The translations under genes were made by a program, and so were the position numbers. Positions 1-40,489 of a stretch of 40,489 nucleotides of DNA are shown here, one piece after another (the stretch's first letter is position 1; each line of letters starts with the position of its first letter). Under the pieces are notes generated by a model, which saw only the letters and a program-made list of their open reading frames with translations, had not been told where the DNA came from and searched no databases. The stretch lies in NCBI GenBank assembly GCA_009787695.1, contig WQSW01000005.1, forward strand, positions 1 to 40,489. Direction: 5' to 3'. The DNA comes from Treponema sp. (GTDB lineage Bacteria > Spirochaetota > Spirochaetia > Treponematales > Breznakiellaceae).

Positions 1-1046
1 TGCTCATTCTTGTCGTAATTGCGATGTTAGCGGTTCCGTTGTTTGCTGAAGAAGCCGTTCTTATCGACTTCTCCCTGCTCGCAGCGGATATTAATGTAAA
101 GTTAAGTGAAAACGATCAAAACGATCAGCCTAACCAAAACCGTCAAACCATGATGGACTTTTCCCAAAATGCCGGCGGCAGTTTCACTTCACAGCAAAAA
201 GGTTTAATGAGAACCTCACTTGCTATTTCAAACTGGGAAGTAATTTTAGCCTCTTCTTCCAGAACTGTAGGCAACACAACCTTAACTTTCACAAGGGAAT
301 CCGCCTCTAAAGAGTTTGGAAAAGTAATGGGCGTCCGCGTCCGTTTCCCGGTTGAACCGTTTAATTCTTGGGCAAGGATTAAACCGCCTTTTGATATTCC
401 GGCATATGAAACCACAACTGTCAGCGATGACGGCACTATCACCCCTATGGACGGAAGCGGCGGTATCACAAACTTAAAGAGCCGTTTTGAAGCGCAAGAA
501 GAAAATGCTCCCGCATACGGCGTAGTTAAGAACGTCGGTGTAATCAGAGAAGTAAAAGTCCGTGCATACGGTCTTAATTTCCCTCATGGCCTTTCCACTA
601 TTCTTATTAACGCTAACGGCGAAGAAAGAACAATTTTCATGGGTTTCTTAAATTATGACGGCTGGGGAGAACTTATTTGGAGAAATCCCGCTTACTTAAC
701 AGAAGTAAGAAATCGTGACCTTAGATTAGTCCCTCTTTATCCCTTTAACACCCCCTTTATCAAGTTCGGAGGTTTCTTAATCCAGCGTGATGCGGCAAGG
801 GAAGGCGGAGACTTTGTAACATACTTTAAAGACGTAGCGATTATCTACGACTTGGCAGTTCTTGATACAGAACGCGACATCAACGATGAAGCAATCTGGA
901 ATATAATTCAAACACGTGAAGAAGCACGCAAAGTTTGGGAGATGGAACGCTTTGGACAGAACCAGATACTTCGTTATCTGGAACAACAGAGACAAGCGAC
1001 AGAAGTACCGTTTAACGATCCTTCACGCAGGGAAGAACAAAACTAA
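1..1046 (+). CDS. flaA: Flagellar filament outer layer (sheath) protein FlaA, 5' end outside window
   Basis: FlaA is the protein of the outer layer around the periplasmic flagellar core of spirochaetes. The frame is open to the left edge. The residues just before the first in-window ATG (position 24) are hydrophobic (LILVVIA) and run into AVPLFA-EEA, which reads as the end of a signal peptide with cleavage before EEA. The true start therefore lies outside the window and the ATG at 24 is internal. The segment VRFPVEPFNSWARIKPPF and the following IPAYE are typical of treponemal FlaA. The C-terminus is charged and helical. The gene ends at a strong terminator, so it is the last gene of its transcript. 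Family assignment rests on recognising these motifs; a FlaA paralogue rather than the main FlaA cannot be excluded. Confidence 0.85.
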   Translation, partial: LILVVIAMLAVPLFAEEAVLIDFSLLAADINVKLSENDQNDQPNQNRQTMMDFSQNAGGSFTSQQKGLMRTSLAISNWEVILASSSRTVGNTTLTFTRESASKEFGKVMGVRVRFPVEPFNSWARIKPPFDIPAYETTTVSDDGTITPMDGSGGITNLKSRFEAQEENAPAYGVVKNVGVIREVKVRAYGLNFPHGLSTILINANGEERTIFMGFLNYDGWGELIWRNPAYLTEVRNRDLRLVPLYPFNTPFIKFGGFLIQRDAAREGGDFVTYFKDVAIIYDLAVLDTERDINDEAIWNIIQTREEARKVWEMERFGQNQILRYLEQQRQATEVPFNDPSRREEQN

Positions 1047-1074
1047 GTCTGACAGTTAGGTCAAGACAGAGAAT

Positions 1075-1111
1075 GCTGCCGAGAAACATTGTTTTCCGGC
1101 AGCTTTTTTTT
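1075..1111 (+). terminator. Rho-independent terminator after flaA
   Basis: A 13-bp stem (1075-1087 with 1091-1103; GCTGCCG pairs with CGGCAGC) has one wobble and one mismatch, a 3-nt loop, and is followed directly by eight T. It sits 28 bases after the flaA stop. Confidence 0.92.
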
Positions 1112-1124
1112 GTAAAGATACATT

Positions 1125-2402
1125 ATGAATAATACAGAAAACATTGATATTCCTTCATCCCTCTTTGATCAAAATTTATTAAAAGCAGAGTTTGATAAGT
1201 ATATAGAAATACGCTATGCAATAGTAAATGAGCTAAAAGAAAGAACCGAGAATATACTTACAGCAATAAAATCCGCTCCTGTTGTAAACGGGCGGATTAA
1301 AAACTTTTCAAGTTATTTCACTAAATATATCCGCCTTTTAAAAATAGGTCAAAAAGACCCTTTAATTACAGACCTTATGGGATTAAGAATAGTCTGCCCT
1401 TTCATAGAAGACCTTCAGGTAATACAAGAAGTAATCAGTAAAAACTTTAAAATTATAGAAAAAGAGATAAAGGGGCATTATACTTTTAAAGAATTTGGCT
1501 ATGAATCAACCCACCTATTGATTAAAATTCCAAATGATATGATTGATAAATACGGCTATCCGGGAACGGAAATTGCAGAAATTCAAGTACGCACTATCCT
1601 TCAGGATGCATGGGCTGAGGTTGAACATGAACTTGTCTACAAAGCAGAGTTCAGCCCCTTTGATGACCCTATGAAAAGAAAATTAGCCGCTGTAAATGCA
1701 AGCCTTTCTTTGGCGGATATCATTTTTCAAGAGATAAGAAGTTATCAGAGAAAATATACAAACGAAATGGATAAAAGGCGGGAAAGTTTCTTTCAGAAAA
1801 TAGAAGAGTCAATTGACAACCTCCTTTTCACAGAACAAATTATACAGCCGCCGCCAGCAGTAAAATCAGAGGACTACCCTCCCATGTGGGCAGGTGAAAA
1901 CCACTCAATTGATGATTTACTTGTTCACGCTTTATCTGCACACAACCAGAACCGTTTTGACGAAGCGATTATGCAATACACAAAGATACTTGAGTTAAAA
2001 CCGCAAATCGATCCCGAAATGAACTATAATAACAATGCAATCCGCTCAATTATTTTTAAACACCGCGGAATGGCTCATTTTGCCAATTCTCAATACGATC
2101 TTGCAATAGAAGATTTCAGCGCATCCTTAAAGCTTGATAATGAAGCGTATAAGGTCGCTTATTACAGAGGCGTTGTAAATTCCGTTTTAAAACAGTTTTC
2201 ACAGGCAATAGACGATTATTCCCTGTCTTTATCGATAAACCCTTATCAGTCATTCTGTCTTTTCAGACGCGCACAAGCATATTTTCATATAGGGGATTTT
2301 CCCGGCGCGCTTGCCGATTGCGAAAACTCCTTATCGTTAGAACCCGGAAATCAATCAGCTGTAAAGTTTAAAAATATCCTGCTTGAAAAGTTAAAGATGT
2401 AA
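1125..2402 (+). CDS. RelA/SpoT-type (p)ppGpp synthetase domain fused to TPR repeats
   Basis: Residues about 45-180 match the RelA/SpoT nucleotidyltransferase domain that transfers pyrophosphate from ATP to GDP/GTP to make the alarmone (p)ppGpp. Visible motifs are GRIKNFSSYFTK (56-67), DLMGLRIV with the metal-binding Asp83, GYESTHLLI (125-133) and EIQVRTILQDAWAEVEHE (152-169). There is no HD hydrolase domain before it and no TGS/ACT after it. Instead, from about residue 262, three or four TPR-like helix pairs follow (for example FDEAIMQYTKILELKP and YDLAIEDFSASLKL), normally protein-binding. It lies just after the flaA terminator and converges on the tRNA. A synthetase-only enzyme would need a hydrolase elsewhere. 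Activity is inferred from the motifs. Confidence 0.85.
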   Translation: MNNTENIDIPSSLFDQNLLKAEFDKYIEIRYAIVNELKERTENILTAIKSAPVVNGRIKNFSSYFTKYIRLLKIGQKDPLITDLMGLRIVCPFIEDLQVIQEVISKNFKIIEKEIKGHYTFKEFGYESTHLLIKIPNDMIDKYGYPGTEIAEIQVRTILQDAWAEVEHELVYKAEFSPFDDPMKRKLAAVNASLSLADIIFQEIRSYQRKYTNEMDKRRESFFQKIEESIDNLLFTEQIIQPPPAVKSEDYPPMWAGENHSIDDLLVHALSAHNQNRFDEAIMQYTKILELKPQIDPEMNYNNNAIRSIIFKHRGMAHFANSQYDLAIEDFSASLKLDNEAYKVAYYRGVVNSVLKQFSQAIDDYSLSLSINPYQSFCLFRRAQAYFHIGDFPGALADCENSLSLEPGNQSAVKFKNILLEKLKM

Positions 2403-2409
2403 GTAAAAT

Positions 2410-2525
2410 TGATCGAGGAGAGAATCGAACTCCCGACCAGTTGCTTCTTCAACAGACTATTATCTGTTTTAATATTTATAATCTGTTGGAGAAGGCAACT
2501 GCTCTATCCACTGAGCTACTCGACC
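2410..2525 (-). tRNA. tRNA-Arg(UCU)-like gene with a 43-nt insert in the anticodon loop
   Basis: On the minus strand the 7-bp acceptor stem (GGTCGAG with CTCGATC), D arm (GCTC/GAGC), 5-bp anticodon stem (GTTGC/GCAAC), 5-nt variable loop and T arm (GGGAG-TTCGATT-CTCTC) are all intact. CCA is not encoded and the discriminator is A. Removing 2447-2489 leaves exactly 73 nt and the loop CT-TCT-AA, a textbook tRNA-Arg(UCU). A one-base shift of the junction would give anticodon TCG, also Arg. As encoded, the anticodon stem runs into a longer imperfect hairpin and cannot present a normal anticodon. The insert is far too short for a group I intron. It may be an unusual intron, an RNA processed in another way, or a broken gene. 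A good promoter lies upstream (2572-2600). Confidence 0.75.
2447..2489 (-). other. 43-nt insert in tRNA anticodon loop (putative intron)
   Basis: The insert sits between anticodon position 36 and position 37 of the reconstructed tRNA. Its ends pair with each other (CAACAGA with TCTGTTG), continuing the anticodon stem through TTCT/AGAA, with one bulged C and one C-A mismatch, to an AT-rich 25-nt apical loop at 2457-2481. The boundaries can slide by a base or two. No archaeal bulge-helix-bulge motif is apparent. Confidence 0.6.
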
Positions 2526-2571
2526 GTTTATTTATTAACTTTATTTGAAACCTCCGTCAATTTTTGATAAC

Positions 2572-2600
2572 ACAATATCATTTTTGTAACTTAAAGTCAA
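2572..2600 (-). promoter_or_regulatory. Sigma70-type promoter of the tRNA gene
   Basis: On the minus strand TTGACT (2595-2600) and TATTGT (2572-2577) are separated by 17 nt, about 45 nt before the tRNA 5' end. It lies downstream of the V-ATPase operon terminator, so the tRNA appears to be transcribed independently. Confidence 0.6.
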
Positions 2601-2624
2601 GAAGAGAGTTAAGATTTTTTTATA

Positions 2625-2688
2625 CCATACAAAAGGCGCACAAAGAAACAGATGCGATTCTTTCGCTATCTTATTCTTTATGCGCCTT
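2625..2688 (-). terminator. Terminator of the V-ATPase operon
   Basis: A 15-bp inverted repeat (2633-2647 with 2674-2688, arms ending in GGCGCA/TGCGCC) has one wobble or mismatch. A smaller nested stem lies within the loop. On the minus strand it is followed by TTTTGT. It lies about 50 bases after the ntpK stop, where an operon terminator is expected. The T tract is short, so efficiency is uncertain. Confidence 0.65.
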
Positions 2689-2736
2689 ATTCGAGACCTA
2701 GTGTAAACTTCTTTCTCTTACAGCTTCTTCTTTTTC

Positions 2737-3171
2737 TTACAAGCTTATCATTGTAAAAACCATCGTGAAAAGCGCGACTGGTTCTGATATACTGATAACG
2801 CTGATGTATTGGGCAAAGCCTTTACCGGTTTCACATAATGCATCGCAAGCTGCAGCTCCTGCTTTTCCCTGTACTATAGCGGTTGCGCCGATTGCAAGAC
2901 CTGCAGCAATTGCAAACCCGAAATACAGTATTCCGTTTTCAGGTGTTGTTTCCGCCGCATTCTTGAGTGTCCCCAATAATATAAATGCGTAGAAAATCTG
3001 TGTTAAAGGGAATCCTGCAAATACTAACAAGGTCATGGGAGCCGGTTTATTTGTTGTAAAACACTTCTTCCATGCGCCGATTGCCGCTTGCGCGCAGCTG
3101 CCGATACCAATGGCTGAACCGATGGCTGTTATACCAAGCACTAAACCGGCTCCTAATAATCCTAAATCCAT
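2737..3171 (-). CDS. ntpK: V-type ATPase subunit K (membrane rotor ring proteolipid)
   Basis: The 144-residue protein has four membrane helices, two fused c-like hairpins, with glycine-rich helices (GLVLGITAIGSAIGIG). It forms the membrane ring that carries ions through the Vo part. The single carboxylate in the last helix is Glu130 (ISEPVALF). Aligned by eye to Enterococcus hirae NtpK, Thr57-Gln58 (FPLTQ), Gln101 (IVQGK) and Glu130 match the Na+ ligands Thr64, Gln65, Gln110 and Glu139. This points to Na+ rather than H+ coupling, by inference only. It is the last gene of the operon, 18 bases after ntpI, and is followed by the operon terminator. Confidence 0.95.
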   Translation of the reverse strand: MDLGLLGAGLVLGITAIGSAIGIGSCAQAAIGAWKKCFTTNKPAPMTLLVFAGFPLTQIFYAFILLGTLKNAAETTPENGILYFGFAIAAGLAIGATAIVQGKAGAAACDALCETGKGFAQYISVISISEPVALFTMVFTMISL

Positions 3172-3189
3172 ACTTTACTCCTTCCAATT

Positions 3190-5196
3190 TTATTTTGCTT
3201 CTTTTTTTGCAAAGGGTTTGTAAGCTTTGCCTGACCAGCTAAGCCCTACATGCCCTGAAAATTCCAATGTATTCAAACGCACGCCGTGAACAAGGACAGC
3301 CAATACGTTAAGCACCATGTTCAAACCATGACCGAAAATAAATAATAAAATCCCTAAGAAAATCAAGAAATTGCCAAATAAGGGACCAGCCAGTAAATTA
3401 ACCGTTCCTGCAATAGCAGCTCCTGCTAACCCTACCGCCCAAAGCCTTATATAAGACATTATATCAGAAAATACACTTACTATCCCTAAAATAACGGTAA
3501 TTATACTCTGTAAACTGGATATTACAGATTGTTTGAAACTTGTCTGATAATACCCAAACAAGAAGTTTAGAAGAAAACCGCCTGCAATAAGATAAAGCGA
3601 TACAGGATGCAAATCGATTTTACGGGTTTCATTACTTACAATGAGCATTAAAACCACATTATATACACCTGTAAGCATGGCAATTTGACCTATGTCTGCA
3701 AGGAACCTAGGTGTTTTTAACTTTATAAACTTTACTATATTATTAAGATGCGCTATTGACAGATGTATTAAACCGAGCGTAAAACAGAATATTTGTAAGT
3801 TCTGTGTTACTAAGACAGGGTCTGTTTTTGCAGTTGAAAAATATGAAAGAGAAATGTCCTGTAAAAATTGCGGAACTTTTTCAACTTCAAAACCGAACCA
3901 AGAGCAGGTCAGTACACCCCATATTGTATTTGATACACCAAGTAATAGAAGTAATAAAAATCCTTTTGGGATCGGTTTTTTCGGTATATTATTCCTATTA
4001 TCGATTGCAAATTTTATAAGGCAGAATATCGCGATTAATGCAAGCATTGAACCGTAGGCGGCATCGCTGAAAATCATGCCGAAGAAAATGCTGAAGAAAA
4101 CAAGAAACCATATTGAAATATCAATCTCACGATAACCCGGCAGTAACCCAAGAAAACCTGTAACAGGGTTAAGTATATCTACAAATTTATTATTTTTAAG
4201 TTTAGTCGGGACTTTTTCATCTTCAGGATCAGGATCGTATGCTGACAGTGCCCAGCAATTTTCTCTGGCGACAGCTTTTACATGCTTAAGATCTTCTGCC
4301 GGGACATAACCTGTTAACCATGAAAGTTTACTGAACGGATTTTCCGTTTTTTGTTCTTCCATAATTTCCATATTAGCCATTGCATCTTCAAACTCAATAT
4401 CCTGCTGAACTTTTACCATTTCCGTATTTAGAGCAGAACGGCGGTTGGCGAAATTTTTTAATTTTTCGTCATATTCACTTATTTCTTTTTTTACTACTTC
4501 AGCTTCCTGTAATAATTCATTCAAACTTTTTTCAGGTATTTTTACAGGAGAAACACCTTTTATTTCTTTTTCAAATACTATAAGATGAATAACTGTTTTA
4601 TTTGTTTTAACTTTGATAAAAACAATATCTTCTTCCAAATTTTTAAAATCATCCTGAAATATTTCATAAAGATAAACAGGCATTCCGCTGTCAAACATAG
4701 CCTTAATAATACCGGGATCAAAATTACCCCAATTTTGTATACGTTTTATTTCATGGCTAAGAAATATATCTCTGTCTTTTAATGTTCTGCGGCTTTTATC
4801 TATGTTCAGCATAAACTCAGATAAATCCGGTCTTGAAGGAGCTCTTACCGCGCTTAATGAATACGGCTCTTCTTCTTCTGTTCCAAAAATATCGGTTGCT
4901 CTTCTGCCTCTATGAAGCCCTATCGGTTTTTGCCTTCTTTCAAAAGGAGGGCGGTTATCTTCAGGCTCCCCTTTCTTTTTCTTTTTAGGTTTCTTTTCCT
5001 TCGGTAATTTAAAATCTCTAATAAGTCCGATTGCATCTTCAACTTTTACTCTATGTTTTTGTGCATTGGAATTGATGTCTACAGGTATATCTCTTGATTC
5101 CAGATGAATCACTCCAATGTCACGTAACTTTTGAAGAGCTATATCACGGAATGCTTCCTGAACTACAAGACAGATTTTTTTCATTGGTACAATCAT
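3190..5196 (-). CDS. ntpI: V-type ATPase subunit I (stator and ion channel)
   Basis: The cytosolic N-terminal half (about 1-355) forms the peripheral-stalk connection and ends in PTKLKNNKF, common in this family. From about residue 359 there are seven or so membrane helices. The motif SYIRLWAVGLAGAAIA carries the arginine that meets the rotor carboxylate. The start MIVPMKK has AAGGGA upstream; the second Met (residue 5) is an alternative. An unusual charged, lysine- and proline-rich segment occupies about residues 64-125 (KKPKKKKKGEPED, then an acidic TEEEE), interrupting the first alpha/beta unit. It lies between subunits D and K in the operon, the order seen in Treponema and Chlamydia. The family call is firm; the role of the insert is unknown. 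Confidence 0.93.
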   Translation of the reverse strand: MIVPMKKICLVVQEAFRDIALQKLRDIGVIHLESRDIPVDINSNAQKHRVKVEDAIGLIRDFKLPKEKKPKKKKKGEPEDNRPPFERRQKPIGLHRGRRATDIFGTEEEEPYSLSAVRAPSRPDLSEFMLNIDKSRRTLKDRDIFLSHEIKRIQNWGNFDPGIIKAMFDSGMPVYLYEIFQDDFKNLEEDIVFIKVKTNKTVIHLIVFEKEIKGVSPVKIPEKSLNELLQEAEVVKKEISEYDEKLKNFANRRSALNTEMVKVQQDIEFEDAMANMEIMEEQKTENPFSKLSWLTGYVPAEDLKHVKAVARENCWALSAYDPDPEDEKVPTKLKNNKFVDILNPVTGFLGLLPGYREIDISIWFLVFFSIFFGMIFSDAAYGSMLALIAIFCLIKFAIDNRNNIPKKPIPKGFLLLLLLGVSNTIWGVLTCSWFGFEVEKVPQFLQDISLSYFSTAKTDPVLVTQNLQIFCFTLGLIHLSIAHLNNIVKFIKLKTPRFLADIGQIAMLTGVYNVVLMLIVSNETRKIDLHPVSLYLIAGGFLLNFLFGYYQTSFKQSVISSLQSIITVILGIVSVFSDIMSYIRLWAVGLAGAAIAGTVNLLAGPLFGNFLIFLGILLFIFGHGLNMVLNVLAVLVHGVRLNTLEFSGHVGLSWSGKAYKPFAKKEAK

Positions 5197-5218
5197 ATAC
5201 TTGTTCCCTTATATACCT

Positions 5219-5827
5219 TTATGTTTTTACTCTTTCAGCAGATGACCCGCTTTTTGCGATTTTGCCCCGAACAACAGAAGCTGTCTGTTGATCCCCCAAA
5301 TATACTTCTATCTTTTTAATATTATCAAGCGCTTGCGGAATTTTAATTTTTTCAAAAAGATTAACACGCTGTGTTGTTGTTCTTAATTCTTTATCAAGCC
5401 TTTTTCTTTGCTCTTCTACTATCTGCGCTTCCAATTCCAGTAAGAGTGATTGTTTCATGCAGTCTATTGCAGTATCAAGCCACAAAGGGGTACGCGCAAG
5501 ATCGTAGCGGGATATCTCAAAATCCGCCCCTTTAAAAATCGGAATGGGTACGCCGGCAACATTCCCCTGCTCTGTTCTAAGGCTTGTAATTTTTAAAATA
5601 TTTTTAGTGAAAAATCCTGTCTCGCCGAAGACTGCAATCCACCTTTTAAAAGATTCATCTAAGTTTTCTCTGGCTGAATGTAATTCCTTTAAACGAAGGT
5701 CTGTAAGCCTGATTTCTCCCTGTAACTGTTGTTTTTTAAGCATCAATGTAGGTAAATAGCGTTTATACCTTTTAAGAGAATCTTTTTGCTTTTTAAGTTC
5801 GTTTTTTGTAAGCCTTATCTTAGCCAT
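5219..5827 (-). CDS. ntpD: V-type ATPase subunit D (central rotor stalk)
   Basis: The N-terminus (IRLTKNELKKQKDSLKRYKRYLP) is the hallmark of the D subunit, whose long antiparallel coiled coil passes through the A3B3 head and couples ATP hydrolysis to rotation of the K ring. The 202-residue length is normal for the family. Helical, coiled-coil-prone segments at both ends flank a short globular middle. It lies 13 bases after the ntpB stop and 22 bases before ntpI. No separate F subunit, the usual partner of D on the stalk, is present in this operon. Confidence 0.93.
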   Translation of the reverse strand: MAKIRLTKNELKKQKDSLKRYKRYLPTLMLKKQQLQGEIRLTDLRLKELHSARENLDESFKRWIAVFGETGFFTKNILKITSLRTEQGNVAGVPIPIFKGADFEISRYDLARTPLWLDTAIDCMKQSLLLELEAQIVEEQRKRLDKELRTTTQRVNLFEKIKIPQALDNIKKIEVYLGDQQTASVVRGKIAKSGSSAERVKT

Positions 5828-5840
5828 TATTTATTCCCGA

Positions 5841-7139
5841 TTATTTATCCTTAGGCCAGAATTTATTTATTAATTCTGTCCTTAATCCTGTTTCTTCTCT
5901 TTCAAAGCAATCTGAAAGAATTTCCCATCCTAAATCCAGCGCTTTTTCAAGCGGTATATTTACCGACAAGTCCATCATTCTTTTTTCAAATTGTTCCCCG
6001 TATTTTAAAAGCTTGTCATCCCAGTGGGTCATGATAAAGCCCATCGCTTTTTTCTCTAAAGTGTCGCGGAAAGATGAATAAAGTTTGATCATACCGTCCA
6101 TTAAGGCGCGGTGGTCTTCGCGGGTTTTTCCGTTAACCTGTTGTTTAAGACGTGAAAGAGAGCCGAAAGGTTCTATGCGTCCGTTTTTAAGATAGTACTG
6201 ACCTTCTGTGATATAACCTGTATTATCCGGTACCGGATGGGTTACGTCGTCGCCGGGCATTGTTGTAACGCCCAAGACTGTGATCGATCCTAAACCTTCA
6301 AAGTCAACAGCTTTTTCATAACGGCTTGCCAACTGGCTGTAAAGGTCGCCCGGATATCCGCGATTAGAAGGAACTTGCTCTTGAATAATTGATATTTCCT
6401 TCATTGCGTCTGCAAAGTTTGTCATATCTGTTAAAAGGACTAAAACGTCTTTTCCTTGAAGAGCGAATTGTTCTGCAACAGCCAGTGACATATCTGGTAT
6501 CATAAGACATTCTACTGTCGGGTCGCTTGCAGTGTGTATAAACATAACAGTACGCGCCAACGCGCCGCCGTTTTCGATAGTTTCTTTAAAGGTAAGATAA
6601 TCGTCGTATTTAAGACCCATACCGCCTAGGATGATAACATCAACTTCCGCTTGCATCGCGATACGTGCAAGAAGTTCGTTATAAGGCTCTCCTGATACAG
6701 AGAAGATCGGGAGCTTCTGTGAAACTACAAGAGTGTTAAAAAGATCGATCATCGGGATACCTGTGCGGATCATGTTACGCGGAATGATACGCTGAGACGG
6801 ATTTACAGAAGGTCCGCCTATCGGGATCATGTTTTCGTGTAACATAGGACCGTTATCGCGCGATTTTCCGGAACCTGAGAAAACCCTGCCCATAAGATTA
6901 TCGCAGAATGAAACCTGCATGGGTCTTCCTAAAAAGCGCACTGTGTCCCCTGTGGAAATACCTCTTCCGCCTGCGAATACCTGCAGGGAGACTGTGTCAC
7001 CCTGAAGCCTGTTTACTTCTGCAAGAGAAGTGCCGAATACCGTATCAACTTCGGCAAGGTCTCCGTAACGCACACCGTCAGCTTTTACGGTAATTACGCT
7101 TCCTGTTATCGACTCAATTTTGCTATAAACTTTATTCAT
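5841..7139 (-). CDS. ntpB: V-type ATPase subunit B (non-catalytic head subunit)
   Basis: The 432-residue protein has an N-terminal beta-barrel and a central RecA-like domain. The region equivalent to the P-loop is degenerate ([15 protein letters not shown]), with no Gly-Lys-Thr, as expected for the non-catalytic B subunit that alternates with A in the head. The segment [24 protein letters not shown] and the following Gln-Lys are typical of the family. The downstream stretch [18 protein letters not shown] contributes to the A/B interface. It is 45 bases from the ntpA stop and part of the same operon. Confidence 0.96.
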
Positions 7140-7184
7140 ACTTTCCCCTAACCGCCCAAACTTTCGTTATTACTTAAATGAAAC

Positions 7185-8972
7185 CTAGATAATAATTTTT
7201 CTGGCTTCATTGTCCAAGCCTTTTGATTGGCTCTTAATTGTTTTTTCAATTTCTTCTTCTATGGTGTCAAAGCGTTCGCTCTTCCATTCGCATCCATTGT
7301 AGTCAAGAAATTTTTGCCTTAATTTATTAAACCATGAACGTGCTTCGTTCTTGTCCGGAAATTCAAACTGAGAAGCAAGCACTATTAAAAGTTTTGTAAA
7401 CACATATTTTTGCCTTTCCGGTTTTACAGCTGCATCGACAGGATCGAATGAGTTCTGCTGGAAATAAACAGAGTCGATAAGCTCGCCTTTCAGATAGACG
7501 ATATAGTCCTCTGCGCTTGTTCCTTCTTCGCCTACTACCTTCATCATCTGTTCAACTTCCGTACCGTGCTTCATAAAAGAAAGCGCATATGATACTTTTT
7601 CGCTTTCGATTATTCCTTTATATTTTGACCATGAATCAAGAGGGTGAATGGCAGGGAACTTGCGTGCGTCCGACCTTTCGCGAGAAAGACCGTGGAAAGC
7701 ACCTACTACTTTAAGTGTCGCCTGTGTTACAGGCTCTTCAAAGTTACCGCCTGCAGGGCTTACAGTTCCGCCGATAGTAACAGAACCGAGTTTCCCGTTG
7801 CGAAGGCGTACAATACCTGCCCTTTCATAGAAAGACGCAATTGTCGATTCCATGTAAGCGGGGAACGCTTCTTCACCGGGTATTTCTTCAAGACGCCCTG
7901 ACATTTCACGCATCGCCTGCGCCCAGCGGCTTGTTGAGTCTGCAAGGAGAAGGACATGAAGCCCCATCTGTCTGTAGTATTCAGCCAAAGATACGGCTGT
8001 ATAAACTGACGCTTCGCGCGCCGCGACAGGCATAGAAGAAGTATTACAAATGATGATAGTCCTTTCCATGAGGGATCTGCCTGTTCTTTCATCTTTTAAT
8101 TCAGGGAATTCTTTTAAGGTTTCTACAACTTCGCCTGCACGTTCACCGCAAGCTGCTATGATAACGATATCAACATCGGCAAAACGGCTTGTTATCTGCT
8201 GAAGAACTGTTTTACCTGCTCCGAAAGGACCGGGTATACAATAAGTGCCTCCGCGCGCTACAGGGTAAAATGTATCGATAAGGCGGACACGGGTAACCAT
8301 TGTATCTACCGGTTTAAGACGCTCTTCGTAGCAATCGATTGCGCGTTTTACCGGCCAGCGGAAACTTAATGTTACGGGTAATTTATTGCCTTTTTCGTCT
8401 GTAAGTTCTGCAATAGTATCGCGAAGTTTATATTTACCGGCAGGTTTAATCCAAGAGATTGTATAACTGCCGTACATATTAAACGGAACCATAATGCTGT
8501 GGGTAAAAGAGCCTTCCGGCACTGTCCCTAAGGCATCGGCGCGTTCTACTTTGTCGCCCGCATTTTTAACAGGCGTAAACTGCCATTCAATATCGGAGGG
8601 AAGCGGATCGAGGTAAACACCTCTTTCAAGAAAATTACCTGCAGCATGGGCTAACTGAGGAAGCGGGTTTTGCAGCCCGTCATAAACCTGCCCTAAAAGA
8701 CCGGGTCCTACCTCTACAGATAACATATCCCCTGTAAATTCAACTTCGTCGCCGATAGTAATACCTTTGGTGATTTCAAAAACTTGAAGCTGCGCTACCT
8801 CGCCTCTGATTCTGATTACTTCGCTTTTTAATTTTGTTTCGGTTGTATTTCCGCCTGATTTAGTTTCGGTAACCTTAACATAACCAACCTCATTCATGGA
8901 AACAATCCCGTCAAAACGGACGCTTACCATATTGCCGTTAACGGCAGTTACTGTACCTTTTGTTCCGATCAT
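7185..8972 (-). CDS. ntpA: V-type ATPase subunit A (catalytic head subunit)
   Basis: The 595-residue protein has the beta-barrel, the roughly 90-residue insertion typical of A subunits, and a RecA-like catalytic domain. The P-loop is GPFGAGKT (248-255), followed by the catalytic-glutamate segment ACGERAGEV (274-282) and the downstream SRWAQAMREMSGRLEEIPGE motif. It hydrolyses or synthesises ATP at the A/B interfaces. Its ATG overlaps the end of the DUF2764-like gene by 4 bases, implying translational coupling. The family usually has GxFGxGKT, so the P-loop is canonical. The enzyme could run in either direction; spirochaetes commonly use it as an ion pump. Confidence 0.97.
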   Translation of the reverse strand: MIGTKGTVTAVNGNMVSVRFDGIVSMNEVGYVKVTETKSGGNTTETKLKSEVIRIRGEVAQLQVFEITKGITIGDEVEFTGDMLSVEVGPGLLGQVYDGLQNPLPQLAHAAGNFLERGVYLDPLPSDIEWQFTPVKNAGDKVERADALGTVPEGSFTHSIMVPFNMYGSYTISWIKPAGKYKLRDTIAELTDEKGNKLPVTLSFRWPVKRAIDCYEERLKPVDTMVTRVRLIDTFYPVARGGTYCIPGPFGAGKTVLQQITSRFADVDIVIIAACGERAGEVVETLKEFPELKDERTGRSLMERTIIICNTSSMPVAAREASVYTAVSLAEYYRQMGLHVLLLADSTSRWAQAMREMSGRLEEIPGEEAFPAYMESTIASFYERAGIVRLRNGKLGSVTIGGTVSPAGGNFEEPVTQATLKVVGAFHGLSRERSDARKFPAIHPLDSWSKYKGIIESEKVSYALSFMKHGTEVEQMMKVVGEEGTSAEDYIVYLKGELIDSVYFQQNSFDPVDAAVKPERQKYVFTKLLIVLASQFEFPDKNEARSWFNKLRQKFLDYNGCEWKSERFDTIEEEIEKTIKSQSKGLDNEARKIII

Positions 8973-9673
8973 TTTTTATCTCCCGTCATTTCACTTTTAT
9001 TATTTTGACTCTCTTGATAAAAATCTCCGCGCGGTTCGCTGGATTCGTTAGATGAAGAATTTATAATTTGAGAGTAGATTGTTTTATATTCAGAGAATCC
9101 TTTTTCAACTATAAATAATTGCCGGCGTTCAAGAATCAGCAATTTTAAAAAATAGGCATATACATTATTACGGTCAAAATATTCGTTACCTGCCATTAAA
9201 TCAATCGCATTCCACCGCGCTTTATCTATTAATATTTCCCCGTCAAGCGGCGAGCCTTCTTGAGTAAAGACTACGGAAGCTGTGTTATACGCATCTGCAG
9301 GAAGAACTGGTATATTAAAGGTTTCCATGTTTTCAAAGAAATATGTATCTTTATCGCCGTCTTGCGCTTCATTTTTATAATCGTTCGGACTTTTTTTATT
9401 CTGTAATTCCAAGTAGCGGTATCTTGCAAGATTTAAACGTAAAGTTTTTTCCCAATCACGCCAGTCATCGATAAAACTGCAGCCGGTAGAAACTGTTTTT
9501 TTTGTGCTGCTTACATCATTATTCAACTGTAAAGAAAGATATTTTAAAAGGGATGCATCTTTTTTACTTAATAATAATGATGCCAATTCCTTAAAAGCCT
9601 CTGATGACATAGGCGGCTTTTGATCATACATCAAAGAGGGTAACTGGGACATAAGGTAATAATATAATCCCAC
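8969..9673 (-). CDS. V-ATPase-associated DUF2764-like protein (possible C-subunit substitute)
   Basis: The start is GTG, preceded by AAGGA nine bases upstream inside the end of ntpE, only 3 bases after its stop. The sequence begins MGLYYYLMSQLPSL, matching the protein that occupies this place in Treponema and Chlamydia V-ATPase operons and is catalogued, as I recall, as DUF2764. It is largely helical and soluble, with no signal peptide. The C-terminal tail (about 205-234) is Ser/Asn/Glu-rich and looks disordered. Operons of this type lack a recognisable subunit C (the socket joining stalk and rotor). Position and size (234 residues) make this protein the obvious candidate for that job, but that is inference from context, not from motifs. 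Confidence 0.75.
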   Translation of the reverse strand: MGLYYYLMSQLPSLMYDQKPPMSSEAFKELASLLLSKKDASLLKYLSLQLNNDVSSTKKTVSTGCSFIDDWRDWEKTLRLNLARYRYLELQNKKSPNDYKNEAQDGDKDTYFFENMETFNIPVLPADAYNTASVVFTQEGSPLDGEILIDKARWNAIDLMAGNEYFDRNNVYAYFLKLLILERRQLFIVEKGFSEYKTIYSQIINSSSNESSEPRGDFYQESQNNKSEMTGDKK

Positions 9674-9676
9674 TAA

Positions 9677-10294
9677 TTACATTCCTTTAGATGAATCTTT
9701 AATTATTTCAGCCAATTTGGGATTCAAGTAACTTGAAAGAAGCCCTGCAACCGCTTCTGAGGAAAAGTCATAATAGGCAGATCCTTCTTTGTTTGATATT
9801 TGAAAACCATAGGCTAATTTGCGGTTTGATTTTAATTCAATACCTTTTCCCAATTCTTTCTTTAACTGATCTGTAAAGAAAGCCTGAAGCTGGTTTAATT
9901 GATTTTCCGGCAGAATCAAATTAATAGTATCGCTGCCTTTAGAAGACCAATTTTTAATAAGCTCAGGCAAGATTGATTTTAGAATATCGCCGTTATAATT
10001 AGCGCCAATATTCTCGCTAACAATCTTGTTTAACAGTGCTTGAATTTCATCTTTGAAAGCCAAAATCAAGTTACGGGATGCCTGTTGTAATGCAGCAAGC
10101 GATGCCCTTTCGGCACGTTCTGCTTCCAGTTTGCTGTTAGAAATAATAGCGTCCGCTTCTTTTTTAGCTGCTTCGATGATACGTGCCGCTTCTGCTTGCG
10201 CGCCGTTTTTAATTTCTGACGCTTGCCTTGAAGCTGTATCAATCCCGTCCTTTTTTATCTTATCAATAAGTTCTTGAACCTGAATTTCCATCAT
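9677..10294 (-). CDS. ntpE: V-type ATPase subunit E (peripheral stalk)
   Basis: The first ~110 residues form a long alanine-, lysine- and glutamate-rich helix (AAKKEADAIISNSKLEAERAERA), the right-handed coiled-coil part of the peripheral stalk. The rest is a small alpha/beta head-binding domain (SNRKLAYGFQIS, then YYDFSSEAVAGLLSSYL). The 205-residue length is normal. The start codon choice is between two adjacent Met. The usual partner, subunit G/H, is not seen in this window. It lies between the spirochaete-specific gene at 10363-11877 and the DUF2764-like gene. Confidence 0.9.
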   Translation of the reverse strand: MMEIQVQELIDKIKKDGIDTASRQASEIKNGAQAEAARIIEAAKKEADAIISNSKLEAERAERASLAALQQASRNLILAFKDEIQALLNKIVSENIGANYNGDILKSILPELIKNWSSKGSDTINLILPENQLNQLQAFFTDQLKKELGKGIELKSNRKLAYGFQISNKEGSAYYDFSSEAVAGLLSSYLNPKLAEIIKDSSKGM

Positions 10295-10362
10295 TTCCCC
10301 TTTGTTTTAATTTATCAATATAAATATTGTATTATATATCCTTTTATTTCACAACCTTTTTT

Positions 10363-11877
10363 TTACTGTGTGCATAAATGCATTAATTGAACGAAAAAGT
10401 TAATCCTCTTAAAATCGTTAATCATTCTCTGCTGCAAAGGATCTCTTGAAACTAAGGTTATCTCCTTCCAGTTGATAAGCAGTTCCGGGTGTTTCTTTTG
10501 CAGATCCTCAATCAAGTTTTTAAGATGTTTCCCTATAACTATTAAGTTCTGAGCGGCTTCATTGATTATTTCAAGGGCTTCGGCGTTATTTTTAGCGACA
10601 ATGCTGTTTATATAACGGACTTGCGTCTGGTCGCGATCAACTCTTAAAAGGGCAGCCCGAAGCCGGGAGCCGTCACCGCCGTCTTCTCCCATGACTACAT
10701 CTATATCGTTTATTTTGCCTTGAGTATCCAATAAACTATGCATTGCCTCGCTCATTTCCCTTGACATCGTATTATTTGTCCATTGACCGCGTATTATTAC
10801 GATATCGCAGAGTTCTTTTATTTCTTTTTCGACATAATCATCAAGGAAAGCTTTTAAATAATTCAGCCCTTCTGCATAGTAAAAAAAATCAACATTCTTT
10901 TTTCGGTATGTCTCACTTATCTGCACATTGTAGTTATCCAGCCGGTTAAGGTCTGTAGTTTCAAAAATTTGCTTTGTTAATGCATTAATTTGCGTGTTCT
11001 TTTTAGCATTGTTTATTATGGCAATATAATTATAAGCATCGTTCTTTTTAGTTTCCAGCCAAGTATCGCCTATTGTTTCACGGAAAACCGAATGTTTAAA
11101 TTGCCATACAGGGTTTCTAAGGGTGTATTGAACCATCAATTCAAGGATTTTTGATGTATGAATCTCGCGCAAAGTCTTAATCATTGTATTGAATTCTTCA
11201 TAATTGACAAGATCGTGACCTTCGCAGGATTTAATCAGGCTTAAAAGCCCGTTCCAGTCTTCTTCAGGTTTTAAAGGCTGTGTCACTGTTAAAAAATCCC
11301 CGATTTGATCGATCATTAAAATAGTTTTAATGGCGGGGTATTTGGGCTCGATAATAAAACTGCCGTCTGCAAAATGAGAGTCAAATTTCTTAAAAAAACC
11401 GGCAAAATTATATGAAACAAATTGATAAAAAGCCGAAGTTAATTCGTAACGATGGTTAACATTTGTTATGTGCTTTGAATCAAACTGATGGACAAGAAGA
11501 TCAACATCGGCTTGAATTGATGCAATAAGCTCTTCTCCGGAAACAGTTTTTATTTTTTCATCAAGTGCTGCAGGATCAATGCGTTTTACCGTTTCTTTTA
11601 CATTTGCGTCTATACATGAATCAACGATTAAGTGCCTTAATTTTTTCATTCTGCCTTCGTCTTTCATGAATAGTTTGATAGGATATATCATTTTATAAAC
11701 AGAAAATAAAAATGACATAAAAGAGGGGTCTGTTTCTTCGGTTCTAATTCTAAAAAATTTGGCATATTTGCTTTGACTTAATTCTTTACCGATGCCTTTC
11801 AGCATATTTTGCTTTTCATCGGTTAAACCTTCGTTCGAAAATAAGGAAAATACTTTATCCATAAAGTCTTCTGCCAT
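10363..11877 (-). CDS. Conserved spirochaete protein of unknown function heading the V-ATPase operon
   Basis: This 504-residue protein is soluble, predominantly helical, and has no signal peptide or membrane segment. It may correspond to a spirochaete-only family (DUF5312, from memory). I can see no catalytic motif. A conserved-looking acidic/glycine stretch (VVMGEDGGDGSRLRAALLRVDRDQ) is near residues 395-420. It is the first gene after the operon promoter and 68 bases before ntpE. The position suggests an accessory, assembly or regulatory role for the ATPase, but the link is by neighbourhood only. AGGAG lies 7 bases before the ATG, a clear ribosome binding site. Confidence 0.75.
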   Translation of the reverse strand: MAEDFMDKVFSLFSNEGLTDEKQNMLKGIGKELSQSKYAKFFRIRTEETDPSFMSFLFSVYKMIYPIKLFMKDEGRMKKLRHLIVDSCIDANVKETVKRIDPAALDEKIKTVSGEELIASIQADVDLLVHQFDSKHITNVNHRYELTSAFYQFVSYNFAGFFKKFDSHFADGSFIIEPKYPAIKTILMIDQIGDFLTVTQPLKPEEDWNGLLSLIKSCEGHDLVNYEEFNTMIKTLREIHTSKILELMVQYTLRNPVWQFKHSVFRETIGDTWLETKKNDAYNYIAIINNAKKNTQINALTKQIFETTDLNRLDNYNVQISETYRKKNVDFFYYAEGLNYLKAFLDDYVEKEIKELCDIVIIRGQWTNNTMSREMSEAMHSLLDTQGKINDIDVVMGEDGGDGSRLRAALLRVDRDQTQVRYINSIVAKNNAEALEIINEAAQNLIVIGKHLKNLIEDLQKKHPELLINWKEITLVSRDPLQQRMINDFKRINFFVQLMHLCTQ

Positions 11878-11894
11878 TTTTATGCTCCTAAATT

Positions 11895-11923
11895 ATATTA
11901 ATACAGGTATTTTAAATTTGCAA
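11895..11923 (-). promoter_or_regulatory. Sigma70-type promoter of the V-ATPase operon
   Basis: On the minus strand TTGCAA (11918-11923) and TAATAT (11895-11900) are 17 nt apart. The ribosome binding site AGGAG (11885-11889) and the ATG of the first gene follow within 25 bases, giving a very short leader. Confidence 0.6.
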
Positions 11924-11979
11924 GTTTTTTATTAAATATTAAATTAGTACATTTTATTTTAATATAATTGTATTTATCA

Positions 11980-13023
11980 TTAATAATCTTTTAAATGTTT
12001 TTTTAGTAAAAAGCCGAATTTATACCCTATACCTATTTGAATACTGGTGCGGGTGTATTGAATCGTCTGTCCCGGAAGATGTGAATAATCAGTATCCATT
12101 ATAAAACATGGGTCTATGACGATCATCCCGTACCCTGCTTTTACCCCTAGCTGGATACCTGCAAACCATGATAAAAATGAGGGCGATGTTGTTCCCATTA
12201 ATGATTGGTTGATTGATAAACCTCCATATGGTTCCAGCATAAAATGATCTGCCGGTTTTAAAACTAATTTGACTAATAATGGAACTTCTAATATCAAATC
12301 ATGATAATCACCTGAAGAGGTAACAATCCAATCTTGTTTAAATTGGAAACCTGCGGCGACAGATAAAAAATTAAACGGATGAAATTCTATTAACGCTCTT
12401 AAACCAAAATTAAGCCAATTGATTGATTGGTATTCCCCTGCATAAACACTCGGTGCCCACAATACAGCTGCATCTAAATAAAGCCATTTATTACGCCATT
12501 CATTTGTACGCACAATATCTGGAAATCCTGAGAGCATATTGTAAACCATAACAGACAGAAACTGTGCAATGGAAGCATCAATTACATTGTAAAATAATAT
12601 TTGTTTACCGATAACTTCGCCTGTTTTGTTATTTATCAATTCCAATATAAAAGCAAACCCTTGTGAATCATCTGTGTGATCGTCTGTAATATGATAAAAA
12701 GATAAATTATCATTTTTTTCTCTGGAATAAAATTCGTGTATTCCATTTGTTGTATTATTTTGAATTTCATTTTTTACCGCTTTCGTTTCGCTTTCAAGAG
12801 CGATAGTACCTTTCAAAATATAATCGGAAGCTGCTTGCGATCTGACAAGTGTATAAAATTGAGAGACTACTTCAAATGTAAGCTGACGGTAAAAAAAAAC
12901 ATTATCCCCTGCTGTTACGCTTCCTGTAACGGGAGGGACAAACACTTGAATGTCACGGATATTTTGAGCGTATGTAGAAACAGTGACAATAAAAAAAAGA
13001 ATAATTAAAATGTTTTTTTTCAT
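11980..13023 (-). CDS. Secreted, probably outer-membrane beta-barrel-like protein
   Basis: A typical signal peptide (MKKNILIILFFIVTVSTYAQ, cleavage after Ala-Gln or before it) starts the protein. Residues about 25-165 look like a soluble periplasmic domain (AASDYILKGTIALESETKAV). The second half (about 185-345) alternates polar and hydrophobic residues with aromatic ends (INWLNFGLRALIEFHPFNF, LSVAAGFQFKQDW, TSIQIGIGYKFGF), which reads as eight or more beta strands of an outer-membrane barrel. It lies 6 bases after the lipoprotein gene at 13030-13491 and forms a three-gene envelope group with it and 13530-14843. I do not recognise a named family. Confidence 0.7.
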   Translation of the reverse strand: MKKNILIILFFIVTVSTYAQNIRDIQVFVPPVTGSVTAGDNVFFYRQLTFEVVSQFYTLVRSQAASDYILKGTIALESETKAVKNEIQNNTTNGIHEFYSREKNDNLSFYHITDDHTDDSQGFAFILELINNKTGEVIGKQILFYNVIDASIAQFLSVMVYNMLSGFPDIVRTNEWRNKWLYLDAAVLWAPSVYAGEYQSINWLNFGLRALIEFHPFNFLSVAAGFQFKQDWIVTSSGDYHDLILEVPLLVKLVLKPADHFMLEPYGGLSINQSLMGTTSPSFLSWFAGIQLGVKAGYGMIVIDPCFIMDTDYSHLPGQTIQYTRTSIQIGIGYKFGFLLKKHLKDY

Positions 13024-13029
13024 TTTTAA

Positions 13030-13491
13030 TTATAACCAAATAATATCAAAGATATCTGATTCATCACCGCCGCCTGAATAAGTGCCTCTTACTTCGATAG
13101 TATAATGCGATGATTTATCGTTAAACGACACTTTAATTTTATGTCTGCCGGCTGTATTTAATTTAATTTCCCCGTTAGTTATTGGAATGGTATTAGGATT
13201 GTCTACGCTATGAGCATGTTCTAAAATTTCAATTTCTACACCGGGAGTATTGTATGGTATTTCTTTTACAACCCCGTCTCCTGCATACATGATCTGTAAA
13301 TCATCACCGGGAACAAACCATTGTTCAGTTTCATATAAAATACGCGCCGGAACCAGCCATAAAAACTCAAGTTCTCCTGAGCCGGCTCCGTTACCGTTTC
13401 CGTTAGCGTCAATGCTTCCGATAGGTTGATTGCAGCTTATTACTGTGCAGATTGTGAGAATAATAAGTAATATTATCAAAAAACGCTTCAT
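13030..13491 (-). CDS. Small putative lipoprotein
   Basis: The first 20 residues form a lipoprotein signal peptide ending in TVISC, a relaxed spirochaete-type lipobox, with Cys20 as the lipidation site. A Gly/Asn-rich linker (ANGNGNGAGSGE) follows, then a small beta-rich domain (IKLNTAGRHKIKVSF, SSHYTIEVRGTY), possibly Ig-like. The protein is 153 residues. It sits between a larger lipoprotein gene and the beta-barrel-like protein gene, with gaps of 38 and 6 bases, so it is probably co-transcribed with both. No specific function can be assigned. Confidence 0.72.
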   Translation of the reverse strand: MKRFLIILLIILTICTVISCNQPIGSIDANGNGNGAGSGELEFLWLVPARILYETEQWFVPGDDLQIMYAGDGVVKEIPYNTPGVEIEILEHAHSVDNPNTIPITNGEIKLNTAGRHKIKVSFNDKSSHYTIEVRGTYSGGGDESDIFDIIWL

Positions 13492-13529
13492 ATTTGTTTC
13501 AGCCTATCGGAAAAACATTTTAATACAAT

Positions 13530-14843
13530 TTAGTTCTTAAATGCGTTATCAATCTTAATCAAGGAAGGATCTCCTATTCCAAGCAATATTGAACCGCCAA
13601 GACCTACTCCGTTATCAATGTAGTTGTTCTCTATACCGGATTGAACAAACCATAAAATCGGAGCAACACTGTTATCTGCGTTAGCTTTTGTAATCGCATA
13701 TACCGGTATATTAAAGTTAAAAGCGATTAATCCGCCTACTCCTTTCGGCACTTTAATTATAAAATACGCTTCATTATTCAAGGTAGCATCTGCGGTCATA
13801 TTATTTTCCATTGTTACTTCTACACCCAAATCATCTGCGTTACCATTAATTTTTTCACCGTTAATTAACACATTGGGTCCTATTAAATCAGTATATTCAT
13901 AAGACGCAGGAGCGGCTGTAACAATACCCTTTACATAATTTGATATGTGATGAAGTCCTACCGGAGTTGGTAAATCAGGTACCAGACCGCCGGTAGTAGC
14001 AGTCTTAAATGTAAATTTTCCCGCATAATGCCTATCACTACCGGTAGTTTCTTCTGAAGTGAACATATACAATGGGAAAGGTACAGTTTTAAATATTTGC
14101 GCTACGAATTGAGTTCCGTCACCAGGTGTATTAGTGGTAATAGCTGTTATTGTGTCAGCATCATTATCAAAATCGAATGAACCACCTGTTGTATCTTGTA
14201 TTGTATAAAAACTTGAACCTGCTAAATTATCCGGAAATATACCGGATGACAGTGAAGCGATATCAAATGTAACTTTTGATGTTGTAGATTTTACTATTGT
14301 GCTTGGAGTGCCGGGATAATTACCCATATTATCGGCTGTATTAACAAGTGTTCCAACTGCGAGAAGAACAGCTCCTTTGGATGTTTTTTTTCCTACAAAC
14401 AATATAGCCGCTCCTGTGTCTACTGCGGCGACGGCACCTTCTATACTTGAGCTAAAATCAACTGAACCGTAATTAATACCGACAGTTCCATCTTTGCCGC
14501 GGAAAACAGCAAGAGCTGCACCTTCACCACGGGACCATGATGTTCTTGAAACTTTCGGCGCTCCTGCGCCTGAACCATCTGCGTCATAATAGAATACTAC
14601 TTCATAAAAGTCATGGTTAATTCTTGCAAGAGCGTTTGTCAAAGCTCTTGACATATTTTTACTCGGACTTCCGCCTTCAAGATTAATTGTTAATGTTTTT
14701 CCGTCCGCAGAATATTGTGCGAATTCTTCTTTGTTTTCATTTATACCTTTTTCCACTAGCGATAATGGCGCAAAATCACACGCCGCCATCATTAAAGCAA
14801 GCGTTAGAAGTACCGCTATTCCTGTAAAAATCCATTTTTTCAT
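13530..14843 (-). CDS. Large putative surface or periplasmic lipoprotein
   Basis: The signal peptide ends in LMMAAC, a clear lipobox with Cys22. The 437-residue protein is rich in Thr, Ala, Gly and Asp and appears beta-rich, without recognised domain motifs. The strong ribosome binding site AAGGAG (14851-14856) lies 7 bases before the ATG. It is the first gene of the envelope group 14843-11980 and has its own promoter at 14945-14972. The composition would suit an exported surface protein, but this is inference. Nothing in the sequence indicates a binding partner. Confidence 0.72.
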   Translation of the reverse strand: MKKWIFTGIAVLLTLALMMAACDFAPLSLVEKGINENKEEFAQYSADGKTLTINLEGGSPSKNMSRALTNALARINHDFYEVVFYYDADGSGAGAPKVSRTSWSRGEGAALAVFRGKDGTVGINYGSVDFSSSIEGAVAAVDTGAAILFVGKKTSKGAVLLAVGTLVNTADNMGNYPGTPSTIVKSTTSKVTFDIASLSSGIFPDNLAGSSFYTIQDTTGGSFDFDNDADTITAITTNTPGDGTQFVAQIFKTVPFPLYMFTSEETTGSDRHYAGKFTFKTATTGGLVPDLPTPVGLHHISNYVKGIVTAAPASYEYTDLIGPNVLINGEKINGNADDLGVEVTMENNMTADATLNNEAYFIIKVPKGVGGLIAFNFNIPVYAITKANADNSVAPILWFVQSGIENNYIDNGVGLGGSILLGIGDPSLIKIDNAFKN

Positions 14844-14891
14844 TTTAAAACTCCTTTTTATCTTTTAAAAGAATCATACGACCCTTCTGCC

Positions 14892-14915
14892 TTGTTCATT
14901 TTTTTATTTGAACAA
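14892..14915 (-). repeat. Inverted repeat in the 5' leader of the lipoprotein gene
   Basis: A perfect 7-bp inverted repeat (TTGTTCA / TGAACAA) with a 10-nt AT-only loop lies between the promoter and the ribosome binding site. It could be an mRNA hairpin or an operator; the sequence does not decide. Confidence 0.45.
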
Positions 14916-14944
14916 AAACCTAAATATAAAAATACTATTGTTAA

Positions 14945-14972
14945 GTCTTATGTCTAATTTTCCATTTGTCAA
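14945..14972 (-). promoter_or_regulatory. Sigma70-type promoter of the lipoprotein operon
   Basis: On the minus strand a consensus TTGACA (14967-14972) is followed after 16 nt by TAAGAC (14945-14950), a weak -10 match. The surrounding 297 bases between the lipoprotein gene and hflX are very AT-rich and hold no convincing gene. Confidence 0.5.
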
Positions 14973-15141
14973 GTTTATATAAAAAAATACGATTATATAT
15001 TTTTATTTTAGTTTTTCTATATTGACAAAAACTTGTAAGTATAATGCACCTAACAATGATTTGTCATGAGTATTTTTTCACGATTTTTTATAAAGTTAAA
15101 GATTTTTACATATTTCGCTTTACTTTTGTATAGTGAATGTA

Positions 15142-16260
15142 CTATCGTACAAAGGCGTATAATAATTTTTCTATTAATTCTTCAAACCCTAATCCATTTT
15201 TTACAGAAACTGCAATACTACCGGGAAACCTGCTTTGCAAATCTGTGATTTGATCTTTAGCAGGAAGTTTATCAATTTTATTAAGTAATGTTATCATCGG
15301 AATATTTTCTATTGCTTTTCCTGTTTCAGAAGAAAGCGCTTTTAAAACCGATAGAGTTGTTTCATAATTATTTTCAATATCAGGCTCTGATGCATCTAAA
15401 ATGTTGATGAGTATATCGGCTAACGCCGCCTCTTCCAGTGTTGAACGGAATGCTTTGATTAAAGCATGAGGGAGGTCTCTTATAAAACCGACTGTATCTG
15501 TCAGTAAAACAGATTTGTCAGGCGTTAGCTGAAATTTTCGCGTAACGGCATCAAGAGTGACAAACAGTTTATCCTGCGCATCTACATCTGCACCTGTTAG
15601 TGCATTTAATAAACTTGATTTTCCTGCATTCGTATAACCGACTATCGCGCATACAGGAATATTGTTCCGCTCCCTCAAGCGTCTTTGAAGCTGTCTTTGT
15701 TTTTTTACCTGTTCTATTTCTTTTTCAAGCTGATTGATTCGCTTTTCGATTTTTCTGCGGTCAGTTTCTAATTTAGTTTCTCCTGATCCTTTCGTTCCGT
15801 AACGCCCTCCCCTTTGGCGCGAAAGATCAATATACTTATGCGTTAAACGCGGTAATAGATATGTTAATTCTGCCAATTTAACTTGCAGTTCCGCTTCTTT
15901 TGTAGTTGCTCTGTCTGCAAAAATACGGATTATTAATTCCTGCCTGTCTATAACTGGAAGCCCTGATAACTCCTCCCAATTTCTTTGTTGCGAAGGGCTT
16001 GTGTTCCAATCAAAAATAAGTAAATCAGCTTCAATTTCTGACGCTTTTTCCGATATACTTTGCGCTTTTCCGCTTCCCATTCCGTATTTCGCGCTTTTTT
16101 CCCTGACTTTTATTTTTTCGTGACACGCAATTTCAAGACCTAAGGTTTTGGTAAGACCGCAAAGTTCACTCGCCTTTGCTTCATCACTTGCTTCGCCGTT
16201 AAGAATACTTACTAAAACAGCTCTTTTCGCCTTTTCCTGTGTTTCGTAGAGTTTTTGCAT
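15142..16260 (-). CDS. hflX: GTPase HflX (ribosome-associated)
   Basis: HflX binds the 50S ribosome and splits or rescues stalled 70S ribosomes, often under stress. The N-terminal nucleotide-binding-like domain (about 1-110) is followed by the family's signature glycine-rich stretch RGGRYGTKGSGETKLETDRR and a coiled coil. The GTPase domain shows G1 GYTNAGKSS, G3 DTVGF and G4 NKID. The 372-residue length is slightly short, lacking the long C-terminal tail of the E. coli protein. It starts 9 bases after the pgi stop and is probably the last gene of a pgi-hflX transcript. Confidence 0.95.
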   Translation of the reverse strand: MQKLYETQEKAKRAVLVSILNGEASDEAKASELCGLTKTLGLEIACHEKIKVREKSAKYGMGSGKAQSISEKASEIEADLLIFDWNTSPSQQRNWEELSGLPVIDRQELIIRIFADRATTKEAELQVKLAELTYLLPRLTHKYIDLSRQRGGRYGTKGSGETKLETDRRKIEKRINQLEKEIEQVKKQRQLQRRLRERNNIPVCAIVGYTNAGKSSLLNALTGADVDAQDKLFVTLDAVTRKFQLTPDKSVLLTDTVGFIRDLPHALIKAFRSTLEEAALADILINILDASEPDIENNYETTLSVLKALSSETGKAIENIPMITLLNKIDKLPAKDQITDLQSRFPGSIAVSVKNGLGFEELIEKLLYAFVR

Positions 16261-16269
16261 TCAGTACTT

Positions 16270-17847
16270 TTATATCTTAAACAATTTACTGTATGCTTCA
16301 AGTGCGCTGTCACCAAAATCATGAGAAAGTACTTTCTTTGTAAGAATTTTTCCCAACTGCACTCCTTCTTGATCAAAGCTATTAACGTTCCACACAAAAC
16401 CCTGAAACATTACTTTGTTTTCATAATGCGCAAGAAGGCTTCCTAAAACGGCAGGTGTAAGGCGTTTTCCGTAAATTAAACTTGAAGGTCTGCCTCCGGG
16501 AAATTCTTTATTGCGATCATTTGAGTCCTTCCCTTTTGCGAATGCGACAATTTGCGCCGTAAGATTTGCCGCTAACTTAGTTTGGCTTACAGAATTATCA
16601 ACAGATACATCATCATTCTTTTGGCTTTCTGTAAAACCTATAAATTGTAAAGGAATAATATCTGTCCCCTGATGCAGTAATTGGTAAAATGAATGCTGAC
16701 CGTTTGTTCCCGGCTCTCCTAAAATTACAGGACCTGTACTGTAAGAGACAGGCTCTCCGTTACGGTTTACACGCTTTCCGTTTGATTCCATATCCATTTG
16801 CTGTAAATGCGCAGGAAAGCGCGAAAGAGCCTGACTGTAAGGCAGAACCGCTGTACTTGGGTATTTTAAAAAGTTGCGTTCCCATACACCGATAAGCGCA
16901 TCTAAAAGAGCGGCATTTTTTAAAATATCATCGTTAAGCGCAAGTTTATCCGCTTCTGAAGCGCCTTTTAAGAAATCTTTAAATACTTCAGAGCCGAAAG
17001 CCAAAGAAAGAACACAGCCGCCTACAGCAGAGGATGACGAATAACGTCCTCCGATGTAATCATCAATATAAAAAGAATCTAAATATGCGCTGTTACGTGC
17101 AAGAGGGCTTGTTTCGCTTGTTACAGCTATCATGTGTTTGCTTGTATCCAATCCCGCTTTTTTTAATTTATCTTTTACAAAGAGTTCATTTGCCAGTGTT
17201 TCCTGAGTTGTGCCGCTTTTTGATACTAAAATAAAAAGGCTCTTTGCAAGATCGCAGGATGATATTATCTGTGATGCGTCATCCGGGTCTACGTTTGAAA
17301 TAAACTTTGCATTGAGTTTTTTCTTACCTTCAGCTATTGCCCAGTTATCAAGAGCAAGATAAAGCGCGCGGGGTCCTAAGTCTGATCCGCCTATTCCTAT
17401 TTGAATTACAGTAGTAAAATCATTCCCGGATGATCCTTTGAATTTTCCGTTGTGAACATCGTCTGCAAAGCGGCAAAATCTTTCCATTTCTTTGCGGTAA
17501 AATTCCCCGATGTTTTTTCCGTTTTCAATTACAGGCTTTCCTTGCTCTCCGCGCGAAAGCTGGTGTAAAACCTTGCGTTTTTCCCCTGTATTAATTACTT
17601 CACCGTCTAAGAGAGCTTTATATTTTGCGATTATTTCCTGCTCATTAGACAGCTCTTGCAATAATTTGACGGTTTGCTCATCGGCAGCTTTAGCCGCCCA
17701 TGAATAGTTAAGCCCTGCCGCCATTGGGATAACACATTCGCTAACCCTTTTTGCATCAAGTTTTGATCTGAAATCAAATGAATAGCCATTTGCATAATCG
17801 CTGAGTTTTTTAAAACTATTTGTTTTATCGAAATTTAAAAATTGCAT
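16270..17847 (-). CDS. pgi: Glucose-6-phosphate isomerase
   Basis: This cytosolic enzyme interconverts glucose 6-phosphate and fructose 6-phosphate in glycolysis. The SIS sugar-isomerase domains carry IGIGGSDLGPRAL, SKSGTTQETLAN, DYIGGRYSSSSAVGG (family signature) and NGQHSFYQLLHQGTDIIP (containing the catalytic Glu/His region) . The C-terminal QEGVQLGKILTKK motif provides the active-site lysine. Length (525) fits the family. GGAG lies just before the ATG. It follows the ECF transporter S-component gene by 56 bases and precedes hflX by 9. Confidence 0.97.
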   Translation of the reverse strand: MQFLNFDKTNSFKKLSDYANGYSFDFRSKLDAKRVSECVIPMAAGLNYSWAAKAADEQTVKLLQELSNEQEIIAKYKALLDGEVINTGEKRKVLHQLSRGEQGKPVIENGKNIGEFYRKEMERFCRFADDVHNGKFKGSSGNDFTTVIQIGIGGSDLGPRALYLALDNWAIAEGKKKLNAKFISNVDPDDASQIISSCDLAKSLFILVSKSGTTQETLANELFVKDKLKKAGLDTSKHMIAVTSETSPLARNSAYLDSFYIDDYIGGRYSSSSAVGGCVLSLAFGSEVFKDFLKGASEADKLALNDDILKNAALLDALIGVWERNFLKYPSTAVLPYSQALSRFPAHLQQMDMESNGKRVNRNGEPVSYSTGPVILGEPGTNGQHSFYQLLHQGTDIIPLQFIGFTESQKNDDVSVDNSVSQTKLAANLTAQIVAFAKGKDSNDRNKEFPGGRPSSLIYGKRLTPAVLGSLLAHYENKVMFQGFVWNVNSFDQEGVQLGKILTKKVLSHDFGDSALEAYSKLFKI

Positions 17848-17903
17848 GATTTTCTCCTTATTTTATAATAATATTCCCTTTTATTAAATTTTTCAATCTA
17901 AAT

Positions 17904-18647
17904 TTACTCTTCCTCTTTCTGAGGTCCGACTGATATTCCTGCTTTGTTTAACCCTATTAAAAGAGGCACTCCGACAAGCATTGCGCCTAACGCAAAGAGC
18001 GCTCTTTCTATAGGGGCTGATACCATTATGATAGTCCATATTTCTTTAGGCTGTTTAAAAATAATTAAAGAGAAAAAGTTTCCTATAGTTGCCCCTCCTA
18101 TAAGACCTGAAAAGGTGCATATCCAAATTGCAGGAAATTTCCAAAAGCGTTTAGGATTTTGAAATAGTTTTTGTGCAAAAATAATTCCTGTAATCATTAC
18201 TAAAAAACCTATCCCGTAAAAAATAACAGGAAGCCATATAAAACTTCTGCCTATTTCCTGTGTGAACCAGAGTATCGTTCCTGCAATATATACAATAATA
18301 CCGCCGTTAATTAATAAACTGCCGTTTGTGTTAATAGTAATAAGCTCTCCTTTTCCCCATGCAATACATCCTGTAGTAAAGGCTGTTGTTGTTCCTATTA
18401 TAAAAGTTCCAAGCCCCATCCACGCGGTATGAGGCGCGATTAAAGTGCCTATAAACCCGCCTGCCGCAGAACAGAGCGCGCCGCCTAAGGGACCGAAAAA
18501 GATTCCCGATAAAGGATTTAATATATGCGAAACAGAAAAAGTGCCGCCCGTTCCTAAAATCGGAAAGACAGGCAATAAATGACCTGATGCAACAACTGAA
18601 GCCCATACGGCAACAACTGCAGGATGAATTTTTATTAAGTTTTTCAA
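17904..18647 (-). CDS. ECF transporter S-component-like membrane protein (substrate unknown)
   Basis: The start is TTG, overlapping the stop of the ATPase gene as TTGA, and is supported by a strong GGGAG five bases upstream. An ATG start in frame is not available near it. The 247-residue protein has six or seven hydrophobic helices with glycine-rich loops (ILNPLSGIFFGPLGGALCSAAGG), the feel of an ECF substrate-binding component. Its direct coupling to a double ATPase and an EcfT-like gene supports this role strongly. No known S family (biotin, riboflavin, thiamine, cobalt) is evident and no riboswitch is visible upstream, so the substrate cannot be named. Confidence 0.75.
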   Translation of the reverse strand: MKNLIKIHPAVVAVWASVVASGHLLPVFPILGTGGTFSVSHILNPLSGIFFGPLGGALCSAAGGFIGTLIAPHTAWMGLGTFIIGTTTAFTTGCIAWGKGELITINTNGSLLINGGIIVYIAGTILWFTQEIGRSFIWLPVIFYGIGFLVMITGIIFAQKLFQNPKRFWKFPAIWICTFSGLIGGATIGNFFSLIIFKQPKEIWTIIMVSAPIERALFALGAMLVGVPLLIGLNKAGISVGPQKEEE

Positions 18648-20110
18648 TTACGTCTCCCGTCAAATACTATCCCTTTTCTGTCCATTTTGATCAACCTGTC
18701 TGCAAAAGACGCTAAGTTCATGTTATGCGTAACAAAAATAATTGTATAAGCTTTTTCCTGAAGCTCTTTTAATGTTTTCATTATTTTTAAATTACCTTTA
18801 TAATCATTGCCTACATCAATTTCATCTAAAATAATGATTTTAACCCCCATTGCAATAACACAGGCAATCACTGTTTTGGTTTGATCTGCCCTGCACAATG
18901 AATGAGGAAAAGCAAACTTATCTTTTATATCTGCAATAATAAGAGCTTGTTCTGTTCGGTGTTTTATTTCTTCTTTTGAAAGACGCATATTTTTTAAAGC
19001 AAAGGCAACTTCATTAAATACAGAGTCTGTAAAAAGCTGAGAACCAGGATTTTGCATAACAAAACCAATATCATTTGAGATTTCACTTACAGAAAGCTCT
19101 TTAATATTTTTATTTCTTAAAATAATATCACCTAATGACGGACGTAAAAGACCTGTAATATTTTTTAACAGCGTAGTTTTTCCGCAGCCGTTTTCCCCTA
19201 TTATAGCTGTAATATCATTTTCTTTAATTGAAAGATTGATGTTTTCAATACTAATATTGTTTGAATAAGTGTAAGAGAAATTATTAATGTCTATTACAGA
19301 AGAAGCTGAATAATTAGTTAAAGAAGATGGAAAAGAGAATAAGGAACATGGATTATCAATATTTGAAACAGGCTCTATTCCGTTTTCTTCCAGTAATGCA
19401 TTGTTTGAAAAAATATTCTTTGATGTGTCATAGGCGGCAATCTTTGCGTTTTTTAAAATACAAACCTTATCGGCATATTCTGCCATTAGAGCAGTATTTC
19501 CTGAAGCTATGATTACCGTTATGTGAAACTTTTCATTAATTTCTTTTAAAATATTTAAAACTTCACGAGCGCCTTGGGGATCGAGGCGGCACAACGGCTC
19601 GTCAAGTATAAGGATTTTTCCTTTCATGGCAAGGGCTGCTGCAACCGACAAACGCTGTTTTTCGCCGCCTGAGAGAGTTGATATCTTTCTGTTTTCAAAA
19701 CCTGTTTGTGCCAAACCTACAGCGTTAAGCGCAAACTCTGCACGTTGTTCTATTTCGTCTTTAGGCAAACACAAATTTTCAGGACCGAATGCCGCTTCTT
19801 GACGGACTGTCGATGTAAATAATTGACTTTCAGGATCATCTAAAACTATTCCCGCTTTTAAAGATAATTCGGCTACAGATGCATCTTTAGTGTTAAGAGT
19901 GTCAACGGTTACAGTTCCTGATAATTTGCCTCCCGTTAAATGAGGGATAATACCATTTATCAGTTTACAAAATGTTGTTTTTCCAGCTCCGTTTTCACCC
20001 ATTACGGCAAGAAATTCACCTTCTGTAACAGATAAATTGATCCCTTCTAAGGCATACTCTTGTTTCTTTGGATATGTAAAGAAAACATTTTCAAAGCAAA
20101 TAAAACTCAT
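18644..20110 (-). CDS. Fused double ABC ATPase of an ECF-type transporter
   Basis: Two ABC ATPase domains are joined in one chain. Domain 1 (about 1-235) has Walker A GENGAGKT (38-45), signature LSGGEKQRL (146-154) and Walker B ILILDEP (166-172), but its Q-loop reads VLDDPESQLF rather than xxQNPxxQLF, and the H-loop histidine is missing (IIASGNTA). Domain 2 (about 273-488) has Walker A GENGCGKT (305-312), an intact Q-loop VMQNPGSQLF, Walker B IIILDE and H-loop VTHN, but a degenerate signature (SLCRADQTK). In a head-to-tail dimer this gives one competent and one degenerate ATP site. It lies 11 bases after the EcfT-like gene and overlaps the S-component gene by 4. Confidence 0.9.
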   Translation of the reverse strand: MSFICFENVFFTYPKKQEYALEGINLSVTEGEFLAVMGENGAGKTTFCKLINGIIPHLTGGKLSGTVTVDTLNTKDASVAELSLKAGIVLDDPESQLFTSTVRQEAAFGPENLCLPKDEIEQRAEFALNAVGLAQTGFENRKISTLSGGEKQRLSVAAALAMKGKILILDEPLCRLDPQGAREVLNILKEINEKFHITVIIASGNTALMAEYADKVCILKNAKIAAYDTSKNIFSNNALLEENGIEPVSNIDNPCSLFSFPSSLTNYSASSVIDINNFSYTYSNNISIENINLSIKENDITAIIGENGCGKTTLLKNITGLLRPSLGDIILRNKNIKELSVSEISNDIGFVMQNPGSQLFTDSVFNEVAFALKNMRLSKEEIKHRTEQALIIADIKDKFAFPHSLCRADQTKTVIACVIAMGVKIIILDEIDVGNDYKGNLKIMKTLKELQEKAYTIIFVTHNMNLASFADRLIKMDRKGIVFDGRRN

Positions 20111-20121
20111 TAAACTCTCAA

Positions 20122-20946
20122 TTAAAAAATAAAGGGTAACTTATAATTAATTATCAATAAACTTGCAAAAAAAACAATGCATGCAGAAATAAAAAGAAAA
20201 TCTACCGCTTTCATTTTTGGTTTATCTATCCATGTCCGGGTTTTGTAAATACCAAAAGCGCGGGAGTCCATAGAAACAGACGAGCTTTCTGCTTTGCGCA
20301 TTGCACCTAATATTAAAGGGAGTAAAAGACCTGTGTATGCTTTTATACCGGAAAAGAAAGAACGCTTATCAAATGAGACAGACCTTCTCAATTTTTGAGC
20401 GTCTATAATAAGAGATGCTTCTTCTTTAAAAACAGGGATTAAATTAAAAGCCGCAGTAATAGTAAAGGCTGCTTTATAGTTAATGCCAAGTGAACAAAGA
20501 CTAGATGCAATCTCTCCTTGAGAAGTTGTTTTCGTAAAGAGAGGTAAAAGCAAAATTAGGGCAAACAAACGGCAAAGGATTATTAGCGCAAGAAAAAAAC
20601 CTTCCCATTTTAAAGAACCCATCCCTCCAAAAACAGGGAAAGAAGAGGGAAACAGAGGTTTCACAATGTAAGTGCTTCCGGGAGCGAAGATTGTTTGCAT
20701 CAAAATAATGAATACCGCTAACAATGAAAGATTAATTATAACGGGCAGTCTTATTACTATTCTTATGTGTGTAAAAAATCGGACAACAAGGAGAATTATC
20801 AGTAAACAAAGGGCAGGCATTAGTTTATTTACAAGAAAAATAAGGACTGTTATGAGCAATACACATAAAAGTTTTGTAAGCGCACAAATTCTGTTTGCGC
20901 TTGGGAGACTGCCACTTTTTAATTTATGCTGTCTATACCTTAACAT
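20122..20946 (-). CDS. ecfT: ECF transporter T component (EcfT-like)
   Basis: The 274-residue protein has five or so membrane helices and a cytosolic region with coupling helices. The segment RKAESSSVSMDSRAFG is the second Ala/Ser-x-Arg-Ala/Gly motif that docks into the ATPases. It transmits ATP-driven movement to the S component. It is the first gene of the minus-strand order T, ATPase, S, then pgi and hflX. No good ribosome binding site or recognisable riboswitch precedes the ATG; the 86-base gap to the divergent gene at 21033 is AT-rich. Confidence 0.88.
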   Translation of the reverse strand: MLRYRQHKLKSGSLPSANRICALTKLLCVLLITVLIFLVNKLMPALCLLIILLVVRFFTHIRIVIRLPVIINLSLLAVFIILMQTIFAPGSTYIVKPLFPSSFPVFGGMGSLKWEGFFLALIILCRLFALILLLPLFTKTTSQGEIASSLCSLGINYKAAFTITAAFNLIPVFKEEASLIIDAQKLRRSVSFDKRSFFSGIKAYTGLLLPLILGAMRKAESSSVSMDSRAFGIYKTRTWIDKPKMKAVDFLFISACIVFFASLLIINYKLPFIF

Positions 20947-21032
20947 AAGAATATTTTCTTAATAAACTATATACAAAATGAGAAAATTATGCTATATTGA
21001 ATAATATATCATCATAAAAAGGAGAGATTTTA

Positions 21033-21380
21033 ATGAGTGATGCAAAAACACGCCTTGCAAACAGGGAGAGGCAAAGAAAGTACCGTGAAGCACACAGAGA
21101 CGAAATTAACGAACAGCGAAAAAAAAGGTACAAAGCGCGCATCGCAAAAGGGAAATGCCCAAGATGCGGCGGCAAAGTAAAAAAGGGTTACACCCTTTGC
21201 TCCGAGTGTTGCGGTTATCAGGCTAATCTGAATCGCAAGTATTCCAAACAAAAGAAAAAAACTTCTTCAACCAAGAAAACAGCGGCAAAAAAAGCTACAC
21301 CAAAGAAAGATAACCCTAAAATAAAAGCCGCAGTAAAAAGAAGAACGGCAAAAAAAGCGAAAGCAAAAGCCAAAAAATAA
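21033..21380 (+). CDS. Small basic protein: Arg/Lys-rich helix, zinc ribbon and histone-H1-like tail
   Basis: The 115-residue protein has three parts. Residues 1-40 are a highly charged helix (RERQRKYREAHRDEINEQRK). Residues 42-60 are a zinc-ribbon-like knuckle pair (CPRC ... CSECC). Residues 70-115 are a tail built almost only of Lys, Ala, Thr and Pro (KKTAAKKATPKK, TAKKAKAKAKK), like bacterial histone-H1-like proteins. The composition predicts nucleic-acid binding; whether DNA or RNA is not shown. The ribosome binding site AAGGAGAG is strong and a perfect-looking terminator follows, so it is a single-gene transcript, divergent from the ECF genes. I do not know a named family. Confidence 0.8.
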   Translation: MSDAKTRLANRERQRKYREAHRDEINEQRKKRYKARIAKGKCPRCGGKVKKGYTLCSECCGYQANLNRKYSKQKKKTSSTKKTAAKKATPKKDNPKIKAAVKRRTAKKAKAKAKK

Positions 21381-21399
21381 CTTTTAAAAATAAAAAGAG

Positions 21400-21442
21400 A
21401 ACATGCCTGACCTTTCAAGAGCGGTAAGGCATGTTTTTTTTT
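21400..21442 (+). terminator. Rho-independent terminator
   Basis: A 9-bp perfect stem (21400-21408 with 21427-21435, AACATGCCT/AGGCATGTT), extended by three further pairs after one mismatch, is followed by an uninterrupted run of T to 21442. It ends the basic zinc-ribbon protein transcript. Confidence 0.93.
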
Positions 21443-21491
21443 GGAAAAAATTAATAAAAAATAAAAAGAAACCGCGAAAATCCGGATCAGG

Positions 21492-22784
21492 TTAACTGCC
21501 TTCAGCCCCATTAAACGGCAGTTCGTTCTGAGGCTCCGGAATCATTGTTTTAGAAACCAAGCGATTAATAATTGCGACATTATCAAGCAGGCTTGATACA
21601 GATTGATTTTGATGAAGACGCGAAATGACATGCGCAAAAAGACGGGTAATATTTACATTTACATACCATTCGCGTTTAACAACATCTTCATGAAACACTG
21701 CATTGGTTCCAATAAGACGGTAAAAAAGCCCTTCATTGTACGCTTGATCAAAATGCGCTATCGCATCTCCTGAAAAAAGAGGGAGGCTTATAGCGCAGAT
21801 AATTCTTCGGGCACCGTTTTCCTTTAAGAGCTTCATTCCCTTTATCAATGTGCCGCCTGTTCCAAGCATGTCATCTGCCATGAAGACTGTCTTATCCTGA
21901 ACATTTCCTAACAGCCTTATCTGAGATATATTTGATGAGGAGGCATCTTTTGAAAGTTTTGAATAATCTCTTTCTTTATACAAAAGCGCCAAAGGTTTTT
22001 TAAGAGCAGAAGCATAAAATTTATTTCTGTCTACAGCTCCTGTGTCAGGAGATACAACGACTATATCATCGTTTAATATATCTTCCATTTGAAGCAAGGT
22101 TTGAATTATTTGATAACTTGCATGAAGATTTTCAAGACGCATATTATGAAAGGCATTCATAATGTCTCTGGAATGTATATCAAGGGTGATAATTTGATTA
22201 ACACCCAAACTCTCAAATATTTTTCCGATTCTGCTTGCGGTAAGCCCTTCCCTGCCCTTCGCCTTATGCTGTCTTGAATACGGGTAAGTGGGTATTACAA
22301 GCGTGATTCTTTCAGCGCCTGCCTGACGGACAGCATCGACTGTAACCATAACGATCATCAAATGATCGTTTATTGAAAGATGATCAACCACACCGCTTGC
22401 AAATTTAACAGGATAGCGGTTTTCAACATCCTGAAAAATAAAAACATCTTTGCCGCGTATAGATTCTTCGATCTCTGATTTAACCTCACCGTTCGAAAAA
22501 AGTGTAAATTTTACAGGTACTTTAAAAGGTTTGTGCAAATACTTATCAATACCGCTCTGAGAGTCTGTACCGCGTACAACAATACGATTCATTAAATCGA
22601 TATGCAGCGCCGCTTGTTCTAATGTGATATTATAGCGTTTAGCGATTTCTTCTTCTGTCTGTTTGCGGCTATGCTTATATTTATTACAAAGGTGTTCAAT
22701 TACTTCATTAGCGAACACTTCGCCGCCGGGACAGGCAATTATGGCGAGATTCGCCGGATTGAAGTATTTCATAAGCTTATCCAC
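21492..22784 (-). CDS. prs: Ribose-phosphate pyrophosphokinase (PRPP synthetase), long form
   Basis: The enzyme makes PRPP from ribose 5-phosphate and ATP for nucleotide, His and Trp synthesis. Seen are FSNGEVKSEIEESIRGKDVFIF (split: FSNGEV at 96-101), PYSRQHKAKGRE, VVSPDTGAVDRNKF and the PRPP loop DDMLGTGGT, where most bacterial enzymes have DDMxDTGGT. At 430 residues it is over 100 longer than the usual ~315. The FSNGEV motif lies about 60 residues later than normal because of an N-terminal insertion, and the C-terminus is also extended. The start may be GTG at 22784 or the ATG four codons later. Family call is firm; the altered loop and length suggest a divergent class. Confidence 0.9.
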   Translation of the reverse strand: MDKLMKYFNPANLAIIACPGGEVFANEVIEHLCNKYKHSRKQTEEEIAKRYNITLEQAALHIDLMNRIVVRGTDSQSGIDKYLHKPFKVPVKFTLFSNGEVKSEIEESIRGKDVFIFQDVENRYPVKFASGVVDHLSINDHLMIVMVTVDAVRQAGAERITLVIPTYPYSRQHKAKGREGLTASRIGKIFESLGVNQIITLDIHSRDIMNAFHNMRLENLHASYQIIQTLLQMEDILNDDIVVVSPDTGAVDRNKFYASALKKPLALLYKERDYSKLSKDASSSNISQIRLLGNVQDKTVFMADDMLGTGGTLIKGMKLLKENGARRIICAISLPLFSGDAIAHFDQAYNEGLFYRLIGTNAVFHEDVVKREWYVNVNITRLFAHVISRLHQNQSVSSLLDNVAIINRLVSKTMIPEPQNELPFNGAEGS

Positions 22785-22833
22785 TTTTTAGCACATTTTA
22801 TACAAAAAGATCAAGGGGGTATATTCTTTGTAT

Positions 22834-24315
22834 TTATGCCCAATCGCGGCTTCTGCCGACCGCTTTGTGCCAGCCGTTAACAAGCTGAATGCGTTTTTCG
22901 CTGTCCATTTCTGATTTAAAAATAATATCGCTCTGCCAGCGGTTTTTTACTTCATCTTGACTTTGCCAAAAACCCACTGTGATACCGGCAAGACATGCAG
23001 CTCCTAGTGCTGTTGTTTCCCGCACTACAGGGCGGATGATATCTGCATTGCAAATATCAGACTGAAACTGCATTAAAAATTTATCCCTGCTCGCCCCGCC
23101 GTCTACTTTTAGTTCTTTCATGGTAAAGCCAAGGTCTGTTTCCATTGCATGGAGAAGATCCATCACTTGATAGGCGATTGATTCTTGGGCCGCTCTTATA
23201 ATGTGGGCTCTTTTTGTTCCGCGTGTTATCCCTATCAGGCAACCTCTTGCATACATATCCCAATACGGCGCGCCTAAGCCTGTAAAAGCGGGGACAAGAT
23301 AGACACCGCCTGTATCATTTACTTTTTGTGCAAAATATTCGCTATCCTCGCTGCCTGTAATTATCCGCAGCTCGTCGCGTAACCATTGAATTACAGCCCC
23401 GCCTGTAAAAACCGATCCTTCAAGCGCGTACTGCACTTTGCCGCTGAAACCTGCGGCAATGGTTGTTAAAAGACCGTTTTTGCTCTGCGATGCTTCTGTC
23501 CCCGTATTCATAAGGAGAAAACATCCTGTGCCGTAAGTGCATTTCGCTTCCCCTTTTTCAAAACAGCATTGACCGAAAAGAGCGGCTTGCTGATCGCCTG
23601 CATTTCCTGCAATCGGTATCTGCACTCCGTTTATTTCCGCGTTTGCAAAAACTGAACCTGACGGTTTTACTTCCGGCAGCATGGCGCGCGGAATATCAAG
23701 CGCGTTAAGAAGTTTATCATCCCAATCGAGTTTATGAATATCAAAAATCATTGTGCGGCTTGCATTTGTATAATCTGTAACATGCGCCTTTCCTCCGGAA
23801 AGTTTCCAGATAAGCCATGTATCAACAGTGCCGAAAAGTATCTCTCCTTTTTGCGCTCTTTCTCTTGCGCCTTTTACATTATCAAGTATCCATTTAATTT
23901 TAGTGCCGGAAAAATAAGCGTCAGGGATGAGCCCTGTAGTTTTTGTTATATATTCTGAAAGACCGTTTTTTTTAAGTTCGTCAACAATAGCGGAGGTTCT
24001 TCTGCACTGCCATACAATTGCATTGTAAATAGGAACGCCTGTTTTTTTATCCCAAAGAATTGTCGTCTCACGCTGATTTGTGATTCCGATAGCGGCAATG
24101 TCGCATGCATCAATTTTTAATTTTTTTAACAGGTCAGACATCACATTGTATTGCGAAGAAAATATTTCCATCGGATCATGTTCCACCCATGCTTGTGCAG
24201 GATAAATCTGATTAAATTCTTTATGTTCTTCACCGATTATTTTTTGATTGTGATCGAAAAGAATAGCTCTTGAACTTGTTGTTCCCTGATCTAAGGAGAG
24301 GATGTATTTACTCAT
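22834..24315 (-). CDS. glpK: Glycerol kinase
   Basis: This FGGY-family enzyme phosphorylates glycerol to glycerol 3-phosphate. The N-terminus [16 protein letters not shown] is the nucleotide-binding loop. [24 protein letters not shown] (glycerol site) and [17 protein letters not shown] follow. The 493-residue length is normal. No glpF, glpD or other glycerol gene adjoins it; the neighbours are prs (49 bases after its stop) and the adenylate cyclase (upstream). That adjacency to a cAMP-making enzyme is of interest because glpK expression is often cAMP-controlled elsewhere, but nothing here shows a link. Confidence 0.97.
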
Positions 24316-24377
24316 CTTTTAAATTTAACATACGATAATGATTCTAGCAAGTTGAGAATTATTGATGTTAGTATTTT

Positions 24378-26051
24378 CTACTTACTCTTCATAATCTCAA
24401 CCCCGTTCCAGTTTGCAGGAGGGGGGGAAGATACATATTCCATACATCTTTTATAAAGATTTTCTGCGTTGAAATCTGCGGGTAATATACTTAAAACTTC
24501 TTTAAACTTTCCTAAGGCTTCTTTGAAAAAATGAGTATAATAAAGTTTCATTGCCTGATTGTGTAATTGCCAGGCTTTTTGTTCTTCCGGTGAGAGCCCT
24601 CTTTTTACCGTGAAAATGCGCACTCCCTTTGTTTTGCCTTTTACAGCTACTGTGTCAAGAAGCCTGTAATTTAATCCTGCATTTGGAGAGGTTCTTCGCA
24701 GTTCTTCAAATAAAAACTCTGAAATTAAAATTTCGCAGTGATATGTTTTTGTAAGCCCTTCCATTCTTGAAGCAAGATTTACCGCGTCTCCGATTACTGT
24801 ATAGTCCATCTTGCGCTCGCTTCCTATGTTGCCGACAGTCACTTCTCCGTAATTAATTCCGATGCCGATTTGAAACTCGCACTTGCCTGTGGCGCGCTGG
24901 CTGTCATTAAATTTTTTGACAGTTTCAATCATTTCTAATCCTGAAAGCACCGATTGAAGCGCGTCATCTTCATGTTTTTCAGGAGCGCCCCAGATTGCCA
25001 TAATGGCATCCCCGATATATTTGTCTACTATGCCTTTTCTGTTGTAAATTATTTCGACTTGCCCGGAGAAATATTTATTAAGAGAGTTAACTAAAACATC
25101 AGGAGCCATGCCTTCTGAAATTGTTGTAAAGGAGCGGATATCGGAAAAAAGAATTGAAAGATTGCGGTTATCGCCGACAAGCATTTTTTCAGGGGATGCA
25201 AAGAAACGCTCTATTACATCATTGGGAACATATTTTTGAAAAATCTGACGTATGCGTTCTTCTTTTTTTCCTGCAAGAACAGCGTCAAATGCATATTTTT
25301 TTATTTGTGTGTATGCGCTGTCAAGTTCTTCTGTCATTTTGTTAAAAGTTCCTGCAAGTATGCCTGTTTCATCATTATATTCTATCTCTACCCGCGATGA
25401 TAAATCAGCTTTTTCGATCACGCAGTTCATCGCTTTAATAATGCTCCTTAATGGTTTTACAAAACGATGTGTAATAATAATGAGTAAAAAAACCGCTATT
25501 ACAAAAGATATTACAAGAGTGATGATAGTCTGCATCGCAATATTTTTTGCATCTTTGTAAAAAATATTTTCTTTTTCGCTGATTAAGATATGCCAATCAA
25601 AAGGGGTAAAATAAAATGATTGAAAAATATATTTTTGATCGCAAAAAACAGCTGTCTGCAACCCTTGATTTTCCATTGCAAGTATTTGCAATAACAGCTC
25701 TTTTTCATGCGGTAACAGTTTCGGATCAGAAGAAGCCATTGCAATATTTCCGTTACCGTCAAGAGCGAAAATAATTTCTGTTTCGCTTAAAATAATACTG
25801 CGTCCGTACTGCTCCACAGATTTTTTTGCCGCTTCTGTCATTTCTGGTCTTCCTGCAAAGTTATTTTCTATTAAAAGCGACCATTGGCTGTTTGCAAATT
25901 TTTCCAGTTCTCCTAATTTAAAACCTAATAACTCTCTTGCAAGGCGCGTAACACCGTTTACCGCATGATAATAAGAGGCTGTCTCGGCAAGAATAAGCGG
26001 GACAATTATTAAGGGCAAAACTACAAGGAACATCTTGAGCCTTATTTTCAT
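24378..26051 (-). CDS. Membrane adenylate cyclase with dCACHE-like sensor and HAMP domain
   Basis: Numbered from the ATG at 26051: a membrane helix (about 6-24), an extracytoplasmic sensor region (25-173), a second helix (174-197), a HAMP linker (198-250) and a class III cyclase domain (about 290-480). The metal-binding aspartates are Asp304 (LFSDIRSF) and Asp348 (IGDAIMA). Lys344 (VDKYIGD) and Asp422 (TVIGDAVNLASR) are the pair that selects ATP over GTP, and Asn425 and Arg429 are the transition-state residues, so cAMP is the predicted product. A TTG at 26087 would extend the frame by 12 codons, but it coincides with the -35 box of a promoter that places transcription start at about the ATG, so I chose the ATG. 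A short TPR-like tail ends the protein. Confidence 0.93.
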   Translation of the reverse strand: MKIRLKMFLVVLPLIIVPLILAETASYYHAVNGVTRLARELLGFKLGELEKFANSQWSLLIENNFAGRPEMTEAAKKSVEQYGRSIILSETEIIFALDGNGNIAMASSDPKLLPHEKELLLQILAMENQGLQTAVFCDQKYIFQSFYFTPFDWHILISEKENIFYKDAKNIAMQTIITLVISFVIAVFLLIIITHRFVKPLRSIIKAMNCVIEKADLSSRVEIEYNDETGILAGTFNKMTEELDSAYTQIKKYAFDAVLAGKKEERIRQIFQKYVPNDVIERFFASPEKMLVGDNRNLSILFSDIRSFTTISEGMAPDVLVNSLNKYFSGQVEIIYNRKGIVDKYIGDAIMAIWGAPEKHEDDALQSVLSGLEMIETVKKFNDSQRATGKCEFQIGIGINYGEVTVGNIGSERKMDYTVIGDAVNLASRMEGLTKTYHCEILISEFLFEELRRTSPNAGLNYRLLDTVAVKGKTKGVRIFTVKRGLSPEEQKAWQLHNQAMKLYYTHFFKEALGKFKEVLSILPADFNAENLYKRCMEYVSSPPPANWNGVEIMKSK

Positions 26052-26058
26052 TAATTTG

Positions 26059-26087
26059 ATTATATGGTAGATTATCAAATATCTCAA
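26059..26087 (-). promoter_or_regulatory. Promoter of the adenylate cyclase gene, apparently giving a leaderless mRNA
   Basis: On the minus strand TTGAGA (26082-26087) and a perfect TATAAT (26059-26064) are separated by 17 nt. Seven bases separate the -10 box from the ATG, so the expected transcription start lies at or beside the start codon. No ribosome binding site fits in that space. Confidence 0.6.
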
Positions 26088-26118
26088 GAAGGTAAATTTA
26101 TTAACCGATAAGGAAAGT

Positions 26119-26325
26119 ATGAAACGTTATTCAATTAGATGCCTGACAGGCAGCACAGAATACATTGATATTCTGAAAGAAAGTGAAAATGAGTATCTGG
26201 TTCGGTTTACACGCAATAACAACGGACGTATTAAAACAACCGAAGAAACAATCACAAGACATCTCTTTAATATCTGCGTACAAACCGGATATTTAAACCC
26301 GATGACAGAAACTTCTGTCGCCTAA
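26119..26325 (+). CDS. Small conserved-looking protein of unknown function
   Basis: The 68-residue protein starts with a clear ribosome binding site (AAGGAA, 4 bases before the ATG). The composition is ordinary for a small soluble protein: YSIRCLTGSTEYIDILKESE, then a basic turn (RNNNGRIKTTEE) and a helix. No motif suggests a function. It is divergent from the adenylate cyclase and 31 bases before the methyltransferase gene, with which it is probably co-transcribed. Confidence 0.65.
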   Translation: MKRYSIRCLTGSTEYIDILKESENEYLVRFTRNNNGRIKTTEETITRHLFNICVQTGYLNPMTETSVA

Positions 26326-26356
26326 ACACTAAAACAAAAGTTTAAAAGGTCAGACA

Positions 26357-27148
26357 GTGAATGAAAACCAATGGTTTACTGACATCGAATTTTGGGAAGA
26401 ATTTGCTCCCATTATGTTCGATGCAGTCCATTGGGCAGAAGTTCCTGAAGTAGCCGATGCCGTTACGCGCTTATCGCGCTTTAATCTTTACGGACAAACC
26501 CCAGAAAATGAATGGAAACAGCCTCTTACCTCAGCGCCTAAAATCCTTGACCTTTGCTGCGGGTTAGGCAGAATCAGCACGGAATTAGCCATGATGGGTT
26601 TTTCCGTAACAGGCGTTGACCTTAATGAAAGTTTTTTAAATACAGCAAAAGAAGACGCGCTTGCCGAAAACCTTAATATCGAATACATACATTCCGATGC
26701 AAGAACTTTTATCCGCCCTGATTTTTTTGACACAATTGTAAATTTATATATCTCTTTCGGTTACTTTGAAAACAGACAAGACGATTTAAAAGTTTTGCGT
26801 AACGCATATACATCGCTAAAAAAAGACGGCACTTTTATAATTGAAACTTTAGGCAAAGAAATCGCCGTTAGAGATTTTATCGAAAACGAATGGTTTGAAA
26901 GAGCAGGCTGCAAAGTACTAACCAGTTATGCGCCTCTTGATTCGTGGGCATTCTTAAAAAACCGATGGATCTTGCTAAAAGACGGAAAAAAAGTGGAAAA
27001 AACCTTTGTTCAGCGTCTGTATTCCGGCTCAGAATTAAAAACAATTTTACAGGAAGCAGGTTTTGAAAAAATTGACATTTACGGTGATTGGGACGAAAGC
27101 TCTTACGATCAGCACGCCAGAATGTTAATCGCCGTCTGTAATAAATAA
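26357..27148 (+). CDS. Class I SAM-dependent methyltransferase
   Basis: The start codon is GTG, with AAAAGGT upstream at 26344-26350; the nearby ATG is out of frame. SAM-binding motif I is ILDLCCGLGRISTEL (about residues 55-69) and the acidic residue ending strand 2 lies in VTGVDLNESF. The post-motif DTIVNLYISFGYF carries the motif-IV position. The C-terminus has an extra beta/alpha unit for substrate binding (ELKTILQEAGFEKIDIYGDWDES). It is 263 residues and soluble. The substrate is not predictable; the general type covers small-molecule methyltransferases. It ends 22 bases before the convergent coiled-coil gene. Confidence 0.88.
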   Translation: MNENQWFTDIEFWEEFAPIMFDAVHWAEVPEVADAVTRLSRFNLYGQTPENEWKQPLTSAPKILDLCCGLGRISTELAMMGFSVTGVDLNESFLNTAKEDALAENLNIEYIHSDARTFIRPDFFDTIVNLYISFGYFENRQDDLKVLRNAYTSLKKDGTFIIETLGKEIAVRDFIENEWFERAGCKVLTSYAPLDSWAFLKNRWILLKDGKKVEKTFVQRLYSGSELKTILQEAGFEKIDIYGDWDESSYDQHARMLIAVCNK

Positions 27149-27170
27149 AAAATTACTACAAAGTATCTCT

Positions 27171-28424
27171 TTAATTATCCTGTAACAACTGCCTTATTGC
27201 TCTTAATTGATTTTCTAAATCCACTATTCTTTGTTCCAATGCCGTATTTGATGTACGCAATTCATTTGCGTTAGACGAAAGTGAATTATTTTCGGTTCGC
27301 AGAGAGGAAATTGTTCTGTCTTTTTCCGATGAACTTTGTTCAAGCGATGTGTTTGTTGTACGCAAAGCAGAAATTGCCTGTTCAAGTTCGCTTATTCTGC
27401 CCGCTTGCCCTGTACTGCCGCTGCTTAATGCATCTATTGATTTTTGCAAATCGTTTACTTTTGCCTGAAGTTCCGAATTTCTGGTTAATAAATCATGCTG
27501 TTGTTCAGGATTACCTGTTCCGCTGTTTTTGCGCGTTTTTTCTATCATCACTTCCATAAGGTTCATTGCCTGATTGTAATATTCCCTTCTTGTCTGAAAT
27601 GATCTTGATGTATTGTTATTTAAAAAAATCCGCAAACTTGCAATTGATTGGTTTGCAAGATCGTATTGTTCTTTTTGAATTAATTCTCCGATAGACGCAA
27701 TTCCTCCTGCAAGCTGTGCATCTATTGCAGAGTTTCTGTCCTGCTCTTTTGTAAGACGTTCAAGCTCGCTCATCGCTGTCTCAAGTTCACCTGATACTCT
27801 TTCTTGAGCTACAGCAAACTCTCTTGATCTCTCTTCAAGCTGGGAACGAAGACGCGCTTCTCTTGTTCGGGATGCTTCCAGTATATTAGATCGTTCTTCC
27901 TGTAATAAACCTAACTCCTGCCTGAAAGCAGACTGCATCAATGTAAGTCTTTCGCGGGCTGCAATCTGCTCTTCTGAAAGACTTATATTACTTGATAATA
28001 ATTGCATCAGTTCATCATCAACTGCCGATAAACGCGAAGCGATTGATGTTATTTCTTTTTCTTTTGCAGCAATTTGATCTTGCGTTTCTTTTCGGATTTC
28101 TTCGATAAGAGCGCGTTCTGTTGTGTTATATACAGCGTTTCCTTTTCTGTGCTGCGTATCCGCTTTGACGTTAAACGAAATTAAAAGAAAAAACCCTGCA
28201 CAAAGAATTACAATAGCTGTAATATTCACAATTAATGGAAAAAAAACTCCTTTCTTTTTTGCAATTTCTTTAACGGATTTTTCTGTATCTCCTGCATCCT
28301 CTGAAAGTTTTTGTTTGTTTTTTTCGGTTATCCTGTTAATTTTTGATAATATTTCATTTTGCTCTTCAGCAGAAAATGCAAGTTCCGCTTGAGGATCAAT
28401 AACAATGTTATCTAATTCAGCCAT
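27171..28424 (-). CDS. Membrane-anchored coiled-coil protein of unknown function
   Basis: A cytoplasmic N-terminal stretch (1-58) precedes a single membrane helix (59-83), and the remainder (84-417) is largely long coiled coil (about 95-225 and 300-415, with heptads such as NNSLSSNANELRTSNTALEQ). An interruption around 235-275 is helical and may be a small globular unit. The topology resembles bacterial structural or divisome-associated coiled-coil proteins, but there is no specific motif. It starts 11 bases after the parC stop and so is probably co-transcribed with parC; whether that means a chromosome-linked role is speculation. Confidence 0.75.
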   Translation of the reverse strand: MAELDNIVIDPQAELAFSAEEQNEILSKINRITEKNKQKLSEDAGDTEKSVKEIAKKKGVFFPLIVNITAIVILCAGFFLLISFNVKADTQHRKGNAVYNTTERALIEEIRKETQDQIAAKEKEITSIASRLSAVDDELMQLLSSNISLSEEQIAARERLTLMQSAFRQELGLLQEERSNILEASRTREARLRSQLEERSREFAVAQERVSGELETAMSELERLTKEQDRNSAIDAQLAGGIASIGELIQKEQYDLANQSIASLRIFLNNNTSRSFQTRREYYNQAMNLMEVMIEKTRKNSGTGNPEQQHDLLTRNSELQAKVNDLQKSIDALSSGSTGQAGRISELEQAISALRTTNTSLEQSSSEKDRTISSLRTENNSLSSNANELRTSNTALEQRIVDLENQLRAIRQLLQDN

Positions 28425-28435
28425 ATTGGTATCCT

Positions 28436-30361
28436 TTATTTATTTTTAGCGGCTGCTTTTTCTGCTTCCTTGTTTGAAAGTTTTATACCGCCTGCTTTTA
28501 AACCTCTTATATTATAATCCTGCGCCTTAAATTCTTCTGTAAGAACTTTTAATCTGGGCTTTGGTTTATATTTTAAAGTAAAAGTAAATTCTTCTCTTGT
28601 GTCTAAATGCAAGATTACAGCTCCGTCAGGAACAAGGAAATAATCCTTGTTCATTATCCAGCCTTCGATAACACAGCGTTTAATGTACGGATATCCTTCT
28701 TCCTTATCTTTATAAATAATTGTAAAAACAGTATCAGAAAGAATATCTTTATCTGCGATACCTGTCCACCATGCATCGCTGCCTACAAACGCTTTTTCCG
28801 GGAGTTCCATAACTGTGTACATTCCGTTCTTGCGGATAGCGAGAATTCTGTCAAAGGGTGATACCTCTGCGACTTTTGCTCCGGAAACATTTGTACCAAG
28901 ATAGCCTGTTTTAGGATCGTATTTTAAATCAACATCGCGCTTTACTACTTCCTTTGCAATAACTTTATCAAACGCTCCTACTACAGTTCTGCGTTTTCCG
29001 CTTCCGATTTCTTCGTTGTTTTTTATTTTTTCGATTATCCCTTTTAAAAACGCAATTGAATAGGCTGTAATATTTTTAAGATGATTATTAATTTCTTTAA
29101 TACGCGCATTAATTTGATCCATTTCGTCTTTTGCTTTATTAATGTCGTATAACGAAATTCTGCGGATAGGTATTTTTAAAAGATGGTCAACATCATCTTC
29201 AGAAACGCCTCTTGTTCCTATTTCTTTAAGGAAAGGTTTAAAACCTGAGATAACAGCATCCTGCACGCCTTTTGCGGTTTTCATTTTTTCGATGCCTTTA
29301 TAAATACGCTCTTCGATAAATATCCTTTCTAAAGTACGAAGATGCAGTTTATTTAAAAGTTCCTTTTTTTCCAATTCCAGTTCGCTTGTTAGAATTTTAA
29401 CAAGCTGTTTTGCATGATGCTTAATAACTTCTGTAACGGTCATTACAGAAGGAAGCCCGTTTTTAATAACAAGTAAATTCACAGAAATTGACTGTTCGCA
29501 CTCTGTAAAAGCAAAAAGCGCATCGACTGTTTCCTGCGCATAAACACCGCGGGCAAGTTTAATTTCTATCTCTACTTTATCTGTTGTAAAATCATTAATA
29601 CTTTGTATTTTTATTCTTCCCGCTTTTGCCGCGTTATCAATACTATTAATAATACTTTCTGTTGTTGATCCGAAAGGAAGCTCTTTAATTAAAATACGTT
29701 TAGGATCGGAAGTATCAAGTTTTGCGCGTACCAAAACCTTACCGTTGCCGCCTTCGTAACTTGAAACATCAACATATCCTCCGGTTGGAAAATCAGGATA
29801 CAATTCAAATTTCTTTCCGGAAAGACAGGTAATTTCCGCTTCTAATACTTCAAGCACATTATGAGGTAAAATCTTTGTGGACATTCCAACTGCAATCCCT
29901 TCCACGCCCAAGACAAGCACCACAGGAATTTTCGCGGGAAAAAGCACCGGCTCTTTATTGCGCCCGTCATATGAATCAACCCAAGGGGTAAGCTTTGGGT
30001 TATAAAAAATGTCTTTGGCAAGAGGCGTTACGCGGCATTCGATATAACGGGGAGCTGCCGCATCGTCTCCTGTGTAAAGATTGCCGAAGTTTCCCTGTCT
30101 GTCGATAAGAAGCTCTTTATTTGCAAGAACAATTAAAGCCGGGTTAATTGAAGCCTCTCCGTGCGGGTGATACTTCATACATGAACCTGCCACATTGGCT
30201 ACCTTATGAAATTTGCCGTCGTCCATTTCAAAGAGCGTATGCAGGATACGCCTCTGAACAGGTTTAAGCCCGTCTTCAAGATCGGGGATAGCCCTGTCTT
30301 TGATTACATAAGATGCATATTCCAGAAAGTTGCGGTCGAAAATGTTTTTAATAAATGCCAT
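28436..30361 (-). CDS. parC: DNA topoisomerase IV subunit A
   Basis: This subunit breaks and rejoins DNA to decatenate daughter chromosomes. The start DRAIPDLEDGLKPVQRRIL and the active-site Tyr106 (APRYIECRVT) are diagnostic. At 641 residues it is about 100 shorter than the E. coli ParC, mostly in the C-terminal beta-pinwheel, as is usual for spirochaete and Bacteroidota forms. The helix that meets fluoroquinolones reads HPHGEASINPAL: the position of E. coli Ser80 is Ala70 and that of Glu84 is Pro74. No parE adjoins it; it is divergent from the secreted protein gene at 30548 and leads the coiled-coil gene. Confidence 0.9.
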   Translation of the reverse strand: MAFIKNIFDRNFLEYASYVIKDRAIPDLEDGLKPVQRRILHTLFEMDDGKFHKVANVAGSCMKYHPHGEASINPALIVLANKELLIDRQGNFGNLYTGDDAAAPRYIECRVTPLAKDIFYNPKLTPWVDSYDGRNKEPVLFPAKIPVVLVLGVEGIAVGMSTKILPHNVLEVLEAEITCLSGKKFELYPDFPTGGYVDVSSYEGGNGKVLVRAKLDTSDPKRILIKELPFGSTTESIINSIDNAAKAGRIKIQSINDFTTDKVEIEIKLARGVYAQETVDALFAFTECEQSISVNLLVIKNGLPSVMTVTEVIKHHAKQLVKILTSELELEKKELLNKLHLRTLERIFIEERIYKGIEKMKTAKGVQDAVISGFKPFLKEIGTRGVSEDDVDHLLKIPIRRISLYDINKAKDEMDQINARIKEINNHLKNITAYSIAFLKGIIEKIKNNEEIGSGKRRTVVGAFDKVIAKEVVKRDVDLKYDPKTGYLGTNVSGAKVAEVSPFDRILAIRKNGMYTVMELPEKAFVGSDAWWTGIADKDILSDTVFTIIYKDKEEGYPYIKRCVIEGWIMNKDYFLVPDGAVILHLDTREEFTFTLKYKPKPRLKVLTEEFKAQDYNIRGLKAGGIKLSNKEAEKAAAKNK

Positions 30362-30547
30362 TGTTTATACTTTATTACATATACGCTTTTTTAGGGAAGG
30401 GGGATCCGGTTAAACTTTTCATTTTTTTAGAGATTGATAAAAAAATAATCATATAATAAACTGAATTTGTCAGGAGTTAATAAATAATAAACTATGTAAC
30501 TTTAAAATACAGTTATTTTTTATTAAAGAAAATACAGGAGGGAAATT

Positions 30548-31621
30548 ATGATAATAACTAAAAAATATACAATACATTGCTTTCTTCTTACTCTCTTTAT
30601 AATTTGCACATACCCGCTAAGTGCAGAATCTGAGTCTGAAGAAGAAGGGACTCTTGTATCAGATGAAATTGTTTCGGCAGAAGCCGTAGAGCAAAACGAA
30701 GAAATTGCTGTTTTAAATGAAGATGCGCCTTCACCGTATGATGACCTTGATTTTTATGATGACCTTGATAATTACCTCCTTTTTGAAGCAAAAGACCTTG
30801 TTATGGCAACGCCTGTTTTTGAACCGCGATCTTTCAGAGAAATTTATCCTAATCTTACAGCAAGCCAAAGAAGAAGAGTAATGAGCGCAGCAGGTTTAAG
30901 AAATGCTTTTGAAAGCAGCGGTACGCCGATACTGCTTCCCGCATCTGATTCAGGAATAAACCTTTTAAACAGTGTTATGCAAAAAAATCCTTCTCATGTT
31001 GTCGAAGCCCTAATTTTAATCCCTTATACCGACAGGGAACTTGATATGCTCGATATTTACAATGCACTGGGAAGGATACAGCAAATTAAAAACCAAACTA
31101 TCCCTCAGAGTAACGGCAATGTTCTTAATGTTTTTAAAGAAACAACACGTCTTGACAGTGCTGCAAGCCGAAAAGCAATTGCCGATCCTTCACCGTCAAA
31201 TAATCTGCCGTTTTCAGAAACAATTTTTCTTCGCTTTACAGATGCATACATCGGCAATTTATTTTTGCGCGGTGATATATCTTTAAGTTATTACGGATTA
31301 ACTTATAATATGACAAATTTCAGAGATGTCAATTATTCAATTTTCAGAGTTATGGGAACGGAAAAAATTACCATCATTCTTTATCTTGAACCTGTCACAG
31401 AAGGGATACTTGTTTACAGTATGTCCGGTTTATATTTACCTAGCTTTATTTCAAAACGATTAAATCTTACAGTAAACATTAATAACCGTATAACAGTACT
31501 TGTTAATTGGATTACAGAAGGTTTAAGAAATCAAGAAGTTTTAGCTGTACAGCGCGATATTAATGCACTAAGAGAAGGTTTAATTAAGAACGATAATTTC
31601 AGCCGCTTACTTAATAACTAA
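30548..31621 (+). CDS. Secreted protein of unknown function, treponemal type
   Basis: A strong ribosome binding site (AGGAGG) precedes the ATG. The first ~27 residues form a signal peptide (FLLTLFIICTYPLSA|ESE), so the product is exported. Residues 28-75 are strongly acidic and probably unfolded. The rest contains a helical stretch (LTASQRRRVMSAAGLRNAF), then alternating strands (EKITIILYLEPVTEG, GILVYSMSGLYLPSF) that could form a beta domain. I do not recognise a named family. It ends two bases from the convergent LRR gene. Confidence 0.7.
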   Translation: MIITKKYTIHCFLLTLFIICTYPLSAESESEEEGTLVSDEIVSAEAVEQNEEIAVLNEDAPSPYDDLDFYDDLDNYLLFEAKDLVMATPVFEPRSFREIYPNLTASQRRRVMSAAGLRNAFESSGTPILLPASDSGINLLNSVMQKNPSHVVEALILIPYTDRELDMLDIYNALGRIQQIKNQTIPQSNGNVLNVFKETTRLDSAASRKAIADPSPSNNLPFSETIFLRFTDAYIGNLFLRGDISLSYYGLTYNMTNFRDVNYSIFRVMGTEKITIILYLEPVTEGILVYSMSGLYLPSFISKRLNLTVNINNRITVLVNWITEGLRNQEVLAVQRDINALREGLIKNDNFSRLLNN

Positions 31622-31623
31622 AA

Positions 31624-32490
31624 TTAGCGCGGAGTTATTGACCAATTACCGCCCTGTGTGTTGGGGCGTGAATATACTCCCGCTCTTCTTGCGTTATTAT
31701 TGTATGCAGAGTTAAAACCTGTTGCAAGCCCGAGAACCCCTGTCTGAGCATCGGCTGTAACACCAAGTGTTACATTCGGACCTATACTAACTCTTACTAT
31801 AGCGTTATCTGCAAATGCATTTATATCTATGTTTGTAACTGAATTCGGAATGAATATACTGCTAAGATTATTTCCGCGAAATGCATTGCTGCCGATAATT
31901 TTTACAGTATTTGGGATTGTTATACTTGTTAAATTTTTTTCTCTGAATGCGTTATCTGAAATAACAACAACCGGATATCCGATTATAGTATTGGGTATTT
32001 CTGCTTTATCAGTTCCTTTAAAATCTACAATTGTAATATTATCATTTAATTTCACAAAATTAAAATCATCATGCCAAATATACCAATTGCCGCTTTTATA
32101 ATTGCTTCTTGTAAATGTAGCGGCTGATTTATCAAAAAGTTCGTAATTACTTTCAAAACCCGATCCTATAGCATTTTTTTCAAGTAATACATCAGAGCCG
32201 ATAGTAATACTTTTTAATTTATTTCCCATAAATGCTTTTTCTTCAATTTTAGTAATATTATCGGGAATAACTATACTTTCTAAAAGCATATACGAAAATT
32301 GCCCGTACTTTATAGTTGTAACATTTTCATCTGTAGATATAACCGGATTATTTCCAAACAGCAAACCGTTGTATATATTATAACCGAAAGTAATTGCTTC
32401 TCTAATCCAGCCTTTATAAAAACCGAATCCCCACATTGCTACACTTATTATTACAGTAATAATTAAAATAAATATATTTTTCTTTCCCAT
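31624..32490 (-). CDS. Membrane-anchored leucine-rich-repeat (BspA/TpLRR-like) protein
   Basis: An N-terminal hydrophobic helix (about 5-25) would anchor or export the protein. At least five LRR_5-type units follow, such as IPNTVKIIGSNAFRGNNL and IPNSVTNIDINAFADN, typical of treponemal TpLRR and BspA proteins that bind host or microbial partners. The C-terminal Gly/Asn-rich tail (YNNNARRAGVYS) is not repeat. It is 23 bases after the GAP1-like gene, as the last gene of the cluster from the right edge. LRR proteins of this type are widespread in Treponema, so membership in the GTPase cluster is by proximity only. Confidence 0.82.
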   Translation of the reverse strand: MGKKNIFILIITVIISVAMWGFGFYKGWIREAITFGYNIYNGLLFGNNPVISTDENVTTIKYGQFSYMLLESIVIPDNITKIEEKAFMGNKLKSITIGSDVLLEKNAIGSGFESNYELFDKSAATFTRSNYKSGNWYIWHDDFNFVKLNDNITIVDFKGTDKAEIPNTIIGYPVVVISDNAFREKNLTSITIPNTVKIIGSNAFRGNNLSSIFIPNSVTNIDINAFADNAIVRVSIGPNVTLGVTADAQTGVLGLATGFNSAYNNNARRAGVYSRPNTQGGNWSITPR

Positions 32491-32513
32491 TTAATCTTTC
32501 TCACTCCGTTTTT

Positions 32514-35225
32514 TTATTTCTTTTTAAAAATATCTAAGATACTGCTTTTATGCTTATTATTAAAGTCTTCAAAATATTTTTTAAACTGTGCCTGCTCTTT
32601 TTCTTCTGCCAAACTCATCAATTTATCAAAAATCTTTTTTCTGTCGCCTTTTGATACTTTTTCAAAGTAATTTTCTGCAATTTCACCCAGTTTTTTATCA
32701 ATTATTTCTTTGGAATTTAATAAATGCTTTTTAAACAAATACATTATTAGCTTAGCAGAGTCAGTTCTTGTTTTCTTTATACCTTCTATAATGTTAAAAG
32801 TTATCTCTTCTGTATTTGCTTTTTCTATAATCTTCCCAAATGCTTTTTTAACTATATCATCATAATTAAATTGTTTAGCATCTGCGGTTGCCCCTGATAT
32901 TAAAATATTTACCACAGGCTGAAAATAAAATTCAACAAAAGTATTTATGCTTTTATTGTAATCAACATTTTTAAAACTTTTTTCAAAAACTTCATGATGA
33001 TTTTTCTCATTTGATTTTGAAAAGAATGATATTACATCCATTACTTTTTGTTTAAACCCGTAATCTTCAAGAATTCTGCCGCAAACTGTAATCAGGTATA
33101 GTTCACGTGTTTCCTGCTTTATTGCATTATTTGCAGTGTTGTATAATTCATTTAATAAATTAAATTTATCTTGTTTTTTTAATAAGTCATCTTTAAATAT
33201 AATTTCGTAGGGTAAAGAAAATATTGTTTCCAGAACACTGATATATACAGGCATTAAAAGCGCTTTGTCTGTATTTGCAGGAAATTTCATTGTTTCAAGA
33301 ATATTAAAACATTCTTTTATTTTCTTTTCAGTCTGGATACCTCTAAGATATTCGCTTAACCGCTTAGAGAAAATTCCTGTATCCGCTCCTTTTATATAGT
33401 ATTTCTCAAAATAATCTTTTAACGCTTTAAGGCTTAACGGTTCATTCATAAAAGAATAAGCGTCTTTTTTTATTAAGAAATCTTTTAATTCCTGATTTTT
33501 CGCACCTTCAAAGCCAATAAAGAAAGCATTATCCTTATTTTGCGTATCAATATATAATTTAATAAATTCGTCTTTCCCCGAATTATTATTAATTAAAAAT
33601 ATTAAAAATGAATAAGCGAAGTCCTTTTTTGTACGCAATCGCAGCAGTAAATTAAATGCAAATTGAGTATCTGTAAATTTATTTCCTGATTTCATTTCAT
33701 CGGAAACTATAAAAGAAAGCAATTCAAGCCCTAAAGATTCCGAGCATTTTATCAGTAAATCAAGGTCTGAAACAGATTTTTGTTTTAATACTGATGCAAA
33801 TATATTTTTACTTACATTTGATTCTTCTGCAGTATAGTTTTTTGTTTGAATTGAATTCTTAACAGCTGGTAAGTTTATAAGAGTATCATATACTAAAAAT
33901 AACTTAATAAATGAGTTTTGATTTTGACCAATATAATTTGATAATCCTTCTTCTTTTAAATAATCAAGATAATTTTCAAAAATAAAATTTGCCTTTGATT
34001 TAAGATCATCGCGGAAAGCAACTGCGCCGCTTGTGCTAATTCCGAATTTTTCTGCACTATTAAGAATTATTTTAATAATTCCAACTCTGGTTTTTATTTC
34101 CTTTATGTTTTTATAAATAAAACTGTAAATGCTCAATTTTTGCTGAGCATCAAAATTAATTTTTGTCATATTATTGCAAAGATTAGCGGCGATAGAATGT
34201 GTTTCATAACCTTTATTATCTGCCAATAAAACCGTATCAAAAATTTCTTTTGCATCTTTAAAAGCGGAAAAATCAGCTTTTTTAATATTAAATAAATCCG
34301 CAGCCTCGTTTATATTAACCGAATAAACAGACATTATTTTATTTATATCATCAACAAACTTTACAGCTTCGAATATGCCGGTAGCAAGTAAATTAACAAC
34401 ACTTTCTGTATATTTTCCGGGACTAACAGATGAAGGAATTATATTTTTTATTAAATCAAAAGCAAATCCTCCTCTCTGCGCTTCTTGTACATATGTAAAC
34501 TGCGAGCTTTCAGTACGGTTAAACCTAATCTGTATTTTTGATGATACATTTCCGGGAACTATACCGTTTATAAAATAAGAGCAAATACTTATTTTATTTT
34601 GCATTTCTTTTGGCAAGCACAAGCTTATTATTTTAAGCCAATATTTTAGCTTTTTATGATCATCATTAAAACTGATACTTTTTTCACTTGACGACTGAAT
34701 TATTGCTTCAAGAAAAAGTTTTAACTTTTCTTTACGATCATCATTTAAAAAGGAAGTTAAATCATTTTGTGAAAGCATACCTCCGTTATCCGGTATGTTA
34801 ACTTTTTTTAAATCATCGGGAATAGGATCATCATGCCATTCCTGCTTTGTTAATTCACGTTTAAATATATTATTTTCGATAAAACTATAAGGAGAAAAAT
34901 CTCCTGTCTTATCAAAAACAAACGCATGTATAATATAATTTCCCCATCTGGTATCAAGTTCGCTGTAAACCCTGCCGACATAGCATACTTGCGCTAAACA
35001 TACACGTCCTGAAGAAAGAATGAAATATCCGTATTTTTTAGGGAACAGATCTTCTATTTCCTGTGCTGTGGGTTCATAAGGCAAACCCGGCGGGGTTTTA
35101 TAAATCATTACCTCACGGATTTCTGCACTTTCTTCTTCTGTAACATCTTTTGATTTAGAAAAAACACTGAACGCTCCGTTCCTGTCTTTACCGCAAGCGG
35201 TATATATGTATTGACTGGCTAACAT
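32514..35225 (-). CDS. GAP1-like GTPase-associated protein
   Basis: I place the start at the ATG at 35225 (MLASQYIYTA), because GGAGG lies 8 bases before it. The ATG at 35240, five codons earlier, contains that ribosome binding site and has none of its own. The protein is about 903 residues. Its N-terminus (GKDRNGAFSVFSKS, then a strand rich region with LPYEPTAQEIEDLFPKKYGYF and GNYIIHAFVF) resembles the GAP1-N2 domain; the rest is a long helical region. Families of this name accompany double-GTPase genes in predicted bacterial conflict systems, as recalled from comparative work, and here both neighbours upstream are such GTPases. The N-domain assignment is by pattern recognition; function is not known. 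Confidence 0.72.
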   Translation of the reverse strand: MLASQYIYTACGKDRNGAFSVFSKSKDVTEEESAEIREVMIYKTPPGLPYEPTAQEIEDLFPKKYGYFILSSGRVCLAQVCYVGRVYSELDTRWGNYIIHAFVFDKTGDFSPYSFIENNIFKRELTKQEWHDDPIPDDLKKVNIPDNGGMLSQNDLTSFLNDDRKEKLKLFLEAIIQSSSEKSISFNDDHKKLKYWLKIISLCLPKEMQNKISICSYFINGIVPGNVSSKIQIRFNRTESSQFTYVQEAQRGGFAFDLIKNIIPSSVSPGKYTESVVNLLATGIFEAVKFVDDINKIMSVYSVNINEAADLFNIKKADFSAFKDAKEIFDTVLLADNKGYETHSIAANLCNNMTKINFDAQQKLSIYSFIYKNIKEIKTRVGIIKIILNSAEKFGISTSGAVAFRDDLKSKANFIFENYLDYLKEEGLSNYIGQNQNSFIKLFLVYDTLINLPAVKNSIQTKNYTAEESNVSKNIFASVLKQKSVSDLDLLIKCSESLGLELLSFIVSDEMKSGNKFTDTQFAFNLLLRLRTKKDFAYSFLIFLINNNSGKDEFIKLYIDTQNKDNAFFIGFEGAKNQELKDFLIKKDAYSFMNEPLSLKALKDYFEKYYIKGADTGIFSKRLSEYLRGIQTEKKIKECFNILETMKFPANTDKALLMPVYISVLETIFSLPYEIIFKDDLLKKQDKFNLLNELYNTANNAIKQETRELYLITVCGRILEDYGFKQKVMDVISFFSKSNEKNHHEVFEKSFKNVDYNKSINTFVEFYFQPVVNILISGATADAKQFNYDDIVKKAFGKIIEKANTEEITFNIIEGIKKTRTDSAKLIMYLFKKHLLNSKEIIDKKLGEIAENYFEKVSKGDRKKIFDKLMSLAEEKEQAQFKKYFEDFNNKHKSSILDIFKKK

Positions 35226-35246
35226 TAACTTTTCCTCCATTAAAAA

Positions 35247-36701
35247 TTATTTTATAACTTTACTGATTACTCTGCTTTTCTTTTTAACTAACCAAAAGAA
35301 AGGCTCTTCTACATTTGATGAAACAAACGGCTGTCCGTTTGCAACATGCCCTAAGGCGCTGCATGTAAAAAATTGTATGCTTCTAAAACGGGATTTTAAA
35401 TTATTAATAAAGCCGTCTTCATTGTATTCTCTGAAAAACTTTTCGCACAATTCATTTTGTGTTTTATAAATATCTTTTTGATCTTGACTCGGCGAATTTT
35501 TTATAATTGCATTCTTTCCTATTTTAATATCTAATCCCGGTATATCGGCTTTTGTGATTACCACAGCTACATCGGTATTCAGCATAGCGCTTGCTTTAAT
35601 GCTGAAAATATTCTGAAGAGTTCTTACAAACGTTTCCACCATTTCATCAAGACGCTGTGTACTTCCTTTATATTCATTTACTTTAGCAACAGAAGCAACC
35701 TCTTTGCAGTAATCAGGAATTGAAAGCGGATCAACAATTAAAATAAAAGCATTTGCATATTTAAACCCCTGCTGGCCTCCTATATCTCCGCCTTGAGTTA
35801 TATCAAAAAGCTCTCCTGCAACATCACATAATGAAATTAATTGTTTTGTCGCTCCTTTGGGTGTCAGAGAAAATTGATAATATCTTAATCTGTAATCTGT
35901 TGTTTTATCAGGCAGATACCCTTTTGAAAGACGGTTAGAATATTCTTCATATTCATCAAACCCGCCTATATCGTTTTTTTCATAAAGGAACTTTAAGCCG
36001 TATTTGGAAAATGAATCTTTTTCTAAGGACATCATCGTCATATTTATATAACAAGTTTTACCTGAACTTGGACCTCCGATAACAGGAATACACCATGATG
36101 CCTGTAATCCGCCGTCTTTAACATCTTTGGTACAAGAAGGGCATTTCGCCTCTAATTTTTGCCTTCCGTTAAAAAATGTTGTCGGTAACTTTTTGCCGCA
36201 ATTGCACTTTCTCCATAAAACTCCGTATATACCGGGGCGCAGCCTTGTATGTTCATTGCCGCACGAGCAAATATAGACAGGCATATAAAAATGTTCCTGG
36301 CATGTCGGACAATGATTTGATATTGCATTAATAGCACAGAATATTCTGTCTGCAAGAATAATAATAATAAAGAAAATTGATGCGATTAAAAAGAATGTAA
36401 AAAGTATTGTTATTTGAAAAATTGCAATAAAAAAACATATTAGAGGCGTTACTATAGAGCAAAAAATTAATCGGGTAAGATAAAAAGTAAACATAAAGAA
36501 ATTCGGTACATTTGTAAAGATAGCTCCTAAATGATGCTCACGGAATCTGTCTATTATGTCTTCAAATTTTTCCGCTATCCCGTCTTTACTTCTGCCTATA
36601 ATATCGCCGCATTCTGAAAAAGCGCCTGAGATAACGCGCGCTATATCAACAAATCCGCCGTAAAAAAAGTAGCTTAATTCTGCAGGTTGTTTGTGTTTCA
36701 T
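35247..36701 (-). CDS. Membrane-linked zinc-ribbon protein with a double-GTPase-like (DO-GTPase2) domain
   Basis: Residues 67-116 are hydrophobic and form two membrane helices. A cysteine-rich module follows: pairs at 131/134, 145/147, 166/168 and 187/190, consistent with two zinc ribbons. The P-loop GTPase then shows Walker A GGPSSGKT (209-216), G3 DVAGE (293-297) and G4 TKAD (383-386). DO-GTPase2 is the family name I recall for such neighbours of GAP1. The zinc module probably binds a partner or nucleic acid at the inner membrane face. It is 13 bases after a small membrane protein gene and 21 before the GAP1-like start, in an operon-like row. Confidence 0.78.
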   Translation of the reverse strand: MKHKQPAELSYFFYGGFVDIARVISGAFSECGDIIGRSKDGIAEKFEDIIDRFREHHLGAIFTNVPNFFMFTFYLTRLIFCSIVTPLICFFIAIFQITILFTFFLIASIFFIIIILADRIFCAINAISNHCPTCQEHFYMPVYICSCGNEHTRLRPGIYGVLWRKCNCGKKLPTTFFNGRQKLEAKCPSCTKDVKDGGLQASWCIPVIGGPSSGKTCYINMTMMSLEKDSFSKYGLKFLYEKNDIGGFDEYEEYSNRLSKGYLPDKTTDYRLRYYQFSLTPKGATKQLISLCDVAGELFDITQGGDIGGQQGFKYANAFILIVDPLSIPDYCKEVASVAKVNEYKGSTQRLDEMVETFVRTLQNIFSIKASAMLNTDVAVVITKADIPGLDIKIGKNAIIKNSPSQDQKDIYKTQNELCEKFFREYNEDGFINNLKSRFRSIQFFTCSALGHVANGQPFVSSNVEEPFFWLVKKKSRVISKVIK

Positions 36702-36714
36702 ATAATTCCTATCC

Positions 36715-37014
36715 TTAACTTATAAATGTAAAAAAATAATAAACTAATGCTATCGAATACAAAATAACTATCAAAATAAAAATAAATGTAATAGCCATCA
36801 TTAAAACTTTAAAAGCTTTACTTGTAATATTTTCATTCATTGATACAATATAATTTCTTATACCGTAAAAAATACCGACAAACATTCCGATAACAGCGCC
36901 TGCTGCAAGTACAATCAATAAACCTTTTGCTACATAAGGCGCCAACCAAATTATTAATTTGATTATTCCGTAAATAACAGCAATAATAATACCAATTATT
37001 ATCAAATAATGCAT
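36715..37014 (-). CDS. Small membrane protein between two GTPase genes
   Basis: The 99-residue protein has three hydrophobic helices (about 3-24, 28-50 and 68-97), the last followed by a very short tail. A good ribosome binding site (GGAGAG) precedes the ATG. It lies 10 bases after the zinc/GTPase gene at 37025 and 13 before the membrane-linked GTPase gene. It probably belongs to the same complex as a membrane partner; nothing else can be deduced. Confidence 0.7.
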   Translation of the reverse strand: MHYLIIIGIIIAVIYGIIKLIIWLAPYVAKGLLIVLAAGAVIGMFVGIFYGIRNYIVSMNENITSKAFKVLMMAITFIFILIVILYSIALVYYFFTFIS

Positions 37015-37024
37015 TAAAACTCTC

Positions 37025-38170
37025 CTATTTCTTTAATGTTTTTATATAACGATTTTCGGCTAACAGCCACAAAAGCGGATCCAAAACACGTCGCGGGCGG
37101 ATACCTTTACTTGGAATATCTGCCGCTTCTCCGCCGAATGCCGATACACCGAAAAACGAAATTTTTTCAAATAGATTTAAATAACTTGATATACTTTGAC
37201 TGTCATCCTTAAGCAAATTGGCAAACAAAGTATCCATTTCTATACTTGTATTTTCAAATTCCTGCTGAATAAACGCTCCGCGATCTATGTGAGTTGATTC
37301 ACTTCTTAAACTGCTGTCAGTCGGTAAAACATCGTATTGTTCCAATACATCAAGTTTAGTAAACACTAAAGCAAGAGGGATTTTTATTTGCTTATTAGTA
37401 TTTTTTGTACCTCTTATAACGCTTATTACCATATCAAGAACATCAGCAGTGTTTGTATTTTGCTGAGGAAGCCCTTTATACCCTTTGCTTTCAAGCATCT
37501 TTCTGATATTCGGAACTTGCAGAGGGTCTAATAATAAAATAAGACCTTTTGCATTTGTAATATATTTATTATATGTAAGCATTACATTTTTATCATCTAA
37601 ATTCTCACCTGCTGTATCATAAAAAGTTAATGCAGCCATATTTATAATTTTATTTTTTTCATTTAAAAAACTTAACGGAAAAATAAGAGGCTGGATTTCT
37701 TTACTGCCGTCTGTACCAAGAATTTTTTTGCCTTCTCTGTATAAAGGACGGTAAAACTCATTATCATACTCCGCTTTTGATTCCTTACTGCAAGCCATAG
37801 AAAGAGATGTATTAAAAGCGCTTGCCATTCTATTGCGTATCTCGTTAACAAGAACTCCGATATAGTTGGATTTACCGGATGCCTTTGCACCTAAAAGAGC
37901 AATCGGCAAACTTTTCATTGATAAAAACTCAATTGGGATTTCTTTACCCGGAAACAATTTACAAAAAAGCTGTTTTGCCGCTTCCTGACATGAAAGACAT
38001 TTTTTTATTTGCGCGTCCGGAATCCAATCATATCCTGCAGCATCATCGTATTTTTGAATTCCAAACTTGCACTTAACAGAAGAGCCGATAATATTATAAG
38101 AGCATTTTAAACGGCAATCTGAAATACTATGTTCTCCGTAACAATACGGACAAGTAAATTTTCCTATCAT
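37025..38170 (-). CDS. Zinc-binding P-loop GTPase (double-GTPase-like)
   Basis: The N-terminal 75 residues hold cysteines at 7, 10, 19, 23, 34, 59, 62 and 70, most likely a zinc-binding fold. The GTPase domain has Walker A GAKASGKS (94-101), G3 DTAGE (185-189) and G4 TKLD (271-274), with a G5-like GVSAFGG (341-347). No membrane segment is visible, unlike its neighbour at 35247. Paired GTPases of this kind match the double-GTPase systems of predicted NTP-dependent conflict loci. It follows the zinc/FN3 gene by 24 bases and has a ribosome binding site GGAAG. Confidence 0.78.
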   Translation of the reverse strand: MIGKFTCPYCYGEHSISDCRLKCSYNIIGSSVKCKFGIQKYDDAAGYDWIPDAQIKKCLSCQEAAKQLFCKLFPGKEIPIEFLSMKSLPIALLGAKASGKSNYIGVLVNEIRNRMASAFNTSLSMACSKESKAEYDNEFYRPLYREGKKILGTDGSKEIQPLIFPLSFLNEKNKIINMAALTFYDTAGENLDDKNVMLTYNKYITNAKGLILLLDPLQVPNIRKMLESKGYKGLPQQNTNTADVLDMVISVIRGTKNTNKQIKIPLALVFTKLDVLEQYDVLPTDSSLRSESTHIDRGAFIQQEFENTSIEMDTLFANLLKDDSQSISSYLNLFEKISFFGVSAFGGEAADIPSKGIRPRRVLDPLLWLLAENRYIKTLKK

Positions 38171-38194
38171 ACTTTACTTCCTTAATATAAAAAT

Positions 38195-40489
38195 TTATAA
38201 ATTCTTTACTTCTTTTAAAGTAATAATATTATTATCAACTGACGGAAATACTGCAAATTTAGTACTTACCGGGACAGAGTCCGATTTAATTGTAACACTG
38301 GCGGTAAATCCTCCGCCTGAAAGCAATCCTTTCTTAAGAGTAATTACAGGCGTTCTTTCCACAAGCTGTCCGTCATTTTTTGACATAGGGCGCGGATTGC
38401 CTTTCACAAGCATAAGTTCGGGAATAACCGCCGGTTTATCGGATTTAAAATCAATTTTAATCGGGAATGATTTTCCGGCAGTAACGGTGTATTTTATTGT
38501 ATATTGAACGGTTGCTTTTTCTCTTAACGTAATAACACTGGAAAGAGGCACACCGCAGGTTACAGTTACTACACCTTCGTTATCAGTTTCTGCAAATATA
38601 GTTATATAGCTATCGGTATTTGATTTTAATTTAACATGCAAACCGTTTTTTACAAAATCTTCTTTTGTAACAGCAATTTTATAGCCGTCAGAACTTAAAT
38701 TTACAGGAAATGCTTTATCGCTTATCTTTGCTACAATATTTTTCGCACAAACATGAGGCTGCCCTGTTATCACAGCTTCATCGCTGGTTTCTGAAAAACT
38801 GATTTTAGAAACACCTATCATTGTATTCACTACAAAAGGCTTTGATACAATTAAAAGCTGTTCATTGCATACTACAGGATAAACATAATACAATTTATCA
38901 GGCGGAAGATTAAAGGAAGCGGTATTATCATCTGATACTAATAAATTAGCTGTGTTTACGCCTTTATTAAAATTTTTAAATTCTGCAACCTGCAAGGTTT
39001 TTCCGAATTCGCAATGTATCTCTTGCGGACTGAAATATATCTCTCTCTTTCCTGAAATGGTTTTATCACAGGTAAAGGTAAACGAAGTAGTTCCGTTTTG
39101 TTCGATTTTAATATTAGTTAATGGTTTTAATTCTTCGAAAGCCTTAAATGTGCGCGTAACACCTTTGGAACGTGTAGTGCCTTTACTGTTTTTATAAATA
39201 CACACAAATAAATAACTGTTGCCCGCTTTATCGTAATCGCTGTCTTCAAAAGATTCGTTTCCTTTAACAGAAATTTTTTGACCGTCTGTATTTCCGGAAG
39301 GCGGTGTCAGCCCTTTTTTCTTGATTACTTCTACTTCACCGACATTTAAAGGTGTTTCCCATCTTACAACAATTTTACCGGAAACAACTTCCTGCCTGAT
39401 ATTTGAAACATCAAAATAAGTTATTATCTGGGAAGCAGAACATACAATGGCTGAGTTTATTCCAAGACGCGAAGAAAAAACAGCGTAAAAATACGGAGTA
39501 TCGGAAACTATAGTTTTATCTTCAAAAAAATTGATACTTAAACCGCTTGCCACTACAGTGCCGTCTTCTGCCGATGTCGGTTTAGAACCTGTCTTTCTGA
39601 TAATCGTATATGCAACTAATTTTTGCACTTTGCTTTGATTCCAGCTAATCAATGCCGCATTATCTTTTATTGCCGCAGTTACACTTTCCGGAACCTTCGG
39701 AGGAAACTTTGATAAAATTTGCTTTGCTTCAATATAGTCTGATGCTAAATCAAGCGCACTTGCAATTTCGCTGACAGCAGCTTCCTCATTATTTTGTGCG
39801 GAAAGTGTTTTTGCTTTTTCAGCATACTGCTTTACCCGCGCTACTATCGAATTGATCGAGGCTGCAAGTGCATCGGTTTTTACGGCGTTATATGTAGGAT
39901 ATTTATTTTTAAGCGTTGTTACAGCTCCTGATGCTGTAAAGAATTTTTTTAAATTAACCAATTCCTGTATTTTTTCATATTCTTCTTTGTAAGCAGTCCC
40001 TACTGTTTCTTCTTCTTTTACTTTTTTATTTACTTTATCCTGATACTCAGTAACTTTTTTAGCAATTTTTGAAGATGATACTTTAGAATAATCGGGAAGT
40101 ATATTTTTTAAATTATTAAGTTCTGTTTGAATATCAGTTATTGAAATACCCGGCTGAACAAGCAGGGTGTCTATTTTTTTTACGATAGTATCAAAACGAG
40201 TTGAGTGATCTTTTGTCGCTAAACATGCAGGACAGGTTTTATTTTTTTCTGTATAAGGCGCTTTTCCGCCGCAGTTCCAGCACACTATCTCTAGTGATGT
40301 ATGACAATGCGGACAGGATTTAGTATTGCTGCTGGCATTATAACTTTTATTGCAGTTCGGGCAATTTTCCAAATTCATTCTTCGTTTATCACCGCCCGCT
40401 AAAGTGATACGAAATGTTTGCAGCCCTTCTGCTAAAAGCGTTTCAACAAAATCAGCATCTTTAATATTTAATGCGGTTTTAACTCTCTC
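38195..40489 (-). CDS. Double-zinc-ribbon protein with FN3-like domains, probably running off the right edge
   Basis: From the ATG at 40378 the protein has 727 residues: two Cys4 zinc ribbons (Cys6, 9, 22, 25 and 33, 36, 49, 52), a helical region (about 55-220), then beta domains resembling fibronectin type III from about 230 (VPESVTAAIKDNAALISW, and later IVVRWETPLNVGEVEVIKK). The frame stays open for 37 more codons to the window edge, reading ...DADFVETLLAEGLQTFRI..., with no other frame usable and no good ribosome binding site at the ATG. The true start is therefore probably outside. It is the first gene in the GTPase cluster seen here. A binding or sensing role for the beta domains is inferred. 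Confidence 0.75.
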   Translation of the reverse strand, partial: ERVKTALNIKDADFVETLLAEGLQTFRITLAGGDKRRMNLENCPNCNKSYNASSNTKSCPHCHTSLEIVCWNCGGKAPYTEKNKTCPACLATKDHSTRFDTIVKKIDTLLVQPGISITDIQTELNNLKNILPDYSKVSSSKIAKKVTEYQDKVNKKVKEEETVGTAYKEEYEKIQELVNLKKFFTASGAVTTLKNKYPTYNAVKTDALAASINSIVARVKQYAEKAKTLSAQNNEEAAVSEIASALDLASDYIEAKQILSKFPPKVPESVTAAIKDNAALISWNQSKVQKLVAYTIIRKTGSKPTSAEDGTVVASGLSINFFEDKTIVSDTPYFYAVFSSRLGINSAIVCSASQIITYFDVSNIRQEVVSGKIVVRWETPLNVGEVEVIKKKGLTPPSGNTDGQKISVKGNESFEDSDYDKAGNSYLFVCIYKNSKGTTRSKGVTRTFKAFEELKPLTNIKIEQNGTTSFTFTCDKTISGKREIYFSPQEIHCEFGKTLQVAEFKNFNKGVNTANLLVSDDNTASFNLPPDKLYYVYPVVCNEQLLIVSKPFVVNTMIGVSKISFSETSDEAVITGQPHVCAKNIVAKISDKAFPVNLSSDGYKIAVTKEDFVKNGLHVKLKSNTDSYITIFAETDNEGVVTVTCGVPLSSVITLREKATVQYTIKYTVTAGKSFPIKIDFKSDKPAVIPELMLVKGNPRPMSKNDGQLVERTPVITLKKGLLSGGGFTASVTIKSDSVPVSTKFAVFPSVDNNIITLKEVKNL

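Follow-up and report, generated by a model that had tools for sequence, protein, structure and literature searches.

The window, by which we mean the whole 40,489-nucleotide stretch of Treponema DNA analysed here, contains a tRNA-Arg(UCU) gene whose anticodon loop is interrupted by a 43-nt hairpin insert, and the same architecture occurs in relatives and in phages. An earlier note, made from the letters alone, had described an unusual short hairpin insert in a functional tRNA-Arg(UCU), distinct from a group I intron, and what we found in relatives and phages supports that description. We regard it as quite probable that the insert is removed from the RNA, by whatever enzyme. Our preferred reading is that it is a genuine short intron of a working tRNA-Arg(UCU), cut out by RNase III and sealed by an ATP-dependent ligase; our confidence in this reading as a whole is evenly balanced, and the naming of RNase III and an ATP-dependent RNA ligase as the particular pair may equally well prove right or wrong.

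The interrupted gene and its genome

The sole Rfam family match found by cmscan in the window was to the tRNA family RF00005 (gathering score 29), at 2410-2525 on the minus strand, with 54.5 bits and an E-value of 3.7e-9. ARAGORN missed the gene without its intron mode and recovered it with that mode, giving a 43-nt insert and a misnamed anticodon (called Leu). Together, the RF00005 match and the intron-mode call bear out the anticodon-loop insert that had been proposed at 2447-2489. The earlier note also held that removal of the insert leaves an intact 73-nt tRNA with the loop CTTCTAA; uninterrupted orthologues indeed match 2490-2525 and 2410-2446 directly joined. The features are collected in Table 1.

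Table 1. Features of the interrupted tRNA-Arg(UCU) gene, in window coordinates (I1 is the first insert base and I-1 the last)
Feature	Coordinates	Strand	Evidence
5' exon, tRNA positions 1-36 (ends U36)	2490..2525	-	RF00005 match; identical uninterrupted orthologues
43-nt hairpin insert, intron candidate, begins C, ends AG	2447..2489	-	absent in 28 genus relatives; 28-/43-nt versions in two relatives
3' exon, tRNA positions 37-73, A37 onward, discriminator A, CCA not encoded	2410..2446	-	RF00005 match; orthologue comparison
Conserved helix, 5' strand: U33 U34 C35 U36 and insert I1-I8	2482..2493	-	pair counts, shuffles, fold
Conserved helix, 3' strand: I-10 to I-1 and A37 A38	2445..2456	-	pair counts, shuffles, fold
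Sigma-70-like promoter match proposed in the earlier note; weak, chance level	2572..2600	-	consensus scan

The insert lies between tRNA positions 36 and 37, and its boundaries are unique. Because its first base (C) differs from A37, which opens the next exon, and its last base (G) differs from U36, which ends the preceding one, the insert cannot be slid along the sequence. All cloverleaf arms, the UCU anticodon and the orthologous locus are present in the interrupted gene. The fold of the precursor has a z-score of -5.74 against 200 shuffles, none of which was as good (0/200); the D stem is absent from the minimum-energy fold of the whole precursor. The case for the dedicated promoter proposed at 2572-2600 is weak: the site matches the consensus at 9/12 positions, and a scan gave 2 sites against 1.2 expected by chance, so the match says little on expression.

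The genome that the window belongs to (G000) is a 2.82 Mb draft, 95.6% complete. An intact UCU gene elsewhere, which the earlier note had named as evidence against its claim, was not found when all 45 tRNA matches in the draft were read, nor was any other second tRNA-Arg(UCU) gene. One should keep in mind that several expected tRNAs (e.g., Glu UUC and Thr UGU) are missing from this draft, so a second UCU copy could have been missed. Arginine is otherwise served by the anticodons GCG, TCG, CCG and CCT, and among the Arg codons of the 27 window ORFs of at least 150 aa, AGA is used most (172/485). On the simplest reading, the cell relies on the interrupted gene.

Distribution in Treponema and in phages

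Relatives were searched for the same insert, as the earlier note had suggested, using a covariance model and follow-up searches on 39 genomes of the genus. An uninterrupted UCU gene was found in 28 of them and an insert exactly at 36/37 in three: G000 (43 nt), G026 (28 nt) and G060 (43 nt, on a long contig). The 3' half alone is present in G032, and the gene was not found in the remaining seven (G006, G007, G018, G019, G028, G029, and G033), four of which (G007, G019, G028, and G029) are at least 90% complete; a longer insert would escape the searches used, which bears on these seven genomes. In relatives, the UCU gene stands at the same locus, beside a RelA/TPR gene. The half gene of G032 (C41:321-364), which runs from the anticodon arm on, is also beside the usual RelA/TPR gene and resembles what an integrated element would leave at its far attachment site, or else a break in the assembly.

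The exons of G000 and G026 are identical (73/73), while their inserts are 43 and 28 nt long. Those of G060 differ at positions 3 and 70 only, which are paired acceptor positions in which T-A has become C-G, a compensated change. G060 is a mixed bin, with a second interrupted gene on a contig identical to that of G026 over 2916 bases; being the result of cross-binning, this gene was left out as a further genome.

A tree of five flanking proteins rejected the monophyly of the three insert carriers (AU p 1.6e-6), and a single clade of carriers is ruled out by this test; a single-gene tree was largely unresolved. Since the carriers are not monophyletic, the insert has a history of repeated gain or loss, or of movement through recombination. 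The five-protein tree excludes V-ATPase subunits I and K, along with one divergent subunit A, because they come in two types. Within the genus, subunits I and K (window 2737-5196, orthologous regions L274-L292) fall at about 55-83% or at 40-49% identity to those of the window, which suggests replacement, and subunits B and D agree throughout.

Across the order, a looser pattern scan of 390 genomes gave matches only in G000 and G026 (G060 was outside that draw). The records of two insert-bearing genomes describe Treponema sp. MAGs, whose sample names we take to mean termite gut. Two candidate origins were rejected: a mobile repeat, since BLAST with the interrupted gene finds no second insert copy in G000 or 58 relatives, and a plasmid, the plasmid collection being without a match to the gene.

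For the wider collections, we used a pattern made of tRNA landmarks plus a non-A base after CTTCT, with pairing not required. Three stretches of the genome collection matched, all from Treponema, and the viral collection gave four matches, or five with a looser form. The viral carriers are Aeromonas phage PX29 and four uncultured phages. PX29 is a T4 relative in whose record (GU396103.1, 101162-101261) the gene is annotated as a two-piece tRNA-Lys, but it is actually an interrupted tRNA-Arg(UCU); the sections available to us of the paper on T4 relatives that includes PX29 are silent on it (PMC2993671). The interrupted gene is unannotated in the records of the related phages Ah1, avDM12-TAAL and AsFcp_2. 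In Ah1 and avDM12-TAAL the insert has diverged and is 28 nt long; phiAS5 shares the locus but lacks any insert. The other tRNAs of PX29 serve 18 amino acids, none of them Arg, so that the interrupted gene is its only Arg tRNA; this leaves out three ARAGORN calls with odd inserts (Cys, Ala, and Val) as probably spurious.

Between PX29 and Ah1, the exons show compensated changes in the D and anticodon stems. Compensated exon changes in both Treponema and phages indicate that interruption has not freed the genes from constraint as tRNAs in either of these two unrelated lineages. Standard annotation misses such genes or misnames them, as with the tRNA-Lys of PX29 and the Leu call in the window, so the sets of tRNAs listed for phages and uncultured bacteria may contain errors.

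A wider viral scan and a further set of phage loci with tRNA inserts together gave 50 distinct phage tRNA-insert candidates. The hairpin geometry described below is present in 10 of them (five UCU, four Thr, and one Ile), and many of the remainder are chance matches or other classes. Three other kinds of insert were seen among the phage tRNAs. Inserts of about 40 nt occur in the 5' strand of the anticodon stem at L145, L168 and L203, with a motif, recognized by eye, of GTAAAA, a hairpin and ACAGCAA; they are perhaps also present at L151, L171, L185, L194, L204 and L213, and this is a class different from the 36/37 hairpin inserts. At L213, an Rnl5-like ligase is encoded no more than about 1 kb away from the tRNA. 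Two tRNA-Lys(CUU) genes (L157 and L187) have 35-36 nt anticodon-loop inserts that end in AAAAT and whose internal hairpin is not extended into the exon. Finally, seven loci (L199, L219, L302, L309, L316, L320, and L325) carry anticodon-loop inserts of 43-49 nt with a T-arm-like hairpin, some ending in CCA, which gives the appearance of one tRNA holding part of another.

A conserved hairpin and the enzymes that may remove it

Pairing was counted in nine distinct UCU inserts, none chosen for pairing: eight came from the unselected scans and the window, and that of Ah1 was found by BLAST from PX29. The eight tested pairs, 35:I-1 to I6:I-8, are formed in 64/72 cases. Shuffled inserts gave 28.8 +/- 4.0 pairs and never more than 44 (20,000 shuffles); in other pairing registers the count was 24-44. 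In all nine inserts (9/9), a single continuous hairpin encloses the anticodon, which pairs with the last two bases of the insert. The earlier note had the insert ends pairing with each other; they do pair, but with an offset, I1 lying opposite I-3 and the last two insert bases pairing with anticodon positions 36 and 35.

Selection for the same geometry added five further inserts, four from Thr(UGU) genes and one from an Ile(UAU) gene. In the resulting set of 14, five of them thus chosen for pairing, 35:I-1 covaries with the anticodon (C-G in nine, G-C in four, and A-U in one) and 36:I-2 is U-A throughout (14/14). I1:I-3 is formed in 11/14, all exceptions being C.A, and I2:I-4 in 9/14, with G.G in all four Thr members; several members thus have a C.A or G.G mismatch adjoining the 5' cut. 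When the arms were folded alone, 12/14 took up the stated register, including all nine UCU members. In the window, a partial bulge-helix-bulge can be drawn by eye in an alternative register, but the I1:I-3 count and the register control both speak for the stated one. The arms in phages comprise about 16-22 base pairs, with the predicted cut near the middle; PX29 has only four uninterrupted pairs on the insert side, followed by an internal loop. Insert lengths range from 26 to 43 nt across members, and no shared loop sequence was seen among them.

The predicted helix runs through both splice sites, and two cuts that release the insert from a continuous helix at 36/37 would be offset by 2 nt with 3' overhangs. 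A 2-nt stagger with 3' overhangs is the shape of RNase III products. The predicted cut geometry (duplex, 2-nt stagger) fits an RNase III substrate in 9/9 UCU inserts; because this stagger arises wherever a helix with a single bulged base continues through 36/37, the fit is no proof.

Under the preferred reading, the anticodon stem of the precursor would continue as one helix, with position 32 bulged and U33:A38 and U34:A37 paired; C35 and U36 would then pair with the last two insert bases, after which the insert would pair with itself. RNase III is the most likely candidate for a double-strand-specific nuclease that would cut after U36 and before A37, with a 2-nt stagger leaving a 3' overhang on each product, and would so release the hairpin. 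RNase III leaves 5'-phosphate and 3'-OH ends, and the exon ends would presumably be of this 5'-P/3'-OH kind. Sealing of 36 to 37 would then fall to an ATP-dependent RNA ligase, either of the Rnl5 type (DRB0094/NgrRnl) or of the T4 Rnl1 type. More tentatively, bacteria and phages may have their own class of protein-spliced tRNA introns, defined by a 26-43 nt anticodon-pairing hairpin at 36/37, removal by RNase III and sealing by Rnl5 or Rnl1.

Candidate ligases are present. All three insert-bearing Treponema have an Rnl5-type ligase. Among six genus genomes searched, PF09414 matched at about 100 bits in G000, G026, G060, G012 and G013, and had no match over the cut-off in G023. The protein matches the Naegleria RNA ligase (NgrRnl) over its full length (E 7.2e-62), joins a PF21189 OB-fold domain to the PF09414 ligase domain with a KMDG motif (KxDG), and scores 140 bits against TIGR02306, below the 151-bit equivalog cut-off. 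It is 80-86% identical among the five genomes; its gene adjoins that of RNase III in three of the five (G026, G012, and G013) and that of the CCA-adding enzyme in G000 and G060. The T4 Rnl1 type (PF09511) is found in 4/39 genus genomes, namely G000 and G060, which carry the insert, and G012 and G013, which do not; it was not found in the insert carrier G026 or in any of 14 control genomes. Rnl1 is present in 4/4 Aeromonas phage records searched, including that of insert-free phiAS5. One uncultured insert-bearing phage has both Rnl1 and an Rnl5-like ligase, and neither PF09511 nor PF09414 was found in the records of the other three of the four, none of which is known to be complete. Since genomes that lack the insert (G012, G013, and phiAS5) have such ligases as well, their link with the insert is permissive only. 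A jumbo-phage paper treats such ligases as tRNA repair enzymes (PMC7824862).

Several other explanations should be weighed. The insert could be a real protein-removed intron that is cut by another endonuclease, leaving 2',3'-cyclic phosphate and 5'-OH ends, and finished by RtcB or end-healing enzymes. Archaea and animals use RtcB as their tRNA splicing ligase, and the earlier note had proposed looking for it and for a splicing endonuclease. It is indeed present in G000, but it occurs in 13/39 genus genomes and in only one of the three insert carriers, being not found in G026 and G060 (94 and 96% complete), so that RtcB is not supported as the general ligase. The archaeal-type endonuclease (EndA, PF01974) had no match in G000, with control matches in 4/14 genomes, all archaea; moreover, the predicted fold is without a bulge-helix-bulge, and both cut sites lie in or beside paired sequence. 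We consider this route unlikely. That the gene is a relic killed by its insert, with another tRNA reading AGA, would suit the patchy presence of the insert and a draft in which a second copy could be missing. It is quite improbable in view of exons that have stayed constrained while interrupted in Treponema and phages, a hairpin pairing kept through compensatory changes, and an AGA codon that is the most used for Arg where a sole UCU gene was found.

The site itself hints at a group I intron, either a collapsed self-splicing one or one that a ribozyme splices in trans: in UCU members, the position at 36/37 of tRNA-Arg, after U and with an insert ending in G, resembles group I boundaries. Against this, U36 pairs with A and not G in 14/14, the Thr and Ile members end in C or U, the loops share no sequence, and the window has no Rfam intron match. 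Self-splicing is unlikely at such a size without the U.G splice-site pair, 26-43 nt being set against a catalytic core of roughly 100 nt (PMC4033280), and we give this explanation very little weight. The hairpin might instead be excised and the exons left unjoined, the nicked tRNA being held by its stems, much as RNase III excises stems of 100-200 nt from 23S rRNA and leaves it fragmented (PMC8708148). A break at 36/37 would sever the anticodon loop used in decoding, and candidate ligases are at hand, which makes this outcome highly improbable too. Lastly, the insert might be a safety device or switch that masks the anticodon from anticodon nucleases, the tRNA being released only with ligase and ATP. 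The anticodon is fully paired in the predicted precursor and some carrier phages encode RNA ligases, but the idea is purely inferential, requires splicing anyway and leaves the absence from most relatives unexplained; we think it distinctly improbable.

Comparison with known systems

If the RNase III and ligase route is true, it would be a new protein tRNA splicing pathway, independent of EndA and RtcB, and would supply a natural substrate for Rnl5 ligases; the function of ATP-dependent RNA ligases in bacteria and large phages becomes directly testable in common laboratory strains. The insert would be a short intron, probably dependent on proteins for its removal, in a tRNA that the bacterium cannot do without, and phages would have a corresponding class. 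Searches of an open-access library turned up no description of such a hairpin tRNA intron class, though subscription papers or preprints may contain one.

Group I introns in bacterial tRNA genes, such as cyanobacterial tRNA-Leu and Azoarcus tRNA-Ile, likewise interrupt the anticodon loop and have a patchy distribution, and a tRNA-Arg of Agrobacterium also holds one. They are self-splicing ribozymes of hundreds of nucleotides, whereas the hairpin insert of the window is 43 nt long and has neither the core nor the U.G splice-site pair. The EndA/TSEN introns of archaea and eukaryotes are also short, part of them may pair with the anticodon, and protein-dependent removal is likely for the hairpin insert as well. 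The hairpin insert differs from them in lying at 36/37 and not 37/38, in occurring in bacteria and phages, and in having no bulge-helix-bulge, PF01974 being not found in G000.

The intervening sequences of 23S rRNA that RNase III excises have in common with this insert a hairpin and a probable double cut by a double-strand-specific enzyme. They are 100-200 nt long, however, and the rRNA stays fragmented, whereas the tRNA needs rejoining inside its anticodon loop. Such rejoining has a parallel in the tRNA repair of T4, in which Pnkp and Rnl1 act after PrrC cleavage: there, a ligase seals a break in a tRNA anticodon loop, and homologues of Rnl1 are present in G000 and the Aeromonas phages, but the break is damage done by a host nuclease, with no insert to remove. 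The insert is therefore neither a group I intron, nor an EndA-type intron, nor an intervening sequence of the 23S type, but it is still a tRNA intron.

What the first reader, a model, noticed from the sequence alone, without database searches (positions are those of the whole stretch)
31624..40489. Six-gene cluster of double-GTPase and GAP1-like proteins: candidate conflict system
Genes run in one direction with gaps of 10-24 bases: zinc/FN3-like protein, zinc-binding GTPase, small membrane protein, membrane-linked zinc/GTPase, GAP1-like protein, LRR protein. DO-GTPase and GAP1 families, as I recall, are neighbours in loci predicted as NTP-dependent conflict systems. Their presence in a spirochaete with this set of partners, including FN3 and LRR-like proteins, looks little studied. 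Function, target and trigger are unknown.
Basis: partly seen in the sequence, partly recalled or inferred. Interest (0 to 1): 0.85.

Follow-up and report, generated by a model that had tools for sequence, protein, structure and literature searches.

The report
Chaperone-gated double-GTPase defence-like operon
A termite-gut-type spirochaete carries a nine-gene operon that joins two Hsp70 chaperones (one fused to a peptide-binding vWA domain) to a pair of GTPases and their partner protein; it is a rarely seen, apparently mobile machine of a class predicted but never tested to guard bacteria against invaders.

Summary
The six window genes are the last two-thirds of a nine-gene operon (contig 31,624-46,057; gaps 6-27 bases) that continues past the window: GrpE-like, Hsp70, Hsp70-vWA fusion, J-like/zinc-ribbon/FN3 protein (1017 aa), soluble DO-GTPase, small membrane protein, membrane DO-GTPase, GAP1-N2 protein, BspA-type LRR protein. 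Pfam confirms GAP1-N2 (8e-17) and DO-GTPase2 (1e-15). It belongs to the GAP1-N2 'HSP70 theme' of Kaur et al. 2020 (PMC7159879), predicted as a conflict system. New here: occurrence in spirochaetes (10 of 200 family genomes, 2 of 40 in the genus); an Hsp70 whose lid is replaced by a vWA domain, forming one clade from Firmicutes to spirochaetes; and near relatives in a Fibrobacterota termite-gut genome (Hsp70 ATPase domain 84% identical against about 65% for ordinary DnaK between phyla), which indicates transfer. In sister genomes the J-like head is attached to FN3, WD40 propellers, membrane helices or Hsp70 itself, and effector slots carry FGS, TIR or Sel1. Two sister operons lie by TIR, STAND, prophage or restriction genes. 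Best reading: a chaperone-gated sensor-GTPase switch at the membrane, probably anti-invader; function untested.

The parts
31624..32490 (-). BspA-type leucine-rich repeat protein, 288 aa, with one N-terminal membrane anchor; last gene of the operon; not found after GAP1 in any relative read here, so a locus-specific partner (candidate effector or outward-facing recognition protein)
   Evidence: PF13306 4.7e-24; hydrophobic segment 6-24; 23-base gap to GAP1; absent in L007, L008, L010, L013
32514..35240 (-). GAP1 (GTPase-associated protein 1) with N-terminal domain type 2 and middle domain, then a long helical C-terminal part; 908 aa
   Evidence: PF20013 8.4e-17, PF20014 2.4e-4; 63% identity to the Fibrimonas protein over residues 6-325
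35247..36701 (-). membrane-anchored DO-GTPase with zinc ribbons, 484 aa; P-loop GGPSSGKT, DVAGE, TKAD motifs intact
   Evidence: PF19993 1.2e-15; motif alignment and hydropathy; 58% identity to Fibrimonas and 28% to Oscillospiraceae orthologues
36715..37014 (-). small membrane protein, 99 aa, three hydrophobic segments; a counterpart lies beside the membrane DO-GTPase in Fibrimonas and, by position and type, in Oscillospiraceae
   Evidence: hydropathy; 45% identity over 69 aa in L055
37025..38170 (-). soluble zinc-ribbon DO-GTPase, 381 aa; GAKASGKS, DTAGE, TKLD motifs intact
   Evidence: PF19993 6.9e-6; motif alignment; 63% identity to Fibrimonas, 30% to Oscillospiraceae
38195..40489 (-). C-terminal part of a 1017-aa protein (whole gene contig 38195-41248): J-like helical head without HPD, helical region, double zinc ribbon, coiled region, FN3-like beta repeats. 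Upstream, beyond the window and on the same strand: Hsp70-vWA 41267-43357, Hsp70 43385-44992, GrpE-like 45020-46057
   Evidence: DZR 6e-4; ten-row alignment with all zinc cysteines invariant; upstream genes HSP70 4.6e-88 + VWA 5.9e-18, HSP70 9.5e-97, GrpE 2e-5 just under cut-off

Best explanation
The locus is a GAP1-N2, HSP70-theme double-GTPase system, most likely an anti-invader (phage or mobile element) sensor-and-switch machine at the inner membrane. Proposed working: the large J-like/zinc-ribbon/FN3 protein is the sensor. Two dedicated lidless Hsp70s, recycled by a dedicated GrpE, hold it in a primed inactive state; the second carries a vWA domain in place of the Hsp70 lid, so that ATP-driven opening and peptide binding sit in one chain, as MoxR and vWA do as two chains in the sister class of systems. 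When the sensor meets its target, chaperone release is passed through GAP1 to the soluble/membrane pair of DO-GTPases, whose GTP switch activates the membrane-side partners (small membrane protein, LRR protein; FGS, TIR or other modules in relatives). Shown: gene content, operon layout, intact ATPase, GTPase and MIDAS motifs, absence of HPD and of the Hsp70 lid, fusion of the J-like head to Hsp70 in a relative, patchy distribution, signs of transfer, defence-type neighbours in two relatives. Inferred: sensor role, order of signalling, effector identity, anti-invader purpose. About 0.9 that it belongs to this published class; about 0.55 that its job is conflict.
For: Family hits. Same core gene order in termite Treponema MAGs, an Oscillospiraceae MAG, Fibrimonas and others of the family. 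All Hsp70 ATP-binding and catalytic positions checked are intact in both chains while the interdomain linker is changed and the alpha lid is absent, replaced by vWA in one; Hsp70-vWA chains form one clade, 98/97. Intact GTPase motifs. In relative G099 the J-like head occurs on four proteins with different tails (FN3; two WD40 propellers with near-identical repeats; membrane helices) and is fused to an Hsp70, which links head and chaperone and points to an exchangeable recognition part. Partners after the core vary: LRR_5, FGS, Sel1, TIR, transglutaminase, FliG_C. Neighbours: CAP12/Pycsar TIR and DUF4062-NACHT-TPR in G022; phage integrase, type III restriction genes and GmrSD in G181. 10/200 genomes; Hsp70 ATPase domain 84% identical across phyla against about 65% for DnaK.
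Against: No experimental support anywhere in the library searched; PADLOC has no matching model. The window's own flanks hold no defence genes. In the window-Fibrimonas pair the FN3 part is conserved (mostly 60-86%) while the J-like head is not (33-52%), contrary to the published 'rapidly evolving FNIII sensor'. The J-like assignment is weak: no Pfam DnaJ hit, hhalign probability 4%, no HPD. Fibrimonas lacks the Hsp70-vWA gene between Hsp70 and the J-like protein, so that chain is dispensable or replaceable.
Confidence: 0.6

Rival explanations
1. An accessory envelope-stress or protein-quality machine: dedicated Hsp70/GrpE plus membrane GTPases refold or sort proteins at the inner membrane, with no role against invaders.
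For: Chaperone and membrane components dominate; the operon is divergent, 194 bases away, from an SPFH/zinc-ribbon/TPM cassette of the membrane-stress kind; a DO-GTPase is described beside a psp operon (PMC11237479).
Against: Rare and patchy (10/200), transferred between phyla, effector-like variable partners and TIR/STAND/restriction neighbours in relatives; the SPFH cassette occurs in many genus genomes beside other genes and never beside this operon in those read.
Confidence: 0.22
2. A device for display, assembly or reading of surface proteins (LRR_5 here; FGS, PEGA and other outward domains in relatives), serving attachment or self/non-self recognition in the gut community rather than intracellular defence.
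For: LRR_5 protein with a membrane anchor at the end of the operon; PEGA and FGS domains beyond a membrane helix on DO-GTPases in relatives; hosts are mostly gut symbionts.
Against: Core sensor, Hsp70s, GrpE, GAP1 and soluble GTPase carry no secretion signal and are cytosolic families; the LRR gene is unique to this locus among those read.
Confidence: 0.13
3. Assembly or binning artefact: the operon does not belong to this spirochaete, or the Fibrimonas copy is a misplaced treponeme contig.
For: Draft MAGs; Fibrimonas copy is split over two contigs; five ambiguous bases just past the window edge.
Against: The operon sits inside an 86-kb contig between treponemal genes such as parC and shares its tetranucleotide usage (0.65-0.71); Fibrimonas operon correlates 0.58 with its own flank and 0.39-0.52 with the treponeme contig; a single-contig complete genome of the same family carries the same kind of operon.
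Confidence: 0.04

Closest known systems
[quoted passage not shown] 2020 (PMC7159879)
   Same: GAP1-N2 protein downstream of DO-GTPase; two DO-GTPases with zinc ribbons, one membrane-anchored; HSP70, second HSP70, GrpE; FN3 protein with a J-type head; membrane partners
   Different: Found in a spirochaete (theme described mainly from actinobacteria and firmicutes); second Hsp70 has the beta half of the substrate domain and a vWA domain in place of the lid (not mentioned in the paper's text; figures and source data not seen); head lacks HPD; LRR_5 partner; only one or two N-terminal and no C-terminal membrane helices on the membrane GTPase
MoxR-vWA ternary conflict systems (System 1, PMC7159879)
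   Same: NTP-driven chaperone coupled to a vWA peptide-binding domain, variable effectors including FGS and TIR
   Different: The chaperone is Hsp70, not an AAA+ ATPase, and vWA is fused to it; no VMAP or iSTAND
DnaK-DnaJ-GrpE chaperone triad
   Same: Hsp70 ATPase residues, SBD-beta, GrpE-like exchange factor, J-like head
   Different: Dedicated paralogues beside the genome's own DnaK (C11:51103); no lid, altered linker, no HPD
GAP1-N1 GTPase-centric systems (the kind reported from spirochaetes)
   Same: DO-GTPase and GAP1
   Different: GAP1-N type 2, FN3 protein instead of GASH, HSP70 module present

Membership tests
GAP1-N2 GTPase-centric system (PMC7159879) | GAP1 with N2-type N-terminal domain and M domain | tested here: met
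   PF20013 8.4e-17 over cut-off; PF20014 2.4e-4, 21.7 bits against 24; both over cut-off in the Oscillospiraceae orthologue
GAP1-N2 GTPase-centric system (PMC7159879) | DO-GTPase(s) with Walker B glutamate, zinc ribbons, one membrane-anchored if two | tested here: met
   Two genes; DVAGE and DTAGE; N-terminal cysteine pairs; hydrophobic segment in the 484-aa copy
[quoted passage not shown]
   Hydropathy shows one strong N-terminal segment (two in Fibrimonas) and no C-terminal one; the paper gives this as the usual form, not as a requirement
GAP1-N2 GTPase-centric system (PMC7159879) | FN3-repeat protein | tested here: met
   fn3 1.4e-5 in the aligned L012 orthologue (alignment); not scored directly in the window protein
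GAP1-N2 GTPase-centric system (PMC7159879) | rapid evolution of the FN3 part | tested here: not met
   Window versus Fibrimonas: FN3 region mostly 60-86%, J-like head 33-52%
GAP1-N2 HSP70 theme | HSP70 and GrpE genes in the operon | tested here: met
   HSP70 9.5e-97 and 4.6e-88; GrpE 2e-5 (24.7 bits against 25.8), 8e-9 in the Fibrimonas orthologue
GAP1-N2 HSP70 theme | second HSP70 without peptide-binding domain | tested here: inconclusive
   Both chains keep an SBD-beta-like part and lack the lid; one has vWA instead
GAP1-N2 HSP70 theme | DnaJ domain on the FN3 protein | tested here: inconclusive
   Collinear J-like helices but no HPD, no Pfam hit, hhalign probability 4%; fusion of the head to Hsp70 in G099 supports it
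Anti-phage defence system | measured protection against phage or plasmid | not testable with these tools
   No PADLOC model matches; needs an experiment
Anti-phage defence system | location near defence or mobile genes | tested here: inconclusive
   Not at the window locus; yes for G022 and G181 relatives

The most novel reading that the evidence does not exclude
The Hsp70-vWA chain is a one-protein counterpart of the MoxR-vWA pair, and the J-like head is a universal plug that lets interchangeable recognition tails (FN3, WD40, membrane) be loaded on it: a bacterial chaperone-guarded sensor system working like the Hsp90/Hsp70-guarded NLR receptors of plants and animals, with GTPases in place of the STAND switch.
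Probability: 0.25. Interest if true: 0.8.

Novelty: new variant of a known kind. Interest (0 to 1): 0.55.

Why it matters
The GTPase-centric conflict systems have been a computational prediction since 2020 with no test found in the library searched. This locus and its relatives give a compact, complete set of parts, show a chaperone-vWA fusion that ties the two predicted classes of systems together, reveal that the sensor head is combined with swappable tails, and place the system in spirochaetes, including one single-contig complete genome (3,855,671 bases; from memory the size of the cultivated termite isolate Leadbettera azotonutricia ZAS-9), where the function could be tested.

Tried and rejected
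AlphaFold models of GAP1 (pLDDT 41.5) and of the J-like/FN3 protein (46.1) were too poor for fold searches because the alignments were shallow; no fold search was run. Viral contigs, plasmids (GAP1) and phages (DO-GTPase): no relatives, so no direct phage or plasmid carriage is shown. Empty-site test: flanks parC, DUF6675 and SPFH were traced in 40 genus genomes; parC neighbours and SPFH cassette are conserved but lie in other contexts, so no clean insertion point could be named. GAP1-N2 profile alone underestimates prevalence (3 real hits in 200; the L006 hit is a chance antisense match); DO-GTPase and full-length J-like/FN3 profiles raised it to 10/200. Prophage ends around the G181 operon: no convincing att repeats or tRNA at its ends, so cargo versus neighbour is undecided. 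DGR diversification of FGS domains: two FGS copies in G022 were compared only as repeats; no reverse transcriptase search was made. Promoter scan of the GrpE/SPFH gap: 4 sites against 1.7 expected, not informative.

Full report
Observation. The window is bases 1-40489 of an 85,833-base contig of a 2.82-Mb draft genome. The window, however, cuts the operon. The zinc/FN3-like ORF continues to contig base 41248 (1017 aa; five ambiguous bases lie at 40490-40667, left as they are), and upstream in the same operon are an Hsp70-vWA fusion (696 aa; HSP70 4.6e-88, VWA 5.9e-18), an Hsp70 (535 aa; 9.5e-97) and a GrpE-like protein (345 aa; 2e-5, just under cut-off), with gaps of 18, 27 and 27 bases. The operon thus has nine genes and spans contig 31624-46057. 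A divergent SPFH / TFIIB-type zinc-ribbon / TPM cassette starts 194 bases further on.

Parts and motifs. Both DO-GTPases keep P-loop (GKT/GKS), DxAGE and TKxD motifs; the 484-aa copy has a strongly hydrophobic N-terminal segment, the 99-aa protein three. Both Hsp70s keep every ATPase position checked (E. coli D8, K70, E171, D194, T199, D201) but have a changed interdomain linker, keep a beta substrate domain and lack the helical lid; in the 696-aa chain a vWA domain with a DxSxS...T...D metal site stands in its place. The N-terminal head of the 1017-aa protein is helical and collinear with a J domain but has no HPD in any of ten relatives, no Pfam DnaJ match and only a weak profile match, so it is called J-like. 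Its zinc cysteines are invariant.

Relatives. A genome-wide scan with GAP1 found four loci. In an Oscillospiraceae MAG (L013) the same set occurs: GrpE, Hsp70, Hsp70-vWA, J-like/FN3, DO-GTPase, GAP1, a transglutaminase-fold protein, membrane DO-GTPase and a small membrane protein. Two Treponema MAGs (Im510_bin79, Kf353_bin150) have it with PEGA and FGS domains on a DO-GTPase. In Candidatus Fibrimonas termitidis (Fibrobacterota) the operon, split over two contigs, matches ours at 58-75% across GrpE, Hsp70, J-like/FN3, both GTPases and GAP1-N, but lacks the Hsp70-vWA gene and has a shortened GAP1. A DO-GTPase2 search of 200 genomes of the window's family exposed further operons whose GAP1 falls below the Pfam profile (read), and a ten-row profile of the J-like/FN3 protein gave 10 carriers of the long protein in 200 genomes, 2 of 40 in the window's genus. 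With the GAP1-N2 profile, 2 of 393 genomes drawn over the phylum and 1 of 168 Fibrobacterota matched above cut-off. One carrier is a single-contig genome of 3,855,671 bases; from memory this is the size of Leadbettera (Treponema) azotonutricia ZAS-9, which would make the family Breznakiellaceae, the termite-gut spirochaetes (PMC13067680).

Transfer. In an Hsp70 tree the window's operon Hsp70 pairs with Fibrimonas (99/100; ATPase domain 84% identical), while ordinary DnaK is 87% identical within the family and about 65% between phyla; the operon Hsp70 of another Treponema MAG pairs with Oscillospiraceae instead (89/99); all Hsp70-vWA chains form one clade (98/97). The simplest reading is that the system entered this family more than once and that the fusion arose once. 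Tetranucleotide usage places each copy with its own contigs rather than with the other's, which argues against misbinning without excluding it.

Signs of a conflict role. (a) Rarity and patchiness. (b) Constant core with changing partners: LRR_5 (window), FGS, PEGA, Sel1, TIR, transglutaminase fold, FliG_C. (c) In relative G099 the J-like head stands on four proteins, with FN3, eight or five WD40 repeats of near-identical sequence, or membrane helices as tails, and on an Hsp70; the last fusion ties head to chaperone, and near-identical WD40 repeats are, from general knowledge, typical of recognition proteins such as fungal HET-E. (d) In G022 the operon is followed by a CAP12/Pycsar-type TIR protein (1.1e-6) and a DUF4062-NACHT-TPR protein; in G181 it lies beside a phage integrase with a type III restriction pair and GmrSD within about 30 kb. 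Against: nothing of the sort flanks the window copy, no PADLOC profile matches, the FN3 part is not the fast-evolving part in the window-Fibrimonas pair, and there is no experiment in the library.

Mechanism proposed. Sensor (J-like/zinc/FN3 or WD40) held by lidless Hsp70s and reset by GrpE; vWA in place of the lid supplies peptide binding; release signals through GAP1 to the soluble/membrane DO-GTPase pair; the GTP switch sets off membrane-side partners. Only gene content, order, motifs and fusions are shown; sensing, order and output are inferred.

Comparison with the known. Kaur et al. 2020 (PMC7159879) describe GAP1-N2 systems and a theme (about 14%) with HSP70, GrpE, a second HSP70 and an FN3 protein with a DnaJ domain, mainly in actinobacteria and firmicutes. 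The window locus meets the core tests of that class. It departs in host phylum, in the vWA-for-lid Hsp70 (absent from the paper's text; its figures and source data were not available), in the HPD-less head and in the LRR partner. Hence: new variant of a known, predicted, untested kind.

Noticed in passing
L073 (G099:C246:11000-30999), 715-13438 minus strand: Array of J-like-headed paralogues in one operon: two with WD40 propellers (8 and 5 repeats), one with membrane helices, one fused behind an Hsp70; a TrwB/HerA-like ATPase (PF10412 2.8e-41) and an unassigned 461-aa protein lie upstream of GrpE.
   Followed up: partly
L062:5256-12795 (G022): TIR protein of the CAP12/Pycsar effector family about 85 bases after the last DO-GTPase gene, then TPR proteins and a DUF4062-NACHT-TPR protein: possible further members of the system or a defence island.
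   Followed up: partly
L063/L069 (G181:C1:1374000-1412999): Operon next to a phage integrase and terminase-like genes, with a DNA methylase, type III restriction-like protein and GmrSD further along.
   Followed up: partly
L010:3520-4711: In Fibrimonas the gene after GAP1 encodes a protein with a FliG C-terminal domain (1.1e-24), followed by an SMI1/KNR4-type immunity-like protein.
   Followed up: no
window 11980-14843 and L020, L021: A trio of secreted or lipoprotein-like genes beside the window's V-ATPase genes resembles, by eye, trios that in sister genomes stand directly behind parC, where the window has DUF6675 and the GTPase operon: a rearranged spot.
   Followed up: no
contig 46252-49425 (L002:10253-13426): SPFH with C-terminal zinc ribbons, TFIIB-type zinc ribbon and TPM proteins form a cassette kept in many genus genomes in changing neighbourhoods.
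   Followed up: partly
contig 40490-40667 (L002:4491-4668): Five single ambiguous bases cluster just past the window's end inside the J-like/FN3 gene, pointing to strain mixture or poor coverage there.
   Followed up: no
window operon against L055: The Hsp70 substrate half (56-59%) and the J-like head (33-52%) diverge much faster than the ATPase half (80-92%) and the FN3 part, as if head and substrate site change together.
   Followed up: no
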